The notes beneath the pieces were generated by a model. The model did not search any database. It worked only from the letters and a program-made list of their open reading frames with translations, and was not told where the DNA came from. Below are positions 1 through 64,000 of a stretch of DNA of 64,000 nucleotides, piece after piece. A program made the translations under genes and the position numbers. Source of the stretch: Bacteroidales bacterium (GTDB lineage: Bacteria > Bacteroidota > Bacteroidia > Bacteroidales > ML635J-15); NCBI GenBank assembly GCA_017617125.1, contig JAFZWY010000011.1, positions 1 to 64,000 of the forward strand, read 5' to 3'. Each line of letters begins with the position of its first letter. Position 1 is the stretch's first letter.

Positions 1-56
1 GAATTTATGCACAATCAGCGCGAAGTGAAAATGAAAACTTATAAAAAGGAAAATAA

Positions 57-88
57 AAATACACTGTCGGATATCCGACAGTGTATTT
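57..88. repeat. 32-bp perfect palindrome
   Basis: Both halves are perfectly self-complementary around 72/73 (core GTCGGATATCCGAC) with no separate loop. It lies directly upstream of a TATCTTTG -7 box, covering where a -33 element would be. It could be an operator, or a terminator for a gene off the left edge; there is no T-tract right after it. Confidence 0.85.
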
Positions 89-93
89 AATTG

Positions 94-101
94 TATCTTT
101 G
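94..101 (+). promoter_or_regulatory. Putative Bacteroidota -7 promoter box
   Basis: TATCTTTG matches TAnnTTTG. No TTTG lies at the right spacing; that position is inside the palindrome 57-88. No gene follows on the plus strand, so the transcript, if any, would be non-coding or vestigial. Confidence 0.35.
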
Positions 102-269
102 TCCCGTAAAAACCTGTAACGGTTATTTAGGACTAGTCAAGTTTAAAGTTAGAAGTTAACAGTCTAACGACAAGATGCAAAAGGGTTGAAAGTTGTAAGG
201 GCGTTTCGAGCAACGAAACAATAATGGCAATATGATCGTCACAACGTTAACCCGTAAATCTGCTATACC

Positions 270-470
270 GTTCCATCGCTACGCTCGGAACGAAAAAACA
301 ACAACCACGAATTACACGAACCTTTAGCTCGGCGTAGCCAATAATGTTTTTCGCAAGCTCAAAACAAAATGAGTCGCTGCGCGAAACGAAAGAGAGTCGC
401 TGCGCGAGAACGGCGTACTTCGACTGCGCTCAGCACAAGTACCCCTCAACGAAGTTAAATAGAACAAATT
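270..470. repeat. Dispersed intergenic repeat, copy 1
   Basis: About 200 bp of degenerate sequence shared with 7938-8150, including TTCCATCGCTACGCTCGGAA and blocks such as GTCGCTGCGCGAGAA. The two copies flank the first giant surface-protein gene in the same orientation. It is non-coding and looks like repeat debris. Confidence 0.75.
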
Positions 471-566
471 GAAACAAATTATACAAATCTATTTGTTTGA
501 TTTGAAACAAATTTGTTCAATTTTTGCCACTTGTGGCACTATTTCCCTTATGCACTTTAAGGCACT

Positions 567-606
567 AAAAATGGACATCCCCGTGGCTGGGAACCACAGG
601 GACGTC
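567..606 (-). terminator. Rho-independent terminator of giant gene 1
   Basis: On the minus strand a 13-bp stem (606-594 with 586-574, two G-U pairs) and a 7-nt loop are followed by five T (571-567). It lies about 80 bp beyond the stop of the gene ending at 684. Confidence 0.75.
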
Positions 607-683
607 GTTCTATTTGTGAGTGTGTTAAACAGGTTTAGGGGTTCAACGTTTAAGGTACAATGTTTAATCGTTGAACGTTCATT

Positions 684-3600
684 TTATTGTTTTACCACCT
701 TGCGGTTGATGACAAAATCTGCCGTGCCAACGCGTACCGTGTAGGTTGCCTCCGGCAGAGCGCCAAGATGCAGTACCGTCTGGTAGTTGTTCTGCGGAGC
801 ATCGACATCCTCGGTATAGACGAGGCGACCAAGCACGTCGTATACATCGATACGTGCCGGCTGGTTGCCGAAGTTCTCCAACTCAACCGTAAGATCGCCG
901 CTGAACGGGTTCGGGTAAGCCAGAACCTCGGGTGCTTCGCCTGCCTCTACGCAAGTAGCGACAACCATCTCCGAAACCGTACGTGTGCCGTCGTAGTCGA
1001 CCTGAACAAGGCGGTAGTAGTTGTCGCCGCCATGTACGCCGTAGTCGGTGTAGCTGTAGTCGAGCGGAGCGATGCTATTGCCTGCACCTGCCACGCGTGC
1101 CACCTCGTAGAACTCGATGGCATTGTCGGAACGTTCGACGATGAAGTAGTCGTTGTTGCGCTCGCTGGCGGTTGTCCACTCTACGAGCGAGGAGCGTCCG
1201 TCGCAAGTTGCGGTAAGGGAGGTAAGCTCGATTGGGAGAATGGTATTGTGGTCGGTGGAGCCGAGGGTTACTATACCGTCGAAATTACCTGCACGGGTGC
1301 GTGGAATCGACGAGACACCAGCAACCGTAATTGTCTTGTGGTCGTCGGAAACCGTAACTGTCGCTTCACCGAGGTTCTTCCAGCAGTCGTAGTGTGCGGC
1401 TGCATAAATCTTGCTTCTGTCGTATGCGCTCGAATTGTGGAAATGCTCTGTTGCGGCATCAGCATCGACCTTGAGTGTAAGACCACTCAATGCAGTGTTT
1501 TCGCCAAGACCTTCTACCTTCCAGTACTCGAAGTTACTTACATGGTCGAGCTGCGGGGAGTTGCCGCTGCACATATCGTTGATATTCCACCAGCGCGGGA
1601 ACTCAGCGAGTGTGAATCCGTGGGTTCCGTCGCCGTTATCGGCTGTGCTGTGGTTGAACTTGACATTTACATCGCCAGTGTTGCTGCCGAGCGTTACGGA
1701 AAATGCACCCAGCACACCGTCGCCACCAGTCGGGAAAGTAAACGTCTCGCTGCCCTTCTTGGTGACAAGACCATCGACGTAGCTTGCGCGGGTCATTTCA
1801 GCTATGGTATTTGTAACTCTCGAATTCTCTTCAAATGTTGCATCTCCAACTACAACACCATTAGTAAATGTTGCTGCACCGCTGACTGTTATACCATTAT
1901 CGGCTGTAATTGTATGTCCTGCAGCCCCCTGATTGAAAACAACATTTTTGAAATCGATTTCGTCGCTCTTTGTTATTGTCTGGTCGCCAGAGCCGACAAA
2001 GCTGACCGTACCGCTACCTGGAGCAAAGTCGGCAGTACCATTGAAGGTCATATCACCAGCTACGCTAAGCGCATTGCTGCCGCCATTGATAGTAATGCCA
2101 TCACCTATGGTAAGGTCCTTAACTCCAGCATCAACATTCACATTAAGCGTAGGATCGCTTACACAATCGTAGTAAGAAGCTACAAACACATTGCTTGATG
2201 TAGATGGATATTCGCGACCTGCACCAGATTGCAATGTATATATTCCCTCCGCAGCATCGGTAAGTTTAAACCAGTTGTTGTCGTGATTCCAGTCTGTTGA
2301 TACACCAGACCAAACAAAATCGCCATCGAGAGAACCTAAAGGCGGATACTTAATATTTACATCCGCATACGAGAAGGACTTACAACCATCAACATTTGAA
2401 TCCTCAACAACAAGCACATACGACGAATTTCCATAAATTTCGGGGCGATAGGTCGCCGAAGTGTTAAGCACTGCACCATCTAACGTCGGCTTCCATTCAT
2501 ACGAATAAGTAGGCAGCGCCGGATTTGCGCTAAGCGTAGCTTCACTACCTACGCATACCATACCCGGTTGTAGAATATTGACATGGAAAGCCTCATTAAC
2601 ACTATAAGAGATAGGTACAGGAGCAAGGTCGCAACCTAAATTATCTGTGATAACAAGATAACTAGTGTGTGCACCTTCCTGATCTGGATGTGTTGGTCTT
2701 ATATTAAGCGTCGGATTGTTAAAGTTTTCTACACCTTCCTGCATGTTCTCAACACGCGAACCTCCAACATCTACAGTATAATTCCATGAATCAGGAAACA
2801 AATCTTCGCTGAGCGAAATTTCCCAGTTGAAAATATAGCCATTATCTATGCCAAAATTATCACATACCGACAATGTCCATGTACCATTCAGAGGGCATCC
2901 TTCGAGTTGTGCAAACAAATTTTGACGAGGATGGTAGAACTGCGTAAGATTTTCAACATCGGACGGACGTACTAACATATATGCAGATTCATATTCTTCT
3001 CCGAGATAATGATTTTGAAATTCTCCTCCACCGAGAGCACTTCCTTGCTCATGTACATATCCATGTTCACCTCCTGCATAAGTAATAGTTCTTCCTCCGA
3101 TACTAGTCCTATTTGACCAGCAATAATCAAGACCTACACCATAGGGATTGTCATCAACGCTACAATAATCACTTCCATCATGATTATTTCCACTAGGAAT
3201 ACCCATTCCCAAAGCTCTTCTATTCCCATTATCAGCTCTGTAATGCCAGGTATAATCGGATGTTCCCGACCCAAAGTCATCGTATCCTCCACCACTTGAC
3301 CTATCCCAGTCTTCAAGCAATATTGCCGATTTTGAAGCAGGTGGCGGACAAGTAATCTTTATCTGCAAATCGCCTATAAACGAATGCTCCATGTTCACTC
3401 TGACATAATTAATATTATTGGCACTAGTTATAGTGCTTCCTGTAGGAAAATCATAGAATGTCACACTCGATGTATAGCATTCATCAAGGCAGTTAGGTCC
3501 ATCAGGGATGAAAGTAGTGTCCGCTTGTCCAAGTTTTGCTGTAATATTTATTGGCAAAGGATCCACATGCACATCGGCACCATCGGCAGAACCGACGACA

Positions 3601-6600
3601 AGATCCAGATGTCGACCAAGACAGATTTCGCCAGCTGTATAGTTATTAGGATTTGGTGTCATACCACCACCTATTTTGATTCTACCAGAAGATTTTGCCA
3701 CACAACCATCACTTCGTCTTACCACAAACAAGTCAAAATCGTTGCCGTTTATCTCTTCGGGAGTATATGTAGGAGTCTTGCCATGAAGCACCACGGGATC
3801 TTCGCCATTGTGAGTATTAATACTCCAACGCCACTCCCTTATTTCTGCATCATCAAGACCTTCCACTTCTGCATCAAGTTGCAACGACTGTCCATAACAA
3901 ACAGTATAATATGGTATAGTTCCACCTGTTACCACATCAGTTCCTGCTGTACCTAGCGGCGTAGGCGGCACTATAGTACCACAAGTATCAATGAACACCG
4001 CATACAAGGTTTCATTCTGCGTAAGATTGAAATTGTCGCCTGCCATATAGTAATTATCAGCGCCATCGGCCCCGTTTTCAAGCTTGCTCCATCCGACAAA
4101 TGTTGAATGCGGAGCAGTACATATTGGCTCTACATTCGACAACCTTACCAATCCATACCCGGTCTGTTGTGCAGGCAAACTAGTCGGCTCTACTGTTCCA
4201 GGAGTTGCACATGCCGCACAGGTAGAACCACCTGCATAGGTAAGAGTATACTGCTTTGTAGCACAAAGTACCATAATTGGACGGTAATAACTTCCTGAAT
4301 ATTCATTAATATTTCCGTTATTTCCGCTAGGCACCTTATTAATCATTGTAAAAGACGAACCACTATTAGCATAGCGACAATATTGTCCGCCCACTATAAC
4401 ACTTATAAAATAATCCGTATAATATACAGGATCGGCATACACTGCGACCACAAGATTCTTTGTTGCATCATAAAGGAATGGACGCTCCAATTCAATTTCA
4501 TTCCAACCGTTATAAAATTCCACCGTCTTGTTTGCAACAACCTTGGTAATTTCAGTTATCCACCCCCCACTCAAATCGGATTCTGTAGTATTTCCCATAT
4601 ACATAGACAAAGGTGCTTCCACAGGATCGCTGCTGCTCGTACTGTAATAAAACCATATCTTAGTTATTAGATTCTGACCCGTCAGTCCTAGTTCACTACT
4701 TGTGAACAACTGTTGTGTATAAGAAAACTGATTGTGATATATAGGAGCATATTCCTCTACATACATACTCCCATCCAATCCCTCTGTTAAGAAAATTTCA
4801 TTCTCTGAAGTACATGGATATTTCACAGATACAGAAAACTCTATTATAGCAGCACAATATCTTCCGTATGCAGGGATACGCAACCTTACGTTTGCAGCTC
4901 CAGTTGCACCTACATTTACCATTACCTTTCCATCATCAAAATATGAGATAAGCGTATTGGTTGAAACGAATCTCGTTCCTTCTGGCAGACGATTACCCGA
5001 CAAACCAGGATAAACAATAGGTACCGCCTCGGCAGCAGCACCGCTTTCAAACGTGTAATCATATATATGCTCGTATGTTATCACAGGATCGGTGCAGACT
5101 ATGTCTATTACAAAATGTATTTCATCGCAAGCGCAATCGCTACCATGGGCAGGCACACGCAAGGTCGCAGATACAGGATTTGCTGTTGATGCAGACAAAT
5201 CGACGCGGAAAACCTTGTTAGCATCATCGCCATTTATGAGGTTGGCAACGTATGGATTGCTAGTCTCGCAAGTCGATACCGACGGAAGTTGGTTTGAACC
5301 ATTGTAACTTACAATGCTAGTAAGCGGATCGGCTCCAGCATTCTGTTCATATACCAACGTATATGTATTTGTTCCTGCATCATAACTATGCGATGTACAA
5401 CCTGCATACGATACACTAAGCGTAACAGGACTACATACCACTTCGACGTCGAAATCAACAGTAGTGGAACAATATCCTCCTGTAGCTGGAACATACAAGC
5501 TGATATGCGCAGAACCTGCGCGCGCAGTATTTATCCTAACTACACCGCCAGTTGCAACGGCAATGTCGGCACCTCCAGTATTGGTTACATCACCGTATGC
5601 CGACGAAGGCAACACTGCACCATTTACTCTTATGTCGGGATATTTTATGCCAGAACCCTGAGTATATGTTATTGTACCAGCACTATATTCAGCAGGGAAA
5701 TCAATTGTCGGCGTTCCTCCTGTACAATTTACCGTAAGAGTATAGAATATTGTCTTCTCACAATAGTTATGCACAGCATCCTCAGGAATATATGCGAATA
5801 TTTTAACCGTACCGTCAGAAAGAGCATGCACTTCTCCTGTTGACGGGTCAACTGTTGCTATTGCTGGTATTTCCGACGAATAGGTAACTGCAAGTCCAGT
5901 ATTGTTTGTCGCAGTATAAGTAGTTGCTACATCGCCAATATTCATAGTCTGCGACGAAAAGTCGAACTGGAATGTATTAGGATTTTCTCGACAACCGCAT
6001 TCAATAGTAATTGGGGCAGACGAAAATACCTTGGGAACAAATGCTGTGATACGTGCATAACCGTCACCTTCGCGCTGTCCTGCCGTAGTTGTACCACCTG
6101 TTACTCCACCTATGTAGCCAGATCCACCACCTCCTGCATAATTTTCAGCAGTTGCGCTATAACCGCCATACCAGCCGCCACCGCCACCACCGCATTCTCC
6201 ATTGGCATATGAGCAATCAGTGGCATATCCCCAAGCACTACCAGTAGTCTGCGTTCCTGGGTTACATCCTCCTGTTCCGGAACCAGCAATACCAGATGTA
6301 CCACCACCATCACCACCATTTCCGTTATCTGAAGCGCCGCCACCACCGCCAGCAACTATCAAGACACTACTTCTATTAGAATATCCAATACTAGACAATG
6401 TGCCTGTCATTGTGGCAATATGTGTAGCGCCGCCACCACCAGCACCACCATGTGTCGTATTCTTCCACGCACGTCCAGCACCACCACCATTGTAACCTCC
6501 TGACAATAAAGTTCTGCTACTATAAGAGCCATCATCAGTAGTACCGACACCTCCAACACAAACATACAACGTTCCGCTTGGAGACGATAATGTTCCAACA

Positions 6601-7529
6601 GAATAACCTCCTAGTCCACCAGTATATCTTATATCAGCATTACCTCCCTGAGCACCCCATACTTCCAACTTTAAGGAAGTTGCACCTTCGGGAACTGTAT
6701 ATTGCCGAACTTCTCCAGAGTAGTCAAAATTAGTTACTCGATTCTCCACACCTTCGAGACGGCAATAGTACTGCGCCCCGTTTACGGAAGTTACACTAAG
6801 TACAGAATTGTTTGCTCCAGAAAGTCCTGTTGTAATCTCTGCCGTACAAGCAGCATTCGAATACCAATGATAAGTAAAACCGGAAGGCACCCCACCAGTA
6901 ACACTTGCAGTAAGAGTTATCTCATCACCGCAAACATATTCGGCAGGAGAAACAGCAACACTAAGTTGCCTACTTGTAATTTCAATATCATCTATAAGCA
7001 AATAAAACATATTGGAACAATTGAAGTGACGGAACGCAATATATACTTGCTGCCCAGCGTATGCAGACAAATCAACATGCTTTTCGCCCCATGTTCCTGT
7101 TGCCCTTAAGCCGGCACCGCCACCATAACTCATTGTCTCTTCTCCAAGACAATGATATGCAGTCAAATCCCTAGGATTAACGTTTGTTGAAATATATACA
7201 CCATAATGTTCCTCGTCATCATTTGCATCTTGCACTGCGGCAAAATATTTCAAATCTATAATACCGGATGCTGGCAAAGTAATACGTGGAGTTATTGCCC
7301 AGTTGTCAGGATACAATACACCAAAACCATTAGCATAAGACTGTGACAATATGGCATCTGCAGAACCATTACGACCAAATCCTGTACCCAACAAGCTTGA
7401 AGCAAGCCGCCAATCATAACCATCTCCATCCGAATCGACAAATGTCCAACCAGCAGTACTACTTGCATCAAAATTATATGATGTTTGCGCCCACGCGCCC
7501 GCGTATAGGCATAAAAATGCCGCCACCAC
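684..7529 (-). CDS. Giant T9SS-exported modular surface protein
   Basis: Secreted multidomain protein of unknown binding partner, predicted to be exported by Sec and then the type IX secretion system. Going from the N-terminus: signal-peptide core, a cleaved-adhesin-like beta-sandwich (about residues 15-190), an Ig-like segment, a very glycine-rich domain (about 270-496) resembling the ALK/LTK-type Gly_rich family, a Big_2-like segment, a Listeria-Bacteroides-type repeat, a proprotein-convertase P-domain-like region (about 1350-1580), and a C-terminal sorting domain (YPNPF, then VYDVLGRLVYT, ending VINRKVVKQ). The listed start is a GTG at 7529, which leaves a signal peptide without its basic n-region. 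The frame is open upstream to a poly-G tract (7617-7627) and joins ATGs at 7669/7705 only if the tract gains one G. The true product is probably about 2,340 aa. Its C-terminal several hundred residues are closely related to the 5,252-aa neighbour. Confidence 0.88.
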   Translation of the reverse strand: MVAAFLCLYAGAWAQTSYNFDASSTAGWTFVDSDGDGYDWRLASSLLGTGFGRNGSADAILSQSYANGFGVLYPDNWAITPRITLPASGIIDLKYFAAVQDANDDEEHYGVYISTNVNPRDLTAYHCLGEETMSYGGGAGLRATGTWGEKHVDLSAYAGQQVYIAFRHFNCSNMFYLLIDDIEITSRQLSVAVSPAEYVCGDEITLTASVTGGVPSGFTYHWYSNAACTAEITTGLSGANNSVLSVTSVNGAQYYCRLEGVENRVTNFDYSGEVRQYTVPEGATSLKLEVWGAQGGNADIRYTGGLGGYSVGTLSSPSGTLYVCVGGVGTTDDGSYSSRTLLSGGYNGGGAGRAWKNTTHGGAGGGGATHIATMTGTLSSIGYSNRSSVLIVAGGGGGASDNGNGGDGGGTSGIAGSGTGGCNPGTQTTGSAWGYATDCSYANGECGGGGGGWYGGYSATAENYAGGGGSGYIGGVTGGTTTAGQREGDGYARITAFVPKVFSSAPITIECGCRENPNTFQFDFSSQTMNIGDVATTYTATNNTGLAVTYSSEIPAIATVDPSTGEVHALSDGTVKIFAYIPEDAVHNYCEKTIFYTLTVNCTGGTPTIDFPAEYSAGTITYTQGSGIKYPDIRVNGAVLPSSAYGDVTNTGGADIAVATGGVVRINTARAGSAHISLYVPATGGYCSTTVDFDVEVVCSPVTLSVSYAGCTSHSYDAGTNTYTLVYEQNAGADPLTSIVSYNGSNQLPSVSTCETSNPYVANLINGDDANKVFRVDLSASTANPVSATLRVPAHGSDCACDEIHFVIDIVCTDPVITYEHIYDYTFESGAAAEAVPIVYPGLSGNRLPEGTRFVSTNTLISYFDDGKVMVNVGATGAANVRLRIPAYGRYCAAIIEFSVSVKYPCTSENEIFLTEGLDGSMYVEEYAPIYHNQFSYTQQLFTSSELGLTGQNLITKIWFYYSTSSSDPVEAPLSMYMGNTTESDLSGGWITEITKVVANKTVEFYNGWNEIELERPFLYDATKNLVVAVYADPVYYTDYFISVIVGGQYCRYANSGSSFTMINKVPSGNNGNINEYSGSYYRPIMVLCATKQYTLTYAGGSTCAACATPGTVEPTSLPAQQTGYGLVRLSNVEPICTAPHSTFVGWSKLENGADGADNYYMAGDNFNLTQNETLYAVFIDTCGTIVPPTPLGTAGTDVVTGGTIPYYTVCYGQSLQLDAEVEGLDDAEIREWRWSINTHNGEDPVVLHGKTPTYTPEEINGNDFDLFVVRRSDGCVAKSSGRIKIGGGMTPNPNNYTAGEICLGRHLDLVVGSADGADVHVDPLPINITAKLGQADTTFIPDGPNCLDECYTSSVTFYDFPTGSTITSANNINYVRVNMEHSFIGDLQIKITCPPPASKSAILLEDWDRSSGGGYDDFGSGTSDYTWHYRADNGNRRALGMGIPSGNNHDGSDYCSVDDNPYGVGLDYCWSNRTSIGGRTITYAGGEHGYVHEQGSALGGGEFQNHYLGEEYESAYMLVRPSDVENLTQFYHPRQNLFAQLEGCPLNGTWTLSVCDNFGIDNGYIFNWEISLSEDLFPDSWNYTVDVGGSRVENMQEGVENFNNPTLNIRPTHPDQEGAHTSYLVITDNLGCDLAPVPISYSVNEAFHVNILQPGMVCVGSEATLSANPALPTYSYEWKPTLDGAVLNTSATYRPEIYGNSSYVLVVEDSNVDGCKSFSYADVNIKYPPLGSLDGDFVWSGVSTDWNHDNNWFKLTDAAEGIYTLQSGAGREYPSTSSNVFVASYYDCVSDPTLNVNVDAGVKDLTIGDGITINGGSNALSVAGDMTFNGTADFAPGSGTVSFVGSGDQTITKSDEIDFKNVVFNQGAAGHTITADNGITVSGAATFTNGVVVGDATFEENSRVTNTIAEMTRASYVDGLVTKKGSETFTFPTGGDGVLGAFSVTLGSNTGDVNVKFNHSTADNGDGTHGFTLAEFPRWWNINDMCSGNSPQLDHVSNFEYWKVEGLGENTALSGLTLKVDADAATEHFHNSSAYDRSKIYAAAHYDCWKNLGEATVTVSDDHKTITVAGVSSIPRTRAGNFDGIVTLGSTDHNTILPIELTSLTATCDGRSSLVEWTTASERNNDYFIVERSDNAIEFYEVARVAGAGNSIAPLDYSYTDYGVHGGDNYYRLVQVDYDGTRTVSEMVVATCVEAGEAPEVLAYPNPFSGDLTVELENFGNQPARIDVYDVLGRLVYTEDVDAPQNNYQTVLHLGALPEATYTVRVGTADFVINRKVVKQ

Positions 7530-7705
7530 AAGTAGCGAACGTAGCAGAAGTTTTAACTGAGAATGATTTTCTAATTGGACGCAACTATTTATACAAACTG
7601 CAGAATAGTTATTACGCCCCCCCCCCCATTATTATACAAACCGCCGAAATACGAAGTTTCTTTCTTCATATCAATATCTTTTTTATACATACTGCGGTTT
7701 TTCAT
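7530..7705 (-). other. Probable N-terminal extension, out of frame by one base
   Basis: Reading minus from ATG 7705 (or 7669) gives MKNRSMYKKDID, MKKETSYFGGLYNN, then glycines and stop TAA at 7591-7589. With 12 G instead of 11, the frame continues through VQLENHSQLKLLLRSLL into VVAAFLCLYAGAWAQ. That restores a normal basic and hydrophobic signal peptide. The long pre-signal leader resembles that of the paralogue starting at 24316, which also has over 50 residues before its hydrophobic core. Either the sequence records an OFF phase, or the homopolymer length is an assembly error. Confidence 0.7.
7617..7627. repeat. Homopolymer C11/G11 tract (putative phase-variation tract)
   Basis: Eleven consecutive C on the plus strand lie inside the likely N-terminal coding part of the giant gene. 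On the minus strand the in-frame ATGs lie upstream of the G run and the signal-peptide core downstream of it. Length changes by slipped-strand mispairing would switch translation on and off. Confidence 0.9.
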
Positions 7706-7937
7706 CGAGTTATACTACGCAATAAATAGAATAAAACAACTTACCTAAATAAATTACACTATAATGGGACGAAGATAATGCTAAATAACATACAAAATAC
7801 CACTAGATAGGAATAATTATATAAACAAAATAAAATAAAAGATTAAAAGGGAATATGATTATACTAAATGAAGAAATAGAGAGTAAAATGGAAGGATTCA
7901 ATTGTAGCGATGCAATGGGAGCAAAGTTCAAACGACA

Positions 7938-8150
7938 AGGTTCCATCGCTACGCTCGGAACGAAAAAACAACAACCACGGATTACACGAACATTTAGATC
8001 GGCGTAGCCAATTACACGAATCGACACGAATCTTTAGATCGGCAAAGCCAATGGTTTTTCGCAGGCTCAAAACGAAAGGAGTCGCTGCGCGAGAAGAAAA
8101 GGAGTCGCTACGCGAGAACGGCGGAGCCCTCAACGAAGTTAAATTTTACA
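7938..8150. repeat. Dispersed intergenic repeat, copy 2
   Basis: Shares TTCCATCGCTACGCTCGGAA and the following AACGAAAAAACAACAACCACG-type sequence with 270-470 in the same orientation, with a local duplication of the ATTACACGAA / TTTAGATCGGC unit. Short open frames here read repeat sequence on both strands and are not genes. Confidence 0.75.
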
Positions 8151-8484
8151 AATTGATACAACCCTTTAGCTCACGCAGCGAAGCAAGTAATCTAACAAAT
8201 TATATTAGAGGTCTGGGGAATTTGAATCAGATTTGTTCAATTGCTCACTGCGTGTCGCGAGCTAAAGGTTTGACTTCGTCGAGCTAAAGGTTTAACTACG
8301 TTGATTGCAAAGCAATTCTGCCCGTTAGGGCACTCTTTTCCTTCTGCCCGAAGGGCACTTGATTGTAGCAGATGCTGAAACATGAAGGGGGTATCCAGAT
8401 GCTGTCCTTCGACTTCGCTCAGGAAGCAGTTCAGCATGACGGTTAGGGATCAGCATGACTGGACCATTCTGCCCGTTAGGGCAC

Positions 8485-8523
8485 AAAAAAAGGCATCCCA
8501 AATGCGGGGAACACTGGGATGCC
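8485..8523 (-). terminator. Rho-independent terminator of giant gene 2
   Basis: On the minus strand the stem GGCATCCCA/TGGGATGCC (8523-8515 with 8500-8492) is followed by seven T (8491-8485). It lies 35 bp after the stop codon of the gene ending at 8558. Confidence 0.88.
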
Positions 8524-8557
8524 GAACCTATTTGTTAGTGTGTTTATTTAGGCTACT

Positions 8558-11500
8558 TTAGTTCTTCACAACCTTGCGGTTTATTACAAAGTCGGAAGTT
8601 GAAACTCGAACATTGTAGGTCGAAGGTGGCAATTCACCGAACTGCAGAAGCGTACTGTAGCTATTCTGCGGATCATCGACCGCTTCGGTGTAAACCAGCT
8701 TGCCGAGCATATCGAAGACATCGATACGTGTAGGACGGTTACCGAAGTTTTCAAGTTCTATAGTAAGTTCATTGTTGAACGGGTTCGGGTAAGCCATAAC
8801 CTCAGGTTCTTCGCCATTGTCGTCGAAACAGAAGGCTACTACTATTTCCGAAGCCGAACGTGTACCGTCGTAGTCGACCTGAACAAGACGGTAATAGTTG
8901 TCACCGTTGCGTCTGCCGTAGTCGCTGTAGCTGTAGTCGATAGGCTCGATGCTATTGCCGGCACCAGCCACGCGTGCTATCTCAACAAAGTTAATTGCAT
9001 CGTCGGAACGTTCGATTATGAAGTAATCGTTGTTGCGCTCGGTTGCAGTTGTCCATTCTACCAATACCGACTTGCCATTGCAATTAGCCGACAAAGCTGT
9101 AAGTTCGATAGGCAACAAGGTAGCTCGGTCGATAGAACCAAGGGTTACAATACCGTCGAAGTTGCCGCCACGCGTACGTGGAATCGAGTTAATATTTGTT
9201 ATCGTTATTGTGCTATGCGAACCAGCAACGGTAGTTGAAACTCTGCCTAGGTTTTTCCAGCAGTCGTAGTGAGCTGCAGCAACTATATGCTGTGCCGAAT
9301 AATCGCTTACACCGTCGTGGAAATGCTGTGTCGGATGATCGGCATCCACCTTGAGTGTCAGGTTAGTCAGGTTAGTGTTTGCGCCTAGGTTATCGACCTT
9401 CCAGTACTCGAAGTTACTTACATGGTCGAGCTGCGGATCGTTGTCGCTACACATATCGTTTTCACTCCACCATTCAGGATAGTAATCGGGAGCATCGCTA
9501 GAGAAGCCTGACTCGTCTGTACCATCGCCATGCTTGTGGTTGAATTTGACAGACATACCCGACGAAGTATTATTTTCGATCTTGGTTGTGAATGCACCAA
9601 GTACGCCATCATTACCAGTCGGGAATGTGAACGAATTCGGATTACCCTTCTTTACTACGGTTCCATCAACATAACTGCTGTAGTTGCGTACCGATGCTGT
9701 TGCATTTTCGTTGAAAGTTGCATTACCAGTCAAAATACCCTTTGTAAAAGTTGCAGAACCATCAACTGTAATACCATTGTCCGCGGTAATATTATAAATA
9801 CCCGATTGTGAGAATTCTACATTCCTGAATGTCTGTGCATTAGTTATCGACTGGTCTTCGGAACCGACAAAGAATACATAGCTTTGAGCTCCGCCAGCAA
9901 CCTCATTGGCATTCAAGGTGCCGATATTCTCGAGGTTTCCTGCGATACTCAATCCTGTACCAGCAGTAACAGTAAGCGATGCTCCGGAACCAATAGTAAG
10001 ATTCTTAGCGTAAGCATTGTTGCTTAATGACAAGTCGTTGGTCTTTGTACACTGCGATTCGCCGATGTATACATTATCTCCTGTTGTCGGAAGCGAAGTG
10101 CTGCCAACAGAATAAGAACCACCGCCATTGTTTACGTACCAGTTGGTAGCTGAATTCCAGTCGTTGCTGGTTGTATTTAGATATTTACCATGCCATATAT
10201 AATCGTAGGCGGCTGCATTTGCAATATCAGGCAGATTTGTAATTATGATATCGTCAATAATACCGCCGCAACCGTGGGCATCGTATATTTCGGCTCTAAA
10301 CCTATCACCCGAACGGGTTGGGATATAGTAGAATTCAGCTGCAGTCTCTCCATTTACAGGATTAGTAACGCCCTGGTCAGTGAGAGGAACCCAATCAGTT
10401 TCTCCTTCTGGCAGAGTCCACCACTTGAACATAGACTGGCTACCTGGTACCATACCGCTTCCACCAAGATCAGCCTGTACATGAGCCTGTTCACCCAAGC
10501 AAATTTCAGGACTAGCAATATGAGGTATAGCAGGCTGTGAAATATCATATGTAAATGCATTTCCTGTAGTCTCGCAACCGATGTTATCGACAAGTACGAG
10601 TTCGCAACTGCGAGTCAACGATGCAGGATATGATGGCAAAGTAATGCCAAGGCTTTCCATATTGGCAATTGTCGGGTGAATATAGAAGTCTGGGTTGTCG
10701 TTTATTTCACTTATCAAGTTTTCTGTATTACCTGAGTCACCAGAGTCGAAACCACCACAGTTGCCCATGTGAGAATCAACCAGTTCGATATCGTAAGACC
10801 ATGCGTTGTCATCAATATCCTTCAAACCGATTTCCCAACTGAAGATATAACCGTTATCCAATCCCCACGAGTCACAAATCTGTATTGTCCATACACCGTT
10901 TAACTTACAGCCTACAAGACTCTGGAAACTCTGGTACGGATGATAGAACTGTGTACCATTGCTTACATTCGAAGGCTTTGCTATCAAAGCATTAGTATAG
11001 CCACGCTCATGGTTTGCATTGTCGATAATATTTCCGTCTGCAGCAGCATACTGGTAGCTGTCGCTATTAGACCAGCAGTAGTCTAAACCTTCGCCACTTG
11101 GATTGTAGCTTGGCGTCAATATATAGTTGCTAAGACCATCGTGCATATCCGGCTTACCGAAGCCCAATGAAGCAGCTTCAGTGTACCATTGAGTAGCATA
11201 ATTACTGCCATAACCACCGTAACGGCTTGAACCTGAACTATAATAGTTCGCAGGATTATTATTAACCCAACCTCTAAACTTATAATAATAGCCGCCAGCA
11301 CAGAAATCAGAAGGTGTATTAGTTGAAGTACTCCTTAACATAGCTTGAAGTTCAGCAAGCAATTCAGCTATAGTCATATTCCTATCGAAAGCTCTACCTT
11401 CCTGACGTATACCTGTGGAAGTGCCGTTGTAACCGACATATACTGGCATACTAACATTCTGCCTGTCAAGACGGCCTTGCTGGCAACCACCACTTGAATA

Positions 11501-14500
11501 TTGATTATTGATATATCTGTCGAAGCTAGCATAACATCTTACAACCAAGTACGGCCATGCATAAGTTGCATTATCGAGACCGCCGCCAGCTGAATTTTTC
11601 TGGTCCTGCAGCAATATTGCAGTTCTAGGTTCATAGTTCGGAGTGTAGCACTTAAGTGAAATCTGTACGTCACCTATATGCGAGTGCTCCAGATTAATTT
11701 TTACGTAGTCGATATTTGATGCATCGGTAATAACTGCATTTTCCTTGAAGTCGGCAAATTCGACATCTGAAGTATAGCATTCACCAACACCATCGGGGAT
11801 AAACTTAGTAGTAGATACACCCTGAGTCGACTTGATTTCCAATGCTTCATTATCAACTTCAATCATAGCATCAGGCACTACGTCAGGATCACCCACAATA
11901 ATCTCAGTAGCCTTACCTACGCAAATATTACCAGCAAACGGGTTGTCATAAGTAGTTCTAAGACCATGTGAAACCCATACACGTAGAGGAATCTCCTGCT
12001 TACATCCATCATGACCATCAATCTTGAGCAAGATATCGTGACCCATAGTAGTGGTGGCCTCATAAGTTACAGAAGATTCATTGCTCTTTACGTGCGCACG
12101 TCCATCGTGACGGTTTACGTCCCAGCTATAAGTAATGTTAACATTGTCATGAACGTTAGGTTTCTTCTGTGCTTCAAGCGTCAATACTTCGCCCTCGCAT
12201 ACATTAAACTTCTGAATACCGTCACTATCAACACCACCATCTGCTATACCCTGGTAAGCCCTGCCTTCTTTTACGATTTTAACATAATCGCAAATTCTAT
12301 ATATTGCATACAAGGTCATATCGTGTGCGCTTGCAATGTATGCTCCAGGTGCATATGGAGGCTCATATGACGGGTCGGTTTGATCTGGAGTTGGATTGGT
12401 GTCCCATCCCAAGAATAAACCTATACTACATGACGGTAAATCGCTCGTTACAAAAGTAGGATAGCCAGTTACTGCATGTGTGCTCGCAATTGCATTAGAT
12501 ACACCATGCTCTTGATTGTCATTCATACAATTTGTACTAGCATCGTATACTATTGTACATGCACTGCCATCATAAATACAGAACTTTGTATTAGGACGTG
12601 TTCTTTCGCAAAGTCTTGAGTGACCGCTTATATTATTGTTTCCATAATTATTATTATCGTTATAATAAGATATTACAGAATTGAAATTAGTCTCAGTATA
12701 ATCGAATACATAACTTTCACCGTTATTGTTTGCCGAATTATCGTCGATTACAAGCAACAGGTTTCTGCCACTATATGGGAATGGTACATCAAGGAAGTAC
12801 GAATTCCATCCTTGCGAGCAGTTCAGTGCTCCAGAATATACAAGATCGGCTTCTGTTACATCGAGAACCCAGTCATTTGTACCGGAGAACGCTTCCTTAT
12901 CGGTTTCCTTCAAGTACATCTTTACCGAGTTCTTTGCTGTCATCGGCCTATTGTAAGCATACTGGAAGCTGATAGAAGTTATAAGACCTGTAGCATTGAT
13001 TTCGTTTTGCTTAAACAATAACTGTGTATATGTATAATTATATTTATTGTTGACAGGTGCTCTATAGGTAGTAGTTGTTGCATTACCAATTTCTCTACAT
13101 TGCTCACTACCGACAATTACAACAAAGTCAGCAGTACGCTGGCACTTACCAGCTTCTTCTGGTGTGAATGTTACCGTTATGGTTGCCTCACCTACAGATG
13201 TTCCTGTTATTATACCGTTCTCATCAACTATAGCTATAGTCGGATTAGAGGTCGAATATGTTATTCTGCCAGGAACATTTGTTTGATTATTTATAAATGA
13301 GCTCAAATCATCGAATGTTTGAGTTACAAGAACAGTACCACTGGTTTGTGTGAGTCCGAATGCTCCAGCAACAGCAGAACAGATACATACATTATCGATT
13401 GCCACACTGTAGCAGAAGTAATCGGTTTCGCATACCCATCTGAATGCAATGTAAGCACCAGCAGGCATTGAAGGCAAAGATATCTGGTTCAAACCAGCAG
13501 TTGCCGAACCGAAGTTGTAGAGGAATGGTGCAGCATTGGCTACTTCAACAAAGGTAGCAGCATCGTCGGGATCGGTCATATAACCAACGGTAAGAGTACC
13601 ATAGTCCACATATTGCCACCAAGCATTGAATGTAATCATACCGCCATTCTCCATACCCGAAATGTAAGGCATTACAACGTAGTTGGTATAACCGTAATTC
13701 TGACCATACAACTGATAGTTACCTGATGTAATTTCAATAGCGTTACCATCCATTGCAAAGTAGCCGTTATATGCATGAGGTGCACCTTCGGCATAAGTAC
13801 CAGAATATATTCTACGCCAGCAGCTAGGAATTCCTGCATCCTGATAATACAAATCGTTAGCAGATGTATAGTCTTCGAAGTCGAAGCAGTCTGGATTTGT
13901 CAAAGTGTTGCAATCTACAATCACATTATATTCGGCCTGCATAGCACAATATAAAGTCAAACCGTCGAATACTGATGGCAAGGTTGCTGTTATGGTAGCC
14001 TTACCTGCAGACAAACCAGTAACAACACCATCGCTATCAACCGTAGCAATTCTAGTATCGCTGCTGCTCCACTGAATTGTACCAGAAGGCGATGCTGTAT
14101 TAGTAAGATATGTATTGCTTGATAAGTTTACTGTACCTCCTACATTAATTCTTGCCGGAGTTGCGATAAATGCCAAGTTTCCAGAACGGTCTTCACAACC
14201 TGTGATACAGAATCTAACCTGGTTCTTTGTCGAAGACAATGTTCCGGCAAATGATGCATTTTCCGGATCATAATTGGTATTATCGTTACGTATATGCAAT
14301 GCCTGGTTGCCTGCAGCATTAAATGCAAGGCACGACATAGCACTTTGATACGAACCTGTATTGTCATCAACTATTACGACAACATTCTTTGTTCCGTCAT
14401 ATTCTACGGCATTAGTGAAATCAATTTGTGTCCACTGTCCATTAGCAAATGTTACAGATCCCGAATATACCAGATTTTCTGCAGTAACAGGTATCCAGTC

Positions 14501-17500
14501 GGTCGTACCAGTAAAGGTTGACTTAGTAGTACATACCACATACATGTTTATAGTTCTAGTCTGTGCTGTTCCATTGTTAAAGAACGAGACTCCATTCAAA
14601 AGACCAGCAGAACCAATCTCTGCAGGTGTGTATATCTGCTGTGAATATGAGTAGTTGTAGTAAGATTGAGCAGGCAAATCGGCATTAACTGCAGTACCGC
14701 TACCAATACGACGGCAAACCGATGGAGTTACTTCGCAAACGTTGCTCCAATCGCTTTCCTCGCCAGCGCCACAAACAGCCTTTACGCGGAAATAATATGT
14801 TGTTTCGGCAGTGAGACCTGTGAATTCCTTTTGCGGAACATTAACATCTACGCTACCAAGAACTGTAGAGAAACTACTGTTGGTACTATATTGAATAGTC
14901 CAGTTGGTTGCAGAACCAGCCTCCCACGAAATCGTAGCAGAAGTAGTGGTAACATCCGATGCAACAAGATTTCTTGGTCTTGCACAATCTGGACAATCAA
15001 CAGTGTGAACAATACCTGAAGCTATAGCTCCCGTGCCAGAGATTATTGCATTGCCATTTACATCTTTTATCACGTACGAACATTCACTATCATAATTACC
15101 ACTAACCCATTGGAAAGTAATTGTACTACCATCGATTATAGGTAAAGTTCCTGTAGCAGATCTACCACTAGCAATAGTCCATGTGTCAATAATTGTACCC
15201 GTCATTCCATTTACAACATTGATGGCAGCACCATTCCAGCCGTCACCGTAGCTGTCGGTAAGTTCGTAGCTTATTTCACACATATCACCTGTTACAAACG
15301 AAACTGATCTTGCTTCACTCGGTCCGCTTTCGCAAACTGTACGTACCATCACAGTGTAAGTTTCACCTGCGGTCAAATTAGTGAGGTTTATATGAGTGGT
15401 CGTAACTTGTGTCCAATCTCCATCATTCTTTTTATATTCCCATAATGCAGAGTTACCATTGGGAACCCATGAAATCTGAGCAGATGTTGCAGTTATGTTC
15501 GAAACTGTAAGATTTCTTGGTTTGCGGCATAATACCTCTTGACAACTTACAGTATGGCTAATCGCATTATCAAAAGCATCTTCTCCTGAGAAGATTTCCT
15601 CATCATTTCTGTCATATACTATGTATGAACAATCTTCAGCTGAATTTCCATTTTCCCATACGAATGATAATTCTCTTCCATCGCAAACCGAAAGAGTACC
15701 TTCAGCCGATGCTTCTCCACTAGCTACAGTCCAAGTATCGAGAATTATACCTGTTAATGCATCCACAACATTGATTGCATTACCTTCCCAGCCGTCTCCT
15801 TCGCTATCAGTCAGTTCGTATCTTATTTCACACATATCGCCACCATCACACAATGAAGTATAGAACGACACTGCTGTACTTGGTCTACTTTGATCGTTGA
15901 AGCTGTCGCTGCAATATGCTCTTACTTCGACTGTATAAACAGTTGCTTGGGTCAAACCAGTGATTGTTGCAGTTCTGTTTGCTGTACCAGTAACACCATT
16001 AAGATCTTCCCATGTTCCTCCATCACCATTAAGTCTGTACTGCCATTTTGCTGGTTCTGCTCCAGTTGGAGTCCATTCAATAGTAGCAGTGTTCAAGGTC
16101 GTAGCAACAACTGCAAGACCTGTAGGCTTAAAGCAAGTAGGAATATAGTCGAGCATTACATTGTCGATGTGCAAGTTGTTATCAGCATTGCTTTCTGTAG
16201 ATTCGCCATAGAATGCTATGATTACTTCGTCGTTGCCATAGCTTGTAAGGTCGATGGCAACCTCCTCGCCTTCGAGAGTAATATTGTTATATACATAGGT
16301 AGAACCTACATTGTCATATTGGCGAAGTATTGTCCAGGTTGCACCACCATCGGTACTAATCAAGACAACAAACTTGTCGTCGAGTCCTGAAGTTGCTGCA
16401 GGCTGAAGGGTTCCGCTATATGCAGTCAGAGCAAGGTCGAAAGTCAATTGTACATTTGGTTCCATTACAATAGTAGGAGTTGTCAACCATTTGTAGCATG
16501 ATCCACCATATATATTAACTCTGGCATGATCGTTGAAAACTCCATTACCCGAATTGAAAATCCAGCCGCTACCAGATGCAAGTGGTGTACCATTCATCAC
16601 GTTAGATAAATGTCCTGTATATTGATTCCAGTCAGCTGGCGCTGTAGATGCGAATTGTTCGAGGAATACAATGCCATACTTTGTTGTTGTTGAAACAGCA
16701 TCCGTCCATTCCGAATAATCGCCACCGCAATCGGCCTGAACCTGGAATTCGTAGCTGGTAGAAGCCAAAAGTCCAGTAACTGTATAAGTTGTAGATGTTA
16801 TACCGTTATTTGTAGTCCAAGCCTGCTCAGAAACCTTCTTATACTGGATATTCCACATAGTTTCGGCACCGCCAGCAATCCATTCAAGAGTGACATCGTT
16901 CAAACCCCTGTCAGTAATAACTAAATTGGTAGGTTTAGCACAAGTAGGAGCAACCTTTACTACAACATCGTCCATGTACGTCTGTCCTCCATATTGGCTT
17001 CTACCTTCAAATATTACATAGTATACACCATCAGACTCAATAGTAAATGGAATTTCGTATTTGTACCATCCCGATGCTGCTTCTGCACATATTATATTTG
17101 AATTTATACTTGATTGAACAGCATAGTTACGGGAGATAAATCCAAGATCGGCAGCATCGTTGCCAACTGACACAAGATCGTCGGTCTTGCTTACGTATAC
17201 ATTTATACCCTCTTCCTGACTACTGCTACCAGTAGCATTTCTATAAACTCTCAAGGATACTACATAGTCACCAGCAGCCATAGACAATGCCTTTGTAACA
17301 AGATTATGCTTAGAACCAGCCTTAGTGTTTCTCAATTGAACCATAGGAGGATTTGAACCTGTTCCCTGAGTATATGTATAAGAAGCCCATGCTCCATCTG
17401 GGTAATCGGTGCCAGATCCAGCTCCTTCTTCTGTTCTTTCCTGCGACCAGCACAATGGCGGGAATGTCTCTGCTACACCAGCAAAGTTTTCGGCAAACTG

Positions 17501-20500
17501 ATGATCTGCATCAACAGTAAATACACCACATGCGGTTAAAAATGAACCAATTGCACTCCAATAGCTATAATCGCCACCACAATTAGCTTTTACTCTTACA
17601 TAATATGTAGTTGCATCAGTAAGACTAGTAATATCAGCAGTAGGATTTGTACTAACATTTACAGTTTCGTACGAAGCGAAATCACGGCTAGTGCTGTATT
17701 GTAACTCCCATTCGGTTTCATTACTATTTTCAGTCCACGAAATTGTAGCTCCGCTAATTGTAATATTTGTAGCTACAATATTTGTCGGAGGCAAACATGA
17801 CGGAACATCAAGCACATTTATTGTATAGTCATGTACTATAGTATATGTACCTGTAGGACAAGGATCTGCAGCTGCTGCAGCAGAAATGGAGGTTACAAAA
17901 TTATCATATCCGCTATCGGAACCAATTATACGCATACGATGTTGTCCCAATGGAGTAGAAGCAGGCAAAGTAAATGTTGCTTCAAGAACTGTAGGATTAG
18001 TATTTTCCGACATTCCTACATATACGACTTCGTTGCCATCGAATACAAGGTTGTCGTTGAAATCGATCCATATTATTGTTCCGTATGTATATCCTGTTGC
18101 ATAGGTAATACTAACTGTTGTCTCCAGTCCTATATTTACGGCACCGACAAGATTCGAAAAATTGCCATAGAATGGAGCTGTTACAAGCAAACCATTTGCA
18201 TCTGTATTATTTACAACTTCGTTACCAGCACCAAACGAAACGCCAATAATACCCTTGCCGTCTTTTGATGAAGGAGTAGGAGCGCAATAACCAGTATAGA
18301 AATTATAAGAATTAGTCCATGCGCTGGATACCGCTGGAGTACATTTTGACTGAACCTGTACTTCGTATGAAGTTTCAGGATTAAGATTTTCGATGGTATA
18401 TGGGTTTGTAACACCATTTACTACTGTCCAGGCAACAACATTCGGAACTTTGTATCTTAAGTTCCATACACTCTCACCAAAACCAGCTGTCCACGATATA
18501 GTAGCCGATGTTGCTGTAACCGAAGCAGACAAATTGGTTGGAGCCGGGCAATTGGGAAGAGTTGTAAACGAAGCGGACCTTGACCAATTACTAACGCCAA
18601 TATTGCCACGGCAGTTTGCCTGGACTCTTACTTCATAATGGGTATCCGGAATAAGGTCTTCGATGGTAAATGGAGTTGTTACATTACTAATTTCGGTCCA
18701 GTCTGGATCAATATCAGTTTTGTATCCTATGTTCCATGTATCTTCATTTCCACCGGCAGTCCATGATATAGTAGCAGTGGTTATAGCTACGTCACTGACA
18801 GTAATACCAGTTGGTCTATCGCAGGCTGGAGCTACACCAGGAGTAATAGCAAGCCTGATCTGGTTCTTTGCATTCAAAACTGTACCAGAATAACTACCTG
18901 GATTCTCAGGATCAAAATTGGTATTATCTTGATACTTATATATTGCTTGTCCATCCGCGTTGAATACATCGCAATTCAAACCGCTTTCCCAGGAACCAGT
19001 GTTGTCATCAACAATAACAGCAAGGTTACTTGTCCCATTATAGTAAAAATCGCTAGAAAAAGGAATAGACGACCATACGCCAGCAGCAAACGTAACCGTT
19101 CCGCTATATACCATATCATCGTCATTTACTGAAATCCAATCGCTACCATTAGCAAATGTGGTCTTATCGGTACTTACAATGTATATGTCCAATGTACGTG
19201 CACGAGAAGTTCCCACATTGTAGAAGTCGATGCTACTGATGTAGCCAGCAGTTCCGATTTCTGCAGCTGTGTATATCTGCTGTGTCAATGAATAATCGTA
19301 CATTGAATGTGTAGGCAAATAGTTACTTGTTGCTGTTGCCGAGCCAATAATATATTTGTCCGTAGGCTCGAAGCTGAAAGTTGCACTCCATTCGCTTTCG
19401 CCATCAATTCCTCCACAAACAGCCTTTACGCGTGCATAATAAGTAGTTTCAGCTGTAAGGCCAGTGAGATTTGCCGAAGGTGTTCCTGTCACGGGTTCCG
19501 AAACTGCGCCAGCAAAGTCTGAAGCTGTACCGTATTCAAGTACCCAATCGGTAGCTGTACCATTTTCTGTCCAGCTAAGGGTAGCAATTGTGCCATTGCC
19601 TTGAGTTAAGACAGCAGCTAAATCAGTCGGTATATGACAAGCAACATCTGTAGTAAACGATGCAATGTCTGACCATGCACTTACATCATCTACAGCACAA
19701 ATTGCTCGAACTTTAACAGTGTAATCTGTTTCTGGGGTAAGACCAGTAAGTGTAAATGGATTAGTATTAGCTTCAATAAGATTATTTTCGTCATTATTTA
19801 GGCAAATCTGCCATGTAGGTTCACTTCCACCTGAAGTCCATGTCAAATCGGCTGTTCTTGCTGTAATACTAGATACAGACAAATTACTTGGTTCTACACA
19901 ACTTGGTATCTCCTCCACAATTATATCGTCGATATAAGCAGCATTTGTTGCCCTACTTGAGCTAGCAGCATCAATCATAATAGCAATATAATTGCCAGTA
20001 CCAGTCAAATTTATAGTAAATTTCTGATAAGATGTAGTTAATGCCAATTCTTCACCAATCAGCTCAAACGTACTGACATCCATTGGATCTGTCATAATAC
20101 CAATCTTGAAAGTACAGTTCGCATTATCACCTCTTGCCCATAATTTAATTCTTTTACCATTTAGGTTTTCCATCGGAGGCAAGATTGCATATTGTGGCTG
20201 CGGATCATAATCGGTATATTGTGTATAATAGGATTTAAATCTTAAATTATTAGGATTTGAATTTGAGAACGAGCTATATAAGGTAGGATAATACTTGTAA
20301 GTATTATGGGTACATGTGTTAATATATGTCCAGCAACTTGGCAAAGTGCGTGCTGTTGGATTAACAGCCATTGGTACTGTATAGCCATCAAAATTTTCGT
20401 TCCATGGATAAGATGTTATGGCTTCGCAAGCTGTTTTGAATTCAATTGCCGAACTCCATGCACTATAATCACCGCCTCCACAATTAGCACGAATCTTTAC

Positions 20501-23500
20501 AGTATATTCTGTTTCTGGAGTAAGACCGGTAAGTGTATATGGATTAGCGGTTACATCGACAAGATTGTCTTCGTCACCATTTATGCAAATCTGCCATGCA
20601 GTTTCGCTACCTATTCTTGTCCACGACAAATCGGCAGTTGTTGTATTTATATTAGAAACCGCCAAAGCGGAAGGTCTTACACAAGACGGAAGATCCTCCA
20701 TATGGAAACGAATCTGATTCTTCTTATTCACTATAGTACCGGTAGCTGTTGGAGACAATGGATCTTGATTATCGCTATCGCTATAGAAACGTATTGCCTG
20801 TGCAACTGCATCAAACACTCGGAATTGCTTGTTATTTTCATAAGAACCTGTATTGTCGTCAACTATTATAGCCACGTTGTAGATTCCATCATATATAAAT
20901 GGATTATTAAGCGTAATTGTAGTCCAATCATCAGCAGCAAAAGTAACCTCTCCATTGAATACAAGGTCACCCGACGATACTGGAATCCAGTCGCTACCAC
21001 TAGTAAATGTTCCCTTATTGGTGGCTACCATATAAATATCCAAGGTTCGGGTCACAGCAGCACTAGCATAGAAATCAATACTCGTAATATTACCTGCGGT
21101 GCTTCCTATCTCAGCTACGGTATAAATCTGCTGCGTCATTGAATAATTATAGTATGTGTATGTAGGTAATACGTTTTCTGTTGCTGTTCCTGTACCTATA
21201 GTTACAATTGCTGTAGGTGTGAATGAATAAACATCACTCCATTCGCTTTCATTACCTACGCCACATATAGCCTTAACTCTGGCAAAATATTCAGTTTCTG
21301 GAGTAAGACCAGTTATTGAATAAGCAGGATTAGTACTTACATTAACTTCTATCCTATCAGCGAAAGTATTATCCGTACCATACTGCAATACCCAATTTGT
21401 TTCCGATGCGCCAGTCCAAGACAAATCGGCGGCTCTTGCCGTAACATTTGAAGCCGCCAAAGCTGTAGGAGCAGCACAGGCAGCAATAGTTGTAAACGTT
21501 ACTGAAGATGTCCAATTAGACAGGCCCTCAGAACCGCAATCTGCTTGAACTTGTACTTCGTAGGTAGAAGATTCGTCAAGGCCTACAAGCGTATAGTTAT
21601 TAGTAGGAACAACTATGACTTCGGTCCATGAGGATGCCGAAGTTTTCTTGTACTGCAACTTCCAACTAGTTTCACTTACATTATCCCATGATACTAATGC
21701 AGAAGATGCTGTAATATTTGCACTTGTCAATCCTGTAGGAACCGGACAAGCAACTTCCGTTGTAAATGATGTAGACGTTGGTACGCTAAAGCCGTTAGAT
21801 CCACAATCTGATCGAATTTGTAACGAATACGTTGTCGCTTCATCTAACCCTGTAATTGTACCAGAATATGTTCTACCAGCATTATAGTCTAAATCAATCC
21901 AGCTGCCGCCATTAAGACAATACTGCCAAGCGTTTTCTCCATTGCCTGCTGTCCATTCGATGGCGATAGTGTTTACAGTAGATGATGTAGTAATAATGGT
22001 AGGTGGTACACAATTAATTATGCTTATATCATCTAAATAAATATAGGCATCATTATAACCACAATTGCTAGTGCCCTTGAATACAATAACAACATTATTG
22101 CTAGTACAATATGACGAAATATCAATTGTTTTTTCTGTCCAGGTTGATACACCTGTCAACCCAGTAGCAAGCTCTGTGTCGTACGTAGTACCGCCATCCG
22201 TTGATATATATACAGAGAAATCACCTCCTGCCGGATTCTTATACCAGAATTTCAACAATGCTTTAGAGCGAACCGTCAAATCAAAAGCTGGAGTCTTCAG
22301 CATGTTAGTATTATTACTGCTATTGCTATATGAATTGAATCTCAAACAAGCTCCTTCATGACCTGTTGCATAATAATTCCATTTGTACGATTCATTATTT
22401 GTTGTTCCTTCGCTATTGTCCCAGCATGCAGGAATTCCAGATGACAATGAAGAGAAATCTTCGCTCCAAGGGAAAGTAGTTATTACATCGCATGCTGTTT
22501 GGAACTGAAGCACCGAACTCCATGCTCCATAATCACTGCCACCGCAATATGCACGTACCTTAACATAATATTTAGAAGCGCTTGCCAGCGAAGTCATATG
22601 GTAAGTAGCTGCGTTAACAATCTCTTCGGTTGCTCCTGTAAAATCGCTTGAAGTACTATATGCCACCTGCAACTGCGAAGCTTCTCCAGCTGTCCATTCA
22701 AGTGTTGCTCCTGAAGTAGTGATATCGCTGACTGCAAGATTGATAACATCATATCCGCAAGTCATAAGTGTTATGCTAACGTTGTCGACTGCAGCGGGGG
22801 GCTGAGTGCCACCACTATTATCGTTGCGCCATGCAAAAACCAAATAATAGTTGCCTGCAGCTACATTAATTGCCAATTCTTGTGTTTGCCATTCATTAAC
22901 TAAATTAAGTTTGCTACCGCCATCCAAGGCAATCCAACCACTTGGAAGAGAAGTAGTAGAAAGTCCAGAAGGCAAAGTCGTTCCTGCAGTAAGAGTTACC
23001 GATGCTGGAACCAAAGCTACTCTCATGAAGTCCCAAGTACTTTCTCCATTGGCTTTCCAATTGTATGAAAATTGATATTTGCCAGTAGCAAAGTTAAGTA
23101 ACTTAGTGGCATACACCATAACAGAACCAGTAGTATACTCATAGGTAGTACCGTTGTCATCGGAAATATACAATGCATGTGTTCCTCCATTATTAACAGC
23201 GGTTCCCCAAGTCCATGCGTTGGTGTTATTGCCGTTTATAAATTCCCAACCGCAAGTTGCACCTTCAAAATCATCATTCCAGCTGTCTCCGACTAAAGTA
23301 GCTTCTGCTGTTGTCGAGAAACTTATCGAAGTACTCCAGTCACTTTTATCTCCACCGCCACAGTCAGCTTTTACGCGGACATAGTATGTAGTTAGAGTAT
23401 TCAAGCCTGAGAGAGAAATCGACGGAGTAGTATTCACATTATTTGATATCGCATCAGAGAAATCAGCATTTGGACTGTATTCGAGAACCCAGTTTGTAGC

Positions 23501-24316
23501 TTCGCCACCCTGAGACCAGCTTACCATAGCTGTATTATGGGTAATATTATTTGCAGTTAATGCTGTTGGCTTAATACAAGTAGGCACATCTTCATAAGTA
23601 AAAGTAGTCTTTGGAAGAAAGTTACGCTGGCTATTGTAAGTGTAACTTGCACCTGTTGCATTTTCACCTAAAAAATACCATGTGTTCCAGCTTGCTGCCG
23701 CATGGTTAAGGTCAACCAACAGATTGCCCCCATTATATAGATATCCTTCATCAAATTCCAATGTAAGAGTTCCTGTAGAACAATCAAAATAGCCTTCATA
23801 TACTTGCGTAAGCGTAGTAGTATTGTCAAGTCCGCTTAAAGTAGTTTCGGCAGTTTCGCCTAAAGAAACTGTCCATGTACCAAGACGGCCGGCGGCAGTA
23901 TTGCTACCATTACTTGCACTTTGATCAATGTAGAACACCATCTGAGTGATTATCTTGCCACTCATAGCCGTTAAGCCAGTTGCAGGATAAATCATCTGGT
24001 TATGCTGAGCACCATCTGCATTGTAACCATCAAATGGAACAACATCACTACTTTCCGTTCCATCATTCACAGTAAGGGTCTGTCCCCAAGCCTTACCGCC
24101 GAATACCATCGCCAGGCAGAATGCCAGCATGGTAAACAGGATTCTTAATTTGTATGCAGTAAGATTGTTTTTGTCGGCAAAGCCACTTGTGCAAGAACTA
24201 CTTACAGCATTATTTTTTATATCAGACATAGCCGATACACAAACACTTGCTTTATTCTTTCCTAAAGCACCTAACATAATAGTAGAGTTCCCTCTCATAC
24301 CGTAAAAATCCTTCAT
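8558..24316 (-). CDS. Very large (5252 aa) T9SS-exported FN3-repeat surface protein
   Basis: Predicted cell-surface or secreted protein; ligand unknown. A pre-signal leader of about 54 residues precedes the signal segment KLRILFTMLAFCLAMVFGG, ending AWGQ. From about residue 240 to 3140 I count 15 fibronectin type III domains (pattern CxxPTxLxxxxIT..TAxISW). At least six adhesin/MAM-like beta-sandwich inserts (for example near PWSEDFSSLSSGIPACW) and several copies of an unnamed module (YYNYSxTQQIYTxAEIG ... NQIRF) are interspersed. Next come Big_2-like segments, a Listeria-Bacteroides-type repeat (about 3920-4030), a P-domain-like region (about 4150-4510, ending near LNGVWTIQICDSWGLDNGYI), and a C-terminal T9SS sorting domain (YPNPF, VFDMLGKLVYT, ending VINRKVVKN). 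The last 500-600 residues match the gene ending at 684, so the two are paralogues. No catalytic motif was seen. An adhesin or matrix role is inference. Confidence 0.93.
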   Translation of the reverse strand: MKDFYGMRGNSTIMLGALGKNKASVCVSAMSDIKNNAVSSSCTSGFADKNNLTAYKLRILFTMLAFCLAMVFGGKAWGQTLTVNDGTESSDVVPFDGYNADGAQHNQMIYPATGLTAMSGKIITQMVFYIDQSASNGSNTAAGRLGTWTVSLGETAETTLSGLDNTTTLTQVYEGYFDCSTGTLTLEFDEGYLYNGGNLLVDLNHAAASWNTWYFLGENATGASYTYNSQRNFLPKTTFTYEDVPTCIKPTALTANNITHNTAMVSWSQGGEATNWVLEYSPNADFSDAISNNVNTTPSISLSGLNTLTTYYVRVKADCGGGDKSDWSTSISFSTTAEATLVGDSWNDDFEGATCGWEFINGNNTNAWTWGTAVNNGGTHALYISDDNGTTYEYTTGSVMVYATKLLNFATGKYQFSYNWKANGESTWDFMRVALVPASVTLTAGTTLPSGLSTTSLPSGWIALDGGSKLNLVNEWQTQELAINVAAGNYYLVFAWRNDNSGGTQPPAAVDNVSITLMTCGYDVINLAVSDITTSGATLEWTAGEASQLQVAYSTSSDFTGATEEIVNAATYHMTSLASASKYYVKVRAYCGGSDYGAWSSVLQFQTACDVITTFPWSEDFSSLSSGIPACWDNSEGTTNNESYKWNYYATGHEGACLRFNSYSNSSNNTNMLKTPAFDLTVRSKALLKFWYKNPAGGDFSVYISTDGGTTYDTELATGLTGVSTWTEKTIDISSYCTSNNVVIVFKGTSNCGYNDAYIYLDDISIINCVPPTIITTSSTVNTIAIEWTAGNGENAWQYCLNGGSWIDLDYNAGRTYSGTITGLDEATTYSLQIRSDCGSNGFSVPTSTSFTTEVACPVPTGLTSANITASSALVSWDNVSETSWKLQYKKTSASSWTEVIVVPTNNYTLVGLDESSTYEVQVQADCGSEGLSNWTSSVTFTTIAACAAPTALAASNVTARAADLSWTGASETNWVLQYGTDNTFADRIEVNVSTNPAYSITGLTPETEYFARVKAICGVGNESEWSDVYSFTPTAIVTIGTGTATENVLPTYTYYNYSMTQQIYTVAEIGSTAGNITSIDFYASAAVTRTLDIYMVATNKGTFTSGSDWIPVSSGDLVFNGEVTFAADDWTTITLNNPFIYDGIYNVAIIVDDNTGSYENNKQFRVFDAVAQAIRFYSDSDNQDPLSPTATGTIVNKKNQIRFHMEDLPSCVRPSALAVSNINTTTADLSWTRIGSETAWQICINGDEDNLVDVTANPYTLTGLTPETEYTVKIRANCGGGDYSAWSSAIEFKTACEAITSYPWNENFDGYTVPMAVNPTARTLPSCWTYINTCTHNTYKYYPTLYSSFSNSNPNNLRFKSYYTQYTDYDPQPQYAILPPMENLNGKRIKLWARGDNANCTFKIGIMTDPMDVSTFELIGEELALTTSYQKFTINLTGTGNYIAIMIDAASSSRATNAAYIDDIIVEEIPSCVEPSNLSVSSITARTADLTWTSGGSEPTWQICLNNDENNLIEANTNPFTLTGLTPETDYTVKVRAICAVDDVSAWSDIASFTTDVACHIPTDLAAVLTQGNGTIATLSWTENGTATDWVLEYGTASDFAGAVSEPVTGTPSANLTGLTAETTYYARVKAVCGGIDGESEWSATFSFEPTDKYIIGSATATSNYLPTHSMYDYSLTQQIYTAAEIGTAGYISSIDFYNVGTSRARTLDIYIVSTDKTTFANGSDWISVNDDDMVYSGTVTFAAGVWSSIPFSSDFYYNGTSNLAVIVDDNTGSWESGLNCDVFNADGQAIYKYQDNTNFDPENPGSYSGTVLNAKNQIRLAITPGVAPACDRPTGITVSDVAITTATISWTAGGNEDTWNIGYKTDIDPDWTEISNVTTPFTIEDLIPDTHYEVRVQANCRGNIGVSNWSRSASFTTLPNCPAPTNLSASVTATSATISWTAGFGESVWNLRYKVPNVVAWTVVNGVTNPYTIENLNPETSYEVQVQSKCTPAVSSAWTNSYNFYTGYCAPTPSSKDGKGIIGVSFGAGNEVVNNTDANGLLVTAPFYGNFSNLVGAVNIGLETTVSITYATGYTYGTIIWIDFNDNLVFDGNEVVYVGMSENTNPTVLEATFTLPASTPLGQHRMRIIGSDSGYDNFVTSISAAAAADPCPTGTYTIVHDYTINVLDVPSCLPPTNIVATNITISGATISWTENSNETEWELQYSTSRDFASYETVNVSTNPTADITSLTDATTYYVRVKANCGGDYSYWSAIGSFLTACGVFTVDADHQFAENFAGVAETFPPLCWSQERTEEGAGSGTDYPDGAWASYTYTQGTGSNPPMVQLRNTKAGSKHNLVTKALSMAAGDYVVSLRVYRNATGSSSQEEGINVYVSKTDDLVSVGNDAADLGFISRNYAVQSSINSNIICAEAASGWYKYEIPFTIESDGVYYVIFEGRSQYGGQTYMDDVVVKVAPTCAKPTNLVITDRGLNDVTLEWIAGGAETMWNIQYKKVSEQAWTTNNGITSTTYTVTGLLASTSYEFQVQADCGGDYSEWTDAVSTTTKYGIVFLEQFASTAPADWNQYTGHLSNVMNGTPLASGSGWIFNSGNGVFNDHARVNIYGGSCYKWLTTPTIVMEPNVQLTFDLALTAYSGTLQPAATSGLDDKFVVLISTDGGATWTILRQYDNVGSTYVYNNITLEGEEVAIDLTSYGNDEVIIAFYGESTESNADNNLHIDNVMLDYIPTCFKPTGLAVVATTLNTATIEWTPTGAEPAKWQYRLNGDGGTWEDLNGVTGTANRTATITGLTQATVYTVEVRAYCSDSFNDQSRPSTAVSFYTSLCDGGDMCEIRYELTDSEGDGWEGNAINVVDALTGIILDTWTVASGEASAEGTLSVCDGRELSFVWENGNSAEDCSYIVYDRNDEEIFSGEDAFDNAISHTVSCQEVLCRKPRNLTVSNITATSAQISWVPNGNSALWEYKKNDGDWTQVTTTHINLTNLTAGETYTVMVRTVCESGPSEARSVSFVTGDMCEISYELTDSYGDGWNGAAINVVNGMTGTIIDTWTIASGRSATGTLPIIDGSTITFQWVSGNYDSECSYVIKDVNGNAIISGTGAIASGIVHTVDCPDCARPRNLVASDVTTTSATISWEAGSATNWTIQYSTNSSFSTVLGSVDVNVPQKEFTGLTAETTYYFRVKAVCGAGEESDWSNVCEVTPSVCRRIGSGTAVNADLPAQSYYNYSYSQQIYTPAEIGSAGLLNGVSFFNNGTAQTRTINMYVVCTTKSTFTGTTDWIPVTAENLVYSGSVTFANGQWTQIDFTNAVEYDGTKNVVVIVDDNTGSYQSAMSCLAFNAAGNQALHIRNDNTNYDPENASFAGTLSSTKNQVRFCITGCEDRSGNLAFIATPARINVGGTVNLSSNTYLTNTASPSGTIQWSSSDTRIATVDSDGVVTGLSAGKATITATLPSVFDGLTLYCAMQAEYNVIVDCNTLTNPDCFDFEDYTSANDLYYQDAGIPSCWRRIYSGTYAEGAPHAYNGYFAMDGNAIEITSGNYQLYGQNYGYTNYVVMPYISGMENGGMITFNAWWQYVDYGTLTVGYMTDPDDAATFVEVANAAPFLYNFGSATAGLNQISLPSMPAGAYIAFRWVCETDYFCYSVAIDNVCICSAVAGAFGLTQTSGTVLVTQTFDDLSSFINNQTNVPGRITYSTSNPTIAIVDENGIITGTSVGEATITVTFTPEEAGKCQRTADFVVIVGSEQCREIGNATTTTYRAPVNNKYNYTYTQLLFKQNEINATGLITSISFQYAYNRPMTAKNSVKMYLKETDKEAFSGTNDWVLDVTEADLVYSGALNCSQGWNSYFLDVPFPYSGRNLLLVIDDNSANNNGESYVFDYTETNFNSVISYYNDNNNYGNNNISGHSRLCERTRPNTKFCIYDGSACTIVYDASTNCMNDNQEHGVSNAIASTHAVTGYPTFVTSDLPSCSIGLFLGWDTNPTPDQTDPSYEPPYAPGAYIASAHDMTLYAIYRICDYVKIVKEGRAYQGIADGGVDSDGIQKFNVCEGEVLTLEAQKKPNVHDNVNITYSWDVNRHDGRAHVKSNESSVTYEATTTMGHDILLKIDGHDGCKQEIPLRVWVSHGLRTTYDNPFAGNICVGKATEIIVGDPDVVPDAMIEVDNEALEIKSTQGVSTTKFIPDGVGECYTSDVEFADFKENAVITDASNIDYVKINLEHSHIGDVQISLKCYTPNYEPRTAILLQDQKNSAGGGLDNATYAWPYLVVRCYASFDRYINNQYSSGGCQQGRLDRQNVSMPVYVGYNGTSTGIRQEGRAFDRNMTIAELLAELQAMLRSTSTNTPSDFCAGGYYYKFRGWVNNNPANYYSSGSSRYGGYGSNYATQWYTEAASLGFGKPDMHDGLSNYILTPSYNPSGEGLDYCWSNSDSYQYAAADGNIIDNANHERGYTNALIAKPSNVSNGTQFYHPYQSFQSLVGCKLNGVWTIQICDSWGLDNGYIFSWEIGLKDIDDNAWSYDIELVDSHMGNCGGFDSGDSGNTENLISEINDNPDFYIHPTIANMESLGITLPSYPASLTRSCELVLVDNIGCETTGNAFTYDISQPAIPHIASPEICLGEQAHVQADLGGSGMVPGSQSMFKWWTLPEGETDWVPLTDQGVTNPVNGETAAEFYYIPTRSGDRFRAEIYDAHGCGGIIDDIIITNLPDIANAAAYDYIWHGKYLNTTSNDWNSATNWYVNNGGGSYSVGSTSLPTTGDNVYIGESQCTKTNDLSLSNNAYAKNLTIGSGASLTVTAGTGLSIAGNLENIGTLNANEVAGGAQSYVFFVGSEDQSITNAQTFRNVEFSQSGIYNITADNGITVDGSATFTKGILTGNATFNENATASVRNYSSYVDGTVVKKGNPNSFTFPTGNDGVLGAFTTKIENNTSSGMSVKFNHKHGDGTDESGFSSDAPDYYPEWWSENDMCSDNDPQLDHVSNFEYWKVDNLGANTNLTNLTLKVDADHPTQHFHDGVSDYSAQHIVAAAHYDCWKNLGRVSTTVAGSHSTITITNINSIPRTRGGNFDGIVTLGSIDRATLLPIELTALSANCNGKSVLVEWTTATERNNDYFIIERSDDAINFVEIARVAGAGNSIEPIDYSYSDYGRRNGDNYYRLVQVDYDGTRSASEIVVAFCFDDNGEEPEVMAYPNPFNNELTIELENFGNRPTRIDVFDMLGKLVYTEAVDDPQNSYSTLLQFGELPPSTYNVRVSTSDFVINRKVVKN

Positions 24317-24398
24317 ATTTTAAACTACATAACCCCTTTCGGAGCAAAAATAAAACTAACAAAAAAATGAGTTTTCCCCTCTCTCATTTATTTGGGCG

Positions 24399-24406
24399 CA
24401 AAAGTA
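24399..24406 (-). promoter_or_regulatory. -7 promoter box for giant gene 2
   Basis: Minus-strand TACTTTTG fits TAnnTTTG and sits in the common Bacteroidota context TTGTACTTTTGCGCCC. The position 19 nt upstream reads AACT rather than TTTG, so an activator may be needed. The leader to ATG 24316 would be about 75 nt. Confidence 0.6.
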
Positions 24407-24451
24407 CAACTAATAAATTAACTATAGTTACACTATGTAAAATATTATATA

Positions 24452-24467
24452 TTGTGATTAATCACAA
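24452..24467. promoter_or_regulatory. 16-bp palindrome, possible CRP/FNR-family operator
   Basis: TTGTGATTAATCACAA is a perfect palindrome centred about 67 bp upstream of the predicted transcription start of the giant gene. The half-site TGTGA resembles CRP/FNR-family sites, but the spacing (4 bp) is shorter than classical CRP. It may act as a regulator site; this is inference. Confidence 0.45.
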
Positions 24468-24668
24468 AGGCAATCAGCGTGTATTTTTATACAAACAAAC
24501 ACATGCTCAGCTCCAGCGGGAGAACCAACTTGCAATTGGTCTATAAAATATTATGTAATGTATTAACACTTAGCACAGTAGCATAGCGCCAAGTGTAACA
24601 CATAGGGAAAATGTCACATTATATATGCAATATCCGTACCAATATTCCTTTGCAGCGCTCGAAACAGC

Positions 24669-24701
24669 AAAAAAAGAGCGGACAACACACGTCATCCGCT
24701 C
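24669..24701 (-). terminator. Rho-independent terminator of the rpoBC operon
   Basis: On the minus strand an 11-bp stem (24701-24691 with 24686-24676; GAGCGGA/TCCGCTC plus G-U extended pairs) and a 4-nt loop are followed by seven T (24675-24669). It lies 25 bp past the DUF3467 gene and marks the end of the ribosomal/RNA polymerase block. Confidence 0.88.
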
Positions 24702-24725
24702 CTTCTTTGTCGTTATAAAACCAGC

Positions 24726-25028
24726 CTAAGCCTTTGCGGTGTTGCCTCCGAAATTCATCGGCAACTTCGACGACTGAACCTCTATCGGACCAAAGTTCGA
24801 TTCGTACTTCTGGATATTGTCCTGCAAGGCACGCAGAAGCCTCTTTGCATGTTCGGGGGTAAGAATTATCCTCGACTGCACCTTAGACTTCGGCAGTCCG
24901 GGCATTACCCTTACGAAATCGAGTATAAATTCCGACGACGAATGAGTGATTACAGCAAGGTTCGCGTATGTTCCCTGTGCTACCGCTTCGTCCAATTCAA
25001 TATTCAGCTGGTTGTTATTCTCTGCCAT
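24726..25028 (-). CDS. DUF3467 family small protein
   Basis: 100-aa acidic cytoplasmic protein of unknown function. The core (SSEFILDFVRVMPGLPKSKV, then SRIILTPEHAKRLLRALQDN) is the pattern I recognise as DUF3467, which is commonly found just after rpoC in Bacteroidota. The start codon lies 11 nt after the rpoC stop and the gene is followed directly by the operon terminator, so it is the last gene of the transcription unit. No catalytic residues are apparent. Confidence 0.85.
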   Translation of the reverse strand: MAENNNQLNIELDEAVAQGTYANLAVITHSSSEFILDFVRVMPGLPKSKVQSRIILTPEHAKRLLRALQDNIQKYESNFGPIEVQSSKLPMNFGGNTAKA

Positions 25029-25039
25029 AGCTATTCAAA

Positions 25040-28000
25040 TTAAATTTCATTCTGCTGTTCGAGAGTATCGATGTAAGGAGCAACCTCAGCCTTGTTGCAC
25101 ACGCGCAGGCTCTGGAAGTCGCGAAGACCTGTTCCTGCAGGAATCAAGTGACCGCAGATAACATTTTCCTTCATACCTTCGAGTGTATCTTCCTTAGCGC
25201 GGATTGCAGCCTCGTTCAATACCTTTGTTGTTTCCTGGAATGATGCAGCCGACATGAAGCTCGAAGTCTGCAATGCAGCCTTTGTGATACCCTGCAATAC
25301 CTGGCTCGATGTTGCCGGAATTGCCGGACGTGCTTCTACCAACCTCTTGTCCTTACGCTTCAGCATCGAGTTCTCGTCGCGAAGTCTGCGGTACGAAACT
25401 ATCTGACCAGCGGTGAAGTTCTCGGAATCGCCAGCGTCAACGACTACCTTCTTGTCGAAGATAGTGTCGTTTTCCTGCCTGAATTCCCACTTGTCGACAA
25501 TCTGATTTTCGAGGAACTGGGTGTCGCCCGGGTCTTCTACGAGAACCTTTCTCATCATCTGGCGTACAATAACTTCGAAGTGCTTGTTGTTGATCTTAAC
25601 ACCCTGCAGACGGTAAACATCCTGGATTTCGTTTACAAGATATTCCTGAACTGCGGTCGGACCCTTGATAGCAAGGATGTCGGACGGAGTGATAGCACCA
25701 TCAATAAGCGGAGTACCTGCCTTGATGTAGTCGTTTGGCTGAACAAGTATCTGCTTTGACAGCGGAACCAAATATTTCTTTGAGTTGCCTTCCTTCGGTG
25801 TGATTTCGATTTCGCGGTTACCACGCTTAATCTTACCGAACTGAACAACACCGTCGATTTCGGATACAACAGCAGGGTTGGATGGGTTACGAGCTTCGAA
25901 CAACTCGGTTACACGTGGCAAACCACCCGTGATATCACCACCCTTACCTACTACCTTCGGCATCTTGATGAGGATGTCACCAGCCTTAATCTGGTCTTTC
26001 TCGTTCTTCATCAAACGTGCGCCTACTGGCAAGTTGTATACTGCAAGAACTTCCTTGTTCTTGTCGATAATCTTTGCTACTGGAATCTTGGACTTATCCT
26101 TGGTTTCGGTAATTATCCTCTCGATGAAACCTGTCTGCGGAGCAATTTCCTGCTTGAAGTTGACACCTTCGACAACATCTTCGAAGATAAGCTTACCTGT
26201 GTATTCTGAAATGATTACAATGTTGTACTGGTCCCATTCACAAATCTTGTCGCCCTTCTTAACCATGTCGCCGTTCTTGAAGTACAAACGCGAACCGTAA
26301 GGCAACGACTTGTTAACCAATGCGATCTTTGTTCCCGGGTCGAGAATCTTGAGTTCGGCCATACGGGTAACAACGATATCTACATTGCCTTCTTCCTCTT
26401 CGTGAACAACTGTACGGAGTTCATCGATTTCGAGGATACCGTCGTACTTAGCGGTAATTGTAGATTCGCTTGCGATGTTACCTGCGATACCACCGGAGTG
26501 GAATGTACGAAGAGTAAGCTGAGTACCTGGTTCACCGATTGACTGAGCTGCGATAACACCTACAGCCTCGCCCTTCTGAACCATCCTGTGGGTTGCAAGG
26601 TTACGTCCGTAGCACTTAGCGCAAACACCTCTGTGCGATTCGCAAGTGAGAACCGAACGGATTTCAACCTTTTCGATTGGTGAATCGGCGATAGTCTTAG
26701 CAATGTCCTCAGTAATTTCTTCACCCGAAGCAACGATAAGTTCGTTGGTCTGTGGATGGAATACATCGTGAACACTGATTCTACCAAGGATACGATCGTA
26801 CAAGGATTCGATAAGTTCACCGTCGTCCTTTCTGAGTTCGGAAACTTCAAGTCCGCGCAATGTACCGCAGTCTTCCTCGGTGATGATTACATCGTGAGCC
26901 ACATCGACAAGACGACGGGTCAAGTAACCAGCATCAGCCGTCTTAAGAGCGGTATCGGCAAGACCCTTACGAGCACCGTGGCTGGAGATGAAGTATTCGA
27001 GAATCGAAAGACCTTCCTTGAAGTTAGCAAGAATTGGGTTTTCGATGATTTCGCTTGCGCCTGTACCAGACTTCTGCGGCTTAGCCATAAGACCTCTCAT
27101 ACCGCACAACTGGCTGATCTGTTCCTTAGAACCACGAGCACCGGAGTCAAGCATCATGTAAACTGAGTTGAAACCTTGGTCGTCGGTCGAAAGTTTCTTC
27201 ATAACGGCGATACTCAACTTAGCGTTTACATTGGTCCATACATCGATAACCTGATTGTAACGTTCGGTATCGGTAATGAAACCGTTGCTGAAGTTGAACA
27301 TGATTTCGTCAACCTGATCGTAACCGTCCTGGATGAGCTGAGCCTTTTCTTCAGGAACGATAACGTTGTCGAGGTTGAACGACAAACCGCCGATGAAAGC
27401 GTTGTAGTAACCCATGTTCTTGATATCGTCGAGGAACTTAGCAGTAGTTGCAGTTCCGCACTTATTAATAAGGTTACCAATGATATCTCTCAACGATTTC
27501 TTGGTAAGGAGTTGGTTAATATAACCGTATTCCTTCGGAACAACCTGGTTGAATATTACACGACCGGTAGTTGTTTCGATAATATGTTCGATGAAGTTGC
27601 CGTTTTCGTCAACATCGTGGTGTCTAACCTTAATCTTAGCGTGAAGACCGAGTTTGCCTTCGTTGTAAGCGATGATAACTTCCTGCGGACCGTAGAAAGT
27701 CTGACCTTCGCCCTGTTCGCCACTTCTTTCCTTGGTGATGTAGTACAGACCAAGAACCATATCCTGCGATGGAACCGTGATAGGCGCACCGTTTGCAGGG
27801 TTAAGAATGTTGTGCGAAGCAAGCATAAGGATCTGAGCTTCCATAACGGCAGCATTACCCAACGGCAAGTGAACAGCCATCTGGTCACCATCGAAGTCGG
27901 CGTTGAATGCCGTACATACGAGTGGGTGAAGTTGGATTGCCTTACCTTCGATAAGTTTTGGCTGGAATGCCTGAATACCAAGACGGTGCAACGTAGGAGC

Positions 28001-29311
28001 ACGGTTGAGCAGAATTGGGTGACCCTTCATTACGTTTTCGAGGATGTCCCATACAACCGGATCCTTGCGTTCAACGATTTTCTTAGCCGACTTAACAGTC
28101 TTTACAATACCGCGTTCCATCAACTTACGGATAACGAACGGCTTGTAAAGTTCAGCAGCCATATCCTTTGGAAGACCGCACTCGTGCATGTGAAGTTCAG
28201 GACCTACAACGATAACCGAACGAGCCGAGAAATCGACACGCTTACCGAGCAAGTTCTGACGGAAACGTCCCTGCTTACCCTTCAAACTGTCGCTCAACGA
28301 CTTGAGAGGTCTGTTAGCATCGGTCTTCACTGCGCTCGACTTTCTTGAGTTGTCGAACAATGAATCTACAGCTTCCTGAAGCATACGCTTTTCGTTGCGG
28401 AGGATAACTTCTGGAGCCTTTATTTCGAGGAGTCTTCTCAGACGGTTGTTTCTAATGATAACCCTACGGTAGAGGTCGTTGAGGTCGGAAGTTGCAAAAC
28501 GTCCACCATCCAGTGGAACCAAAGGACGGAGCTCGGGAGGAATAACAGGAACAACCTGTACAATCATCCATTCGGGCTTGTTAATGTCCTTCGACATTCT
28601 GAAAGCTTCGACAACGTTAAGTCTCTTGAGGGCTTCTGCCTTTCTCTGCTGCGAAGTTTCCTTGCCAGCCTTGTCGCGAAGTTCGTACGACAACTTGTCG
28701 AGGTCGATCTTCTTGAGGAGTTCGAGGATAGCCTCGGCACCCATCTTAGCGACGAACTTGTTAGGATCGGTATCTTCGAGCATCTGGTTTTCGCGAGGAA
28801 GAGAATCTATAATCTGTACATATTCTTCTTCGGTCAAAAGATCAAGTTCGGCAACACCTTCCGAAGCCATAGGACCTGGCTGCAAAACGATGTACCTTTC
28901 GTAGTATATTACAGAATCGAGTTTCTTTGACGGCAGACCGAGCAAGTAACCAATCTTGTTCGGAAGGGTCTTGAAATACCAGATATGAGCTACCGGCACT
29001 TCGAGCTTAATGTGACCCATTCTTTCCCTACGTACCTTCTTCTCTGTTACTTCGACACCACATCTGTCGCAAACGATACCTTTATATCTAATTCTCTTAT
29101 ATTTACCGCAATGGCACTCGTAATCCTTGCAAGGACCGAAAATCCTTTCGCAGAACAGACCATCTCTTTCGGGCTTATATGTTCTATAATTTATGGTTTC
29201 AGGTTTAGTAACTTCGCCGCTCGACAAGTCCTGAATCTCTTCGGGAGAAGCAAGGCTTACGGTTATCTTAGTGAAGTTAGTCTTAACTTTTGTATCTTTT
29301 CTAAAAGCCAT
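25040..29311 (-). CDS. rpoC: DNA-directed RNA polymerase subunit beta'
   Basis: Largest catalytic subunit of RNA polymerase, 1423 aa, a normal Bacteroidota length. Visible landmarks: the N-terminal zinc finger (CHCG ... CDRCGVEV, about residues 65-90), the magnesium-binding motif [12 protein letters not shown] (about 467-478), the second zinc site [15 protein letters not shown] (about 887-901), and the trigger-loop region with [15 protein letters not shown]. The start [13 protein letters not shown] is 19 nt downstream of the rpoB stop, so the two are co-transcribed. No truncation or frameshift is seen. Confidence 0.98.
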
Positions 29312-29330
29312 TTTACCAGAATTTTATCAA

Positions 29331-32300
29331 TTATTCAAGATTAATTTTCAAGCACAAACCTCTCAATTCATGCAACAACACATTCAATGATTCGGGGATT
29401 CCCGGTACAGGCATCTGTTCGCCCTTAACGATGCTCTCGTAGGTCTTAGCTCTACCGACAACATCATCGGACTTAACAGTAAGTATTTCCTGAAGTACGT
29501 TTGCTGCACCGAATGCCTCGAGAGCCCAGACTTCCATTTCACCGAAACGCTGACCACCGAACTGAGCCTTACCGCCCAATGGCTGCTGAGTGATGAGTGA
29601 GTATGGACCGATTGAACGGGCATGCATCTTGTCCTCGACCATGTGACCGAGTTTCAGCATGTAGATGACACCAACTGTTGCCGGCTGGTCGAACTTACGG
29701 CCAGTACCGCCGTCGTACAACCAAGTCTTTCCGTAACGTGGAACGCCTGCCTTGTCGGTGTATTCGCTGATCTGTTCGAGGCTTGCACCGTCGAAGATAG
29801 GAGTTGCGAACTTGCATCCGAGAACCTTACCTGCCCAACCGAGAACGGTTTCGTAGATCTGTCCGAGGTTCATACGTGAAGGCACGCCCAACGGGTTAAG
29901 AACAATGTCGACTGGAGTACCATCGTCGAGGAAAGGCATATCTTCCTGACGAACGATACGAGCAAGGATACCCTTGTTACCGTGACGACCTGCGAGCTTA
30001 TCGCCCACTCTGATGACACGCTTGCTTGCAAGGTAAACCTTTGCCAGCTGCATGATACCAGATGGAAGTTCATCACCTATTGTAATGTCGAGTTTTTCGC
30101 GTCTGTACTTACCAGTTATCTTCTTGTATTCAACCATGTAGTTGAACAAAATCTTTGCTATCTGGTCGTTGCGGTTCTTGTCGGTCGTCCACTTGTTGGG
30201 GTTGACATTGATGAAATCGACACCCTGCAACAACTTCTGGGTATACTTAACACCCTTCTGTATTACAACCTGGTCGAGATTGTCCTTTACACCCTGCGAA
30301 GTCTTGCCGTTAACAAGAACAAAGAGCTTGTCGATAAGAACACCCTTAAGCTTGTCGAGTTCCTTTCTTTCGACTTCTTCGATAGCTTCAACCAACATCT
30401 TATCGTTGGTCTTGGTCTTTCTGTCCTTAACGCTTCTCGAGAACAACTTCTTGTCGATAACGACACCGCTGGTAGAAGGAGAAGCCTTGAGGGATGCATC
30501 CTTTACATCGCCTGCCTTTTCTCCGAAGATAGCCCTGAGGAGCTTCTCTTCTGGTGAAGGATCGCTTTCGCCCTTAGGAGTAATCTTACCTATCATTATA
30601 TCGCCCGGCTTTACCCTAGCACCTACACGGATGATACCGTTTTCGTCGAGGTCCTTGGTAGCGGTTTCGCTAACGTTCGGGATATCGGAAGTGAGTTCCT
30701 CCATACCGCGCTTGGTTTCGCGAACTTCGAGCTGGTAGTCGGTAATATGGATAGATGTGAAGTAATCCTCGCGGACAACTCTTTCGTTGAGAACGATAGC
30801 GTCCTCGTAGTTGTAACCCTTCCAAGGCATGAAAGCAACCTTGAGGTTACGTCCGAGAGCAAGGTCACCGCCCTGGGTGCCATAACCTTCGGTAAGAATC
30901 ATACCCTTGGTAACCTTCTGTCCCTTTGTAACAACTGGACGAAGATTTACACAGGTATTCTGGTTTGTCTTCCTGAACTTAGGAATCTTATATTCGACAG
31001 AATCGCCGACAAAGCTTACAAATCTTTCTTCGTCGGTTCTATCGTACTTGATAATTATCTTTTCTGCATCAACGTATTCAACTACGCCCTTGCCTTCGGC
31101 TACGAGGAGAATTCTCGAATCCTTAGCAACCATGTGCTCGATACCGGTACCAACTATAGGAGCTTCGGGACGAAGCAGAGGAACTGCCTGACGCATCATG
31201 TTCGAACCCATCAAGGCACGGTTAGCATCGTCGTGCTCCAAGAAAGGAATCAACGAAGCTGCAATAGATGAAATCTGGTTAGGAGCAACGTCCATGAGCT
31301 GAACTTCTTCGGGAGTTACAACAACATAGTCGCCTTCCTTTCTTGCCTTAACCCTATTGCTCTGGAAGTTACCGCTATCGTCGACTTCGGCGTTAGCCTG
31401 AGCAACAACAAGACCAGTTTCCTGTTCAGCGCTCAAGTAAACAATATCGTCGAAACTTACTGCGTTGTTAGCAACCTTTCTGTATGGGGTTTCGATGAAA
31501 CCGAGGTTGTTGATCTTTGCATATACGCAGAGCGACGAGATAAGACCGATGTTTGGACCTTCAGGAGTTTCGATCGGGCACAAACGGCCGTAGTGGGTGT
31601 AGTGAACGTCACGAACCTCGAAACCTGCTCTTTCGCGCGACAGACCGCCAGGACCCAAAGCTGACAGACGACGCTTGTGAGTCATTTCTGCCAACGGGTT
31701 GATCTGGTCCATGAACTGCGACAACTGGTTAGTTCCGAAGAATGAATTTATCACTGAAGACAAGATCTTCGAGTTGATAAGGTCCATTGGGTGGAAAACT
31801 TCGTTGTCTCTTACGTTCATTCTTTCTCTGATGGTACGAGCCATACGAGCGAGACCAACGTTGAACTGGTTAGCGAGCTGTTCGCCAACGGTTCTAACTC
31901 TACGGTTGCTCAAGTGGTCGATATCGTCCACATCAGCTTTTGAATTGATAAGCTCGATCAAATACTTAATAATAGCGATGATGTCTTCCTTTGTAAGAAC
32001 ACGTGTAGTGTCGGGAACATCAAGAGCGAGCTTCTGGTTGATTCTGTATCTACCAACATCGCCGAGGTCGTATCTCTTGTCGGAGAAGAACAGCTTGTCG
32101 ATGACGTCGCGTGCTGTTGCCTCGTCGGGCGGTTCAGCATTTCTAAGCTGGCGGTAGATATAGAACACAGCTTCCTTTTCGGAGTTGCAGGTATCTTTCT
32201 GCAAAGTGTTGTAAATGATTGCATAGTCGGAAATCTTCTGGTTTTCCTTGTGGAGAAGGATGGTCTTAACTCCCGATTCTACAATCATGTCGATATGTTC

Positions 32301-33134
32301 ATTTTCGATTACGGTTTCGCGGTCGAGGATGATTTCGTTTCTTTCGAGTGATACTACTTCAGCGGTATCTTCGTCAACGAAATCTTCGATCCAAGTCTTA
32401 AGCACTCTTGCTGCAAGACGGCGACCGACAACCTTCTTCAAAGCTGTCTTCGAAACCTTAATTTCGTCTGCCAAATCAAAGATTTCAAGTATGTCCTTAT
32501 CGTTTTCGAAACCGATAGCTCTAAGCAAAGTGGTTACGGGCAACTTTTTCTTACGGTCGATATAAGCATACATTACAGTATTTATATCGGTAGCAAATTC
32601 TATCCATGCGCCCTTGAACGGGATAACACGTGCTGAATACAATTTAGTACCGTTAGTATGCATTGACTGGCTGAAGAAAACGCCAGGAGACCTATGCAAC
32701 TGTGAAACAACAACTCTTTCGGCGCCATTTATCACAAATGTGCCACTAGGTGTCATGTATGGGATAGTACCCAACCATACATCCTGAATTGAATCTTCGA
32801 AGTCCTCATGTTCCTCGTCGCTGCAAGTCAGCCTAAGCTTAGCCTTCAGGGGAACGCAATAAGTAAGGCCCCTGTCGATGCATTGTTCGATGCTATATCT
32901 CGGAGGATCGAGAGTATAGTCGAGGAATTGCAATTCGAAATTATTTCTAGTATCGGTTATAGGGAAGTTCTCAGCGAATACCTGATATAAACCTTCCGAC
33001 TTTCTTTGTTCAGCCGTTGAATCGAGCTGAACGAATTCTTTAAACGATTTTATTTGAATTTCCAAGAAATCCGGATATTCCAGCTGATTTCTTGTTGTTG
33101 AAAAATTGATTCTTTGATTTGTATTAACAGCCAT
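29331..33134 (-). CDS. rpoB: DNA-directed RNA polymerase subunit beta
   Basis: Second catalytic subunit of RNA polymerase, 1267 aa, full length. The rifampicin-pocket region reads [20 protein letters not shown] ... [20 protein letters not shown], and the C-terminus carries the conserved [19 protein letters not shown] segment that contacts beta'. Its pocket residues look wild type (Q, D, H, R and S positions present). It follows rplL after a gap of about 90 nt that contains a strong hairpin. Confidence 0.98.
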
Positions 33135-33170
33135 TGTCGCAATTTTTTAAAAATGAACTTAAACCAACAA

Positions 33171-33202
33171 AGGTTTAGACCCCCCGAGGGGGCTCTAAAC
33201 CT
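33171..33202 (-). promoter_or_regulatory. rplL-rpoB intergenic attenuator-like hairpin
   Basis: On the minus strand AGGTTTAGA and TCTAAACCT form a perfect 9-bp outer stem, continued inward by a C5/G5 stem with one G-G mismatch. It is followed by TTTGTTGGTTT, not a pure T tract. The position between L7/L12 and beta matches the partial terminator/processing site known in enterobacteria. A role in lowering rpoBC expression relative to ribosomal proteins is inference. Confidence 0.65.
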
Positions 33203-33225
33203 ATAAATTATGCAACAAAAGTCGT

Positions 33226-33603
33226 TTATTTAAGTTCAACTTCTGCTCCAACTTCTTCCAACTGCTTCTTCAAAGATTCTGCTTCGTCCTTAGCAACACC
33301 TTCTTTTACAGGCTTTGGAGCTGCGTCAACTAAATCCTTAGCTTCCTTCAATCCGAGGCCAGTCAAAGTCTTAACAACCTTAACAACGTCCAACTTCTTA
33401 GGACCAGCTGCCTTGAGGATTACGTCAAATTCGGTCTTTTCTGCTGCTGCTTCTGCTGCGCCACCTGCTGCTGGAGCTGCTACTACTGCTGCTGCTGCTG
33501 CGGGTTCAATACCGTATTCTTCCTTCAAAATATTTGCTAATTCATTTACGTCTTTAACAGTAAGATTAACTAATTCTTCTGCCAATTTCTTAAGATCTGC
33601 CAT
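33226..33603 (-). CDS. rplL: 50S ribosomal protein bL12 (L7/L12)
   Basis: Stalk protein of the large subunit that recruits translational GTPases, 125 aa. It has the N-terminal dimerisation part ([20 protein letters not shown]), an alanine-rich hinge ([15 protein letters not shown]) and the C-terminal factor-binding domain with [20 protein letters not shown]. It lies 37 nt after rplJ, as usual for this operon. Confidence 0.98.
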
Positions 33604-33640
33604 TTTTATTAAATTTTAACTTTTTAACTTTAATTCTTTT

Positions 33641-34159
33641 TTATTCTCTCTCTGATAAGGTTTTTACTAAACCTCCTAATAAATTCTTGCCTGACTCTAG
33701 TTGTCCCAATACGGTCTTCATCGGCGACTGCAACAATAATATAACATCACCAAGAAGTTCTTCCTTAGACTTGAGACTTGCTAATGCCTCAAGGTTGGAC
33801 TGTCCGACATAAATCGATTCCTCTGCGTATGCACCCTTGAAAAGAGGCTTGTCGCTCTTCTGGTTCAATTCCTTTATAAGCTTTGCAGGCACATTAGCTG
33901 TGTTGCAGAACATTACTGCGGAATTTTCAACCAATACGGGATACAATTCTTCGTAACCGTTGCCGATACGTTCCAATGCTTTTCTAAAAAAGGTATTCTT
34001 AACAACAATCAGTTCAATGTCTTTCTCGAAGCATTTCTTTCTAAGCAAATAAGTCTGCTTAGCGTTCAATCCTGAAATGTCGGCTACGTAGAAGTGATTG
34101 TACTGTTCTACTGCTGACTTCAGGCTCTCGATAAGAGCATTCTTGTCTTCTCGTTTCAT
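33641..34159 (-). CDS. rplJ: 50S ribosomal protein uL10
   Basis: Base of the ribosomal stalk, anchoring L7/L12 dimers; 172 aa. The N-terminal part shows YNHFYVADISGLNAKQTYLL and the KNTFFRKAL rRNA-binding segment, and the C-terminal helix binds L12. It follows rplA after 12 nt. In other bacteria the L10-L12 complex represses its own mRNA; no leader for that was assigned here. Confidence 0.97.
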   Translation of the reverse strand: MKREDKNALIESLKSAVEQYNHFYVADISGLNAKQTYLLRKKCFEKDIELIVVKNTFFRKALERIGNGYEELYPVLVENSAVMFCNTANVPAKLIKELNQKSDKPLFKGAYAEESIYVGQSNLEALASLKSKEELLGDVILLLQSPMKTVLGQLESGKNLLGGLVKTLSERE

Positions 34160-34171
34160 ACTCGTGTGTTA

Positions 34172-34864
34172 CTAATTAATTGTTTTTGTATCGATTTCTA
34201 TTCCAGGACTCATAGTGCTAGAAAGGTAAACGCTCTTTACGTAAGTTCCCTTAGCTGCAGCTGGCTTCAACTTGATGATAGTCTGGAGCAATTCGTTTGC
34301 ATTTTCGGCAATCTTGTTGGCTTCGAACGAAACCTTACCGATACCAGCGTGAATAATACCAAACTTGTCAACCTTGAAGTCGATTTTACCCTTCTTAACA
34401 TCTTCTACTGCCTTGCCAACTTCCATAGTAACGGTTCCGGTCTTTGGGTTTGGCATCAAGCCTCTAGGACCTAATATTCTACCCAACTTACCTATCTTAG
34501 CCATTACCATTGGCATAGTGATGATGATGTCAACATCGGTCCAACCGCCCTGGATCTTCTCGATATAGTCATCCAAACCTACATAGTCGGCACCAGCATT
34601 CTTAGCTTCCTGTTCCTTGTCGGGAGTACACAATACCAACACGCGAACCTGCTTACCGGTTCCGTGAGGCAAAGTGGTGATACCCCTTACCATCTGGTTG
34701 GCCTTACGAGGGTCAACGCCAAGGCGAACATCCAAGTCAACAGATGCATCGAACTTTGTGTAAGTTATTTCCTTTACCAATTTAGCAGCTTCCTGAAGAT
34801 CGTACTTCTTGCCATTTTCTATTTTAGACAAAGCAACTTTTCTTTTCTTACTAATTTTTGTCAT
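34172..34864 (-). CDS. rplA: 50S ribosomal protein uL1
   Basis: L1-stalk protein that helps release deacylated tRNA, 230 aa. Recognisable segments are [32 protein letters not shown] and the C-terminal [15 protein letters not shown]. It begins 17 nt after rplK. Complete, with no oddities. Confidence 0.97.
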
Positions 34865-34881
34865 TTCAAAAAGTACTTAAA

Positions 34882-35331
34882 TTATTTCTTAATTGGAGAG
34901 TCGCCCTTAACTGCGATTCCCATACTTCTAGCTGTTCCTGCAACCATGCTCATTGCCGAGTCGATTGTGAAAGCGTTCATATCAACCATCTTACCTTCGG
35001 CTATGGTCTTTACCTGATCCCAGGTAACCGAGCCGACCTTAGAACGGTTAGGTTCAGACGAACCCTTCTTTACCTTCGCAACTTCCATCAGCTGTACTGC
35101 AACCGGCGGGGTCTTTACTACGAAGTCGAAAGACTTGTCACTATAATAAGTGATGACAACAGGCAATACCTTACCTGCGGTCTGAGGAGTCTGGGTTCTG
35201 CCGTTGAACTGCTTGCAGAACTCCATGATGTTCAAACCTTTCGAACCTAAAGCTGGACCTACCGGAGGAGCGGGATTTGCAGCTCCACCTTTAATTTGCA
35301 GTTTAATAAAACCGCCAATTTGTTTTGCCAT
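34882..35331 (-). CDS. rplK: 50S ribosomal protein uL11
   Basis: Part of the GTPase-associated centre; 149 aa, a few residues longer than typical. The N-terminus has the proline-rich [20 protein letters not shown] motif and the C-terminal rRNA-binding domain includes [18 protein letters not shown]. It follows nusG after 25 nt in the standard order. Confidence 0.97.
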
Positions 35332-35356
35332 AACTTTTTACCGTTATTAACTAAGA

Positions 35357-35902
35357 TTACTCTTTTTCGACTTGCATGAATCGAAGTTCGATTGGGGTCT
35401 TTCTACCGAAGATGGTAACCATAACCTTCAATTTCTTCCTCTCATCATACACTTCTTCAATTACACCACTGAAACCATTGAACGGTCCGTCGGTAACCTT
35501 GACGGCTTCGCCAACGAAGAACGGCACGGTGACCTCGTCGGCATTTTCCGACAATTCGTCAACCTTGCCAAGAATTCTTGCAGCTTCGTCGTTTCTCAAG
35601 GGCACTGCCTTTCCATCCTTGGTTCCAAGAAAACCTATCACGCCCGATACATTCTTTATCACATGTTCGACCTCACCATCGAGGGCAGCATAGATAAGGA
35701 TATAGCCAGGGAAGAAATTTCTTTCCTTGTGAACAGGCTTTCCATTTCTAACTTGATAAACTTTTTCAGTTGGAATTAGTACCTGCGGAACTTGCTCGGT
35801 GAGGTTACGGTGCTGGATTTCACTTTCGAGATATTCCTTCACCTTTTTTTCCTTACCGCTCAATGCGCGTACCACATACCATTTCTTAGAAACTTCTGTC
35901 AT
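35357..35902 (-). CDS. nusG: Transcription termination/antitermination factor NusG
   Basis: Binds RNA polymerase and couples transcription to translation or Rho; 181 aa. The NGN domain begins KKWYVVRALSGKEKKVKEYL and includes NFFPGYILI. The C-terminal KOW domain has VKVTDGPFNGFSGVIEEV and MVTIFGRKTPIELRF. It lies 23 nt after secE. This is the housekeeping copy by context. Confidence 0.97.
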   Translation of the reverse strand: MTEVSKKWYVVRALSGKEKKVKEYLESEIQHRNLTEQVPQVLIPTEKVYQVRNGKPVHKERNFFPGYILIYAALDGEVEHVIKNVSGVIGFLGTKDGKAVPLRNDEAARILGKVDELSENADEVTVPFFVGEAVKVTDGPFNGFSGVIEEVYDERKKLKVMVTIFGRKTPIELRFMQVEKE

Positions 35903-35925
35903 AACTCCAAACTAAAAAAACTGGT

Positions 35926-36120
35926 TTAATAAAATAACCCGTAAACCCATTCCAACAGACCTTTGAATGCAAAGTCCATTACGAAGATTACGAGGGCAAA
36001 TATTAAGGAAGCAACCATTACCACTATTGCACTACTTTGAAGTTCTGACCACTTCGGCCAGGTAACTTTCCTTACCAGCTCATCGTAAACGCTGGCAAAA
36101 TATGCTTTTATCTTCTTCAT
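35926..36120 (-). CDS. secE: Preprotein translocase subunit SecE
   Basis: 64-aa single-span SecE that stabilises SecY in the Sec channel. It shows the amphipathic VYDELVRKVTWPKWSELQSS segment followed by one membrane helix (VVMVASLIFALVIFVMDFAF). The gene lies between tRNA-Trp and nusG, its usual place. Confidence 0.96.
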   Translation of the reverse strand: MKKIKAYFASVYDELVRKVTWPKWSELQSSAIVVMVASLIFALVIFVMDFAFKGLLEWVYGLFY

Positions 36121-36143
36121 TATAGCGAAAATTCTTTATCTTG

Positions 36144-36216
36144 CACGGGTAGAGAGGCTCGAACTCCCGACACCTAGTTTTGGAGACTAGTGCTCTACCA
36201 ACTGAGCTACACCCGT
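36144..36216 (-). tRNA. tRNA-Trp (CCA)
   Basis: Cloverleaf on the minus strand: acceptor ACGGGTG/TACCCGT, D-arm AGCTCAGTTGGTAGAGC, anticodon stem-loop CTAGT-CTCCAAA-ACTAG with anticodon CCA, and T-arm GGGAGTTCGAGCCTC region. It lies between tuf and secE as in many bacteria. Confidence 0.96.
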
Positions 36217-36263
36217 AAAAAAGTGACGGGAATACTCCCATCACTTTATAATAATTACTTTAA

Positions 36264-37451
36264 TTATTCAACGATTTCGGTAATCTGACCAGCACCAACT
36301 GTTCTACCACCTTCGCGGATTGCGAAACGGAGACCAACGTTCAATGCTACCGGGTAGATCAAAGTTACGTCGATAGTAACGTTATCACCTGGCATTACCA
36401 TTTCGGTTCCTTCTGGAAGAGCGATTTCACCAGTGATATCCAAAGTTCTCAAGAAGAACTGAGGACGGTAGTGGTTCTGGAATGGAGTGTGACGTCCACC
36501 TTCTTCCTTAGTCAGAACGTAAACTTCTGCCTTGAAGTGAGTGTGAGGATGGATTGAACCAGGAGCTGCGATAACCTGACCTCTCTTAACTTCGTCCTTG
36601 TCGATACCGCGGAGCAACAAACCTACGTTGTCACCAGCTTCACCTTCGTCCAAAATCTTACGGAACATTTCAACACCAGTAACTGTAGTGTCCTTGAATT
36701 CGTCGCTCAAACCAACGATCTGAACCTTATCGCCAGTGTGGATAACACCAGTTTCGATACGGCCGGTAGCAACAGTACCACGACCAGTGATTGAGAATAC
36801 GTCTTCAACAGGCATCAAGAACGGCTTTTCGTTTTCACGCTTTGGCAATGGAATCCAAGTGTCAACAGCAGCCATAAGTTCTTCAACCTTAGCTTCCCAC
36901 TGAGGTTCGCCATTCAATGCACCAAGTGCAGAACCGCGGATAACCGGAGTGTTGTCACCGTCGAAATCATATTTAGTGAGGAGGTCACGAACTTCCATTT
37001 CTACGAGGTCGAGCAATTCTGGATCGTCAACCATATCGCACTTATTGAGGAAAACAACCATCTTAGGTACGTTAACCTGCTTAGCGAGAAGTACGTGTTC
37101 GTTTGTCTGTGGCATAGGACCGTCAGTTGCAGCAACTACCAAGATAGCACCATCCATCTGAGCAGCACCAGTAACCATGTTCTTTACATAGTCGGCGTGA
37201 CCTGGGCAGTCAACGTGTGCATAGTGGCGGGTTTCAGTCTGGTATTCAACGTGAGCAGTGTTGATGGTTATACCTCTTTCCTTTTCTTCTGGAGCGTTGT
37301 CGATAGCGTCAAAATCCTTTACTTCCGACAAGCCTTTCTTTGCCAACACCATAGTGATAGCAGATGTTAATGTGGTCTTACCGTGGTCAACGTGTCCGAT
37401 TGTACCGATGTTGACGTGCGGTTTCGTTCTTTCAAATTTCTCTTTAGCCAT
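36264..37451 (-). CDS. tuf: Elongation factor Tu
   Basis: GTPase that delivers aminoacyl-tRNA to the ribosome; 395 aa, full length. G1 motif GHVDHGKTT (about 18-26), switch regions [25 protein letters not shown] and the NKCD specificity motif are intact. It is embedded in the tRNA cluster, with tRNA-Thr(GGT) upstream and tRNA-Trp downstream, and is probably transcribed from the promoter at 37914-37944. Confidence 0.98.
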
Positions 37452-37522
37452 GACTTCAAATTTATTTAATGATCAATACTTAAATTATTTCCTTTACCTA
37501 TTAATATATATACAAAAAAAAG

Positions 37523-37594
<72 letters not shown>

Positions 37595-37599
37595 TTATT

Positions 37600-37673
<74 letters not shown>

Positions 37674-37688
37674 GCATCGTCCTTGTAG

Positions 37689-37771
37689 TGGGGAGAGAAG
37701 GATTCGAACCTCCGAAGTCTTACGACAACAGATTTACAGTCTGCTCCAGTTGGCCACTTTGGTATCTCCCC
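37689..37771 (-). tRNA. tRNA-Tyr (GTA)
   Basis: Minus strand, 83 nt with the long variable arm expected of class II bacterial tRNA-Tyr: acceptor GGGGAGA/TCTCCCC, anticodon loop CTGTAAA with anticodon GTA, T-loop GGAGGTTCGAATCCTT. Confidence 0.95.
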
Positions 37772-37784
37772 TAACCATTTTTTG

Positions 37785-37857
37785 AGCCGATGAACGGATT
37801 CGAACCGCCGACCGGCTGATTACAAATCAGCTGCTCTACCAGCTGAGCTACATCGGC
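37785..37857 (-). tRNA. tRNA-Thr (TGT)
   Basis: Minus strand: acceptor GCCGATG/CATCGGC, anticodon arm GCTGA-TTTGTAA-TCAGC with anticodon TGT, T-loop GGCGGTTCGAATCCGT. First RNA of the tRNA-tuf-rpoBC transcription block. Confidence 0.95.
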
Positions 37858-37858
37858 T

Positions 37859-37935
37859 AAAAAATAATCATCAACACTTTTAAAGATCGTTTTTACTCCC
37901 TCGAAAGGGACTGCAAATATAGATGATTATTTTTT
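37859..37935. repeat. 14-bp inverted repeat bracketing the tRNA/tuf promoter core
   Basis: AAAAAATAATCATC (37859-37872) and its exact complement GATGATTATTTTTT (37922-37935). One arm occupies the -33/-7 spacer of the promoter; the other abuts the 5' end of tRNA-Thr(TGT). A short TCCCT/AGGGA hairpin (37897-37910) lies at the predicted transcript start. Confidence 0.6.
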
Positions 37936-37944
37936 ATCAACAAA
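37914..37944 (-). promoter_or_regulatory. Consensus promoter for the tRNA-tuf-rpl-rpo block
   Basis: On the minus strand TTTG (37944-37941), a 19-nt spacer, then TATATTTG (37921-37914) fit the Bacteroidota -33/-7 consensus exactly. It lies between the hpf stop and the first tRNA, so the tRNA/translation/RNAP genes can be driven independently of rpsU-xer-hpf. Confidence 0.85.
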
Positions 37945-37960
37945 ATTTTTTTTATATTTT

Positions 37961-38260
37961 TTAATCACGCTGTTTTTCCTTAGCCTTTACAAGCTGTTTT
38001 TTTAACGCATCTACCGATAAATCAACGGCTTCCTCAAAAGTTTTGCACTGACGTTTTGCGAACAAACCAGTCAATTTTGGCACGTCAAGGCTAACTTCTG
38101 CTATCTTATTTTCGTTAGTTTCCGACTTATCGAGGCGTAAAATTACTTCAGCGCTCAAAATATTGTCAGCCATCTGCGACAATTTACCAACTTTCTTATC
38201 AACATAATCCAATAATTTTTGGTCAGCGTCGAACTGAACCGACTGTACTTTTACGTTCAT
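37961..38260 (-). CDS. hpf: Ribosome hibernation promoting factor family protein
   Basis: 99-aa short-form HPF/RaiA-type protein that binds the 30S decoding region in stationary phase. The fold signature is visible: MNVKVQSVQFDADQKLLDYV, a central strand with LRLDKS, and the C-terminal basic helix FEEAVDLSVDALKKQLVKAK. It lacks the long-form dimerisation domain. It is 18 nt downstream of the Xer recombinase gene. Confidence 0.92.
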   Translation of the reverse strand: MNVKVQSVQFDADQKLLDYVDKKVGKLSQMADNILSAEVILRLDKSETNENKIAEVSLDVPKLTGLFAKRQCKTFEEAVDLSVDALKKQLVKAKEKQRD

Positions 38261-38278
38261 ATCTTTTCCCTTTCATTT

Positions 38279-39169
38279 TTATGCTCTTGGATGAGCTTGT
38301 TTATAAACTGTTTTTAATTTCTCGAATGTATTGTGCGTATATACCTGCGTCGCCGACAGGCTTGCATGTCCGAGCAACTCCTTTATGGAATTGAGATCGG
38401 CGCCGTTGTTGAGCATCTGTGTTGCAAATGTGTGGCGCAGAACGTGCGGACTCTTCTTGTCGATGCTTGTGACCTCGCCCAGGTAATGGGTAATCTTGCG
38501 GTAGACGAATTTGCTATACAATTTTTCGCCTTTGTCAGTTACAAGGAGCCATGCTTGAGAACTAATATCAAAGCCTTCCTGCTTTTTCGACTCGACATAT
38601 TCGTTATACCTATTAATAATATAGTCGTTCAACGGACAGATTCTTTCCTTGCTTCTTTTTCCGAAAACCTTTACCTGGCGTTCGGAAGGAACAAAGTCGA
38701 GATGCTTAAGGTTGATAAGTTCCGACAAACGCATGCCTGTTGCATAGAAAAGCTCCACCATAAACTCGTCGCGCTTGCCGGCAAAACCTTCGGGATAGAA
38801 CTCGTCGGTAGTCATTTTGTCCATGTCGGACTCGGCGACAAACTCTGGCAGTCGCTTACTAATTTTCTGACTTGTGATTTTTGCCAATGGATTATGGTCG
38901 ATTTTGCCGACCTTCTTGAGATATGTGACAAAAGCTTTCAAACTCGAAAGTTTGCGGTTGATACTCCGCGACGACAATCCGCCTTTTTTCAAGTCCATCA
39001 TCCAAGACCTGACGTTCTTGTCGGTAAAATACTCACTGACTGGAATATTGTTTGAGTTACCACAAATAAAATCACGAAACTGAAGTAAATCAGTTTCGTA
39101 AGATTTTACAGTGTGCTCCGAACTTCTACGTTCGAGCCTCAAATATTCCGTGAACATTTTTATTTCCAT
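38279..39169 (-). CDS. Tyrosine recombinase XerC/XerD family
   Basis: Site-specific recombinase, probably one of the chromosome-dimer-resolving Xer pair. I place the start at 39169 (MEIKMFTEYLRLERRSSEHT) because AGGAG lies 7 nt before it; the frame is open 8 codons further. It has an N-terminal SAM-like core-binding domain, and a catalytic domain with Arg147 (TGMRLSE), HVLRHTFATQML, LGHASLSATQVYTH and nucleophile Tyr277. Sandwiched between rpsU and hpf, it looks like a core gene and not the integrase of a mobile element. XerC versus XerD cannot be settled by eye. Confidence 0.9.
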   Translation of the reverse strand: MEIKMFTEYLRLERRSSEHTVKSYETDLLQFRDFICGNSNNIPVSEYFTDKNVRSWMMDLKKGGLSSRSINRKLSSLKAFVTYLKKVGKIDHNPLAKITSQKISKRLPEFVAESDMDKMTTDEFYPEGFAGKRDEFMVELFYATGMRLSELINLKHLDFVPSERQVKVFGKRSKERICPLNDYIINRYNEYVESKKQEGFDISSQAWLLVTDKGEKLYSKFVYRKITHYLGEVTSIDKKSPHVLRHTFATQMLNNGADLNSIKELLGHASLSATQVYTHNTFEKLKTVYKQAHPRA

Positions 39170-39226
39170 TTGACATCTCCTATGGAGAAGCAAATTTAAG
39201 AAATAAAAATGAAAACAAAAATATTT

Positions 39227-39424
39227 TTAATTATTTTCCTGCATGCTCTGCAATTTCTGTACGTAAATTGCATGGAGCTTCTGCTGGCGCTTAATAACAG
39301 ACTGCTTGTCAAACTGCTGACGTGCTCTTAATTCCTTTACAACACCAGTCTTTTCGAATTTTCTTTTGAATTTCTTCAAGGCTCTATCGATGTTTTCGCC
39401 TTCTTTTACAGGTACAATAATCAT
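39227..39424 (-). CDS. rpsU: 30S ribosomal protein bS21
   Basis: 65-aa basic protein of the small subunit (MIIVPVKEGENIDRALKKFK start, lysine/arginine-rich throughout). It is the first gene of rpsU-xer-hpf, with a consensus promoter immediately upstream (39474-39504). Confidence 0.95.
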   Translation of the reverse strand: MIIVPVKEGENIDRALKKFKRKFEKTGVVKELRARQQFDKQSVIKRQQKLHAIYVQKLQSMQENN

Positions 39425-39473
39425 TTTGTTATCTTTTTAATTTTTAATTTATGTTTCTTAAATTTTTGGACTG

Positions 39474-39504
39474 CAAAAGTACACATAAAATCAATACCGA
39501 CAAA
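39474..39504 (-). promoter_or_regulatory. Consensus promoter for rpsU-xer-hpf
   Basis: On the minus strand TTTG (39504-39501), 19-nt spacer, TACTTTTG (39481-39474): a perfect match to the Bacteroidota consensus. Predicted leader of about 45 nt to the rpsU start. Confidence 0.82.
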
Positions 39505-39638
39505 TTTTTTTGAACGATTTTGCAGATTTTTTATTTATTGTATTACAGCAAGTTACAAAAACTATGTTAATTTCTTCCGATTTGCAAATCGTAAATTGAT
39601 GTCGTTTTTGCCGTTTCGACGTTTCTAATTTCATATTG

Positions 39639-39658
39639 AGACGCAAGGTTTTGCGTCT
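39639..39658. repeat. Small inverted repeat AGACGCAA/TTGCGTCT
   Basis: Perfect 8-bp arms around GGTT. A very similar GACGCAA..TTGCGTC element is common in intergenic DNA of Bacteroidota, from memory. Function unknown. Confidence 0.6.
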
Positions 39659-39830
39659 GTACAATTGGCTGTTAGCCTTTTTGCCCAATAAAACATTCGT
39701 AAATCGAAAAGGATGCAGATACCCGAAGTGGTCATCCCGAATAGTCATCCTGAACCGCCCCCTGAGCTTCGCTTGCTGAGCTTGTCGAGGTATCGAAGGG
39801 CAGGATCTGAAAAAAAAGAATAATATTCGT

Positions 39831-39865
39831 AACGGATGCTGAAATAAATTCAGCATGACCATTTA
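39831..39865. repeat. 35-bp inverted repeat, left copy
   Basis: Begins AACGGATGCTGAAATAAATT and is the exact reverse complement of 44923-44957. Internally palindromic (GCTGAAATAAATTCAGC). Part of the TCAGCATGAC REP-like family also seen near 8430-8460 and 44997-45067. Confidence 0.85.
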
Positions 39866-39917
39866 TAGTAATTATCCATTGTCAATTAATTCGTAAACCT
39901 TTAGCTCGCGCCAGCAA

Positions 39918-42900
39918 TCAATTTTCGTTTCCATCCAGCATAATAAACGCAGCCCAATACCTCGGATTTTCGAAGCCGGGAGTAGTCTTTACCTTGTTTT
40001 GTGCAGCAAGGAAGGCCTCTCGCTTCGACATTTTTTTCGTGAGATTTGCATAGAACTCTGTCATCATCAGCAAGGTGGCGTTATCATCCACCGGCCAGAG
40101 GCTCATGATAATAGTACGTACACCTGCCTTCTTGAAACCGCGTTGCAAACCGAACACGCCTTCACCGGTGATTTCGCCAAGTGCGGTCTGGCAAGCGGAA
40201 AGTACCACCAGATCTGTCTTGCGCAAGTCCATGAAACTGATTTCCTTGGCGGTGAGGATACCATCCTCAACGCCATCGGGAACTGGAAGGTTCTGCCATG
40301 CATAGTTTGCACCTGCCAGCAAAAGACCCGACTGTATAAGCGACTGGTCGCCCGAAATATTTTCGTCTGTAGGCAGGAAAAATCCGTGGGTGGCAATATG
40401 TAGAACCGAAATATCGCTGCCCGACAATGCCTTGAACGACTCTTCGTTTGCCTGCGAACCTTCGTAAAGTGTTGTTGTAACTTTCTTTTTCTTCATCTTG
40501 CCGACAATATTCTCAACCTCAGTCTTTGTACCAGGCAGGTAGTTGAGACTTCCGCGCTCTCCGCTACGGCTTATGCTTGCAGTTGTTGTGCTTGCACTGC
40601 GTGTTGAATATCTATCGCTTTCCTTTTTCATGGTCGTGGTGTCGCTGTCGTAATAAACACCGCCATAAAGCACCGAATTTTTCATTGGTTGCGGCATATA
40701 TTCCATTGCTAGGAAACGAGTTGAAGACACACGATAGATTTCGTACTTGTCCGAAACAAGTTTGCCACCGTCTATTGGAGCGTACTCAACTGCAATCTGG
40801 TGCAACATTCCCGACGGAGCAAAATAAATACGCGGATTTTCGGGGAAATATTTCTCCAAAGGCTTCCAAAGCAGGTTGTAAAGCCCTGTAGATTCGTAGA
40901 TGCCCTGTCGTTTTGCTGCTACAGTTGCTGCTCCGCGGTTCTCTTCATCAGTTGATGTTTCTGTTTTTACAGGAACTATACCGCGCTGTAACTTTTGCAT
41001 TTCAAACTGATTGAAAAGCGGAACGCAGACAGGTGCTTTCATATCTTTCGTAAGCACAAGTGCGACAAATTTTGTCGTATCATTTTCTGTAAAGTTGGAA
41101 AATTCTATCGCTACATCGTTGGGTTTAAGTGAATTCTGAACTTCCTTCCAGTCGATTTTTATAAAATTGGTAATGTCGCCGAACTCCTTGCTCTTTTCTA
41201 CAACACGCCTCTCCACCTTCTGTATCTCTTCATTAAGCGAATCGCAGTCGAAAACACGTTCGGAAATCGGTTTTTCAAGTTCCATATCCAACTGCAAGTG
41301 CATAGTTTTCAGATTCTCGTAGTCGGAAATCAAGATAGAGTCACCGCTTTCCATTATAATATTGGTCATATTTATTTCAGAAGCGAGAAGCAGACCTTTG
41401 GTAATAAGTTCTGCATCGTATGAAGTTGCTGTTGCCAGCGTATCGCCTGGCAAATGATACATATAATTTATGTTCTTATAAAAATATGTGTTCGTTGCGT
41501 TCCAATAGGCTTCACGTTCGTGAGCGGTCATGAATGAAAAGTTTCTAATCAAGTTACGTTTACTTATGTCTGATGCTTCTTTATTAGTCATAACAGCATT
41601 AAGATAGTCGGTTTCTCCGAAATATGCCCTTGCAATATTATACAGAGTCAATGCATAAAGCGGATGTTCTTCGCCAAGAACTTTTTTTCGGATTTCCAAT
41701 GCCATTAAGTAATATTTCAGTGCGTTTTTATAGTCGCCCATATTGTCATATACAGCTCCTATGTTGTTTTGAGAAGATGCATAATCAGGATGTTCTTCAC
41801 CTTGAATTTTCCTAATCGTCTCCATCGATTGCCTGTAGTAATTCAAAGCATTCTGATTGTCACCCATATTTTTAAATAAAATGCCTATATTATTCAGAGA
41901 TTTAGCATAACTTAGATTATCTTCGCCGAAGAGCTTTTTCTTTATTTCCATTGATTGCATCTGATATTTCAACGCATTCTGATAATCGCCCATATTATCG
42001 TACACAAGGCCGATATTACCCAAAGTCGATGCACATTCGTGATGATCCTCACCATAAACTTTCTTTTGGATTTCAAGTGCTTGCGTTAAATATTTCAAAG
42101 CGTTTTGATGATCGCCCATGTCATTGTACACAATGCCTATATCATTCAACAAAGATGCGTATTCCGGATGTTCTTCGCCAATTGTTTTCTTTCGTATCTC
42201 TAATGCCTGTAAAAAATATTTCAAAGCATTCTGGTAATCACCCATATCGAAATATACGCCTCCAATATCGTTAAGCGTTACTGCATACCTAGGGTGTTCC
42301 GTTCCAAGAGTCATCCCTCTTATTTCCAATGCTTCCATATAATATTTCAAAGCTGTCTGGTAATCGCCAATATTTTCATACACCGTACCGATATTGTTCA
42401 ATGAATATGCATAGTCGGGATGTTTTACACCGAGAACCTTTTCTCTTATTTTCAATGCCTGCTTATTATATAACAAGGCTTTCTGGTAGTTTTTCAAATT
42501 TTGATAAGAAATGGCAATATTATTCAGTATGGAAGCATATCTTGAGGTTTCCTCGCCATAGGATTTGGCTGTTATTTCCATAGCTTGCAGGTAATATTTC
42601 AAAGCACTTTGGTAATCACCCATGCTTTTGTATGCAATGCCAACATTATTTAGCGACATAGCATAGTCGGGATGTTCCTCGCCAAAAATTTTTTTCTTGA
42701 GCTCCATCGCTTGCAAATAATATTTCAAGGAATTTTGTTCGTCACCAAGATAATAATAGGTAACACCTATGTTATTTAGCGATGACGCATAATCGGGATG
42801 TTCCTCTCCAAGAACTTTTTTCCTGATTTCCATTGCCCGTATCATATATTCCAAAGCAGTCTGATAGTCGCCCATTGTTGCATACTCAATCCCGACATCG

Positions 42901-43253
42901 TCCAGCACCGAAGCATAGTCTGGATTATCTTCTCCCAGGACTTTTTTTCGGATTTCCATTGCCTGCATGTAGTATTTCAAAGCATTTTGGTAATCGGCTT
43001 TGCGGTCATAAATCATAGCAATGTGCCTCAATGTGGTGGCATAATGCGAGTTGAGTCCTCCAGCGACATCTTTTGTCATTTTGGCCGCCTGATTGAACAA
43101 ATCGAGAGCTTCGTTATATTTTCGTTCATTCCTCAAAGTGGCGCCTAACTCATTAAGCGAATCTGCCTTATGGAATATTGCGGTTGTGTCGGTCTGGGAG
43201 AATGCTCCTACTACAATTGAAACAAAGGAGATTAGAATAAATAATTTCCTCAT
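39918..43253 (-). CDS. Secreted TPR-CHAT (caspase-like) protein
   Basis: Predicted periplasmic or secreted protein combining tetratricopeptide repeats with a CHAT peptidase domain; substrate unknown. I choose the start at 43253, giving signal peptide MRKLFILISFVSIVVGAFSQ; the frame is open 24 codons further. About 13 kinesin-light-chain-type 42-residue TPRs follow (consensus NNIGxVYDNMGDYQNALKYY), then a linker helix region, then CHAT with the presumed dyad His956 (LHIATHGFF) and Cys1021 (VLSACQTALGE), numbered from this start. It ends GVRTIIMSLWPVDD ... YWAAFIMLDG. Both catalytic residues are present. It is monocistronic: no gRAMP or CRISPR genes are near, so a craspase role is not supported. 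A -7 box TATATTTG lies at 43380-43373. Confidence 0.9.
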   Translation of the reverse strand: MRKLFILISFVSIVVGAFSQTDTTAIFHKADSLNELGATLRNERKYNEALDLFNQAAKMTKDVAGGLNSHYATTLRHIAMIYDRKADYQNALKYYMQAMEIRKKVLGEDNPDYASVLDDVGIEYATMGDYQTALEYMIRAMEIRKKVLGEEHPDYASSLNNIGVTYYYLGDEQNSLKYYLQAMELKKKIFGEEHPDYAMSLNNVGIAYKSMGDYQSALKYYLQAMEITAKSYGEETSRYASILNNIAISYQNLKNYQKALLYNKQALKIREKVLGVKHPDYAYSLNNIGTVYENIGDYQTALKYYMEALEIRGMTLGTEHPRYAVTLNDIGGVYFDMGDYQNALKYFLQALEIRKKTIGEEHPEYASLLNDIGIVYNDMGDHQNALKYLTQALEIQKKVYGEDHHECASTLGNIGLVYDNMGDYQNALKYQMQSMEIKKKLFGEDNLSYAKSLNNIGILFKNMGDNQNALNYYRQSMETIRKIQGEEHPDYASSQNNIGAVYDNMGDYKNALKYYLMALEIRKKVLGEEHPLYALTLYNIARAYFGETDYLNAVMTNKEASDISKRNLIRNFSFMTAHEREAYWNATNTYFYKNINYMYHLPGDTLATATSYDAELITKGLLLASEINMTNIIMESGDSILISDYENLKTMHLQLDMELEKPISERVFDCDSLNEEIQKVERRVVEKSKEFGDITNFIKIDWKEVQNSLKPNDVAIEFSNFTENDTTKFVALVLTKDMKAPVCVPLFNQFEMQKLQRGIVPVKTETSTDEENRGAATVAAKRQGIYESTGLYNLLWKPLEKYFPENPRIYFAPSGMLHQIAVEYAPIDGGKLVSDKYEIYRVSSTRFLAMEYMPQPMKNSVLYGGVYYDSDTTTMKKESDRYSTRSASTTTASISRSGERGSLNYLPGTKTEVENIVGKMKKKKVTTTLYEGSQANEESFKALSGSDISVLHIATHGFFLPTDENISGDQSLIQSGLLLAGANYAWQNLPVPDGVEDGILTAKEISFMDLRKTDLVVLSACQTALGEITGEGVFGLQRGFKKAGVRTIIMSLWPVDDNATLLMMTEFYANLTKKMSKREAFLAAQNKVKTTPGFENPRYWAAFIMLDGNEN

Positions 43254-43372
43254 ATAACTATCACTTATGTGTGTCGTGCGCAACCATATATGCCCGCCAG
43301 CGCCAAACGGACAATTTACAAACAAAGCGTGACGCCAATATACGAAATGTATAACGCTTCGTAATCAGTCTG

Positions 43373-43380
43373 CAAATATA
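43373..43380 (-). promoter_or_regulatory. -7 promoter box for the TPR-CHAT gene
   Basis: Minus-strand TATATTTG fits TAnnTTTG; the leader to ATG 43253 would be about 113 nt. Confidence 0.45.
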
Positions 43381-43489
43381 ACTATACTACATTACGCTAC
43401 AAAATTTTACCGGTTCTCTTTTCACATATCTTGTTGATAAAAATATCCTAGCCTCTATTTTTTACAATATCCAACGAACATTTCTTCAT

Positions 43490-43497
43490 TACCTTTG
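43490..43497 (+). promoter_or_regulatory. -7 promoter box for the phosphohexomutase gene
   Basis: TACCTTTG fits TAnnTTTG, about 28 bp before ATG 43525. No clear -33 TTTG. Confidence 0.5.
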
Positions 43498-43524
43498 TGC
43501 ATAAATATCAAATTATAGCACAAC

Positions 43525-44919
43525 ATGACACTGATTAAATCAATATCGGGTATCCGCGGAACCATTGGCGGACAGATTTCGGAAAACCTCACTCCCATCG
43601 ACATAGTAAAGTTCACAACCGCATACGGCATCTGGAACCGCAAGCAGGGACTCAATAACAACAAAATCGTTGTCGGTCGCGACGCTCGCCTTTCGGGACA
43701 GATGGTCGAAAATATTGTGGTTTCGACACTGGTTTCGCTCGGATTCGAGGTAATAAACATCGGAATGGCTACTACTCCGACCACCGAGATGGCTGTTATA
43801 TTGGAAAAGGCTGCCGGCGGAATCATCATCACCGCAAGCCACAACCCCAAGCAGTGGAACGCGCTGAAGCTCCTCAACTGCCACGGCGAATTCCTCACCG
43901 ACAAGGAAGGCAAGGACGTGCTTGCAATTGCCGAATCGGAAGACTTCACATACAACGACATCGACCACCTTGGCAAGGAAAACAAAATAGCCAACTACGA
44001 GGACAAGCACATCGATATGGTATTGAAGATGAAAGTCCTCAACCTCGATGCTATCAAGGCAGCAAACTTCAAGGTCGTAATCGACTGCGTGAACTCGGTA
44101 GGCGGAATCGTACTGCCAAAACTCTTGAAGAAACTCGGCGTGAACAACATAGTTGAACTCAACTGCGAGGCAAACGGACATTTTGCCCACACTCCAGAAC
44201 CTATTCCCGAAAACCTTACGCAGATTGCATCGGAAATGCCGAAGCAGAACGCCCACGTAGGCTTTGTGGTTGACCCCGACGTTGACAGGCTTGCAATAAT
44301 CTGCGAAGACGGAAAGATGTTCGGAGAGGAATACACACTGGTTTCGGTTGCCGACTACATCCTATCGAAGACTCCGGGCAATACGGTTTCAAATATGTCA
44401 TCGACACGTGCTTTGCGCGACGTTACCGAAAAATATGGTTGTGAGTACAATGCAGCCGCTGTCGGCGAAGTGAACGTAGTTACCAAGATGAAGGAAACCA
44501 ACGCTGTAATCGGTGGCGAAGGCAACGGCGGTGTAATTTACCCCGAAGTCCACTACGGACGCGATGCTCTTGTCGGAATTGCATTGTTCCTTTCGCTTAT
44601 GGCAGAAAAGAAGATGAAAGTCAGTGAGTTGCGCCGCACTTTCCCAGAATATTCAATTTCGAAGAACAAGATTCAGCTCAACGAAAAAATCAACGTCGAC
44701 AACATACTGAAAACAATGGCGCAGAAATACGCTTCGCAACCTGTTTCGACCATCGACGGCGTAAAGATTGAGTTCCCCGACACTAAAGAATGGGTGCATC
44801 TGCGCAAGTCGAACACCGAACCTATCATCCGCATCTACTCCGAAAGCAGCACCCTTGAAAAGGCAGATGTGCTTGCAAAGAGGATAATGGATGAAATAAA
44901 TGAGATAATCAATAATTGA
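43525..44919 (+). CDS. glmM: Phosphoglucosamine mutase / phosphohexomutase
   Basis: Alpha-D-phosphohexomutase, 464 aa. Most likely converts glucosamine-6-phosphate to glucosamine-1-phosphate for cell-wall and LPS precursors; phosphomannomutase activity is the alternative. Motifs: TASHNPKQWNALK with phosphoserine Ser105, metal loop DPDVDRLAI (Asp250/252/254), sugar-binding GGEGNGGVI, and phosphate-binding RKSNTEPIIRIYSES. The N-terminus ISGIRGTIGG is typical of the Bacteroidota GlmM group. Monocistronic, convergent with the MBL-fold gene across a shared terminator at 45091-45118. Confidence 0.9.
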   Translation: MTLIKSISGIRGTIGGQISENLTPIDIVKFTTAYGIWNRKQGLNNNKIVVGRDARLSGQMVENIVVSTLVSLGFEVINIGMATTPTTEMAVILEKAAGGIIITASHNPKQWNALKLLNCHGEFLTDKEGKDVLAIAESEDFTYNDIDHLGKENKIANYEDKHIDMVLKMKVLNLDAIKAANFKVVIDCVNSVGGIVLPKLLKKLGVNNIVELNCEANGHFAHTPEPIPENLTQIASEMPKQNAHVGFVVDPDVDRLAIICEDGKMFGEEYTLVSVADYILSKTPGNTVSNMSSTRALRDVTEKYGCEYNAAAVGEVNVVTKMKETNAVIGGEGNGGVIYPEVHYGRDALVGIALFLSLMAEKKMKVSELRRTFPEYSISKNKIQLNEKINVDNILKTMAQKYASQPVSTIDGVKIEFPDTKEWVHLRKSNTEPIIRIYSESSTLEKADVLAKRIMDEINEIINN

Positions 44920-44922
44920 TTG

Positions 44923-44957
44923 TAAATGGTCATGCTGAATTTATTTCAGCATCCGTT
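44923..44957. repeat. 35-bp inverted repeat, right copy
   Basis: Exact reverse complement of 39831-39865, just 3 bp after the glmM stop. More units of the same family follow at 44997-45067 (twice CTGAAACAAGTTCAGGATGA, then TTTCAGCATCCGTTACGAC). Confidence 0.85.
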
Positions 44958-44996
44958 GCTATAGATTACTTGCTACGCGGCGTGCTCTAAAGGGTC

Positions 44997-45067
44997 TGAA
45001 ACAAGTTCAGGATGACCGGTGCTGAAACAAGTTCAGGATGACAGTTCGTGTTTCAGCATCCGTTACG
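44997..45067. repeat. REP-like repeat cluster
   Basis: Two direct copies of CTGAAACAAGTTCAGGATGA separated by a few bases, then a TTTCAGCATCCGTTACGA unit shared (inverted) with about 39826-39845. Non-coding. Confidence 0.75.
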
Positions 45068-45090
45068 ACAAGCAATTGAAAATTGACAAT

Positions 45091-45118
45091 AAAAAAAGGC
45101 GCGTTAGCGTCTTTTTTT
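45091..45118. terminator. Bidirectional terminator
   Basis: A7-GGCGC-GTTA-GCGTC-T7 hairpin with A and T tracts on both sides, serving the plus-strand mutase gene and the minus-strand MBL gene. The MBL stop codon (45119-45117) overlaps the right tract. Confidence 0.82.
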
Positions 45119-45878
45119 ATATTATTAGGTGTAATCCATCGTAGGCGAGTTCCATGTTTGGTGGCAGCTTCGACATTGCATCGGCGTATGAAATACGATG
45201 ACCGATGTGTGTGAAATATGTCCGTTTCGCATCCACCGTCTTTGCAAAAGCAACAGCCTCATCGAGGGTAAAGTGCATAGGATGAACATCGTACTGCAGG
45301 GCATTTACGACAAGAGTGTCAAGGTCGTGCAGTTTTTCAAGTTCTGATTCGGGGACGACTTTTGCATCGGTTATGTAGGCAAACTTGCCGATTCTGAAGC
45401 CGAGTATCGGCAGTTGTCCGTGGAAAGCCCGAATAGGTGTCACCTTAATCTTGCCGACCGTGAAATCCGATTCAGAATCTACAATATGTATATTGACCTT
45501 TGGAACACCGGGATAGGTGCTGTTATCGAATATGTAGAAGAACTGCTTGTGCAGTGCGTCGATTACGCGTTGCTCGGCATATATCTCCATCGGTTTCTTG
45601 GTGAGGTAATTGAGCGGACGGATGTCGTCGAGACCGCCAGTATGGTCGATGTGCCCGTGGGTGAAAAGGATGGCATCGACGTTGTTGGCTCCTTCGCGAA
45701 TCATCTGGTAGCGGAAGTCGGGACCGCAGTCGATAAGGATGTCCATGCCTTCGATATGCATCAGCACCGACGAGCGCAAACGCTTGTCGTGCAGGTCGTT
45801 CGACCTACAAATCTCGCAGTTGCAACCCAATATTGGTGTACCCTGCGATGTGCCAGTGCCCAGGAATACGACTTCCAT
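45117..45878 (-). CDS. MBL-fold metallohydrolase (PhnP-like family)
   Basis: Metallo-beta-lactamase-fold phosphodiesterase-type hydrolase, 253 aa from the start chosen at 45878 (MEVVFLGTGTSQGTP). The frame is open 6 codons further, but that upstream ATG overlaps the -7 box 45894-45901, so the shorter start is preferred. Motifs: GTGTSQGTPILGCNCEIC near the N-terminus, ILIDCGPDFR, metal ligands THGHIDHTGG (His74, His76, Asp78, His79), FHGQLPILGFRIG and YFTHIGH. The GCxCxxC element suits the PhnP/cyclic phosphodiesterase branch. Substrate unknown; cytoplasmic, no signal peptide. Confidence 0.85.
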   Translation of the reverse strand: MEVVFLGTGTSQGTPILGCNCEICRSNDLHDKRLRSSVLMHIEGMDILIDCGPDFRYQMIREGANNVDAILFTHGHIDHTGGLDDIRPLNYLTKKPMEIYAEQRVIDALHKQFFYIFDNSTYPGVPKVNIHIVDSESDFTVGKIKVTPIRAFHGQLPILGFRIGKFAYITDAKVVPESELEKLHDLDTLVVNALQYDVHPMHFTLDEAVAFAKTVDAKRTYFTHIGHRISYADAMSKLPPNMELAYDGLHLII

Positions 45879-45893
45879 TTGCAAAATTTGGCT

Positions 45894-45901
45894 CAAAGAT
45901 A
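45894..45901 (-). promoter_or_regulatory. -7 promoter box for the MBL-fold gene
   Basis: Minus-strand TATCTTTG (TAnnTTTG). It implies a very short leader to ATG 45878 and decides the start-codon choice. Confidence 0.55.
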
Positions 45902-45959
45902 ACTAAAATTTTGCAGAGAATCCCCACTTATTTTTCTTCACGAATCGAAGTAAGTTTGC

Positions 45960-45967
45960 TAACTTTG
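45960..45967 (+). promoter_or_regulatory. -7 promoter box for the ATP-grasp gene
   Basis: TAACTTTG fits TAnnTTTG, 24 bp before ATG 45991; it is divergent from the MBL-gene promoter about 60 bp away. Confidence 0.55.
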
Positions 45968-45990
45968 CGCCCAACAAAAAACACAGACAA

Positions 45991-47142
45991 ATGCTTATAT
46001 TAGAAAAACCATACGTTTCGGAAACACTTATCCGAACAGCTATTGAGAAAAATCTGCCAGTATTGCGCAACAGCATGTCGGAATTGCTTGCAAGCCGCGG
46101 ATACAAGTTGAACCTCTACAACGACGACGAGTTCGTGGCCGAATACCACAAGCGACACCGCCTTTACTCCATGTCGGAAAACGGACTTGGATGGATAGTG
46201 GAACACCTTAAGGACAAGGAACTCATTGACAAGATAGAACTCCTGAAAAACAAGGCGACTTTCCGCCGTATCTGCAGCGACATGTATCCCGATTTCTTCT
46301 TCAAGGAAGTCGAAATCAAGGAACTCTTGAAAATGGACACTGCAGGTTTGAAATTCCCGCTCGTGCTGAAGCCATCGGTTGGATTCTTGAGCGTGGGCGT
46401 ATATGTTGTACACGACAATGCCGAATGGAAAAACGCTATGGCCGACATCGAAAAGAATTTTGCAAAATCGAGCGCTCAGTTCCCAGAATTTGTAGTAGGA
46501 ACAGCAAAATTCCTCATCGAGGAATACATACATGGTGAAGAATATGCCGTTGACGCATACTTCGATGCCGAAGGCGCACCTGCAATCCTCAATATCTACC
46601 ATCACCGCTTTGCATCGGAATCGGACACCAGCGACCGTCTGTACTGCTCAAGCAAGGCTTTGTACGACAAGTACGAAAAGACTTTCACCGATTTTCTTGT
46701 CAACACCAACAAGGTAATCGGATTGCGCAACTTCCCGATGCACATCGAATTCCGCTACGACGGAAACAAGGCTATTCCTATCGAGATAAACCCGTTGCGC
46801 TTCGCAGGCTTCTGCCTCAACGAACTGCAGACACACATCACTGGAATACATCCGGTTGCCGCATACCTCGAAAACATTCACATAAGCAAGGAGGAAATGT
46901 GGAAAGGCCGCGAAAACGACACCTATAGCTTCCTAGTGCTCGAGCGTCCAGCCAAGGCTGCTGAAAACATGGTATTCGACAGCGAAAAGTTCAATGCAAG
47001 ATTTTCAGACGTGCTCGAAATCCGCGAAGTGAAGGAAGCCAGCGTAGGTGTTGCCGCAACTGCATTCACTCGCACCGACAAGGCTCACGAAGCTGAACTC
47101 GACGAAATTCTCACCCTCGACATGATGGACTACATGAAGTAG
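45991..47142 (+). CDS. ATP-grasp domain protein
   Basis: 383-aa cytoplasmic protein of the ATP-grasp superfamily, which ligates a carboxylate to an amine or thiol at the expense of ATP; substrate unknown. Features: an N-terminal region with LNLYNDDEFVAEYHK, then the ATP-binding lysine and glycine-rich loop (FPLVLKPSVGFLSVGVYVV), the FLIEEYIHGEEYAVDAYFD strand that contacts adenine, and the metal-binding MHIEFRYDGNKAIPIEINPL. It is monocistronic with its own promoter and terminator. Family assignment is firm at the superfamily level only. Confidence 0.8.
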   Translation: MLILEKPYVSETLIRTAIEKNLPVLRNSMSELLASRGYKLNLYNDDEFVAEYHKRHRLYSMSENGLGWIVEHLKDKELIDKIELLKNKATFRRICSDMYPDFFFKEVEIKELLKMDTAGLKFPLVLKPSVGFLSVGVYVVHDNAEWKNAMADIEKNFAKSSAQFPEFVVGTAKFLIEEYIHGEEYAVDAYFDAEGAPAILNIYHHRFASESDTSDRLYCSSKALYDKYEKTFTDFLVNTNKVIGLRNFPMHIEFRYDGNKAIPIEINPLRFAGFCLNELQTHITGIHPVAAYLENIHISKEEMWKGRENDTYSFLVLERPAKAAENMVFDSEKFNARFSDVLEIREVKEASVGVAATAFTRTDKAHEAELDEILTLDMMDYMK

Positions 47143-47161
47143 AAACAATAACTTACAAAAC

Positions 47162-47198
47162 AAAAGGCTGCCTAACTTACATCGTTTGACAGCCTTTT
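47162..47198. terminator. Bidirectional terminator
   Basis: AAAAGGCTG (47162-47170) pairs with CAGCCTTTT (47190-47198), with a 19-nt loop and T6 on the plus strand; it separates the convergent ATP-grasp and small secreted-protein genes. Confidence 0.75.
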
Positions 47199-47201
47199 TT
47201 A

Positions 47202-47822
47202 TTACTCTGCATCCTTGTAGCTCACATAAGAGCCTTGAACGCATTTCCAACGACCATCGTTGAGCAAAGTGACCTGGTCGCCATATACACCATCGATCTT
47301 GCGGCCATTCTTATTACATGCGTACCAATACCGACCCTGTTTGATGAGCCAGCAACCGTTCCAGAAGATCAGCGCAGATTCGTCGGAATAGAAATCCACC
47401 TTTCGTCCACTACAATGGTACACATCGTAATACCCTGCACTGCGCTGCACAGTTACATATCCCCACGGATAATACAATATCTGCTTGCCGTAGATACCGT
47501 CGACTAGATCTCCGTCCGGATCGGCAAGATACCAAGTGCCACTGCGCTTAACACGATAATAGCCGTTGTAAAGCAGGTTTATCTCATCGCCATAGAGTAT
47601 GGAACTGCCGCCTCTGTATATATACACTTTTCTGTTAGAAAGACGTACAGTGCATCCATTCCACAAATCCTGATAATCGTCGGTACATTGCACCGATTTA
47701 CGAGTTGTCATTTCGTGATCAGTATCTTCGAACCATAGGTCGTACTTGTCCGAAACTACATATTGTGCCTGCATAGCCACGCTTGCAAACAACGCGATAC
47801 ATATTATAAATATCTTTTTCAT
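47202..47822 (-). CDS. Small secreted repeat protein, unknown function
   Basis: 206 aa with a clear signal peptide (MKKIFIICIALFASVAMQAQ). The mature part is rich in Trp, Tyr and Gly and consists of about four short repeats ending DGxYG or YGDxI followed by xLLxNGxW/Y (for example IDGVYGDQVTLLNDGRWKC, and LLYNGYYRVKRSGTWYLAD). The pattern resembles WG/KWG-type beta repeats but is not a confident match. Six or more Cys suggest disulfides in the periplasm. Monocistronic. Confidence 0.7.
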   Translation of the reverse strand: MKKIFIICIALFASVAMQAQYVVSDKYDLWFEDTDHEMTTRKSVQCTDDYQDLWNGCTVRLSNRKVYIYRGGSSILYGDEINLLYNGYYRVKRSGTWYLADPDGDLVDGIYGKQILYYPWGYVTVQRSAGYYDVYHCSGRKVDFYSDESALIFWNGCWLIKQGRYWYACNKNGRKIDGVYGDQVTLLNDGRWKCVQGSYVSYKDAE

Positions 47823-47915
47823 AAGTCTAATTTTTAATGGGTTATTATCACCTTTTTGAAATTCAAATATTATGCCCTATGAACCGATACTACAAAATGA
47901 ATTATTAATAAAAAC

Positions 47916-47943
47916 AAAAAGCCGCCTGAACATGTCAGGCGGC
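47916..47943 (-). terminator. Rho-independent terminator of the plsC-synthetase-ACP operon
   Basis: Minus-strand stem GCCGCCTGA/TCAGGCGGC (47943-47935 with 47929-47921) followed by TTTTTG (47920-47916), 23 bp after the ACP stop. Confidence 0.88.
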
Positions 47944-47965
47944 CACTATTTTGAGCAAACAAAAT

Positions 47966-48196
47966 TTACTTTGTCTTGCTTTCGATATAGGCGACAACTT
48001 CGCCTACAGTCTTGAAAGGCTCAACGGTGTCGAAACGGAAATCGAATTCCTTTTCGATAGCCAATGCAAGCAGAATCATCGACAACGAATCAACTCCCAA
48101 ATCCTGCATAAGCAATGTCTGGTCGCTAATATTGTCGGTATTTACATTAGGCTTAACACCTTTGAATACTTTCTTCAGTCTTTCTAATGTATCCAT
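47966..48196 (-). CDS. Acyl carrier protein
   Basis: 76-aa ACP that carries acyl chains on a 4'-phosphopantetheine arm. The attachment motif DLGVDSLSM has Ser37, and the helix II-III segment (LALAIEKEFDFRFDTVEPFK) is typical. It lies 10 nt after the AMP-forming synthetase, so it is probably a dedicated ACP for that enzyme and not the main fatty-acid ACP (which would normally sit by fabF). Confidence 0.9.
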   Translation of the reverse strand: MDTLERLKKVFKGVKPNVNTDNISDQTLLMQDLGVDSLSMILLALAIEKEFDFRFDTVEPFKTVGEVVAYIESKTK

Positions 48197-48206
48197 AATC
48201 AGCGTA

Positions 48207-49697
48207 TTAATTATTTTTTCTATCTACCTTCATAGCGCCGGTACGCTTAAAGTCTTCGGTACGAATCTTTGTAACTGCAATCTGCATGTACGACGGCAAT
48301 TTTGCGTTAACCTCGGCAACAAGCTTATGCAATTCGGCACCTACAAACTGAGGATCCTGGTTTTCGAAGGAGTCCATACGTGGAAGGATTTCGATTCCGA
48401 TAACCTTTTCTCCGTCCTTCTCAACTTCCTTAACCAAGCAGTCGCGTACGCGTGCATCCATATAGAAGTGTTCCTCGATAGCTTCAGGAGATACGTTTTC
48501 ACCATTCTTGAGAAGGATGATGTTCTTGATACGACCTGTGATATAAAGGAATCCGTCTTCGTCGAAACGAGCGAGGTCGCCTGTCTTCAACCAACCGTCT
48601 TCCATAGCTTCGGCAGTAGCCTGAGGATCGTTGTAGTAACCCATCATTACATTTTCGCCCTTAACCCAAAGTTCGCCGTTTACGAGCTTAAGTTCCTGTG
48701 CTGGATAAGGCTGTCCTACCGATTCCGGTCTGTCCTCAACATTTGCATTTCCAGAAACGAGGTTAGCTGTCTCGGTAAGTCCGTAACCTTCGAGAAGGGT
48801 GATTCCGAACTGCTTGAACATAGCGATTAACTTTGGCGGAACGTTTGCAGCACCGCAGATAAGCTGATGCAATTCGCCACCGAGGAAACCAACGCCGTAC
48901 ATCTTAACAAGTCCGAGAAGAATTTCGGCCATACCAGGAACTACAACAAGGCAAGTAGGCTTTATTGCAGGAATCTTACCGATCATACCCTTAATATCCT
49001 CGCAGCTGTAGATAAGCGCACCAGTGTAAATGCAAGAAAGGAAGCCTCTTACAATACCGAAAATGTGCGACATTGGCAGCAATGCGATGTAGCGGTGAGG
49101 CTTCAGCACGCTGTCGGGCATGAAGATACCGTTGAAAGCACCGCGCATCATAGCGCCCTGCGAAAGCATTACGCCTTTAGGAGCGCCAGTTGTACCGCCT
49201 GTGAAATATATGCAGGCAAGGTCTTCTTTCTTAACGCTTGCGCATGGAACGAACTTGTCGGAGGTTTCGCCGGCACGGAGAACCTTAATAGGCAGAGCCT
49301 CGCACATTGGCATAAACTCGTCGCGAACAAAAATTGCTTCGATGTCGAATTTCTTCACCGAACCAGCCACTGCAGGAGCAGGAAGCTGAGCAGGAAGCAT
49401 AACAACTGTATAACCGGCTGTGGTTATTGCAAAGAAAAGTTCCATTGCATCAATGGTATTGCGGTCGAAGACAGCAATTTTTGCACCCTTCGAAAGGTTA
49501 AGGCTTTCGATAAGGGCACGACGTTTACCAATACGTTCGTAGTACTGACGGTATGTGTATGTATTTACCATATCCGAAACAGCAGGTCTGTCGGCATAAT
49601 CGCGATTAACTTTCTCCAACAAATCCACTAATGTCGGCAAGTAAGGAAGTTTTTCCAATTCCTCTTTCGGAATCAAGTTAAAAAAGTAATTTTCCAT
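48207..49697 (-). CDS. AMP-forming acyl-CoA / acyl-ACP synthetase
   Basis: ANL-superfamily adenylating enzyme, 496 aa, activating a carboxylic acid (probably a fatty acid) and loading it on a thiol. Motifs: phosphate loop YFTGGTTGAPKGVMLSQG (about 166-183), GYGLTETANLVSGN, the hinge KTGDLARFDEDGFLYITGR, KNIILLKNGENVSPEAIEE, and the C-terminal catalytic-lysine region FKRTGAMKVDR. No membrane segments. It lies between the acyltransferase and ACP genes with gaps of 17 and 10 nt, so transfer to the adjacent ACP (AasS-like) is a reasonable inference; CoA as acceptor cannot be excluded. Confidence 0.88.
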   Translation of the reverse strand: MENYFFNLIPKEELEKLPYLPTLVDLLEKVNRDYADRPAVSDMVNTYTYRQYYERIGKRRALIESLNLSKGAKIAVFDRNTIDAMELFFAITTAGYTVVMLPAQLPAPAVAGSVKKFDIEAIFVRDEFMPMCEALPIKVLRAGETSDKFVPCASVKKEDLACIYFTGGTTGAPKGVMLSQGAMMRGAFNGIFMPDSVLKPHRYIALLPMSHIFGIVRGFLSCIYTGALIYSCEDIKGMIGKIPAIKPTCLVVVPGMAEILLGLVKMYGVGFLGGELHQLICGAANVPPKLIAMFKQFGITLLEGYGLTETANLVSGNANVEDRPESVGQPYPAQELKLVNGELWVKGENVMMGYYNDPQATAEAMEDGWLKTGDLARFDEDGFLYITGRIKNIILLKNGENVSPEAIEEHFYMDARVRDCLVKEVEKDGEKVIGIEILPRMDSFENQDPQFVGAELHKLVAEVNAKLPSYMQIAVTKIRTEDFKRTGAMKVDRKNN

Positions 49698-49714
49698 AGT
49701 CTTATGATAATTTG

Positions 49715-50347
49715 TTATTTGTTTATTCGTTTCAATAATTCGCCCTGAAGTTCAACCATAGCATCGTGCAACTTTTCGGTTTGCGCCTTGATGTAGTCGG
49801 CGGTCATGCCTTCGGTAGGCGGATCGAGGGTGAAGGGCGTTCCTACAATCAGTTTTGTGCGCTTGAAGAAGTTGTAAGGTCCGTCGATGTACACCAAAAC
49901 TATCTGCACGCCGGCTATTGCCGCAATTGTAGTTATGCCCGAGTGGAACGGAAGTATTTCCCTGTTTTTGCCGTGGCGGCCTTCGGGATATATGCAGATA
50001 TTCTCTTTTTGGTTACGCAAGATGTCAACCGACTGGTAAACCCATTTGGTATCGACATTCTGGCGGTCGATAGGAATACATCCCGTATGACGCAGGTACC
50101 AGGCCATGCCCTTGTTGTTTTCGAAGCGGTCTTTAGCCGCAAGGTGGTGTATAGGGTCGCGACGGAAAATAGTACCTATTATCGTTCCATCGAGATGATT
50201 TATATGGTTGCTAACCAAAATTGTCGGTTCGGTTAGACGATTTTTCTGCTTCTGCTTGTCCATGTAATATGCCTTGGGATGGAACACAAGGTGCACTAGG
50301 AAAGCTATGATCGCACAAAATATTTTGTCCATTGCCTTTTTCATCAT
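49715..50347 (-). CDS. PlsC-type lysophospholipid / acyl acyltransferase
   Basis: 1-acylglycerol-3-phosphate acyltransferase family, about 210 aa from the start chosen at 50347 (MMKKAMDKIFCAIIAFLVHL); the open frame extends 14 codons further but those lack a membrane-like N-terminus. One N-terminal membrane segment anchors it. Catalytic block I is SNHINHLDG (HxxxxD) and block III is YPEGRHGK; GCIPIDRQ is block II-like. First gene of a three-gene operon with an acyl-activating enzyme and an ACP, pointing to acylation of a lipid or lyso-lipid from ACP-bound chains. Confidence 0.86.
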   Translation of the reverse strand: MMKKAMDKIFCAIIAFLVHLVFHPKAYYMDKQKQKNRLTEPTILVSNHINHLDGTIIGTIFRRDPIHHLAAKDRFENNKGMAWYLRHTGCIPIDRQNVDTKWVYQSVDILRNQKENICIYPEGRHGKNREILPFHSGITTIAAIAGVQIVLVYIDGPYNFFKRTKLIVGTPFTLDPPTEGMTADYIKAQTEKLHDAMVELQGELLKRINK

Positions 50348-50474
50348 AACATCTTCTTTAGACAAATTTGCGGTTGCGAAGTTATACAATTTATTTATAA
50401 CAGCAAGTTTATTAGAACCAGATAAAAAAATAGGGAATAGCGCATTTTGTGTTATTTTATTGGCAATAAAGAAT

Positions 50475-50572
50475 ATATCCGTGTATAAACGACAAGAAAC
50501 GACTAATAAACGAAAGTAAACGTTTAAAAACCGACTTGTGTTTTAAGGTTGCCTGACCTTTGCAGCGGATTT
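50475..50572 (+). repeat. 98-bp direct repeat with phased AAACG iterons, copy 1
   Basis: Matches 57797-57894 at 96 of 98 positions in the same orientation. Inside, AAACG recurs at 50487, 50497, 50508 and 50518 (steps 10, 11, 10) with a degenerate AAACC at 50528, that is once per helical turn. It ends near GACCTTTG, one mismatch from a -7 box. Likely a regulatory upstream region with a multimeric protein-binding array. Confidence 0.85.
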
Positions 50573-50682
50573 AGTAATGAAAATTTAAACAAATTAAAAA
50601 TGAATGAAACAGGACGCTTTAAGCCTTATGCAATAATAAAACAAAGAAGGTTTGCGTACATAAAAAGATTCTTAATAAAAGG

Positions 50683-50714
50683 AAAACCGCCACAATAGTT
50701 TTCTATTATGGCGG
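50683..50714 (-). terminator. Terminator of the predicted small RNA
   Basis: Hairpin 50714-50703 with 50698-50687, loop TTTT on the plus strand, followed on the minus strand by TTTTCCTTTTATT. Confidence 0.78.
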
Positions 50715-50790
50715 ATTCTCTGCGTGGCTCACTTGCGGGAACAACCCGGGCTACCACCCTGAGACGAGACAGTCTGGTTAACTGCCCACG
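50683..50790 (-). ncRNA. Predicted small structured RNA, unassigned
   Basis: About 108 nt on the minus strand. It begins near 50790 just after a promoter (50827-50797) and ends in a perfect-style terminator: 12-bp stem CCGCCATAATAG/CTATTGTGGCGG (one mismatch) with AAAA loop, then TTTTCCTTTT. Internal complementarity includes CGTGG/CCACG closing, CAGT/ACTG, CTCA/TGAG, and two GGG..CCC hairpins. The GC content is well above its surroundings. I could not match it to a named family; a 6S-type RNA (6S-Flavo) is one possibility to test. Confidence 0.6.
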
Positions 50791-50796
50791 ACACTG

Positions 50797-50827
50797 CAAA
50801 CATAGTGAATTTTTCTCAATAAGCAAT
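50797..50827 (-). promoter_or_regulatory. Promoter of the predicted small RNA
   Basis: Minus strand ATTG (50827-50824; 3 of 4 to TTTG), exactly 19 nt spacer, TATGTTTG (50804-50797; full match to TAnnTTTG). Confidence 0.65.
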
Positions 50828-50864
50828 AAATCTCAACGAAAATTTAAAAGAAAACACAACCTAT

Positions 50865-51833
50865 ATGGACGACAAAATAATAATATATCAAACCGAGGAC
50901 GGCCAGACGCAATTGGATGTCAGGCTTGAGAACGAAACGGTATGGCTAAGTGCCAATCAAATGTCAGAACTATTTGATAGAGACGAGTCAAATATCAGAC
51001 GTCATATAATCAATTTATTTAGAGAAGGTGAACTTGAACGAGAGAATAACGTGCATTTTTTACACGTTAATGGCGTAAAAAAACCGGTTCCATTCTACAC
51101 TCTTGATGTTATCATTTCTGTCGGCTATCGTGTAAAGAGTCAGCGAGGTGTCCAGTTCCGTCAATGGGCAAATCGCATACTGAAGCAGTTCCTTATAAAA
51201 GGTTATGCCGTAAACGAGCGCATTCGCCGCGAGCAGGTAGCTGAACTGCGGCAATTGGTGCAAGTTGTCGGACGAACCTTACAAAGCAAGGAAATTGCCG
51301 ATACTATAGAAAGCCAGGACTTGCTTGATGTGGTGGTTGATTACACATACGCTCTCGACACCCTCGACAACTACGACCACCAGCGATTGAATATAGAAAA
51401 GACAACAACCGACGAGCCGTTTCATGCTACATACGAAAATGCGATGAGAGAAATCAACATGCTGAAGCAGAAATTTGGACATTCGGCATTATTCGGCAAC
51501 GAAAAGGACGGTTCGTTCAAAAGTTCCATCGGTCAGATTTACCAGACTTTCGATGGCGAAGATTTATATCAGTCGGTTGAGGAAAAAGCAGCAATGCTAC
51601 TTTATTTGGTTACCAAAAACCATTCGTTTAGTGACGGAAACAAACGTATTGCAGCCACATTGTTCCTATGGTTTCTCAATGGCAACCATATACTTTATAA
51701 TCCCGATGGAAGCAAGCGCATTGCGGATAACACCCTTGTAGCCCTTACGCTTATGATTGCCGAAAGCATGATGGAAGAAAAGGACATTATGGTAAAAGTC
51801 GTTGTAAATCTCATTAACAAAAACAACTTGTAA
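50865..51833 (+). CDS. RhuM-family protein with C-terminal Fic/Doc domain
   Basis: 322-aa fusion. The N-terminal two thirds match the virulence RhuM family (LSANQMSELFDRDESNIRRH, FYTLDVIISVGYRVKSQRGV, FRQWANRILKQFLIKGYAVN). The C-terminus is a Fic/Doc domain with HSFSDGNKR, His253 being the presumed catalytic histidine, which in the family transfers AMP or phosphate to a protein target. No antitoxin gene with an obvious inhibitory motif is adjacent. It lies in the accessory region right after the small RNA, divergent from it. Such RhuM-Fic proteins are often carried on genomic islands; defence, toxin or regulatory roles are all open. Confidence 0.85.
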   Translation: MDDKIIIYQTEDGQTQLDVRLENETVWLSANQMSELFDRDESNIRRHIINLFREGELERENNVHFLHVNGVKKPVPFYTLDVIISVGYRVKSQRGVQFRQWANRILKQFLIKGYAVNERIRREQVAELRQLVQVVGRTLQSKEIADTIESQDLLDVVVDYTYALDTLDNYDHQRLNIEKTTTDEPFHATYENAMREINMLKQKFGHSALFGNEKDGSFKSSIGQIYQTFDGEDLYQSVEEKAAMLLYLVTKNHSFSDGNKRIAATLFLWFLNGNHILYNPDGSKRIADNTLVALTLMIAESMMEEKDIMVKVVVNLINKNNL

Positions 51834-52303
51834 ATTAGTGCATTATCATAATTATTCATTTTGAATAATGCAAATTGAATAATGAAATTTTTTACATCTT
51901 TTCATATCTCCCCAGCGCCTCCCTCAGCATTTTTACATGTTCCTTCACCAGCGATTCCGGCGAAAGGATTGTTATGACAGAACTAAGAAAAAGAGAATTT
52001 TTCTCCTAAAAATAAATTTTGCTATTTCATACCTATTTTTTATATTTGCGATTGGTTTGGTACATGTTGCCATGCCATACATATTGATTAACGAAGCGTT
52101 ATGCTCGTCTTGCAATCGGAAACGTGAGAAATTTCAGGGACAAGAGAGCATGATAGTTTGCGCGTTATGCGTGGACTGTTATGTCTGCATCTTTCCCAAA
52201 GGTAAATCTCACGACCTCCGATCGAAGAAGTGGTATATCAGTGCCACGCTTCTTTTGTATAATTGTCCATAAGGTGCTGTTGGGCAGAAAAAAGATATAA
52301 ACC
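51834..52303. other. Intergenic region with a regulator gene remnant
   Basis: AT-rich, with no complete gene supported. It contains an imperfect inverted repeat near 51843-51883 (ATTCATT / AATGAAT-type) and a short minus-strand coding remnant (51892-51984). A plus-strand frame at 51937-52272 overlaps the remnant and is not convincing. Confidence 0.55.
51892..51984 (-). pseudogene. C-terminal remnant of a WYL-type regulator
   Basis: The minus strand reads SSVITILSPESLVKEHVKML followed by REALGRYEKM and a stop. This resembles the very end of WYL-domain transcriptional regulators (ILSPESL..EHVKxxLxxALxxY). No upstream coding part remains, so it is a gene fragment left by rearrangement. Assignment is from pattern memory. 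Confidence 0.45.
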
Positions 52304-52969
52304 ATGGGGTTTTCAATACAGAATCCAACGTTAAGTATGATAAAAAGAAAAGCACAAATTTTGGAAAAATTAATATGTCAGTATCCAAAATTATTAGAAG
52401 ATTGGAATAAAGATTTGTTTGCTCAACTTAAAAATGAGGCTATTCAAGAAGCTTGTGGTGATAAAGAAGTTGAGGAATCAATTTTTTCTGAAAAAACAAA
52501 AACATTAGATGATGAAGAAGATTTGAAAAACATTTTTTATCAATCAATGTTACTAATGGTTGTTGCTTATTATGAAAGTGTCGTAACACTATTTGCTAAA
52601 CATGCAAATTCTGGTGAAATTATCAAAGCCATCTGTTCAAAAAAGAATATTGAATTATCGAAAGAGAGTTTAGATGATGTTGAATATATAGACGAAGAAG
52701 TAAATGCTTTAAGAAATAATGTATGTCATAACAATTCGGGGACACCAAGAAAAACGGATGTTTTACAAAGGATTTCTAACAATTCTAAAGATATCCATTT
52801 TAATGGTGACATGATATCTATTACTGGTCCTAATTATATTTTAAGTGTTCTTGAAAAAGAAACTAAAATTTTGTTGGAATTAGCGGATAAATTAGGGTAT
52901 AAGAATAAACTCTATAGTAATGGATTATTAAAAAACATTCCTTACGTCAAAAAAGATGACGTTATTTAA
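52304..52969 (+). CDS. HEPN-like protein, candidate RNase
   Basis: 221-aa mostly helical cytoplasmic protein. The central helix and the motif ALRNNVCHNNSG contain R-x4-H (Arg137, His142), the hallmark of HEPN ribonuclease or RNA-binding domains, preceded by a long helix with SMLLMVVAYYESVVTLFAKH. No further domains. The next gene starts 18 nt later, suggesting one operon with the secreted protease. Low GC (about 30%) compared with the core genes suggests acquired DNA. Whether it is an active nuclease is unknown. Confidence 0.6.
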   Translation: MGFSIQNPTLSMIKRKAQILEKLICQYPKLLEDWNKDLFAQLKNEAIQEACGDKEVEESIFSEKTKTLDDEEDLKNIFYQSMLLMVVAYYESVVTLFAKHANSGEIIKAICSKKNIELSKESLDDVEYIDEEVNALRNNVCHNNSGTPRKTDVLQRISNNSKDIHFNGDMISITGPNYILSVLEKETKILLELADKLGYKNKLYSNGLLKNIPYVKKDDVI

Positions 52970-52987
52970 TAAAGTTGAACAGTCTAT

Positions 52988-55621
52988 ATGAAAAAACTTC
53001 TCATCTTAATCATTCTATCAAGTATTTTCTCAATTAATTTGATTGGGCAAAATGTCGCAATAACCCCAAGAATTAGTCGAACCTCATTCGATGATCTGGT
53101 AACCCCACTCCTTATAGCGACAGAGGCACATCGGCAAGCTGAAAATCAAATTAATGAAATCAAAAAATATATAATAGATATCCTTTTAAAAGATATAGAT
53201 GATAAATTAAAAAGTGAGTTAAATTATGAATACACTAGACTTACGCTATTGTCTGAAAAATTAGACAAATATGGTCTATCTCAAAGTATTGTTAAAGAGA
53301 TTAATAGCATATATAATAATACGCTTGACCATATAACCAACTACAATAATAGAGTTGAACAACAGAAACGAGAATATGAACGCGAACAAAAAAGAATAGC
53401 AGAAGAACAAGAACGACAACGCCAAATTGAAGAATCGCAACCCAAGGTATGGACAGGAACTGGATTCGCTTTAAACAATGGCTATCTTGTAACCAATTGG
53501 CATGTTGCCGATGGGGCACGAACTATTCATGTATATGGAGTCCGTGGAGATTTCAAAAAGAAATATATCGCTGAGGTAGTTGCAAGAGACAAAATAAACG
53601 ACCTTGCAATATTGAAGATTTCTGGTAATGGATTCCCTGGATTTGGTACTATTCCATACAAAGTAAAAACAAGTACTGCTGAAGTCGCCGAAGATGTCTG
53701 GGTTTTAGGATTTCCTTTGACCATGATAATGGGTGACGAAGTTAAATATACAGATGGCAGAATAAGCGCATTGAGTGGATTCGACGGAGATGTTTCAATG
53801 TATCAGATTTCTGCGCCTATTCAGCATGGGAATAGCGGAGGTCCAGTATTTGACGATAGCGGAAATGTAATAGGAATAGCTTGCGCCGGAATTGATAACA
53901 GCCTTGCCCAAAATGCAAATTATGCAGTAAAGTCATCTTATCTTAAAAATTTGATTGATGCTATGCAAATTGCCAATGTATTGCCAACAGCTTCTCAAAT
54001 GTCCAACTATCCACGAAGGCAGGATAAAGTAAAAGCAGTTAGAAATTTTGTGTTTTACATTGAATGTTGCGATAAGGTATTGTCTTTGGAAGGTGTTGCC
54101 AATCGGCCATCCTATATTGAAGTGTCGCCAACTAGTCTGTACTTTTCAGAAATGGATGAAAGTAAAACATTAGTTATTTCTACTAATGCACCATCATGGA
54201 AAATCAAATCGAAACCAAATTGGTGTACTGCAACAGGCAAGACTACAACATCGGTAACTATAAATGTTACAAAAAATGATTCGCATGACTTACGCAACGG
54301 AACTATTGAATTGGAAACAAGTGACGGAAAGTCTACTTCTATTTACGTATCACAGTCAGGCAAAACGCGTTCATTTATAACGGCAAATCCTTTAAGCATA
54401 AATTTTGACTATAATAATGGGCAAAAAAATATTTCTATTTCAACAAATTCCGAATCATGGAAAATTACATCAAAGCCCGATTGGTGTACAACCGACAATA
54501 CATCAACATCTGTAACAATAAATGTCACCAAGAATGAATCATACGAAAACCGTAATGGAATAGTTGAATTGGAAACAAATGACGGTGTGTATGCTTCAAT
54601 ATATGTGTCGCAGGCTGGCAAAGAACGGCCATATATAACAGCCAAGCCGCAAAGTACAAGTATTAACAACGTGAATGGTTGGCAAAAGGAAATCTCTATT
54701 TCAACCAATTCCAATTCTTGTAAAGTGTCATCAAAACCTGATTGGTGTAATGCGTATTTAAGCCCTGATTATAGAGTTTTGACAATAGAAACTACTTATA
54801 ACAACTCTTACGATGAGCGCAACGGAACGATTGTGCTGGAAACGAATGATGGAGCATCCGTTTCTATATCTATATCACAGTCTGGCAAAGAACGACCATA
54901 TATAACGGTAAATCCCCAAAACATAAATTTTGACGAACACGAAGGGCAGAAAACAATTTCAGTTAAAACAAATTCTGATTCGTGGAATATATCTTCTATA
55001 CCAAACTGGTGTACAATATCTAAAAAAACATCATCATCGATAACAATAAATGCAAGAAAAAACAAATCATACAAAAATAGATTCGATGCAATTAGACTTG
55101 AAACTAACGACGGTGCTGAATCTTATATAAATCTGTTTCAATGCGGAAAACCTTCTGTTACTATAGGCTTAAATCTTGGTATAGGTTATCAATGCAATAG
55201 AGCATTCAAAAGCCTTACTGGTTCTATTGGCATAGATATGGTGTGGGGAAGAAAGAATGCATACGGTTTGTTTCTATCGTACAGGACTATGGACAACATA
55301 TCTGCTGGACCTTTGTTTGTATTTGGCAATTTTATTATTGGCGCGGGTGTAAATCTTAATGTCGGAAGAAATATAAAATCAGGCTTGCCAGAAAGTGTTC
55401 AAAGCCGACGTTTGAATATAGGTTGTGATGGCATCCTTAGGCTTGGCGTAAAATTAGGGAAATATATGTATATGTTCGTAGAAGGCGGTGTTGGAAGAAT
55501 AAACGGAGTTGACTATTTTTATAATGAAATGACACAAAGCACTGCATCGCTCAAATGGAGCAGAACAAATGGAATAATCTCGCTAGGATTAGGTATGAAA
55601 TTGAAGGATGGAAGCAAATAA
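52988..55621 (+). CDS. Secreted trypsin-like protease with BACON repeats
   Basis: 877-aa protein with signal peptide MKKLLILIILSSIFSINLIGQ, a charged coiled-coil (about 100-155, EYEREQKRIAEEQERQRQIE), and a DegP/S1-type serine protease domain with triad His172 (NWHVAD), Asp205 (NDLAIL) and Ser283 (GNSGGPVF). Four BACON-type beta-sandwich repeats follow (about 377-714; each ISTNxxSWKIxSKPxWC ... VTKN ... GTIELETxDG ... IYVSQSGK), then a C-terminal 150-residue region of alternating strands resembling an outer-membrane beta-barrel. BACON domains usually bind glycans or mucin-like ligands, so a surface protease is inferred. It is downstream of the HEPN-like gene by 18 nt and upstream of the FISUMP lipoprotein by 17 nt. 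Confidence 0.82.
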   Translation: MKKLLILIILSSIFSINLIGQNVAITPRISRTSFDDLVTPLLIATEAHRQAENQINEIKKYIIDILLKDIDDKLKSELNYEYTRLTLLSEKLDKYGLSQSIVKEINSIYNNTLDHITNYNNRVEQQKREYEREQKRIAEEQERQRQIEESQPKVWTGTGFALNNGYLVTNWHVADGARTIHVYGVRGDFKKKYIAEVVARDKINDLAILKISGNGFPGFGTIPYKVKTSTAEVAEDVWVLGFPLTMIMGDEVKYTDGRISALSGFDGDVSMYQISAPIQHGNSGGPVFDDSGNVIGIACAGIDNSLAQNANYAVKSSYLKNLIDAMQIANVLPTASQMSNYPRRQDKVKAVRNFVFYIECCDKVLSLEGVANRPSYIEVSPTSLYFSEMDESKTLVISTNAPSWKIKSKPNWCTATGKTTTSVTINVTKNDSHDLRNGTIELETSDGKSTSIYVSQSGKTRSFITANPLSINFDYNNGQKNISISTNSESWKITSKPDWCTTDNTSTSVTINVTKNESYENRNGIVELETNDGVYASIYVSQAGKERPYITAKPQSTSINNVNGWQKEISISTNSNSCKVSSKPDWCNAYLSPDYRVLTIETTYNNSYDERNGTIVLETNDGASVSISISQSGKERPYITVNPQNINFDEHEGQKTISVKTNSDSWNISSIPNWCTISKKTSSSITINARKNKSYKNRFDAIRLETNDGAESYINLFQCGKPSVTIGLNLGIGYQCNRAFKSLTGSIGIDMVWGRKNAYGLFLSYRTMDNISAGPLFVFGNFIIGAGVNLNVGRNIKSGLPESVQSRRLNIGCDGILRLGVKLGKYMYMFVEGGVGRINGVDYFYNEMTQSTASLKWSRTNGIISLGLGMKLKDGSK

Positions 55622-55638
55622 AACATAAATAATAAGTT

Positions 55639-57540
55639 ATGCGCAAATTGTTAGGAATAATAATTTCTATTATAATATTTTCTTCGTGCGAAAAGCAAAA
55701 TGAAATGTTCTTTCCGCCAGAAGTCGGCGATGTCACATTGTATGGGGTAACTGCAAAAACTGTATATGCCGAATCATATATTGAGGATTCTAAAAATATT
55801 GATGTTGACGAATGTGGTTTTTGTGTATATCCAAACGATGATAAAACGGATGTTAGATATGTAAAAGCGGTTTTGTCAAATGGGATGTTTTCTGTAAAAA
55901 TTGACAGTTTGAATCCTGGAACGTTTTATTGTGTAAAATCATACGCTCGTAATGCTGTGGGTGTCGGGTATGGTGATTTCGAGAAAACATGTAAAACCTT
56001 GTTTTCGGTGGCAGATATATCAACGAACGATGTATTGGATATAACACCAACAACAGCAGTATGTGGAGGAAATGTAACCTCGGATGGCGGTTTACAGGTA
56101 ATCGAGCGTGGCGTATGCTGGAGCACATCACCAAATCCAACAATAAACAATAACAAAACAATAAATGGTACTGGTATAGGAAGTTTCACAAGCAATATTA
56201 CAAATTTGACAAATGAAACAACATATTATGTGCGAGCATACGCAACAAACAGTATGGGTACTGCATACGGAGAAGAAAAAAGTTTCTTAACGACAGCAAA
56301 ACCAACTATTAGTACTAGTGAGGTAACTAATATTTCTTTCACTACAGCAACCTGTGGCGGAAATATAACATCAGATGGCGGAGCAGAAGTTACTGCCTGT
56401 GGCGTATGCTGGAGTACATCCTTAAATCCAACAACAAGCAATAGCCATACATTCAATGGAACTGGTATTGGCAGTTATCTTAGTTACCTTACTGAACTTG
56501 CGCCTAGCACAACATATTATGTCCGTGCATACGCAACAAATAGTGCAGGAACATCATATGGTGATTTAAAACAGTTTACAACACTTGCCATAAATGCACC
56601 TACTGTACAGACCAATGCTGCTTCTAGCATCACGACCACGGAAGCGACACTCTCTGGTAATGTAATTTCAGATGGTGGAAATACTGTAACAATGCGAGGT
56701 TTTTTATATGGCACAAGTTCTAACACTCTTTCGCTAGGAATTCAAAGCGGAAGTGGAATAGGCAACTTTACGTCAAATATTACAGGGTTAACACCTAACA
56801 CAACTTATTATTATAAGGCATACGCAATCAATAGTGTGGGAACATCATATGGTGATTTGAAACAGTTTACAACCGAATGTAACTGTGGCATGAGCGTTAC
56901 AGACTACGACGGCAACACCTACGGTACGGTGCAGATAGGAAATCAGTGCTGGATGGCGCAAAACCTCAAGACTACTCATTTTGCCGACGGGACCTATATT
57001 GCAACAGGTACTACAACAAGTAGCACCACAGCATACCGCTACAATCCGAATAACGACAGCAACAACGTTTCAACTTACGGCTACTTGTACAACTGGCCAG
57101 CGGCAATGCATGATGCAAGCAGTAGCAGCACCAATACGAGCAATGTACAGGGCGTTTGTCCTAATGGCTGGCATTTGCCTAGCGATGCCGAATGGACGCA
57201 GCTTACCGACTACCTGAGTTCGCATAACGAGTACCTATGTGACCCCAGTACAATCAAAATAGCCAAGTCGCTTGCTTCTACCACATATTGGAACAGCAGT
57301 AATGTCACCTGTACTGTTGGGTATCACCCTGCCGAAAACAACTCCTCTGGCTTCGGTGCGCTACCCGCTGGCTATTACAGCAATGGGTACTACGAATTCA
57401 GTGGCAACGCCAACTTCTGGAGCTCTACAAGGTCAGGCGACTACGCATACTACCGTGCTCTCTACTACAATAGCGCCTCCATAGGCAGGAGCTATGGCAA
57501 TAATAACATTGGCTTCAGCGTGCGTTGCGTTCGCGATTAA
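55639..57540 (+). CDS. FISUMP-domain lipoprotein with FN3-like repeats
   Basis: 633-aa surface lipoprotein: signal MRKLLGIIISIIIFSSC with lipobox Cys17. Three related beta-repeats of about 95-100 residues (about 120-410) have the pattern TATCGGNITSDGGxxVTxxGVCWSTS ... TTYYVRAYATNSxGTxYG. The C-terminal 220 residues are a Fibrobacter succinogenes major paralogous domain (DYDGNTYGTVQIGNQCWMAQ, then NLKTT, GVCPNGWHLPSDAEW, GFGALPAGYY, FWSSTRSGDYAYYRAL, SVRCVRD). The FISUMP part is visibly more GC-rich than the repeats, as if joined by recombination. Function unknown, probably surface binding. Confidence 0.85.
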   Translation: MRKLLGIIISIIIFSSCEKQNEMFFPPEVGDVTLYGVTAKTVYAESYIEDSKNIDVDECGFCVYPNDDKTDVRYVKAVLSNGMFSVKIDSLNPGTFYCVKSYARNAVGVGYGDFEKTCKTLFSVADISTNDVLDITPTTAVCGGNVTSDGGLQVIERGVCWSTSPNPTINNNKTINGTGIGSFTSNITNLTNETTYYVRAYATNSMGTAYGEEKSFLTTAKPTISTSEVTNISFTTATCGGNITSDGGAEVTACGVCWSTSLNPTTSNSHTFNGTGIGSYLSYLTELAPSTTYYVRAYATNSAGTSYGDLKQFTTLAINAPTVQTNAASSITTTEATLSGNVISDGGNTVTMRGFLYGTSSNTLSLGIQSGSGIGNFTSNITGLTPNTTYYYKAYAINSVGTSYGDLKQFTTECNCGMSVTDYDGNTYGTVQIGNQCWMAQNLKTTHFADGTYIATGTTTSSTTAYRYNPNNDSNNVSTYGYLYNWPAAMHDASSSSTNTSNVQGVCPNGWHLPSDAEWTQLTDYLSSHNEYLCDPSTIKIAKSLASTTYWNSSNVTCTVGYHPAENNSSGFGALPAGYYSNGYYEFSGNANFWSSTRSGDYAYYRALYYNSASIGRSYGNNNIGFSVRCVRD

Positions 57541-57940
57541 TATAATACAAATTTTGGCGGTGCAAAATTTTGTAATGGCGGTGTAAATTCCGAACTAGCA
57601 AATTTCATATAGGCTGAGATTATACATCAAACCAATCCTTTGCGTTTAACCGCGCATTTCGTTTTCTGTACATACTACATTTCTTTTTTTTGCTTATGCA
57701 CTGCGATTTTGCATTGAGGGTTCGCACAATTTTGTAGTGAGCATATAAAATTGCACAGTCATCGCTTGTGCAGCAATTCCACTAGTTACCAATTACATAT
57801 CCGTGTATAAACGACAAGAAACGACTAATAAACGAAAGTAAACGTTTAAAAACCGACTTGTGTTTTTAGGTTGCCAGACCTTTGCAGCGGATTTCGAAAG
57901 GAAGTCCGAACGAAATGTTTAACGTTTAAAAATTTTGACT
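57541..57940. other. Intergenic region with second iteron element
   Basis: No gene seen. 57541-57796 is AT-rich and featureless except for two ATTTTGG/TGGCGGTG-like short repeats; 57797-57894 is the 98-bp repeat; 57895-57940 is the leader of the SSB-like gene. Confidence 0.65.
57797..57894 (+). repeat. 98-bp direct repeat with phased AAACG iterons, copy 2
   Basis: Same element as 50475-50572 with two substitutions. AAACG at 57809, 57819, 57830, 57840 and AAACC at 57850. It ends 46 bp before the SSB-like gene, so it most likely regulates that gene cluster. Confidence 0.85.
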
Positions 57941-58291
57941 ATGAAATTAGGCGGACACATAGAAATTGAAGCAAGAATCGGTTCGGTTCCGGAATTGGTA
58001 AACGAAATGTGCGGGCACAAGCTCGTGAGGTTTGTAATCGCAGTCACCGACAAGCACATAAAAAACAACAGGTACTCGCAGTGCACACGCTGGTACACGG
58101 TAAACGCACTTGGCGACACAGCCGAAATGATACTTGAATCGGGCCTGCGTATATGTGATAATATAAATATCAGTGGCAGGTGGATAATTGACGGAACCCA
58201 CGACATGTACGGGAATGAAGCGTGCGAAATTATTGCAGAGAGAGTATCGGTTGCAAAGGATGGCTGTGCAAGGAGTTATGAAGTTGCATAA
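57941..58291 (+). CDS. SSB-like OB-fold protein, no acidic tail
   Basis: 116-aa protein aligning by eye with the SSB encoded at 60603: HIEIEARIGSVPELVNEMCG, KLVRFVIAVTDKH, TRWYTVNALGDTAEMI, INISGRWIIDGTHD, ACEIIAERVSV. The aromatic WY and the G-rich strand positions of single-strand DNA-binding proteins are kept. It ends right after the OB fold, so the acidic C-terminal tip used to recruit repair proteins is missing. It follows the iteron repeat and heads the 57.9-60.9 kb cluster. The frame opens 2 codons earlier at a TTG; ATG 57941 is preferred. Confidence 0.65.
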   Translation: MKLGGHIEIEARIGSVPELVNEMCGHKLVRFVIAVTDKHIKNNRYSQCTRWYTVNALGDTAEMILESGLRICDNINISGRWIIDGTHDMYGNEACEIIAERVSVAKDGCARSYEVA

Positions 58292-58312
58292 AAATGTAAA
58301 AATTACATTAAA

Positions 58313-59011
58313 ATGGCAAAGTCGAATGAGATATTACATGAGGAGATTGCATCGCCCAATAAGATGATCGATGAGATAAAACAATCTGATAAACAATTGG
58401 AGATCTCTAAAAAGAAAAATTGTCCTTTTTCGGAGAGCGGGCCAACCTATTCGGACTCCCCATCGGACAATGCAAATTCTTCTATTACGAGTAGCCCTAC
58501 CGATACCCTTCGTACCTCGAAGAATCCAACGGCAAAAATAATAAAAAACATAATACCTATATTGAATAAAATACAGAAATTTAAAAATAACGATTTTTCT
58601 ATCAATTATAGAAACGGATGGAATGGCGCGCTGATTGGTATTAGAAAAATATTACAATTAAACTATTCTGGTGGTTCAAACTATGCAAATTATGAAACAC
58701 CAAAGGGTATTTTATCTTTACGATTGTCGGGACATAATGCCAATGGTAATAATTTCAATGCAGAGCATATCAACATAAGTGTTTTTGTCGCATTATTCGA
58801 GTATCCGCATATTCCAAGCGATTCAGATTATAAAGAATTTAAAATTACACAAGAAAAATATAATAGTAACCCTTTAATAGTTGTACGAGAAATCATTGCT
58901 GCCACAGAAAAAGCATTATTAGGTGGAATCTTTACAATGGATAAAAATATTGCAGAAGAAAAACAATATACACGAGAAATAAAAAAATCTCCCAGCGGAT
59001 GTTGCGACTAG
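58313..59011 (+). CDS. Unknown protein, probable C-terminal frameshift
   Basis: 232 aa as read; I do not recognise the family. A Ser/Thr/Lys-rich N-terminal part (about 1-80) precedes a compact domain with FSINYRNGWNGALIGIRKIL, GILSLRLSGHNANGNNF and INISVFVALFEYPHIPS. After a 7-A run (58980-58986) the frame ends in SPSGCCD. If one A is removed, the frame continues as NLPADVATSPVHDNNIVTSR to a stop at 59111, which looks more natural. It sits between the SSB-like gene and the MuF-C-like gene, so it may be another effector of the cluster. Confidence 0.6.
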   Translation: MAKSNEILHEEIASPNKMIDEIKQSDKQLEISKKKNCPFSESGPTYSDSPSDNANSSITSSPTDTLRTSKNPTAKIIKNIIPILNKIQKFKNNDFSINYRNGWNGALIGIRKILQLNYSGGSNYANYETPKGILSLRLSGHNANGNNFNAEHINISVFVALFEYPHIPSDSDYKEFKITQEKYNSNPLIVVREIIAATEKALLGGIFTMDKNIAEEKQYTREIKKSPSGCCD

Positions 59012-59111
59012 TCCCGTCCATGATAACAATATAGTTACTTCACGGCAACCTCAAGGAGAGATTGCAAAAGTATTGCAAAAATATGCAAGTGCAAACAAAA
59101 ACAACAATTAG
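59012..59111 (+). other. Possible frame-shifted C-terminus of the preceding gene
   Basis: Open in the frame one base away from the preceding gene from the A7 run to TAG 59109-59111; reads SPVHDNNIVTSRQPQGEIAK then VLQKYASANKNNN. It would be joined by a one-base change at the A run, either a sequencing or real mutation, or by slippage. Confidence 0.45.
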
Positions 59112-59132
59112 AATTTTAACTAGTAGCAAAAA

Positions 59133-59312
59133 ATGATAGACATATTTGGCATAGAACTAACCGAAGAAAATATGATAGCCAGAAAAAGTGGTAAGCTGGT
59201 TTACATTAAATCGGCGACCATGCCATCAACACCCGCCAGCATTGCACATGGAAGCCAGCCTACCGTCCGTGGCGGCGGTACTTCGACTGCAAAGATAACA
59301 ACAAATAATTAA
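59133..59312 (+). CDS. Small 59-aa protein, unknown
   Basis: ATG to TAA, 59 codons: an N-terminal MIDIFGIELTEENMIARKSG part and a Ser/Thr/Pro/Gly-rich tail (MPSTPASIAHGSQPTVRGGG). It fits tightly between the unknown gene (ending about 59111) and the MuF-C-like gene (59336), in the same direction. No family recognised; it might be an accessory or immunity-type partner, which is only inference from position. Confidence 0.45.
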   Translation: MIDIFGIELTEENMIARKSGKLVYIKSATMPSTPASIAHGSQPTVRGGGTSTAKITTNN

Positions 59313-59335
59313 AACAAGAAATAAAAATTAGGTGT

Positions 59336-60016
59336 ATGAAAAACAATGAATACCACATTATAAACGAAGTTTTCAATGCAAGGCTCGAAGATCAGATTAA
59401 CGGCACTTTGATGGCTGGATACATCTACGAACTTGGTATGCCCGGCAATATCTTGCAGAGTACTGGTTTTCCATACGAACCTATACAATTGTCGGCAAGA
59501 CAACTAAACATGAAATCTGTTGATAAAAATCATCCGTTTCGTATTGAGGCGGTAAAGAATTTAGTAGTGGCACTGCAAAATCCAATTGGTGTGTTTTCCT
59601 ATGGAGACAAAAGCAAATCCCAAAATGTGATAGTAGAACTACAATACAGGAATAAGAATTTTCTTGTCGGTGTACACTTTAACACACCCAACGCCAATTT
59701 CATCTCTGTATCAAACATAAGAGGATTGTTCCCCAAGGACAACCACGAATGGATAAATTGGATAGTACAAGGCAAGGCACTATACATAAATAAAAAAAAG
59801 ATCCAAAAGTTGATAGATATTCAGGGTATCAATCACTCTGAGCCTACCTATCTGGATTTGAATCTCGCTACAAAAATAGTGAAAGAATTTAAGAATCCAA
59901 CAAAAAATATAAATAATTATTCCGATAAAAACAAAGGTTCTGGAACAGACTGTTTTGCTAACGCGTTGGCTCCAATTCCAAAACCTAAATCGACTGCAAA
60001 AGTAACAAAAAATTGA
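59336..60016 (+). CDS. MuF-C / PBECR-like (BECR-fold nuclease) protein
   Basis: 226-aa protein resembling the C-terminal domain of phage MuF proteins, part of the barnase-EndoU-colicin E5/D-RelE (BECR) superfamily: ELGMPGNILQSTGFPYEPIQ, then HPFRIEAVKNLVVALQNPIG with VFSYG, VIVELQYRNKNFLVGVHF, VSNIRGLFPKDNHEWINWIV and QGKALYINKKKIQKL. The order and spacing of these blocks match the family as I remember it. In phages and conjugative elements such domains are parts of polyvalent proteins or act as toxins; here it stands alone. No signal peptide. A Lys/Pro-rich tail ends the protein. Confidence 0.55.
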   Translation: MKNNEYHIINEVFNARLEDQINGTLMAGYIYELGMPGNILQSTGFPYEPIQLSARQLNMKSVDKNHPFRIEAVKNLVVALQNPIGVFSYGDKSKSQNVIVELQYRNKNFLVGVHFNTPNANFISVSNIRGLFPKDNHEWINWIVQGKALYINKKKIQKLIDIQGINHSEPTYLDLNLATKIVKEFKNPTKNINNYSDKNKGSGTDCFANALAPIPKPKSTAKVTKN

Positions 60017-60049
60017 ACACGAAATATACAATAATTTAAAAATCAAGTT

Positions 60050-60469
60050 ATGGCAAACGATCTGGACAAAATAACGCAGAACTTTATCAACGAAATTGGC
60101 GACATTCAATTGAACGAAGAACAAAAGCGCATATATAATGCTTTTGTGTACAGAAAACGAGGAATGTACAACTTTTGCATAGATGATAAGTACGGTAATA
60201 CTATACGATTCTCTATGTACACTAACAAAACTGACGATGGTGTGATACACATCTTGAAAAGGCATTACAACAATACATTGGGTCATGTAACGGCAATGGA
60301 AATTTTATGTTTCCCAGATGTTGTACGTATGGGCAATATTACTGCAGACAAAAATACAATAACATATACGATGAAAAAAATGGGAAGAGATTACTCTTTA
60401 ATAATTGGTCTAAAAACAACTGGGACAGAAAAGAATATTCTTAAAAGTTTTTATTCAGACAAGAAATAA
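60050..60469 (+). CDS. PBECR-like protein, candidate BECR-fold nuclease
   Basis: 139-aa cytoplasmic protein. The second half (VIHILKRHYNNTLGHVTAME, ILCFPDVVRMG, ITYTMKKMGRDYSLIIGL, NILKSFYSDKK) has the H-x3-H and terminal SFY..K layout that I associate with phage BECR-type nuclease families (PBECR). His residues in ILKRHY may be catalytic. Its upstream leader (AACACGAAATATACAAT) is nearly the same as that of the SSB gene at 60603, suggesting common regulation. Family assignment is tentative. Confidence 0.45.
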   Translation: MANDLDKITQNFINEIGDIQLNEEQKRIYNAFVYRKRGMYNFCIDDKYGNTIRFSMYTNKTDDGVIHILKRHYNNTLGHVTAMEILCFPDVVRMGNITADKNTITYTMKKMGRDYSLIIGLKTTGTEKNILKSFYSDKK

Positions 60470-60473
60470 AAAA

Positions 60474-60543
60474 GGTTTTCGGACAGCCTGTAAGACGCAA
60501 GAACTACAATACAGTAGGTGTCGGATGCCAATCATCGAAAACC
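60474..60543 (+). other. Intergenic inverted repeat element
   Basis: GGTTTTCG (60474-60481) and CGAAAACC (60536-60543) form a perfect 8-bp outer stem around 54 nt between the PBECR-like gene and ssb. No T tract follows, so it is not a simple terminator. Confidence 0.35.
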
Positions 60544-60602
60544 GAGCACAAAATTAATAAAAATTAAAACACGAAATATTAACAATTTAAATTTTTAAAA
60601 CT

Positions 60603-60953
60603 ATGGATTCAAGAAATCACGTACAGTTGATCGGTCGCTTGGGTGGCGAGCCGACAGTAAGAGACACAAAAAGCGGAAAATTCGCAAGATTTTCAATCGC
60701 AATCAACGAACAGTTCTCCGACAACGGACAGTCGCGGACAAACACGCAGTGGCACAATGTGGTGGCATGGAGGAAACTCGCAGAGAAAATCGAATCGTCA
60801 TGCCACAAGGGCAACGAAGTCATGATTTGCGGAAAACTCACCAGCCACAGCTACGAAGACCAGAACAAAGTGAAAAAATATGTCACCGAGGTGCTCGCCA
60901 GCGAAATAGTCTGCATGTCGAAGAACGAACAAAAGGAAGTCGCTGTGGCATAA
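60603..60953 (+). CDS. ssb: Single-stranded DNA-binding protein, short form
   Basis: 116-aa OB-fold SSB: NHVQLIGRLGGEPTVRDTKS, KFARFSIAINE, TQWHNVVAWRKLAEKI, GNEVMICGKLTSHSYED and VTEVLASEIVCM are classic. The usual flexible linker and acidic DDDxPF tip are absent (it ends EQKEVAVA), so it probably does not recruit SSB-interacting repair enzymes the standard way; mobile-element SSBs are often like this. Leader shared with the 60050 gene. Terminator-like hairpin follows at 60964-60998. Confidence 0.9.
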   Translation: MDSRNHVQLIGRLGGEPTVRDTKSGKFARFSIAINEQFSDNGQSRTNTQWHNVVAWRKLAEKIESSCHKGNEVMICGKLTSHSYEDQNKVKKYVTEVLASEIVCMSKNEQKEVAVA

Positions 60954-60963
60954 TGCATTGTAC

Positions 60964-60998
60964 GGAACGAAACTGCCAATTAACGACAGTTTCGTTCC
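60964..60998 (+). terminator. Terminator-like hairpin after ssb
   Basis: Perfect 12-bp stem GGAACGAAACTG/CAGTTTCGTTCC (60964-60975 with 60987-60998) 10 bp after the ssb stop, followed by only TT and CCG, so termination may be partial. Confidence 0.65.
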
Positions 60999-61057
60999 TT
61001 TCCGAAATTTGTTAACAAGTTTTTGCAACAACGAGCGCAAAGACAAAAAATTGAAAT

Positions 61058-61065
61058 TAACTTTG
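61058..61065 (+). promoter_or_regulatory. -7 promoter box for bcp
   Basis: TAACTTTG fits TAnnTTTG; ATG 61086 lies 20 bp further, so the leader is short. No clear -33 element. Confidence 0.55.
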
Positions 61066-61085
61066 TAGTTTTAACACACACGGCA

Positions 61086-61547
61086 ATGATAACTTTGAAA
61101 AAAGGCGATAAAGCGCCATCGTTCAGCGGAAAGAACCAAAACGATGAAATTATTGGCAGCGAACAGCTTGCTGGAAAGAAATACATACTCTACTTCTACC
61201 CCAAGGACAGCACCCCCGGCTGCACCGCCGAAGCATGCAACCTGCGCGACAACTACAACTTCTGGATGAAACGCGGATACACTATTATCGGCGTAAGCAC
61301 CGACTCGGTAGCTAGCCATAAAAAGTTCATCGAGAAGAATTCACTTCCGTTCGATCTCATCAGCGACAGCGACAAGGAAATTGTAATCGCTTTCGGCGTA
61401 TGGGACAAGAAGAAAATGGCTGGTCGCGAATACTACGGCATTATACGCACAACTTTCGTCGTTAACGAAAACGGAATCATTGACGAAGTGTTCACAAAAG
61501 TTGACACTAAAAATCACACAGAACAGATAACCAAAGTATTAGAATAA
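61086..61547 (+). CDS. bcp: Thiol peroxidase Bcp (peroxiredoxin Q)
   Basis: 153-aa cytoplasmic peroxiredoxin that reduces hydrogen peroxide and organic hydroperoxides using thioredoxin. Peroxidatic Cys46 in [18 protein letters not shown] with resolving Cys51 five residues later is the atypical 2-Cys Bcp pattern. Also [20 protein letters not shown] and the conserved R in [11 protein letters not shown]. The start chosen at 61086 ([13 protein letters not shown]) agrees with the promoter. recA follows after 17 nt. Confidence 0.94.
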
Positions 61548-61564
61548 CAAAAAAAATTACAGAT

Positions 61565-62575
61565 ATGGCAGAAACTCCAGAAGAAATCAGAAAAGAAAAG
61601 CTGAAAGCAGTTCAGCTTGCAATGGGAAAAATAGAAAAGGACTACGGCAAAGGTTCTATAATGATGCTTGGCGCACAGGTAGTTGAAAATGTGCCAGTAA
61701 TAAAGTCAGGTTCGATTGCTCTCGACGCTGCTCTCGGCGTTGGCGGTTATCCGCGCGGACGAGTTATCGAAATCTACGGTCCCGAATCATCAGGTAAGAC
61801 CACCTTGGCTATTCACGCTATAGCCGAAGCTCAGAAAAACGGCGGTATTGCAGCAATAATCGATGCCGAACACGCATTCGACCGCTTCTATGCCGAAAAA
61901 CTTGGCGTTGACATCGACAACCTTATAATTTCGCAGCCCGACAACGGCGAGCAGGCTCTAGAAATTGCCGATAACCTTATCCGCTCGGGTGCTATCGACA
62001 TCATCGTAATCGACTCTGTTGCAGCTCTTACCCCAAAAGCCGAAATCGAAGGCGAAATGGGCGACTCAAAAATGGGTCTCCAGGCTCGATTGATGTCACA
62101 GGCATTGCGCAAACTCACAGCAACTATCAACAAAACACAGACTTGCTGCATTTTCATCAACCAGTTGCGTGAAAAAATCGGTGTTATGTTCGGCAATCCC
62201 GAAACAACCACCGGTGGTAACGCTCTCAAGTTCTACGCATCCATCCGCCTCGACATCCGCCGCACAGGTCAGCTCAAGGACGGCGACACTGTTATCGGAA
62301 ACCGCACCAAGGTAAAAGTTGTAAAGAACAAGGTTGCTCCGCCATTCAAGCAGGCAGAATTCGACATTCTCTACGGCGAGGGCATCTCGAAGACTGGCGA
62401 AATCATCGATATGGCTGTAGATCTTGAAATCATCAAGAAGAGCGGTTCTTGGTTCAGCTATGGTGAAACCAAGCTCGGACAGGGTCGCGACACTGTAAAA
62501 CAGCTCATCGAGGATAATCCCGAAATGAAAGAGGAAATCGAAAACAAAATCAGAGAAAAGATTTCAGCAAAATAA
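61565..62575 (+). CDS. recA: Recombinase RecA
   Basis: 336-aa ATP-dependent strand-exchange protein for recombination and SOS signalling. Walker [10 protein letters not shown] (about 72-80), Walker [24 protein letters not shown], and the L2 region [20 protein letters not shown]. Normal length. It follows bcp by 17 nt and its stop overlaps the next start (TAATG), so the three genes probably form an operon. Confidence 0.98.
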
Positions 62576-63651
62576 TGAAAAGATACATCTATCTAACTCT
62601 GCTGCTTGCCTTTACACTTCTTGCATATTCATGTAAGGAAGGCGGAAAAGGCGACAACGGAGAACAAAACGAACCGAAAACTTTGTCCGATAGCATACAA
62701 ATGCTTTCGGACAAGATTCGGCAAAATCCACACGATGCAGAGCTTTTTGTACAACGCTCCGACTTGCAATTCATTAATGGCGACCTCGACGAAGCCATAA
62801 ACGACTTGGAAATCGCAATGAAGGTCGACTCCACCAAACCGCCATACTACTGCAAATTGGCAAGTCTGTACATGCTCAAGTCAAACGGATCTGAAAAGGC
62901 AAAAGAATTGCTGAACAAGTGCATCAACCGCTATCCGTCGTATCCGCAGGCACACATCGACCTTGCAAAGATCTTCCTATACGTAGGTATGTTCCAAGAA
63001 GCCATGCAGGAAATACAGTTCCTCGAACTCAACAACCTGCAAAACGGCGATTCGTACTTTGTACGCGGCATAATCCTTCGCAAAGCATCGGAAACAGAAT
63101 CCGACACAGCCAACACACACAAGTGGAAACTCGATGCCTTGGCAGCTTTCAAAAAAGCCGTTGAATACGACACCGAAAACTGGGAGGCATACAACCTCAT
63201 CGGTGTAAGCCTTACCGAACTTGGCGACTCTATTGCCCTTGAATACTTTAAGACTGCGACGTCCAAATTCCCCGACAATCAGGAGATTAAATATTGGAAC
63301 GGCTGGTCGCTTCGCAATTTCGGACACTACGAGGAAGCAAAGGACACCTATATCGAAGCAGCACAAATGGACAGCGCATCGTATTGGACATTCATGGCAT
63401 ACAGCGATTTGGGCGACATGTACACCAACATAAGCCTCGAACCCGACAGATACAACACTGCAATAAACTACTACTCCAACGCAATTGCCTGCGACACTAC
63501 TGCTTTCGAAACAATTACCAAGCGCGGCGATGCATACGCACTCAACAAGCAATACTCGCTTGCCGAAGCCGACTACCGCAAGGCACTGAAACTCGAAACC
63601 AACTACGAGCCGGCAATTGATGGTCTGAACCGAATTGCAGGAAAACGATAA
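62575..63651 (+). CDS. TPR-repeat lipoprotein
   Basis: 358-aa predicted lipoprotein: signal [20 protein letters not shown] with lipobox Cys20, then an acidic linker (KEGGKGDNGEQNEP) and about seven TPR-like helical pairs (for example DLQFINGDLDEAINDLEIAM, IDLAKIFLYVGMFQEAMQEI, YNLIGVSLTELGDSIALEYF, YALNKQYSLAEADYRKALKL). Probably a periplasm-facing scaffold; partner unknown. The start ATG overlaps the recA stop by one base, indicating translational coupling. The CapA-like gene follows after 6 nt. Confidence 0.85.
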   Translation: MKRYIYLTLLLAFTLLAYSCKEGGKGDNGEQNEPKTLSDSIQMLSDKIRQNPHDAELFVQRSDLQFINGDLDEAINDLEIAMKVDSTKPPYYCKLASLYMLKSNGSEKAKELLNKCINRYPSYPQAHIDLAKIFLYVGMFQEAMQEIQFLELNNLQNGDSYFVRGIILRKASETESDTANTHKWKLDALAAFKKAVEYDTENWEAYNLIGVSLTELGDSIALEYFKTATSKFPDNQEIKYWNGWSLRNFGHYEEAKDTYIEAAQMDSASYWTFMAYSDLGDMYTNISLEPDRYNTAINYYSNAIACDTTAFETITKRGDAYALNKQYSLAEADYRKALKLETNYEPAIDGLNRIAGKR

Positions 63652-63657
63652 ATCGCA

Positions 63658-64000
63658 ATGAAAGCGAAAACAATCATATTCTATGTTGCAATCGCATTGT
63701 TACCAACATTGTGCAGTTGCAATTCGAACGGACAAGCAAACAATAATTCCGACAAGCAAACCACCGATTCGGTGGTTCAGCAACAGCCACGCGAAGCCAA
63801 ACTGACTTTTGTCGGCGATTTCCTGTTCGAAGCACCGTTTTTCGCCGCAGTTGACAATGGTTACGACAAGAATTCGTATTTCAAACTTGTAAAAAAATAC
63901 TTTGAGGACGATGACCTTTCCGTCGGCAACATGGAAGTCGTAATTGGCAACGACGGCATGAAGGTCAGCGGCGACAACTACAATTTCTGCGCACCGCGCT
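63658..64000 (+). CDS. CapA-like (PGA_cap) lipoprotein, partial
   Basis: The first 114 codons of a gene cut by the window end. Signal and lipobox (MKAKTIIFYVAIALLPTLCS then Cys21), a Gln/Asn-rich linker, then the start of a CapA/PGA_cap metallophosphoesterase-like domain: KLTFVGDFLFEAPFF, YFKLVKKYFEDDDLSVGNME and VVIGNDG. The family is linked to polyglutamate capsule synthesis but in Bacteroidota its role is mostly unknown. Same operon as recA and the TPR lipoprotein by spacing. Confidence 0.75.
   Translation, partial: MKAKTIIFYVAIALLPTLCSCNSNGQANNNSDKQTTDSVVQQQPREAKLTFVGDFLFEAPFFAAVDNGYDKNSYFKLVKKYFEDDDLSVGNMEVVIGNDGMKVSGDNYNFCAPR

Follow-up and report, generated by a model that had tools for sequence, protein, structure and literature searches.

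The locus and its reading frames

The window, by which we mean the whole 64,000-nt stretch of DNA analysed here, comes from an uncultured Bacteroidales. The relatives of this organism that bear a name were assembled as MAGs, with yak, water buffalo and red deer among the samples. On its minus strand the window carries an ORF of 2281 codons, located downstream, on the same strand, of an fn3-rich type IX secretion system (T9SS) paralogue of 5252 residues and of rpoC/rpoB. Besides its Cleaved_Adhesin and glycine-rich domains, the ORF holds Ig-like stretches and ends in a C-terminal sorting domain that exceeds the curated cut-off, as in T9SS cargo. The N-terminal Sec signal peptide of that class, which we judged by eye and by hydrophobicity, is complete only in the frame fused across a homopolymer of 11 G (G11), hereafter the ON frame. 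With n as the number of G in this tract, the features are the following:

7628-7705, minus strand: pre-tract leader with ATG codons at 7705, 7690 and 7669, in one shared frame that is open up to the tract
7627-7629, minus strand: ATG abutting and overlapping the tract (AT followed by G11), ON when n mod 3 = 1
7617-7627, minus strand: G11 homopolymer
7551-7616, minus strand: post-tract leader of 22 codons (RNNYSAVCINSCVQLENHSQLK), joined only in the ON frame
7485-7550, minus strand: signal peptide LLLRSLLVVAAFLCLYAGAWA followed by Q, with GTG 7529 within the hydrophobic core
684-7529, minus strand: main ORF of 2281 codons, T9SS cargo (Cleaved_Adhesin, ALK_LTK_GRD, Por_Secre_tail)
6978-7460, minus strand: Cleaved_Adhesin domain (PF07675), residues 24-184
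6042-6671, minus strand: glycine-rich domain (PF12810), residues 287-496
696-917, minus strand: T9SS C-terminal sorting domain (PF18962), residues 2205-2278, 36.8 bits against a cut-off of 27
8558-24316, minus strand: paralogous giant T9SS cargo of 5252 aa (fn3/Big_2/Por_Secre_tail), whose pre-signal leader is long and has no G tract

The minus strand reads ...GTTTGTATAATAAT-GGGGGGGGGGG-CGTAATAAC... across the tract, and its elements are ordered as ATG (7705) AAAAACCGCAGT ATG (7690) ... ATG (7669) AAGAAAGAAACTTCG ... TATAATA ATG (7629) GGGGGGGGGG CGTAATAACTATTCT.... The initial annotation had placed G11, the proposed slippage site, at 7627-7617 between the ATGs 7705/7669 and the signal-peptide core. 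The letters confirm this: the tract separates the three in-frame ATGs from the signal peptide of the 2281-codon ORF. Two near-copies of a 17-mer (TTCGGCGGTTTGTATAA and TTCTGCAGTTTGTATAA) lie on either side of it.

With the 11 G of the assembly, the frame of ATG 7669 ends after 26 codons, the upstream ATGs yield 26 to 38 residues and ATG 7629 yields five. Every upstream start therefore terminates early and the gene reads OFF. With 9, 12 or 15 G, the upstream ATG frame runs into LKLLLRSLLVVAAFLCLYAGAWAQ and the 2281-codon ORF. Translation of the sequence thus agrees with the initial annotation for both the early stop and the fusion. Its proposal that tract length would turn the gene on or off fits the frames at n mod 3 = 0, but it overlooked ATG 7629, which fuses to the signal peptide and the ORF with 10 or 13 G and gives an ON reading with a shorter leader. 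Two length classes (n mod 3 = 0 or 1) are ON, each through starts of its own, which leaves n mod 3 = 2 as the one class that is fully OFF.

The open frame of the signal peptide starts at two stop codons immediately before the tract. No ATG, GTG or TTG was found in the ORF frame between the tract and the signal core, and the first such codon is GTG 7529. Further upstream, an exact Bacteroidetes -7 box (TAnnTTTG) was not detected within 900 nt. A scan of the upstream region identified only imperfect inverted repeats (the best of 42 nt at 74%), with no pair typical of invertible promoters evident.

Maintenance of the gene and rarity of the tract

The orthologue of the 2281-codon ORF in genome G010 is 82% identical over almost its full length. 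Its leader is 27 aa long and does not contain a G tract, which shows that this locus has not conserved the tract. Across 2254 codons, none of them an internal stop, dN/dS relative to this orthologue is 0.277, which implies that the gene body is maintained by purifying selection and is not a decaying pseudogene. In the same alignment, codons about 800-1200 of the ORF (window 684-7529) are near-identical to the orthologue (dS 0.02) and other segments show dS of 0.3-1.8, which may be a sign of recent between-species recombination.

These results bear on the possibility that the gene was recently and permanently switched off in this strain by a frameshift in its leader. The assembled frame is indeed OFF, and the leader of the nearest orthologue differs and carries no tract. 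However, the 2281 codons are intact under the selection just described and a one-base change in G11 would be easily reversible, so that we regard such a loss as hardly credible.

The tract is the sole run of nine or more G in the assembly (2,879,044 bases, 57 contigs, 91% complete) and the only homopolymer of the window to pass our scan thresholds (at least 9 nt for A/T and at least 7 nt for G/C). From the composition of the window, a genome of this size is expected to contain 0.08 runs of at least 11 G under a first-order Markov model (0.18 under a zero-order model) and about 2 to 4 runs of at least 9 G. For runs of at least 8 G, the expectation is 10.7 and four are listed (G11 and three G8). 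Long G runs are thus fewer than composition predicts, which makes G11 stand out. No exact match to the tract context was found in the genome contigs searched.

We also identified an interspersed repeat consisting of 5 to 11 G followed by TAATTGATTGATATTCAAC..., present in the close clade at 12 places in 7 genomes with at most 3 mismatches; the reversed-pattern control yielded 0. In this repeat the G run is followed by TAATTGATTGATATTCAACNNATTACAAG, and several copies lie, in antisense orientation, some 100 nt upstream of genes for secreted proteins. Its loci include L064, L065, L082, L086, L095, L098, L145, L153 and others (in G002, G007, G008, G010, G019 and G020), with one copy in the genome of the window (G000:C54:113418-113448). 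Reading the window tract as a copy of this repeat was not convincing. We likewise rejected the idea that the tract belongs to a mobile insertion, which came from the MBOAT gene of G007 (L083), where a G9 has similar flanking letters. The alignment of MBOAT orthologues presents a variable loop at this place (G002 reads AGGGAGGGGCAATCT...) and an in-frame TAA precedes the tract in G007, so that L083 is no clear insertion and is not a switch.

Leaders and poly-G tracts across the genus

We surveyed 42 distinct secreted ORFs of at least 600 codons among the fetched loci, using a simple hydrophobicity rule to call signal peptides. Most presented ordinary short n-regions, and in 11 of the 42 the closest ATG lay at least 20 codons from the signal core; the proteins with long leaders belong mainly to the giant T9SS class. 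The orthologue and paralogues of the window gene have leaders of 20-96 codons that begin with ATG, none of them with a further ATG nearer the signal core, and the long pre-signal leader that the initial annotation had reported for the paralogue starting at 24316 was recovered. In the relatives, leaders are hypervariable (pN close to pS, with common indels) and their frame still remains open over 74 to 171 codons. This suggests that the leader is a translated but sequence-tolerant segment. A search of the genus for a DNA homologue of the window leader returned only the window itself, and its tract therefore seems to be a separate instance of this arrangement. A signal peptide similar to that of the window (AAFVFLYAGAWAQ) sits behind leaders in L052 and L061. 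The pre-signal leaders of six loci (L089, L100, L104, L213, L217 and L223) include translated copies of short repeats that also occur between genes (CAATTGTCAATTGTCCATT... and AACCTTCAGCTCGGCGAAGCC), so that repeat DNA has been recruited here to code for protein.

We enumerated tracts of nine or more G across the genus, with one MAG per species, fetched most of them together with the G8 tracts of several genomes and placed them against open frames. Six further giant T9SS-type ORFs were found to carry a sense-strand tract of G8 to G10 between an ATG and the signal peptide, in frame in all six:

L089 (G008): G10 in the leader
L100 (G019): G10 in the leader
L103 (G019): G10 in the leader
L104 (G020): G10 in the leader
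L108 (G022): G10 in the leader
L149 (G008): G8 in the leader

The probability of six in-frame tracts out of six is (1/3)^6 = 0.0014 if these are independent, which they are not fully, as the loci were picked after inspection and several share one leader. In L103 and L104, no ATG, GTG or TTG lies between the tract and the signal core, so that the tract must be read there; other loci have a start after the tract (e.g., an ATG in L149) and the tract is not obligatory in each of them. In the close clade, 6 of 39 tracts of nine or more G fall in leaders (binomial P of 2e-7 to 1e-5), for a clade chosen after inspection and a leader footprint estimated at 0.7-1.4% (about 1%) of the genome, from 90 to 144 sorting-domain genes per genome and 200-300 nt each. 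Related genomes thus present in-frame leader tracts in six other giants, although the orthologous leader itself has none. Together with the long leaders common in this class and the purifying selection on the ORF, these tracts lend good support to the fused reading proposed in the initial annotation.

It is conceivable that the protein is made regardless of the tract, from GTG 7529 or from a CTG (7547), a rare type of start, at the signal-peptide boundary, and that the upstream ATGs and the tract are non-coding. The GTG mechanically opens the ORF and the CTG would give MLRSLLVVAAFLCLYAGAWAQ, a passable signal peptide. A start inside the hydrophobic core, however, yields a product that lacks a basic n-region, and the ATG leaders of the orthologue and paralogues, as well as the missing downstream starts in L103 and L104, make this explanation improbable. 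Transcriptional slippage or ribosomal frameshifting on G11 could instead generate a fixed in-frame fraction, setting a level and not a heritable switch. RNA polymerase can slip on 11 identical bases in a row, and the body is under selection despite the assembled OFF frame. The other leader tracts are already in frame, however, and slippage there would only lower the product; we find this explanation quite improbable.

Around or after the tract, six loci (L089, L103, L104, L108, L209 and L207) have some 50-120 nt in common, with 75-96% DNA identity, and they often differ in their upstream and mature parts. In this leader family, the tract site is G10 in L104, L108, L089 and L103, GGGGAGGGGG in L209 and AGGGAGGAAG in L059; L207 has no tract. 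The 10-base length of the site, and hence the frame, is retained while its purity changes. That four tracts are all exactly G10 fits strong selection for the ON state, but it also fits a tract that hardly changes. A peptide likeness between GGGGRNNYSAV in the window and GGGVQPEFSAV in L089 was suggestive but too short to count.

Another explanation is that the tract is real and translated but mis-sized, its true length being 12 or 10: the gene would be ON with an unusual run of glycines, and length changes would be rare accidents and not an evolved switch. MAG assemblies can mis-size homopolymers and, because each species is represented by a single MAG, the OFF state of G11 could be an artefact. 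All six other leader tracts of the genus are in frame and those of the shared family are G10 or interrupted 10-mers, as this explanation would have it. Spanning short reads, however, usually call G11 correctly. Moreover, long G runs are below expectation, yet those of the clade gather in the leaders of one protein class. In favour of the mis-sized reading, a review warns that some mutation-prone tracts are accidental (PMC11868660). On balance, we view a mis-sized tract as unlikely, if realistic.

A proposed translational switch

Our preferred reading, to which we assign a probability of roughly 60%, is that G11 is a slipped-strand contingency tract in an N-terminal leader that is translated as part of a giant T9SS cargo or adhesin. 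We propose this length-variable switching from the sequence, the frames, the uniqueness of the tract, selection on the body and the in-frame tract leaders of relatives. Replication slippage (slipped-strand mispairing) would add or remove a G and thereby change n. In the n mod 3 = 0 class, initiation at ATG 7705, 7690 or 7669 would lead into the signal peptide and the body of 2281 codons; in the n mod 3 = 1 class, initiation at ATG 7629 would do so with a shorter leader. In the assembled class, n mod 3 = 2, translation in both frames would stop after 5 to 38 codons without yielding a secreted protein. Here we infer slippage and its rate, start usage, expression, reversibility and surface location; the T9SS sorting domain and the Cleaved_Adhesin domain are consistent with a surface trait.

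The mechanism itself is already known. Poly-G/C contingency loci are classical in Neisseria, Campylobacter and Bordetella (PMC5084427, PMC8437040, PMC1891110), and the arrangement described here is alike in that a mononucleotide tract of G, located in the 5' part of the coding region, sets the frame of a surface gene by its length. G11 also reaches the length at which such tracts are long enough to slip (about 8-9 G/C or more). In contrast to those loci, the host belongs to the Bacteroidales, the tract lies in a long leader before the signal peptide of a T9SS giant and variation is proposed from sequence. A second likeness is with lic2A of Haemophilus influenzae, a multi-start contingency gene (Dixon et al. 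2007, as cited in PMC6479036). As far as that citing account describes this type, several start codons lie upstream of or adjoining the repeat and different lengths can give different expression states; the window tract is likewise predicted to have ON starts in two length classes. Systems of the lic2A type, however, involve tetranucleotide repeats and LOS enzymes, whereas here a mononucleotide tract would control a secreted adhesin, with putative use of the abutting ATG.

In Bacteroides, switching is presented as recombination-mediated, and phase variation by invertible promoters has been reviewed (PMC11868660). These systems belong to the same order and also exert stochastic control over surface structures, but the switch proposed here would be translational and the upstream inverted repeats are imperfect. 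The gene resembles other T9SS cargo with Por_Secre_tail and Cleaved_Adhesin domains in its signal peptide (in the ON frame) and C-terminal sorting domain, but that class is not defined by poly-G tracts or by leaders of 20-96 codons before the signal peptide. A literature search, conducted mostly without subscription papers, found no paper joining T9SS, phase variation and homopolymers. The shared leader module is a possible novel side of the finding.

Several other tracts were observed in the genus. A G8 (L155, G019:C3:36073-36082) joins a 65-residue start frame to the body of an N6/N4 DNA methyltransferase, out of frame as assembled, making it a candidate phase-variable methyltransferase; a search for close orthologues found none. 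An in-frame G9 within an acyltransferase-3 gene (L084, G008:C10:77095-77103) marks a candidate phase-variable surface-modifying enzyme. Another G9 lies at the end of the signal peptide of a secreted open frame of 1412 codons and is assembled out of frame (L076, G006:C77:36540-36548). Finally, a conserved C8-C9 tract is located about 48-78 nt upstream of the open frame of orthologues that start with MKKIALISLF in four species (L102, L129, L147 and L154, in G019, G000, G008 and G010, respectively) and is possibly a promoter or leader tract.

More speculatively, the genus may possess a poly-G phase-variable repertoire carried on exchangeable leaders: a tract module of about 100 nt would move between giant T9SS adhesins with unrelated mature parts and make each recipient switchable, and the G8 of L155 and the G9 of L084 might belong to the same set. 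We offer this only as a tentative possibility.

Phase variation in Bacteroidales has been described mainly as DNA inversion. If the proposed switch is confirmed, uncultured rumen Bacteroidales would switch secreted adhesins of several thousand residues by single-base slippage, with effects on their attachment to feed or host and on their encounters with phages and antibodies. Wherever the tract was assembled out of frame, MAG annotations would then miss or truncate such genes. Existing rumen read sets allow a direct count of tract lengths.
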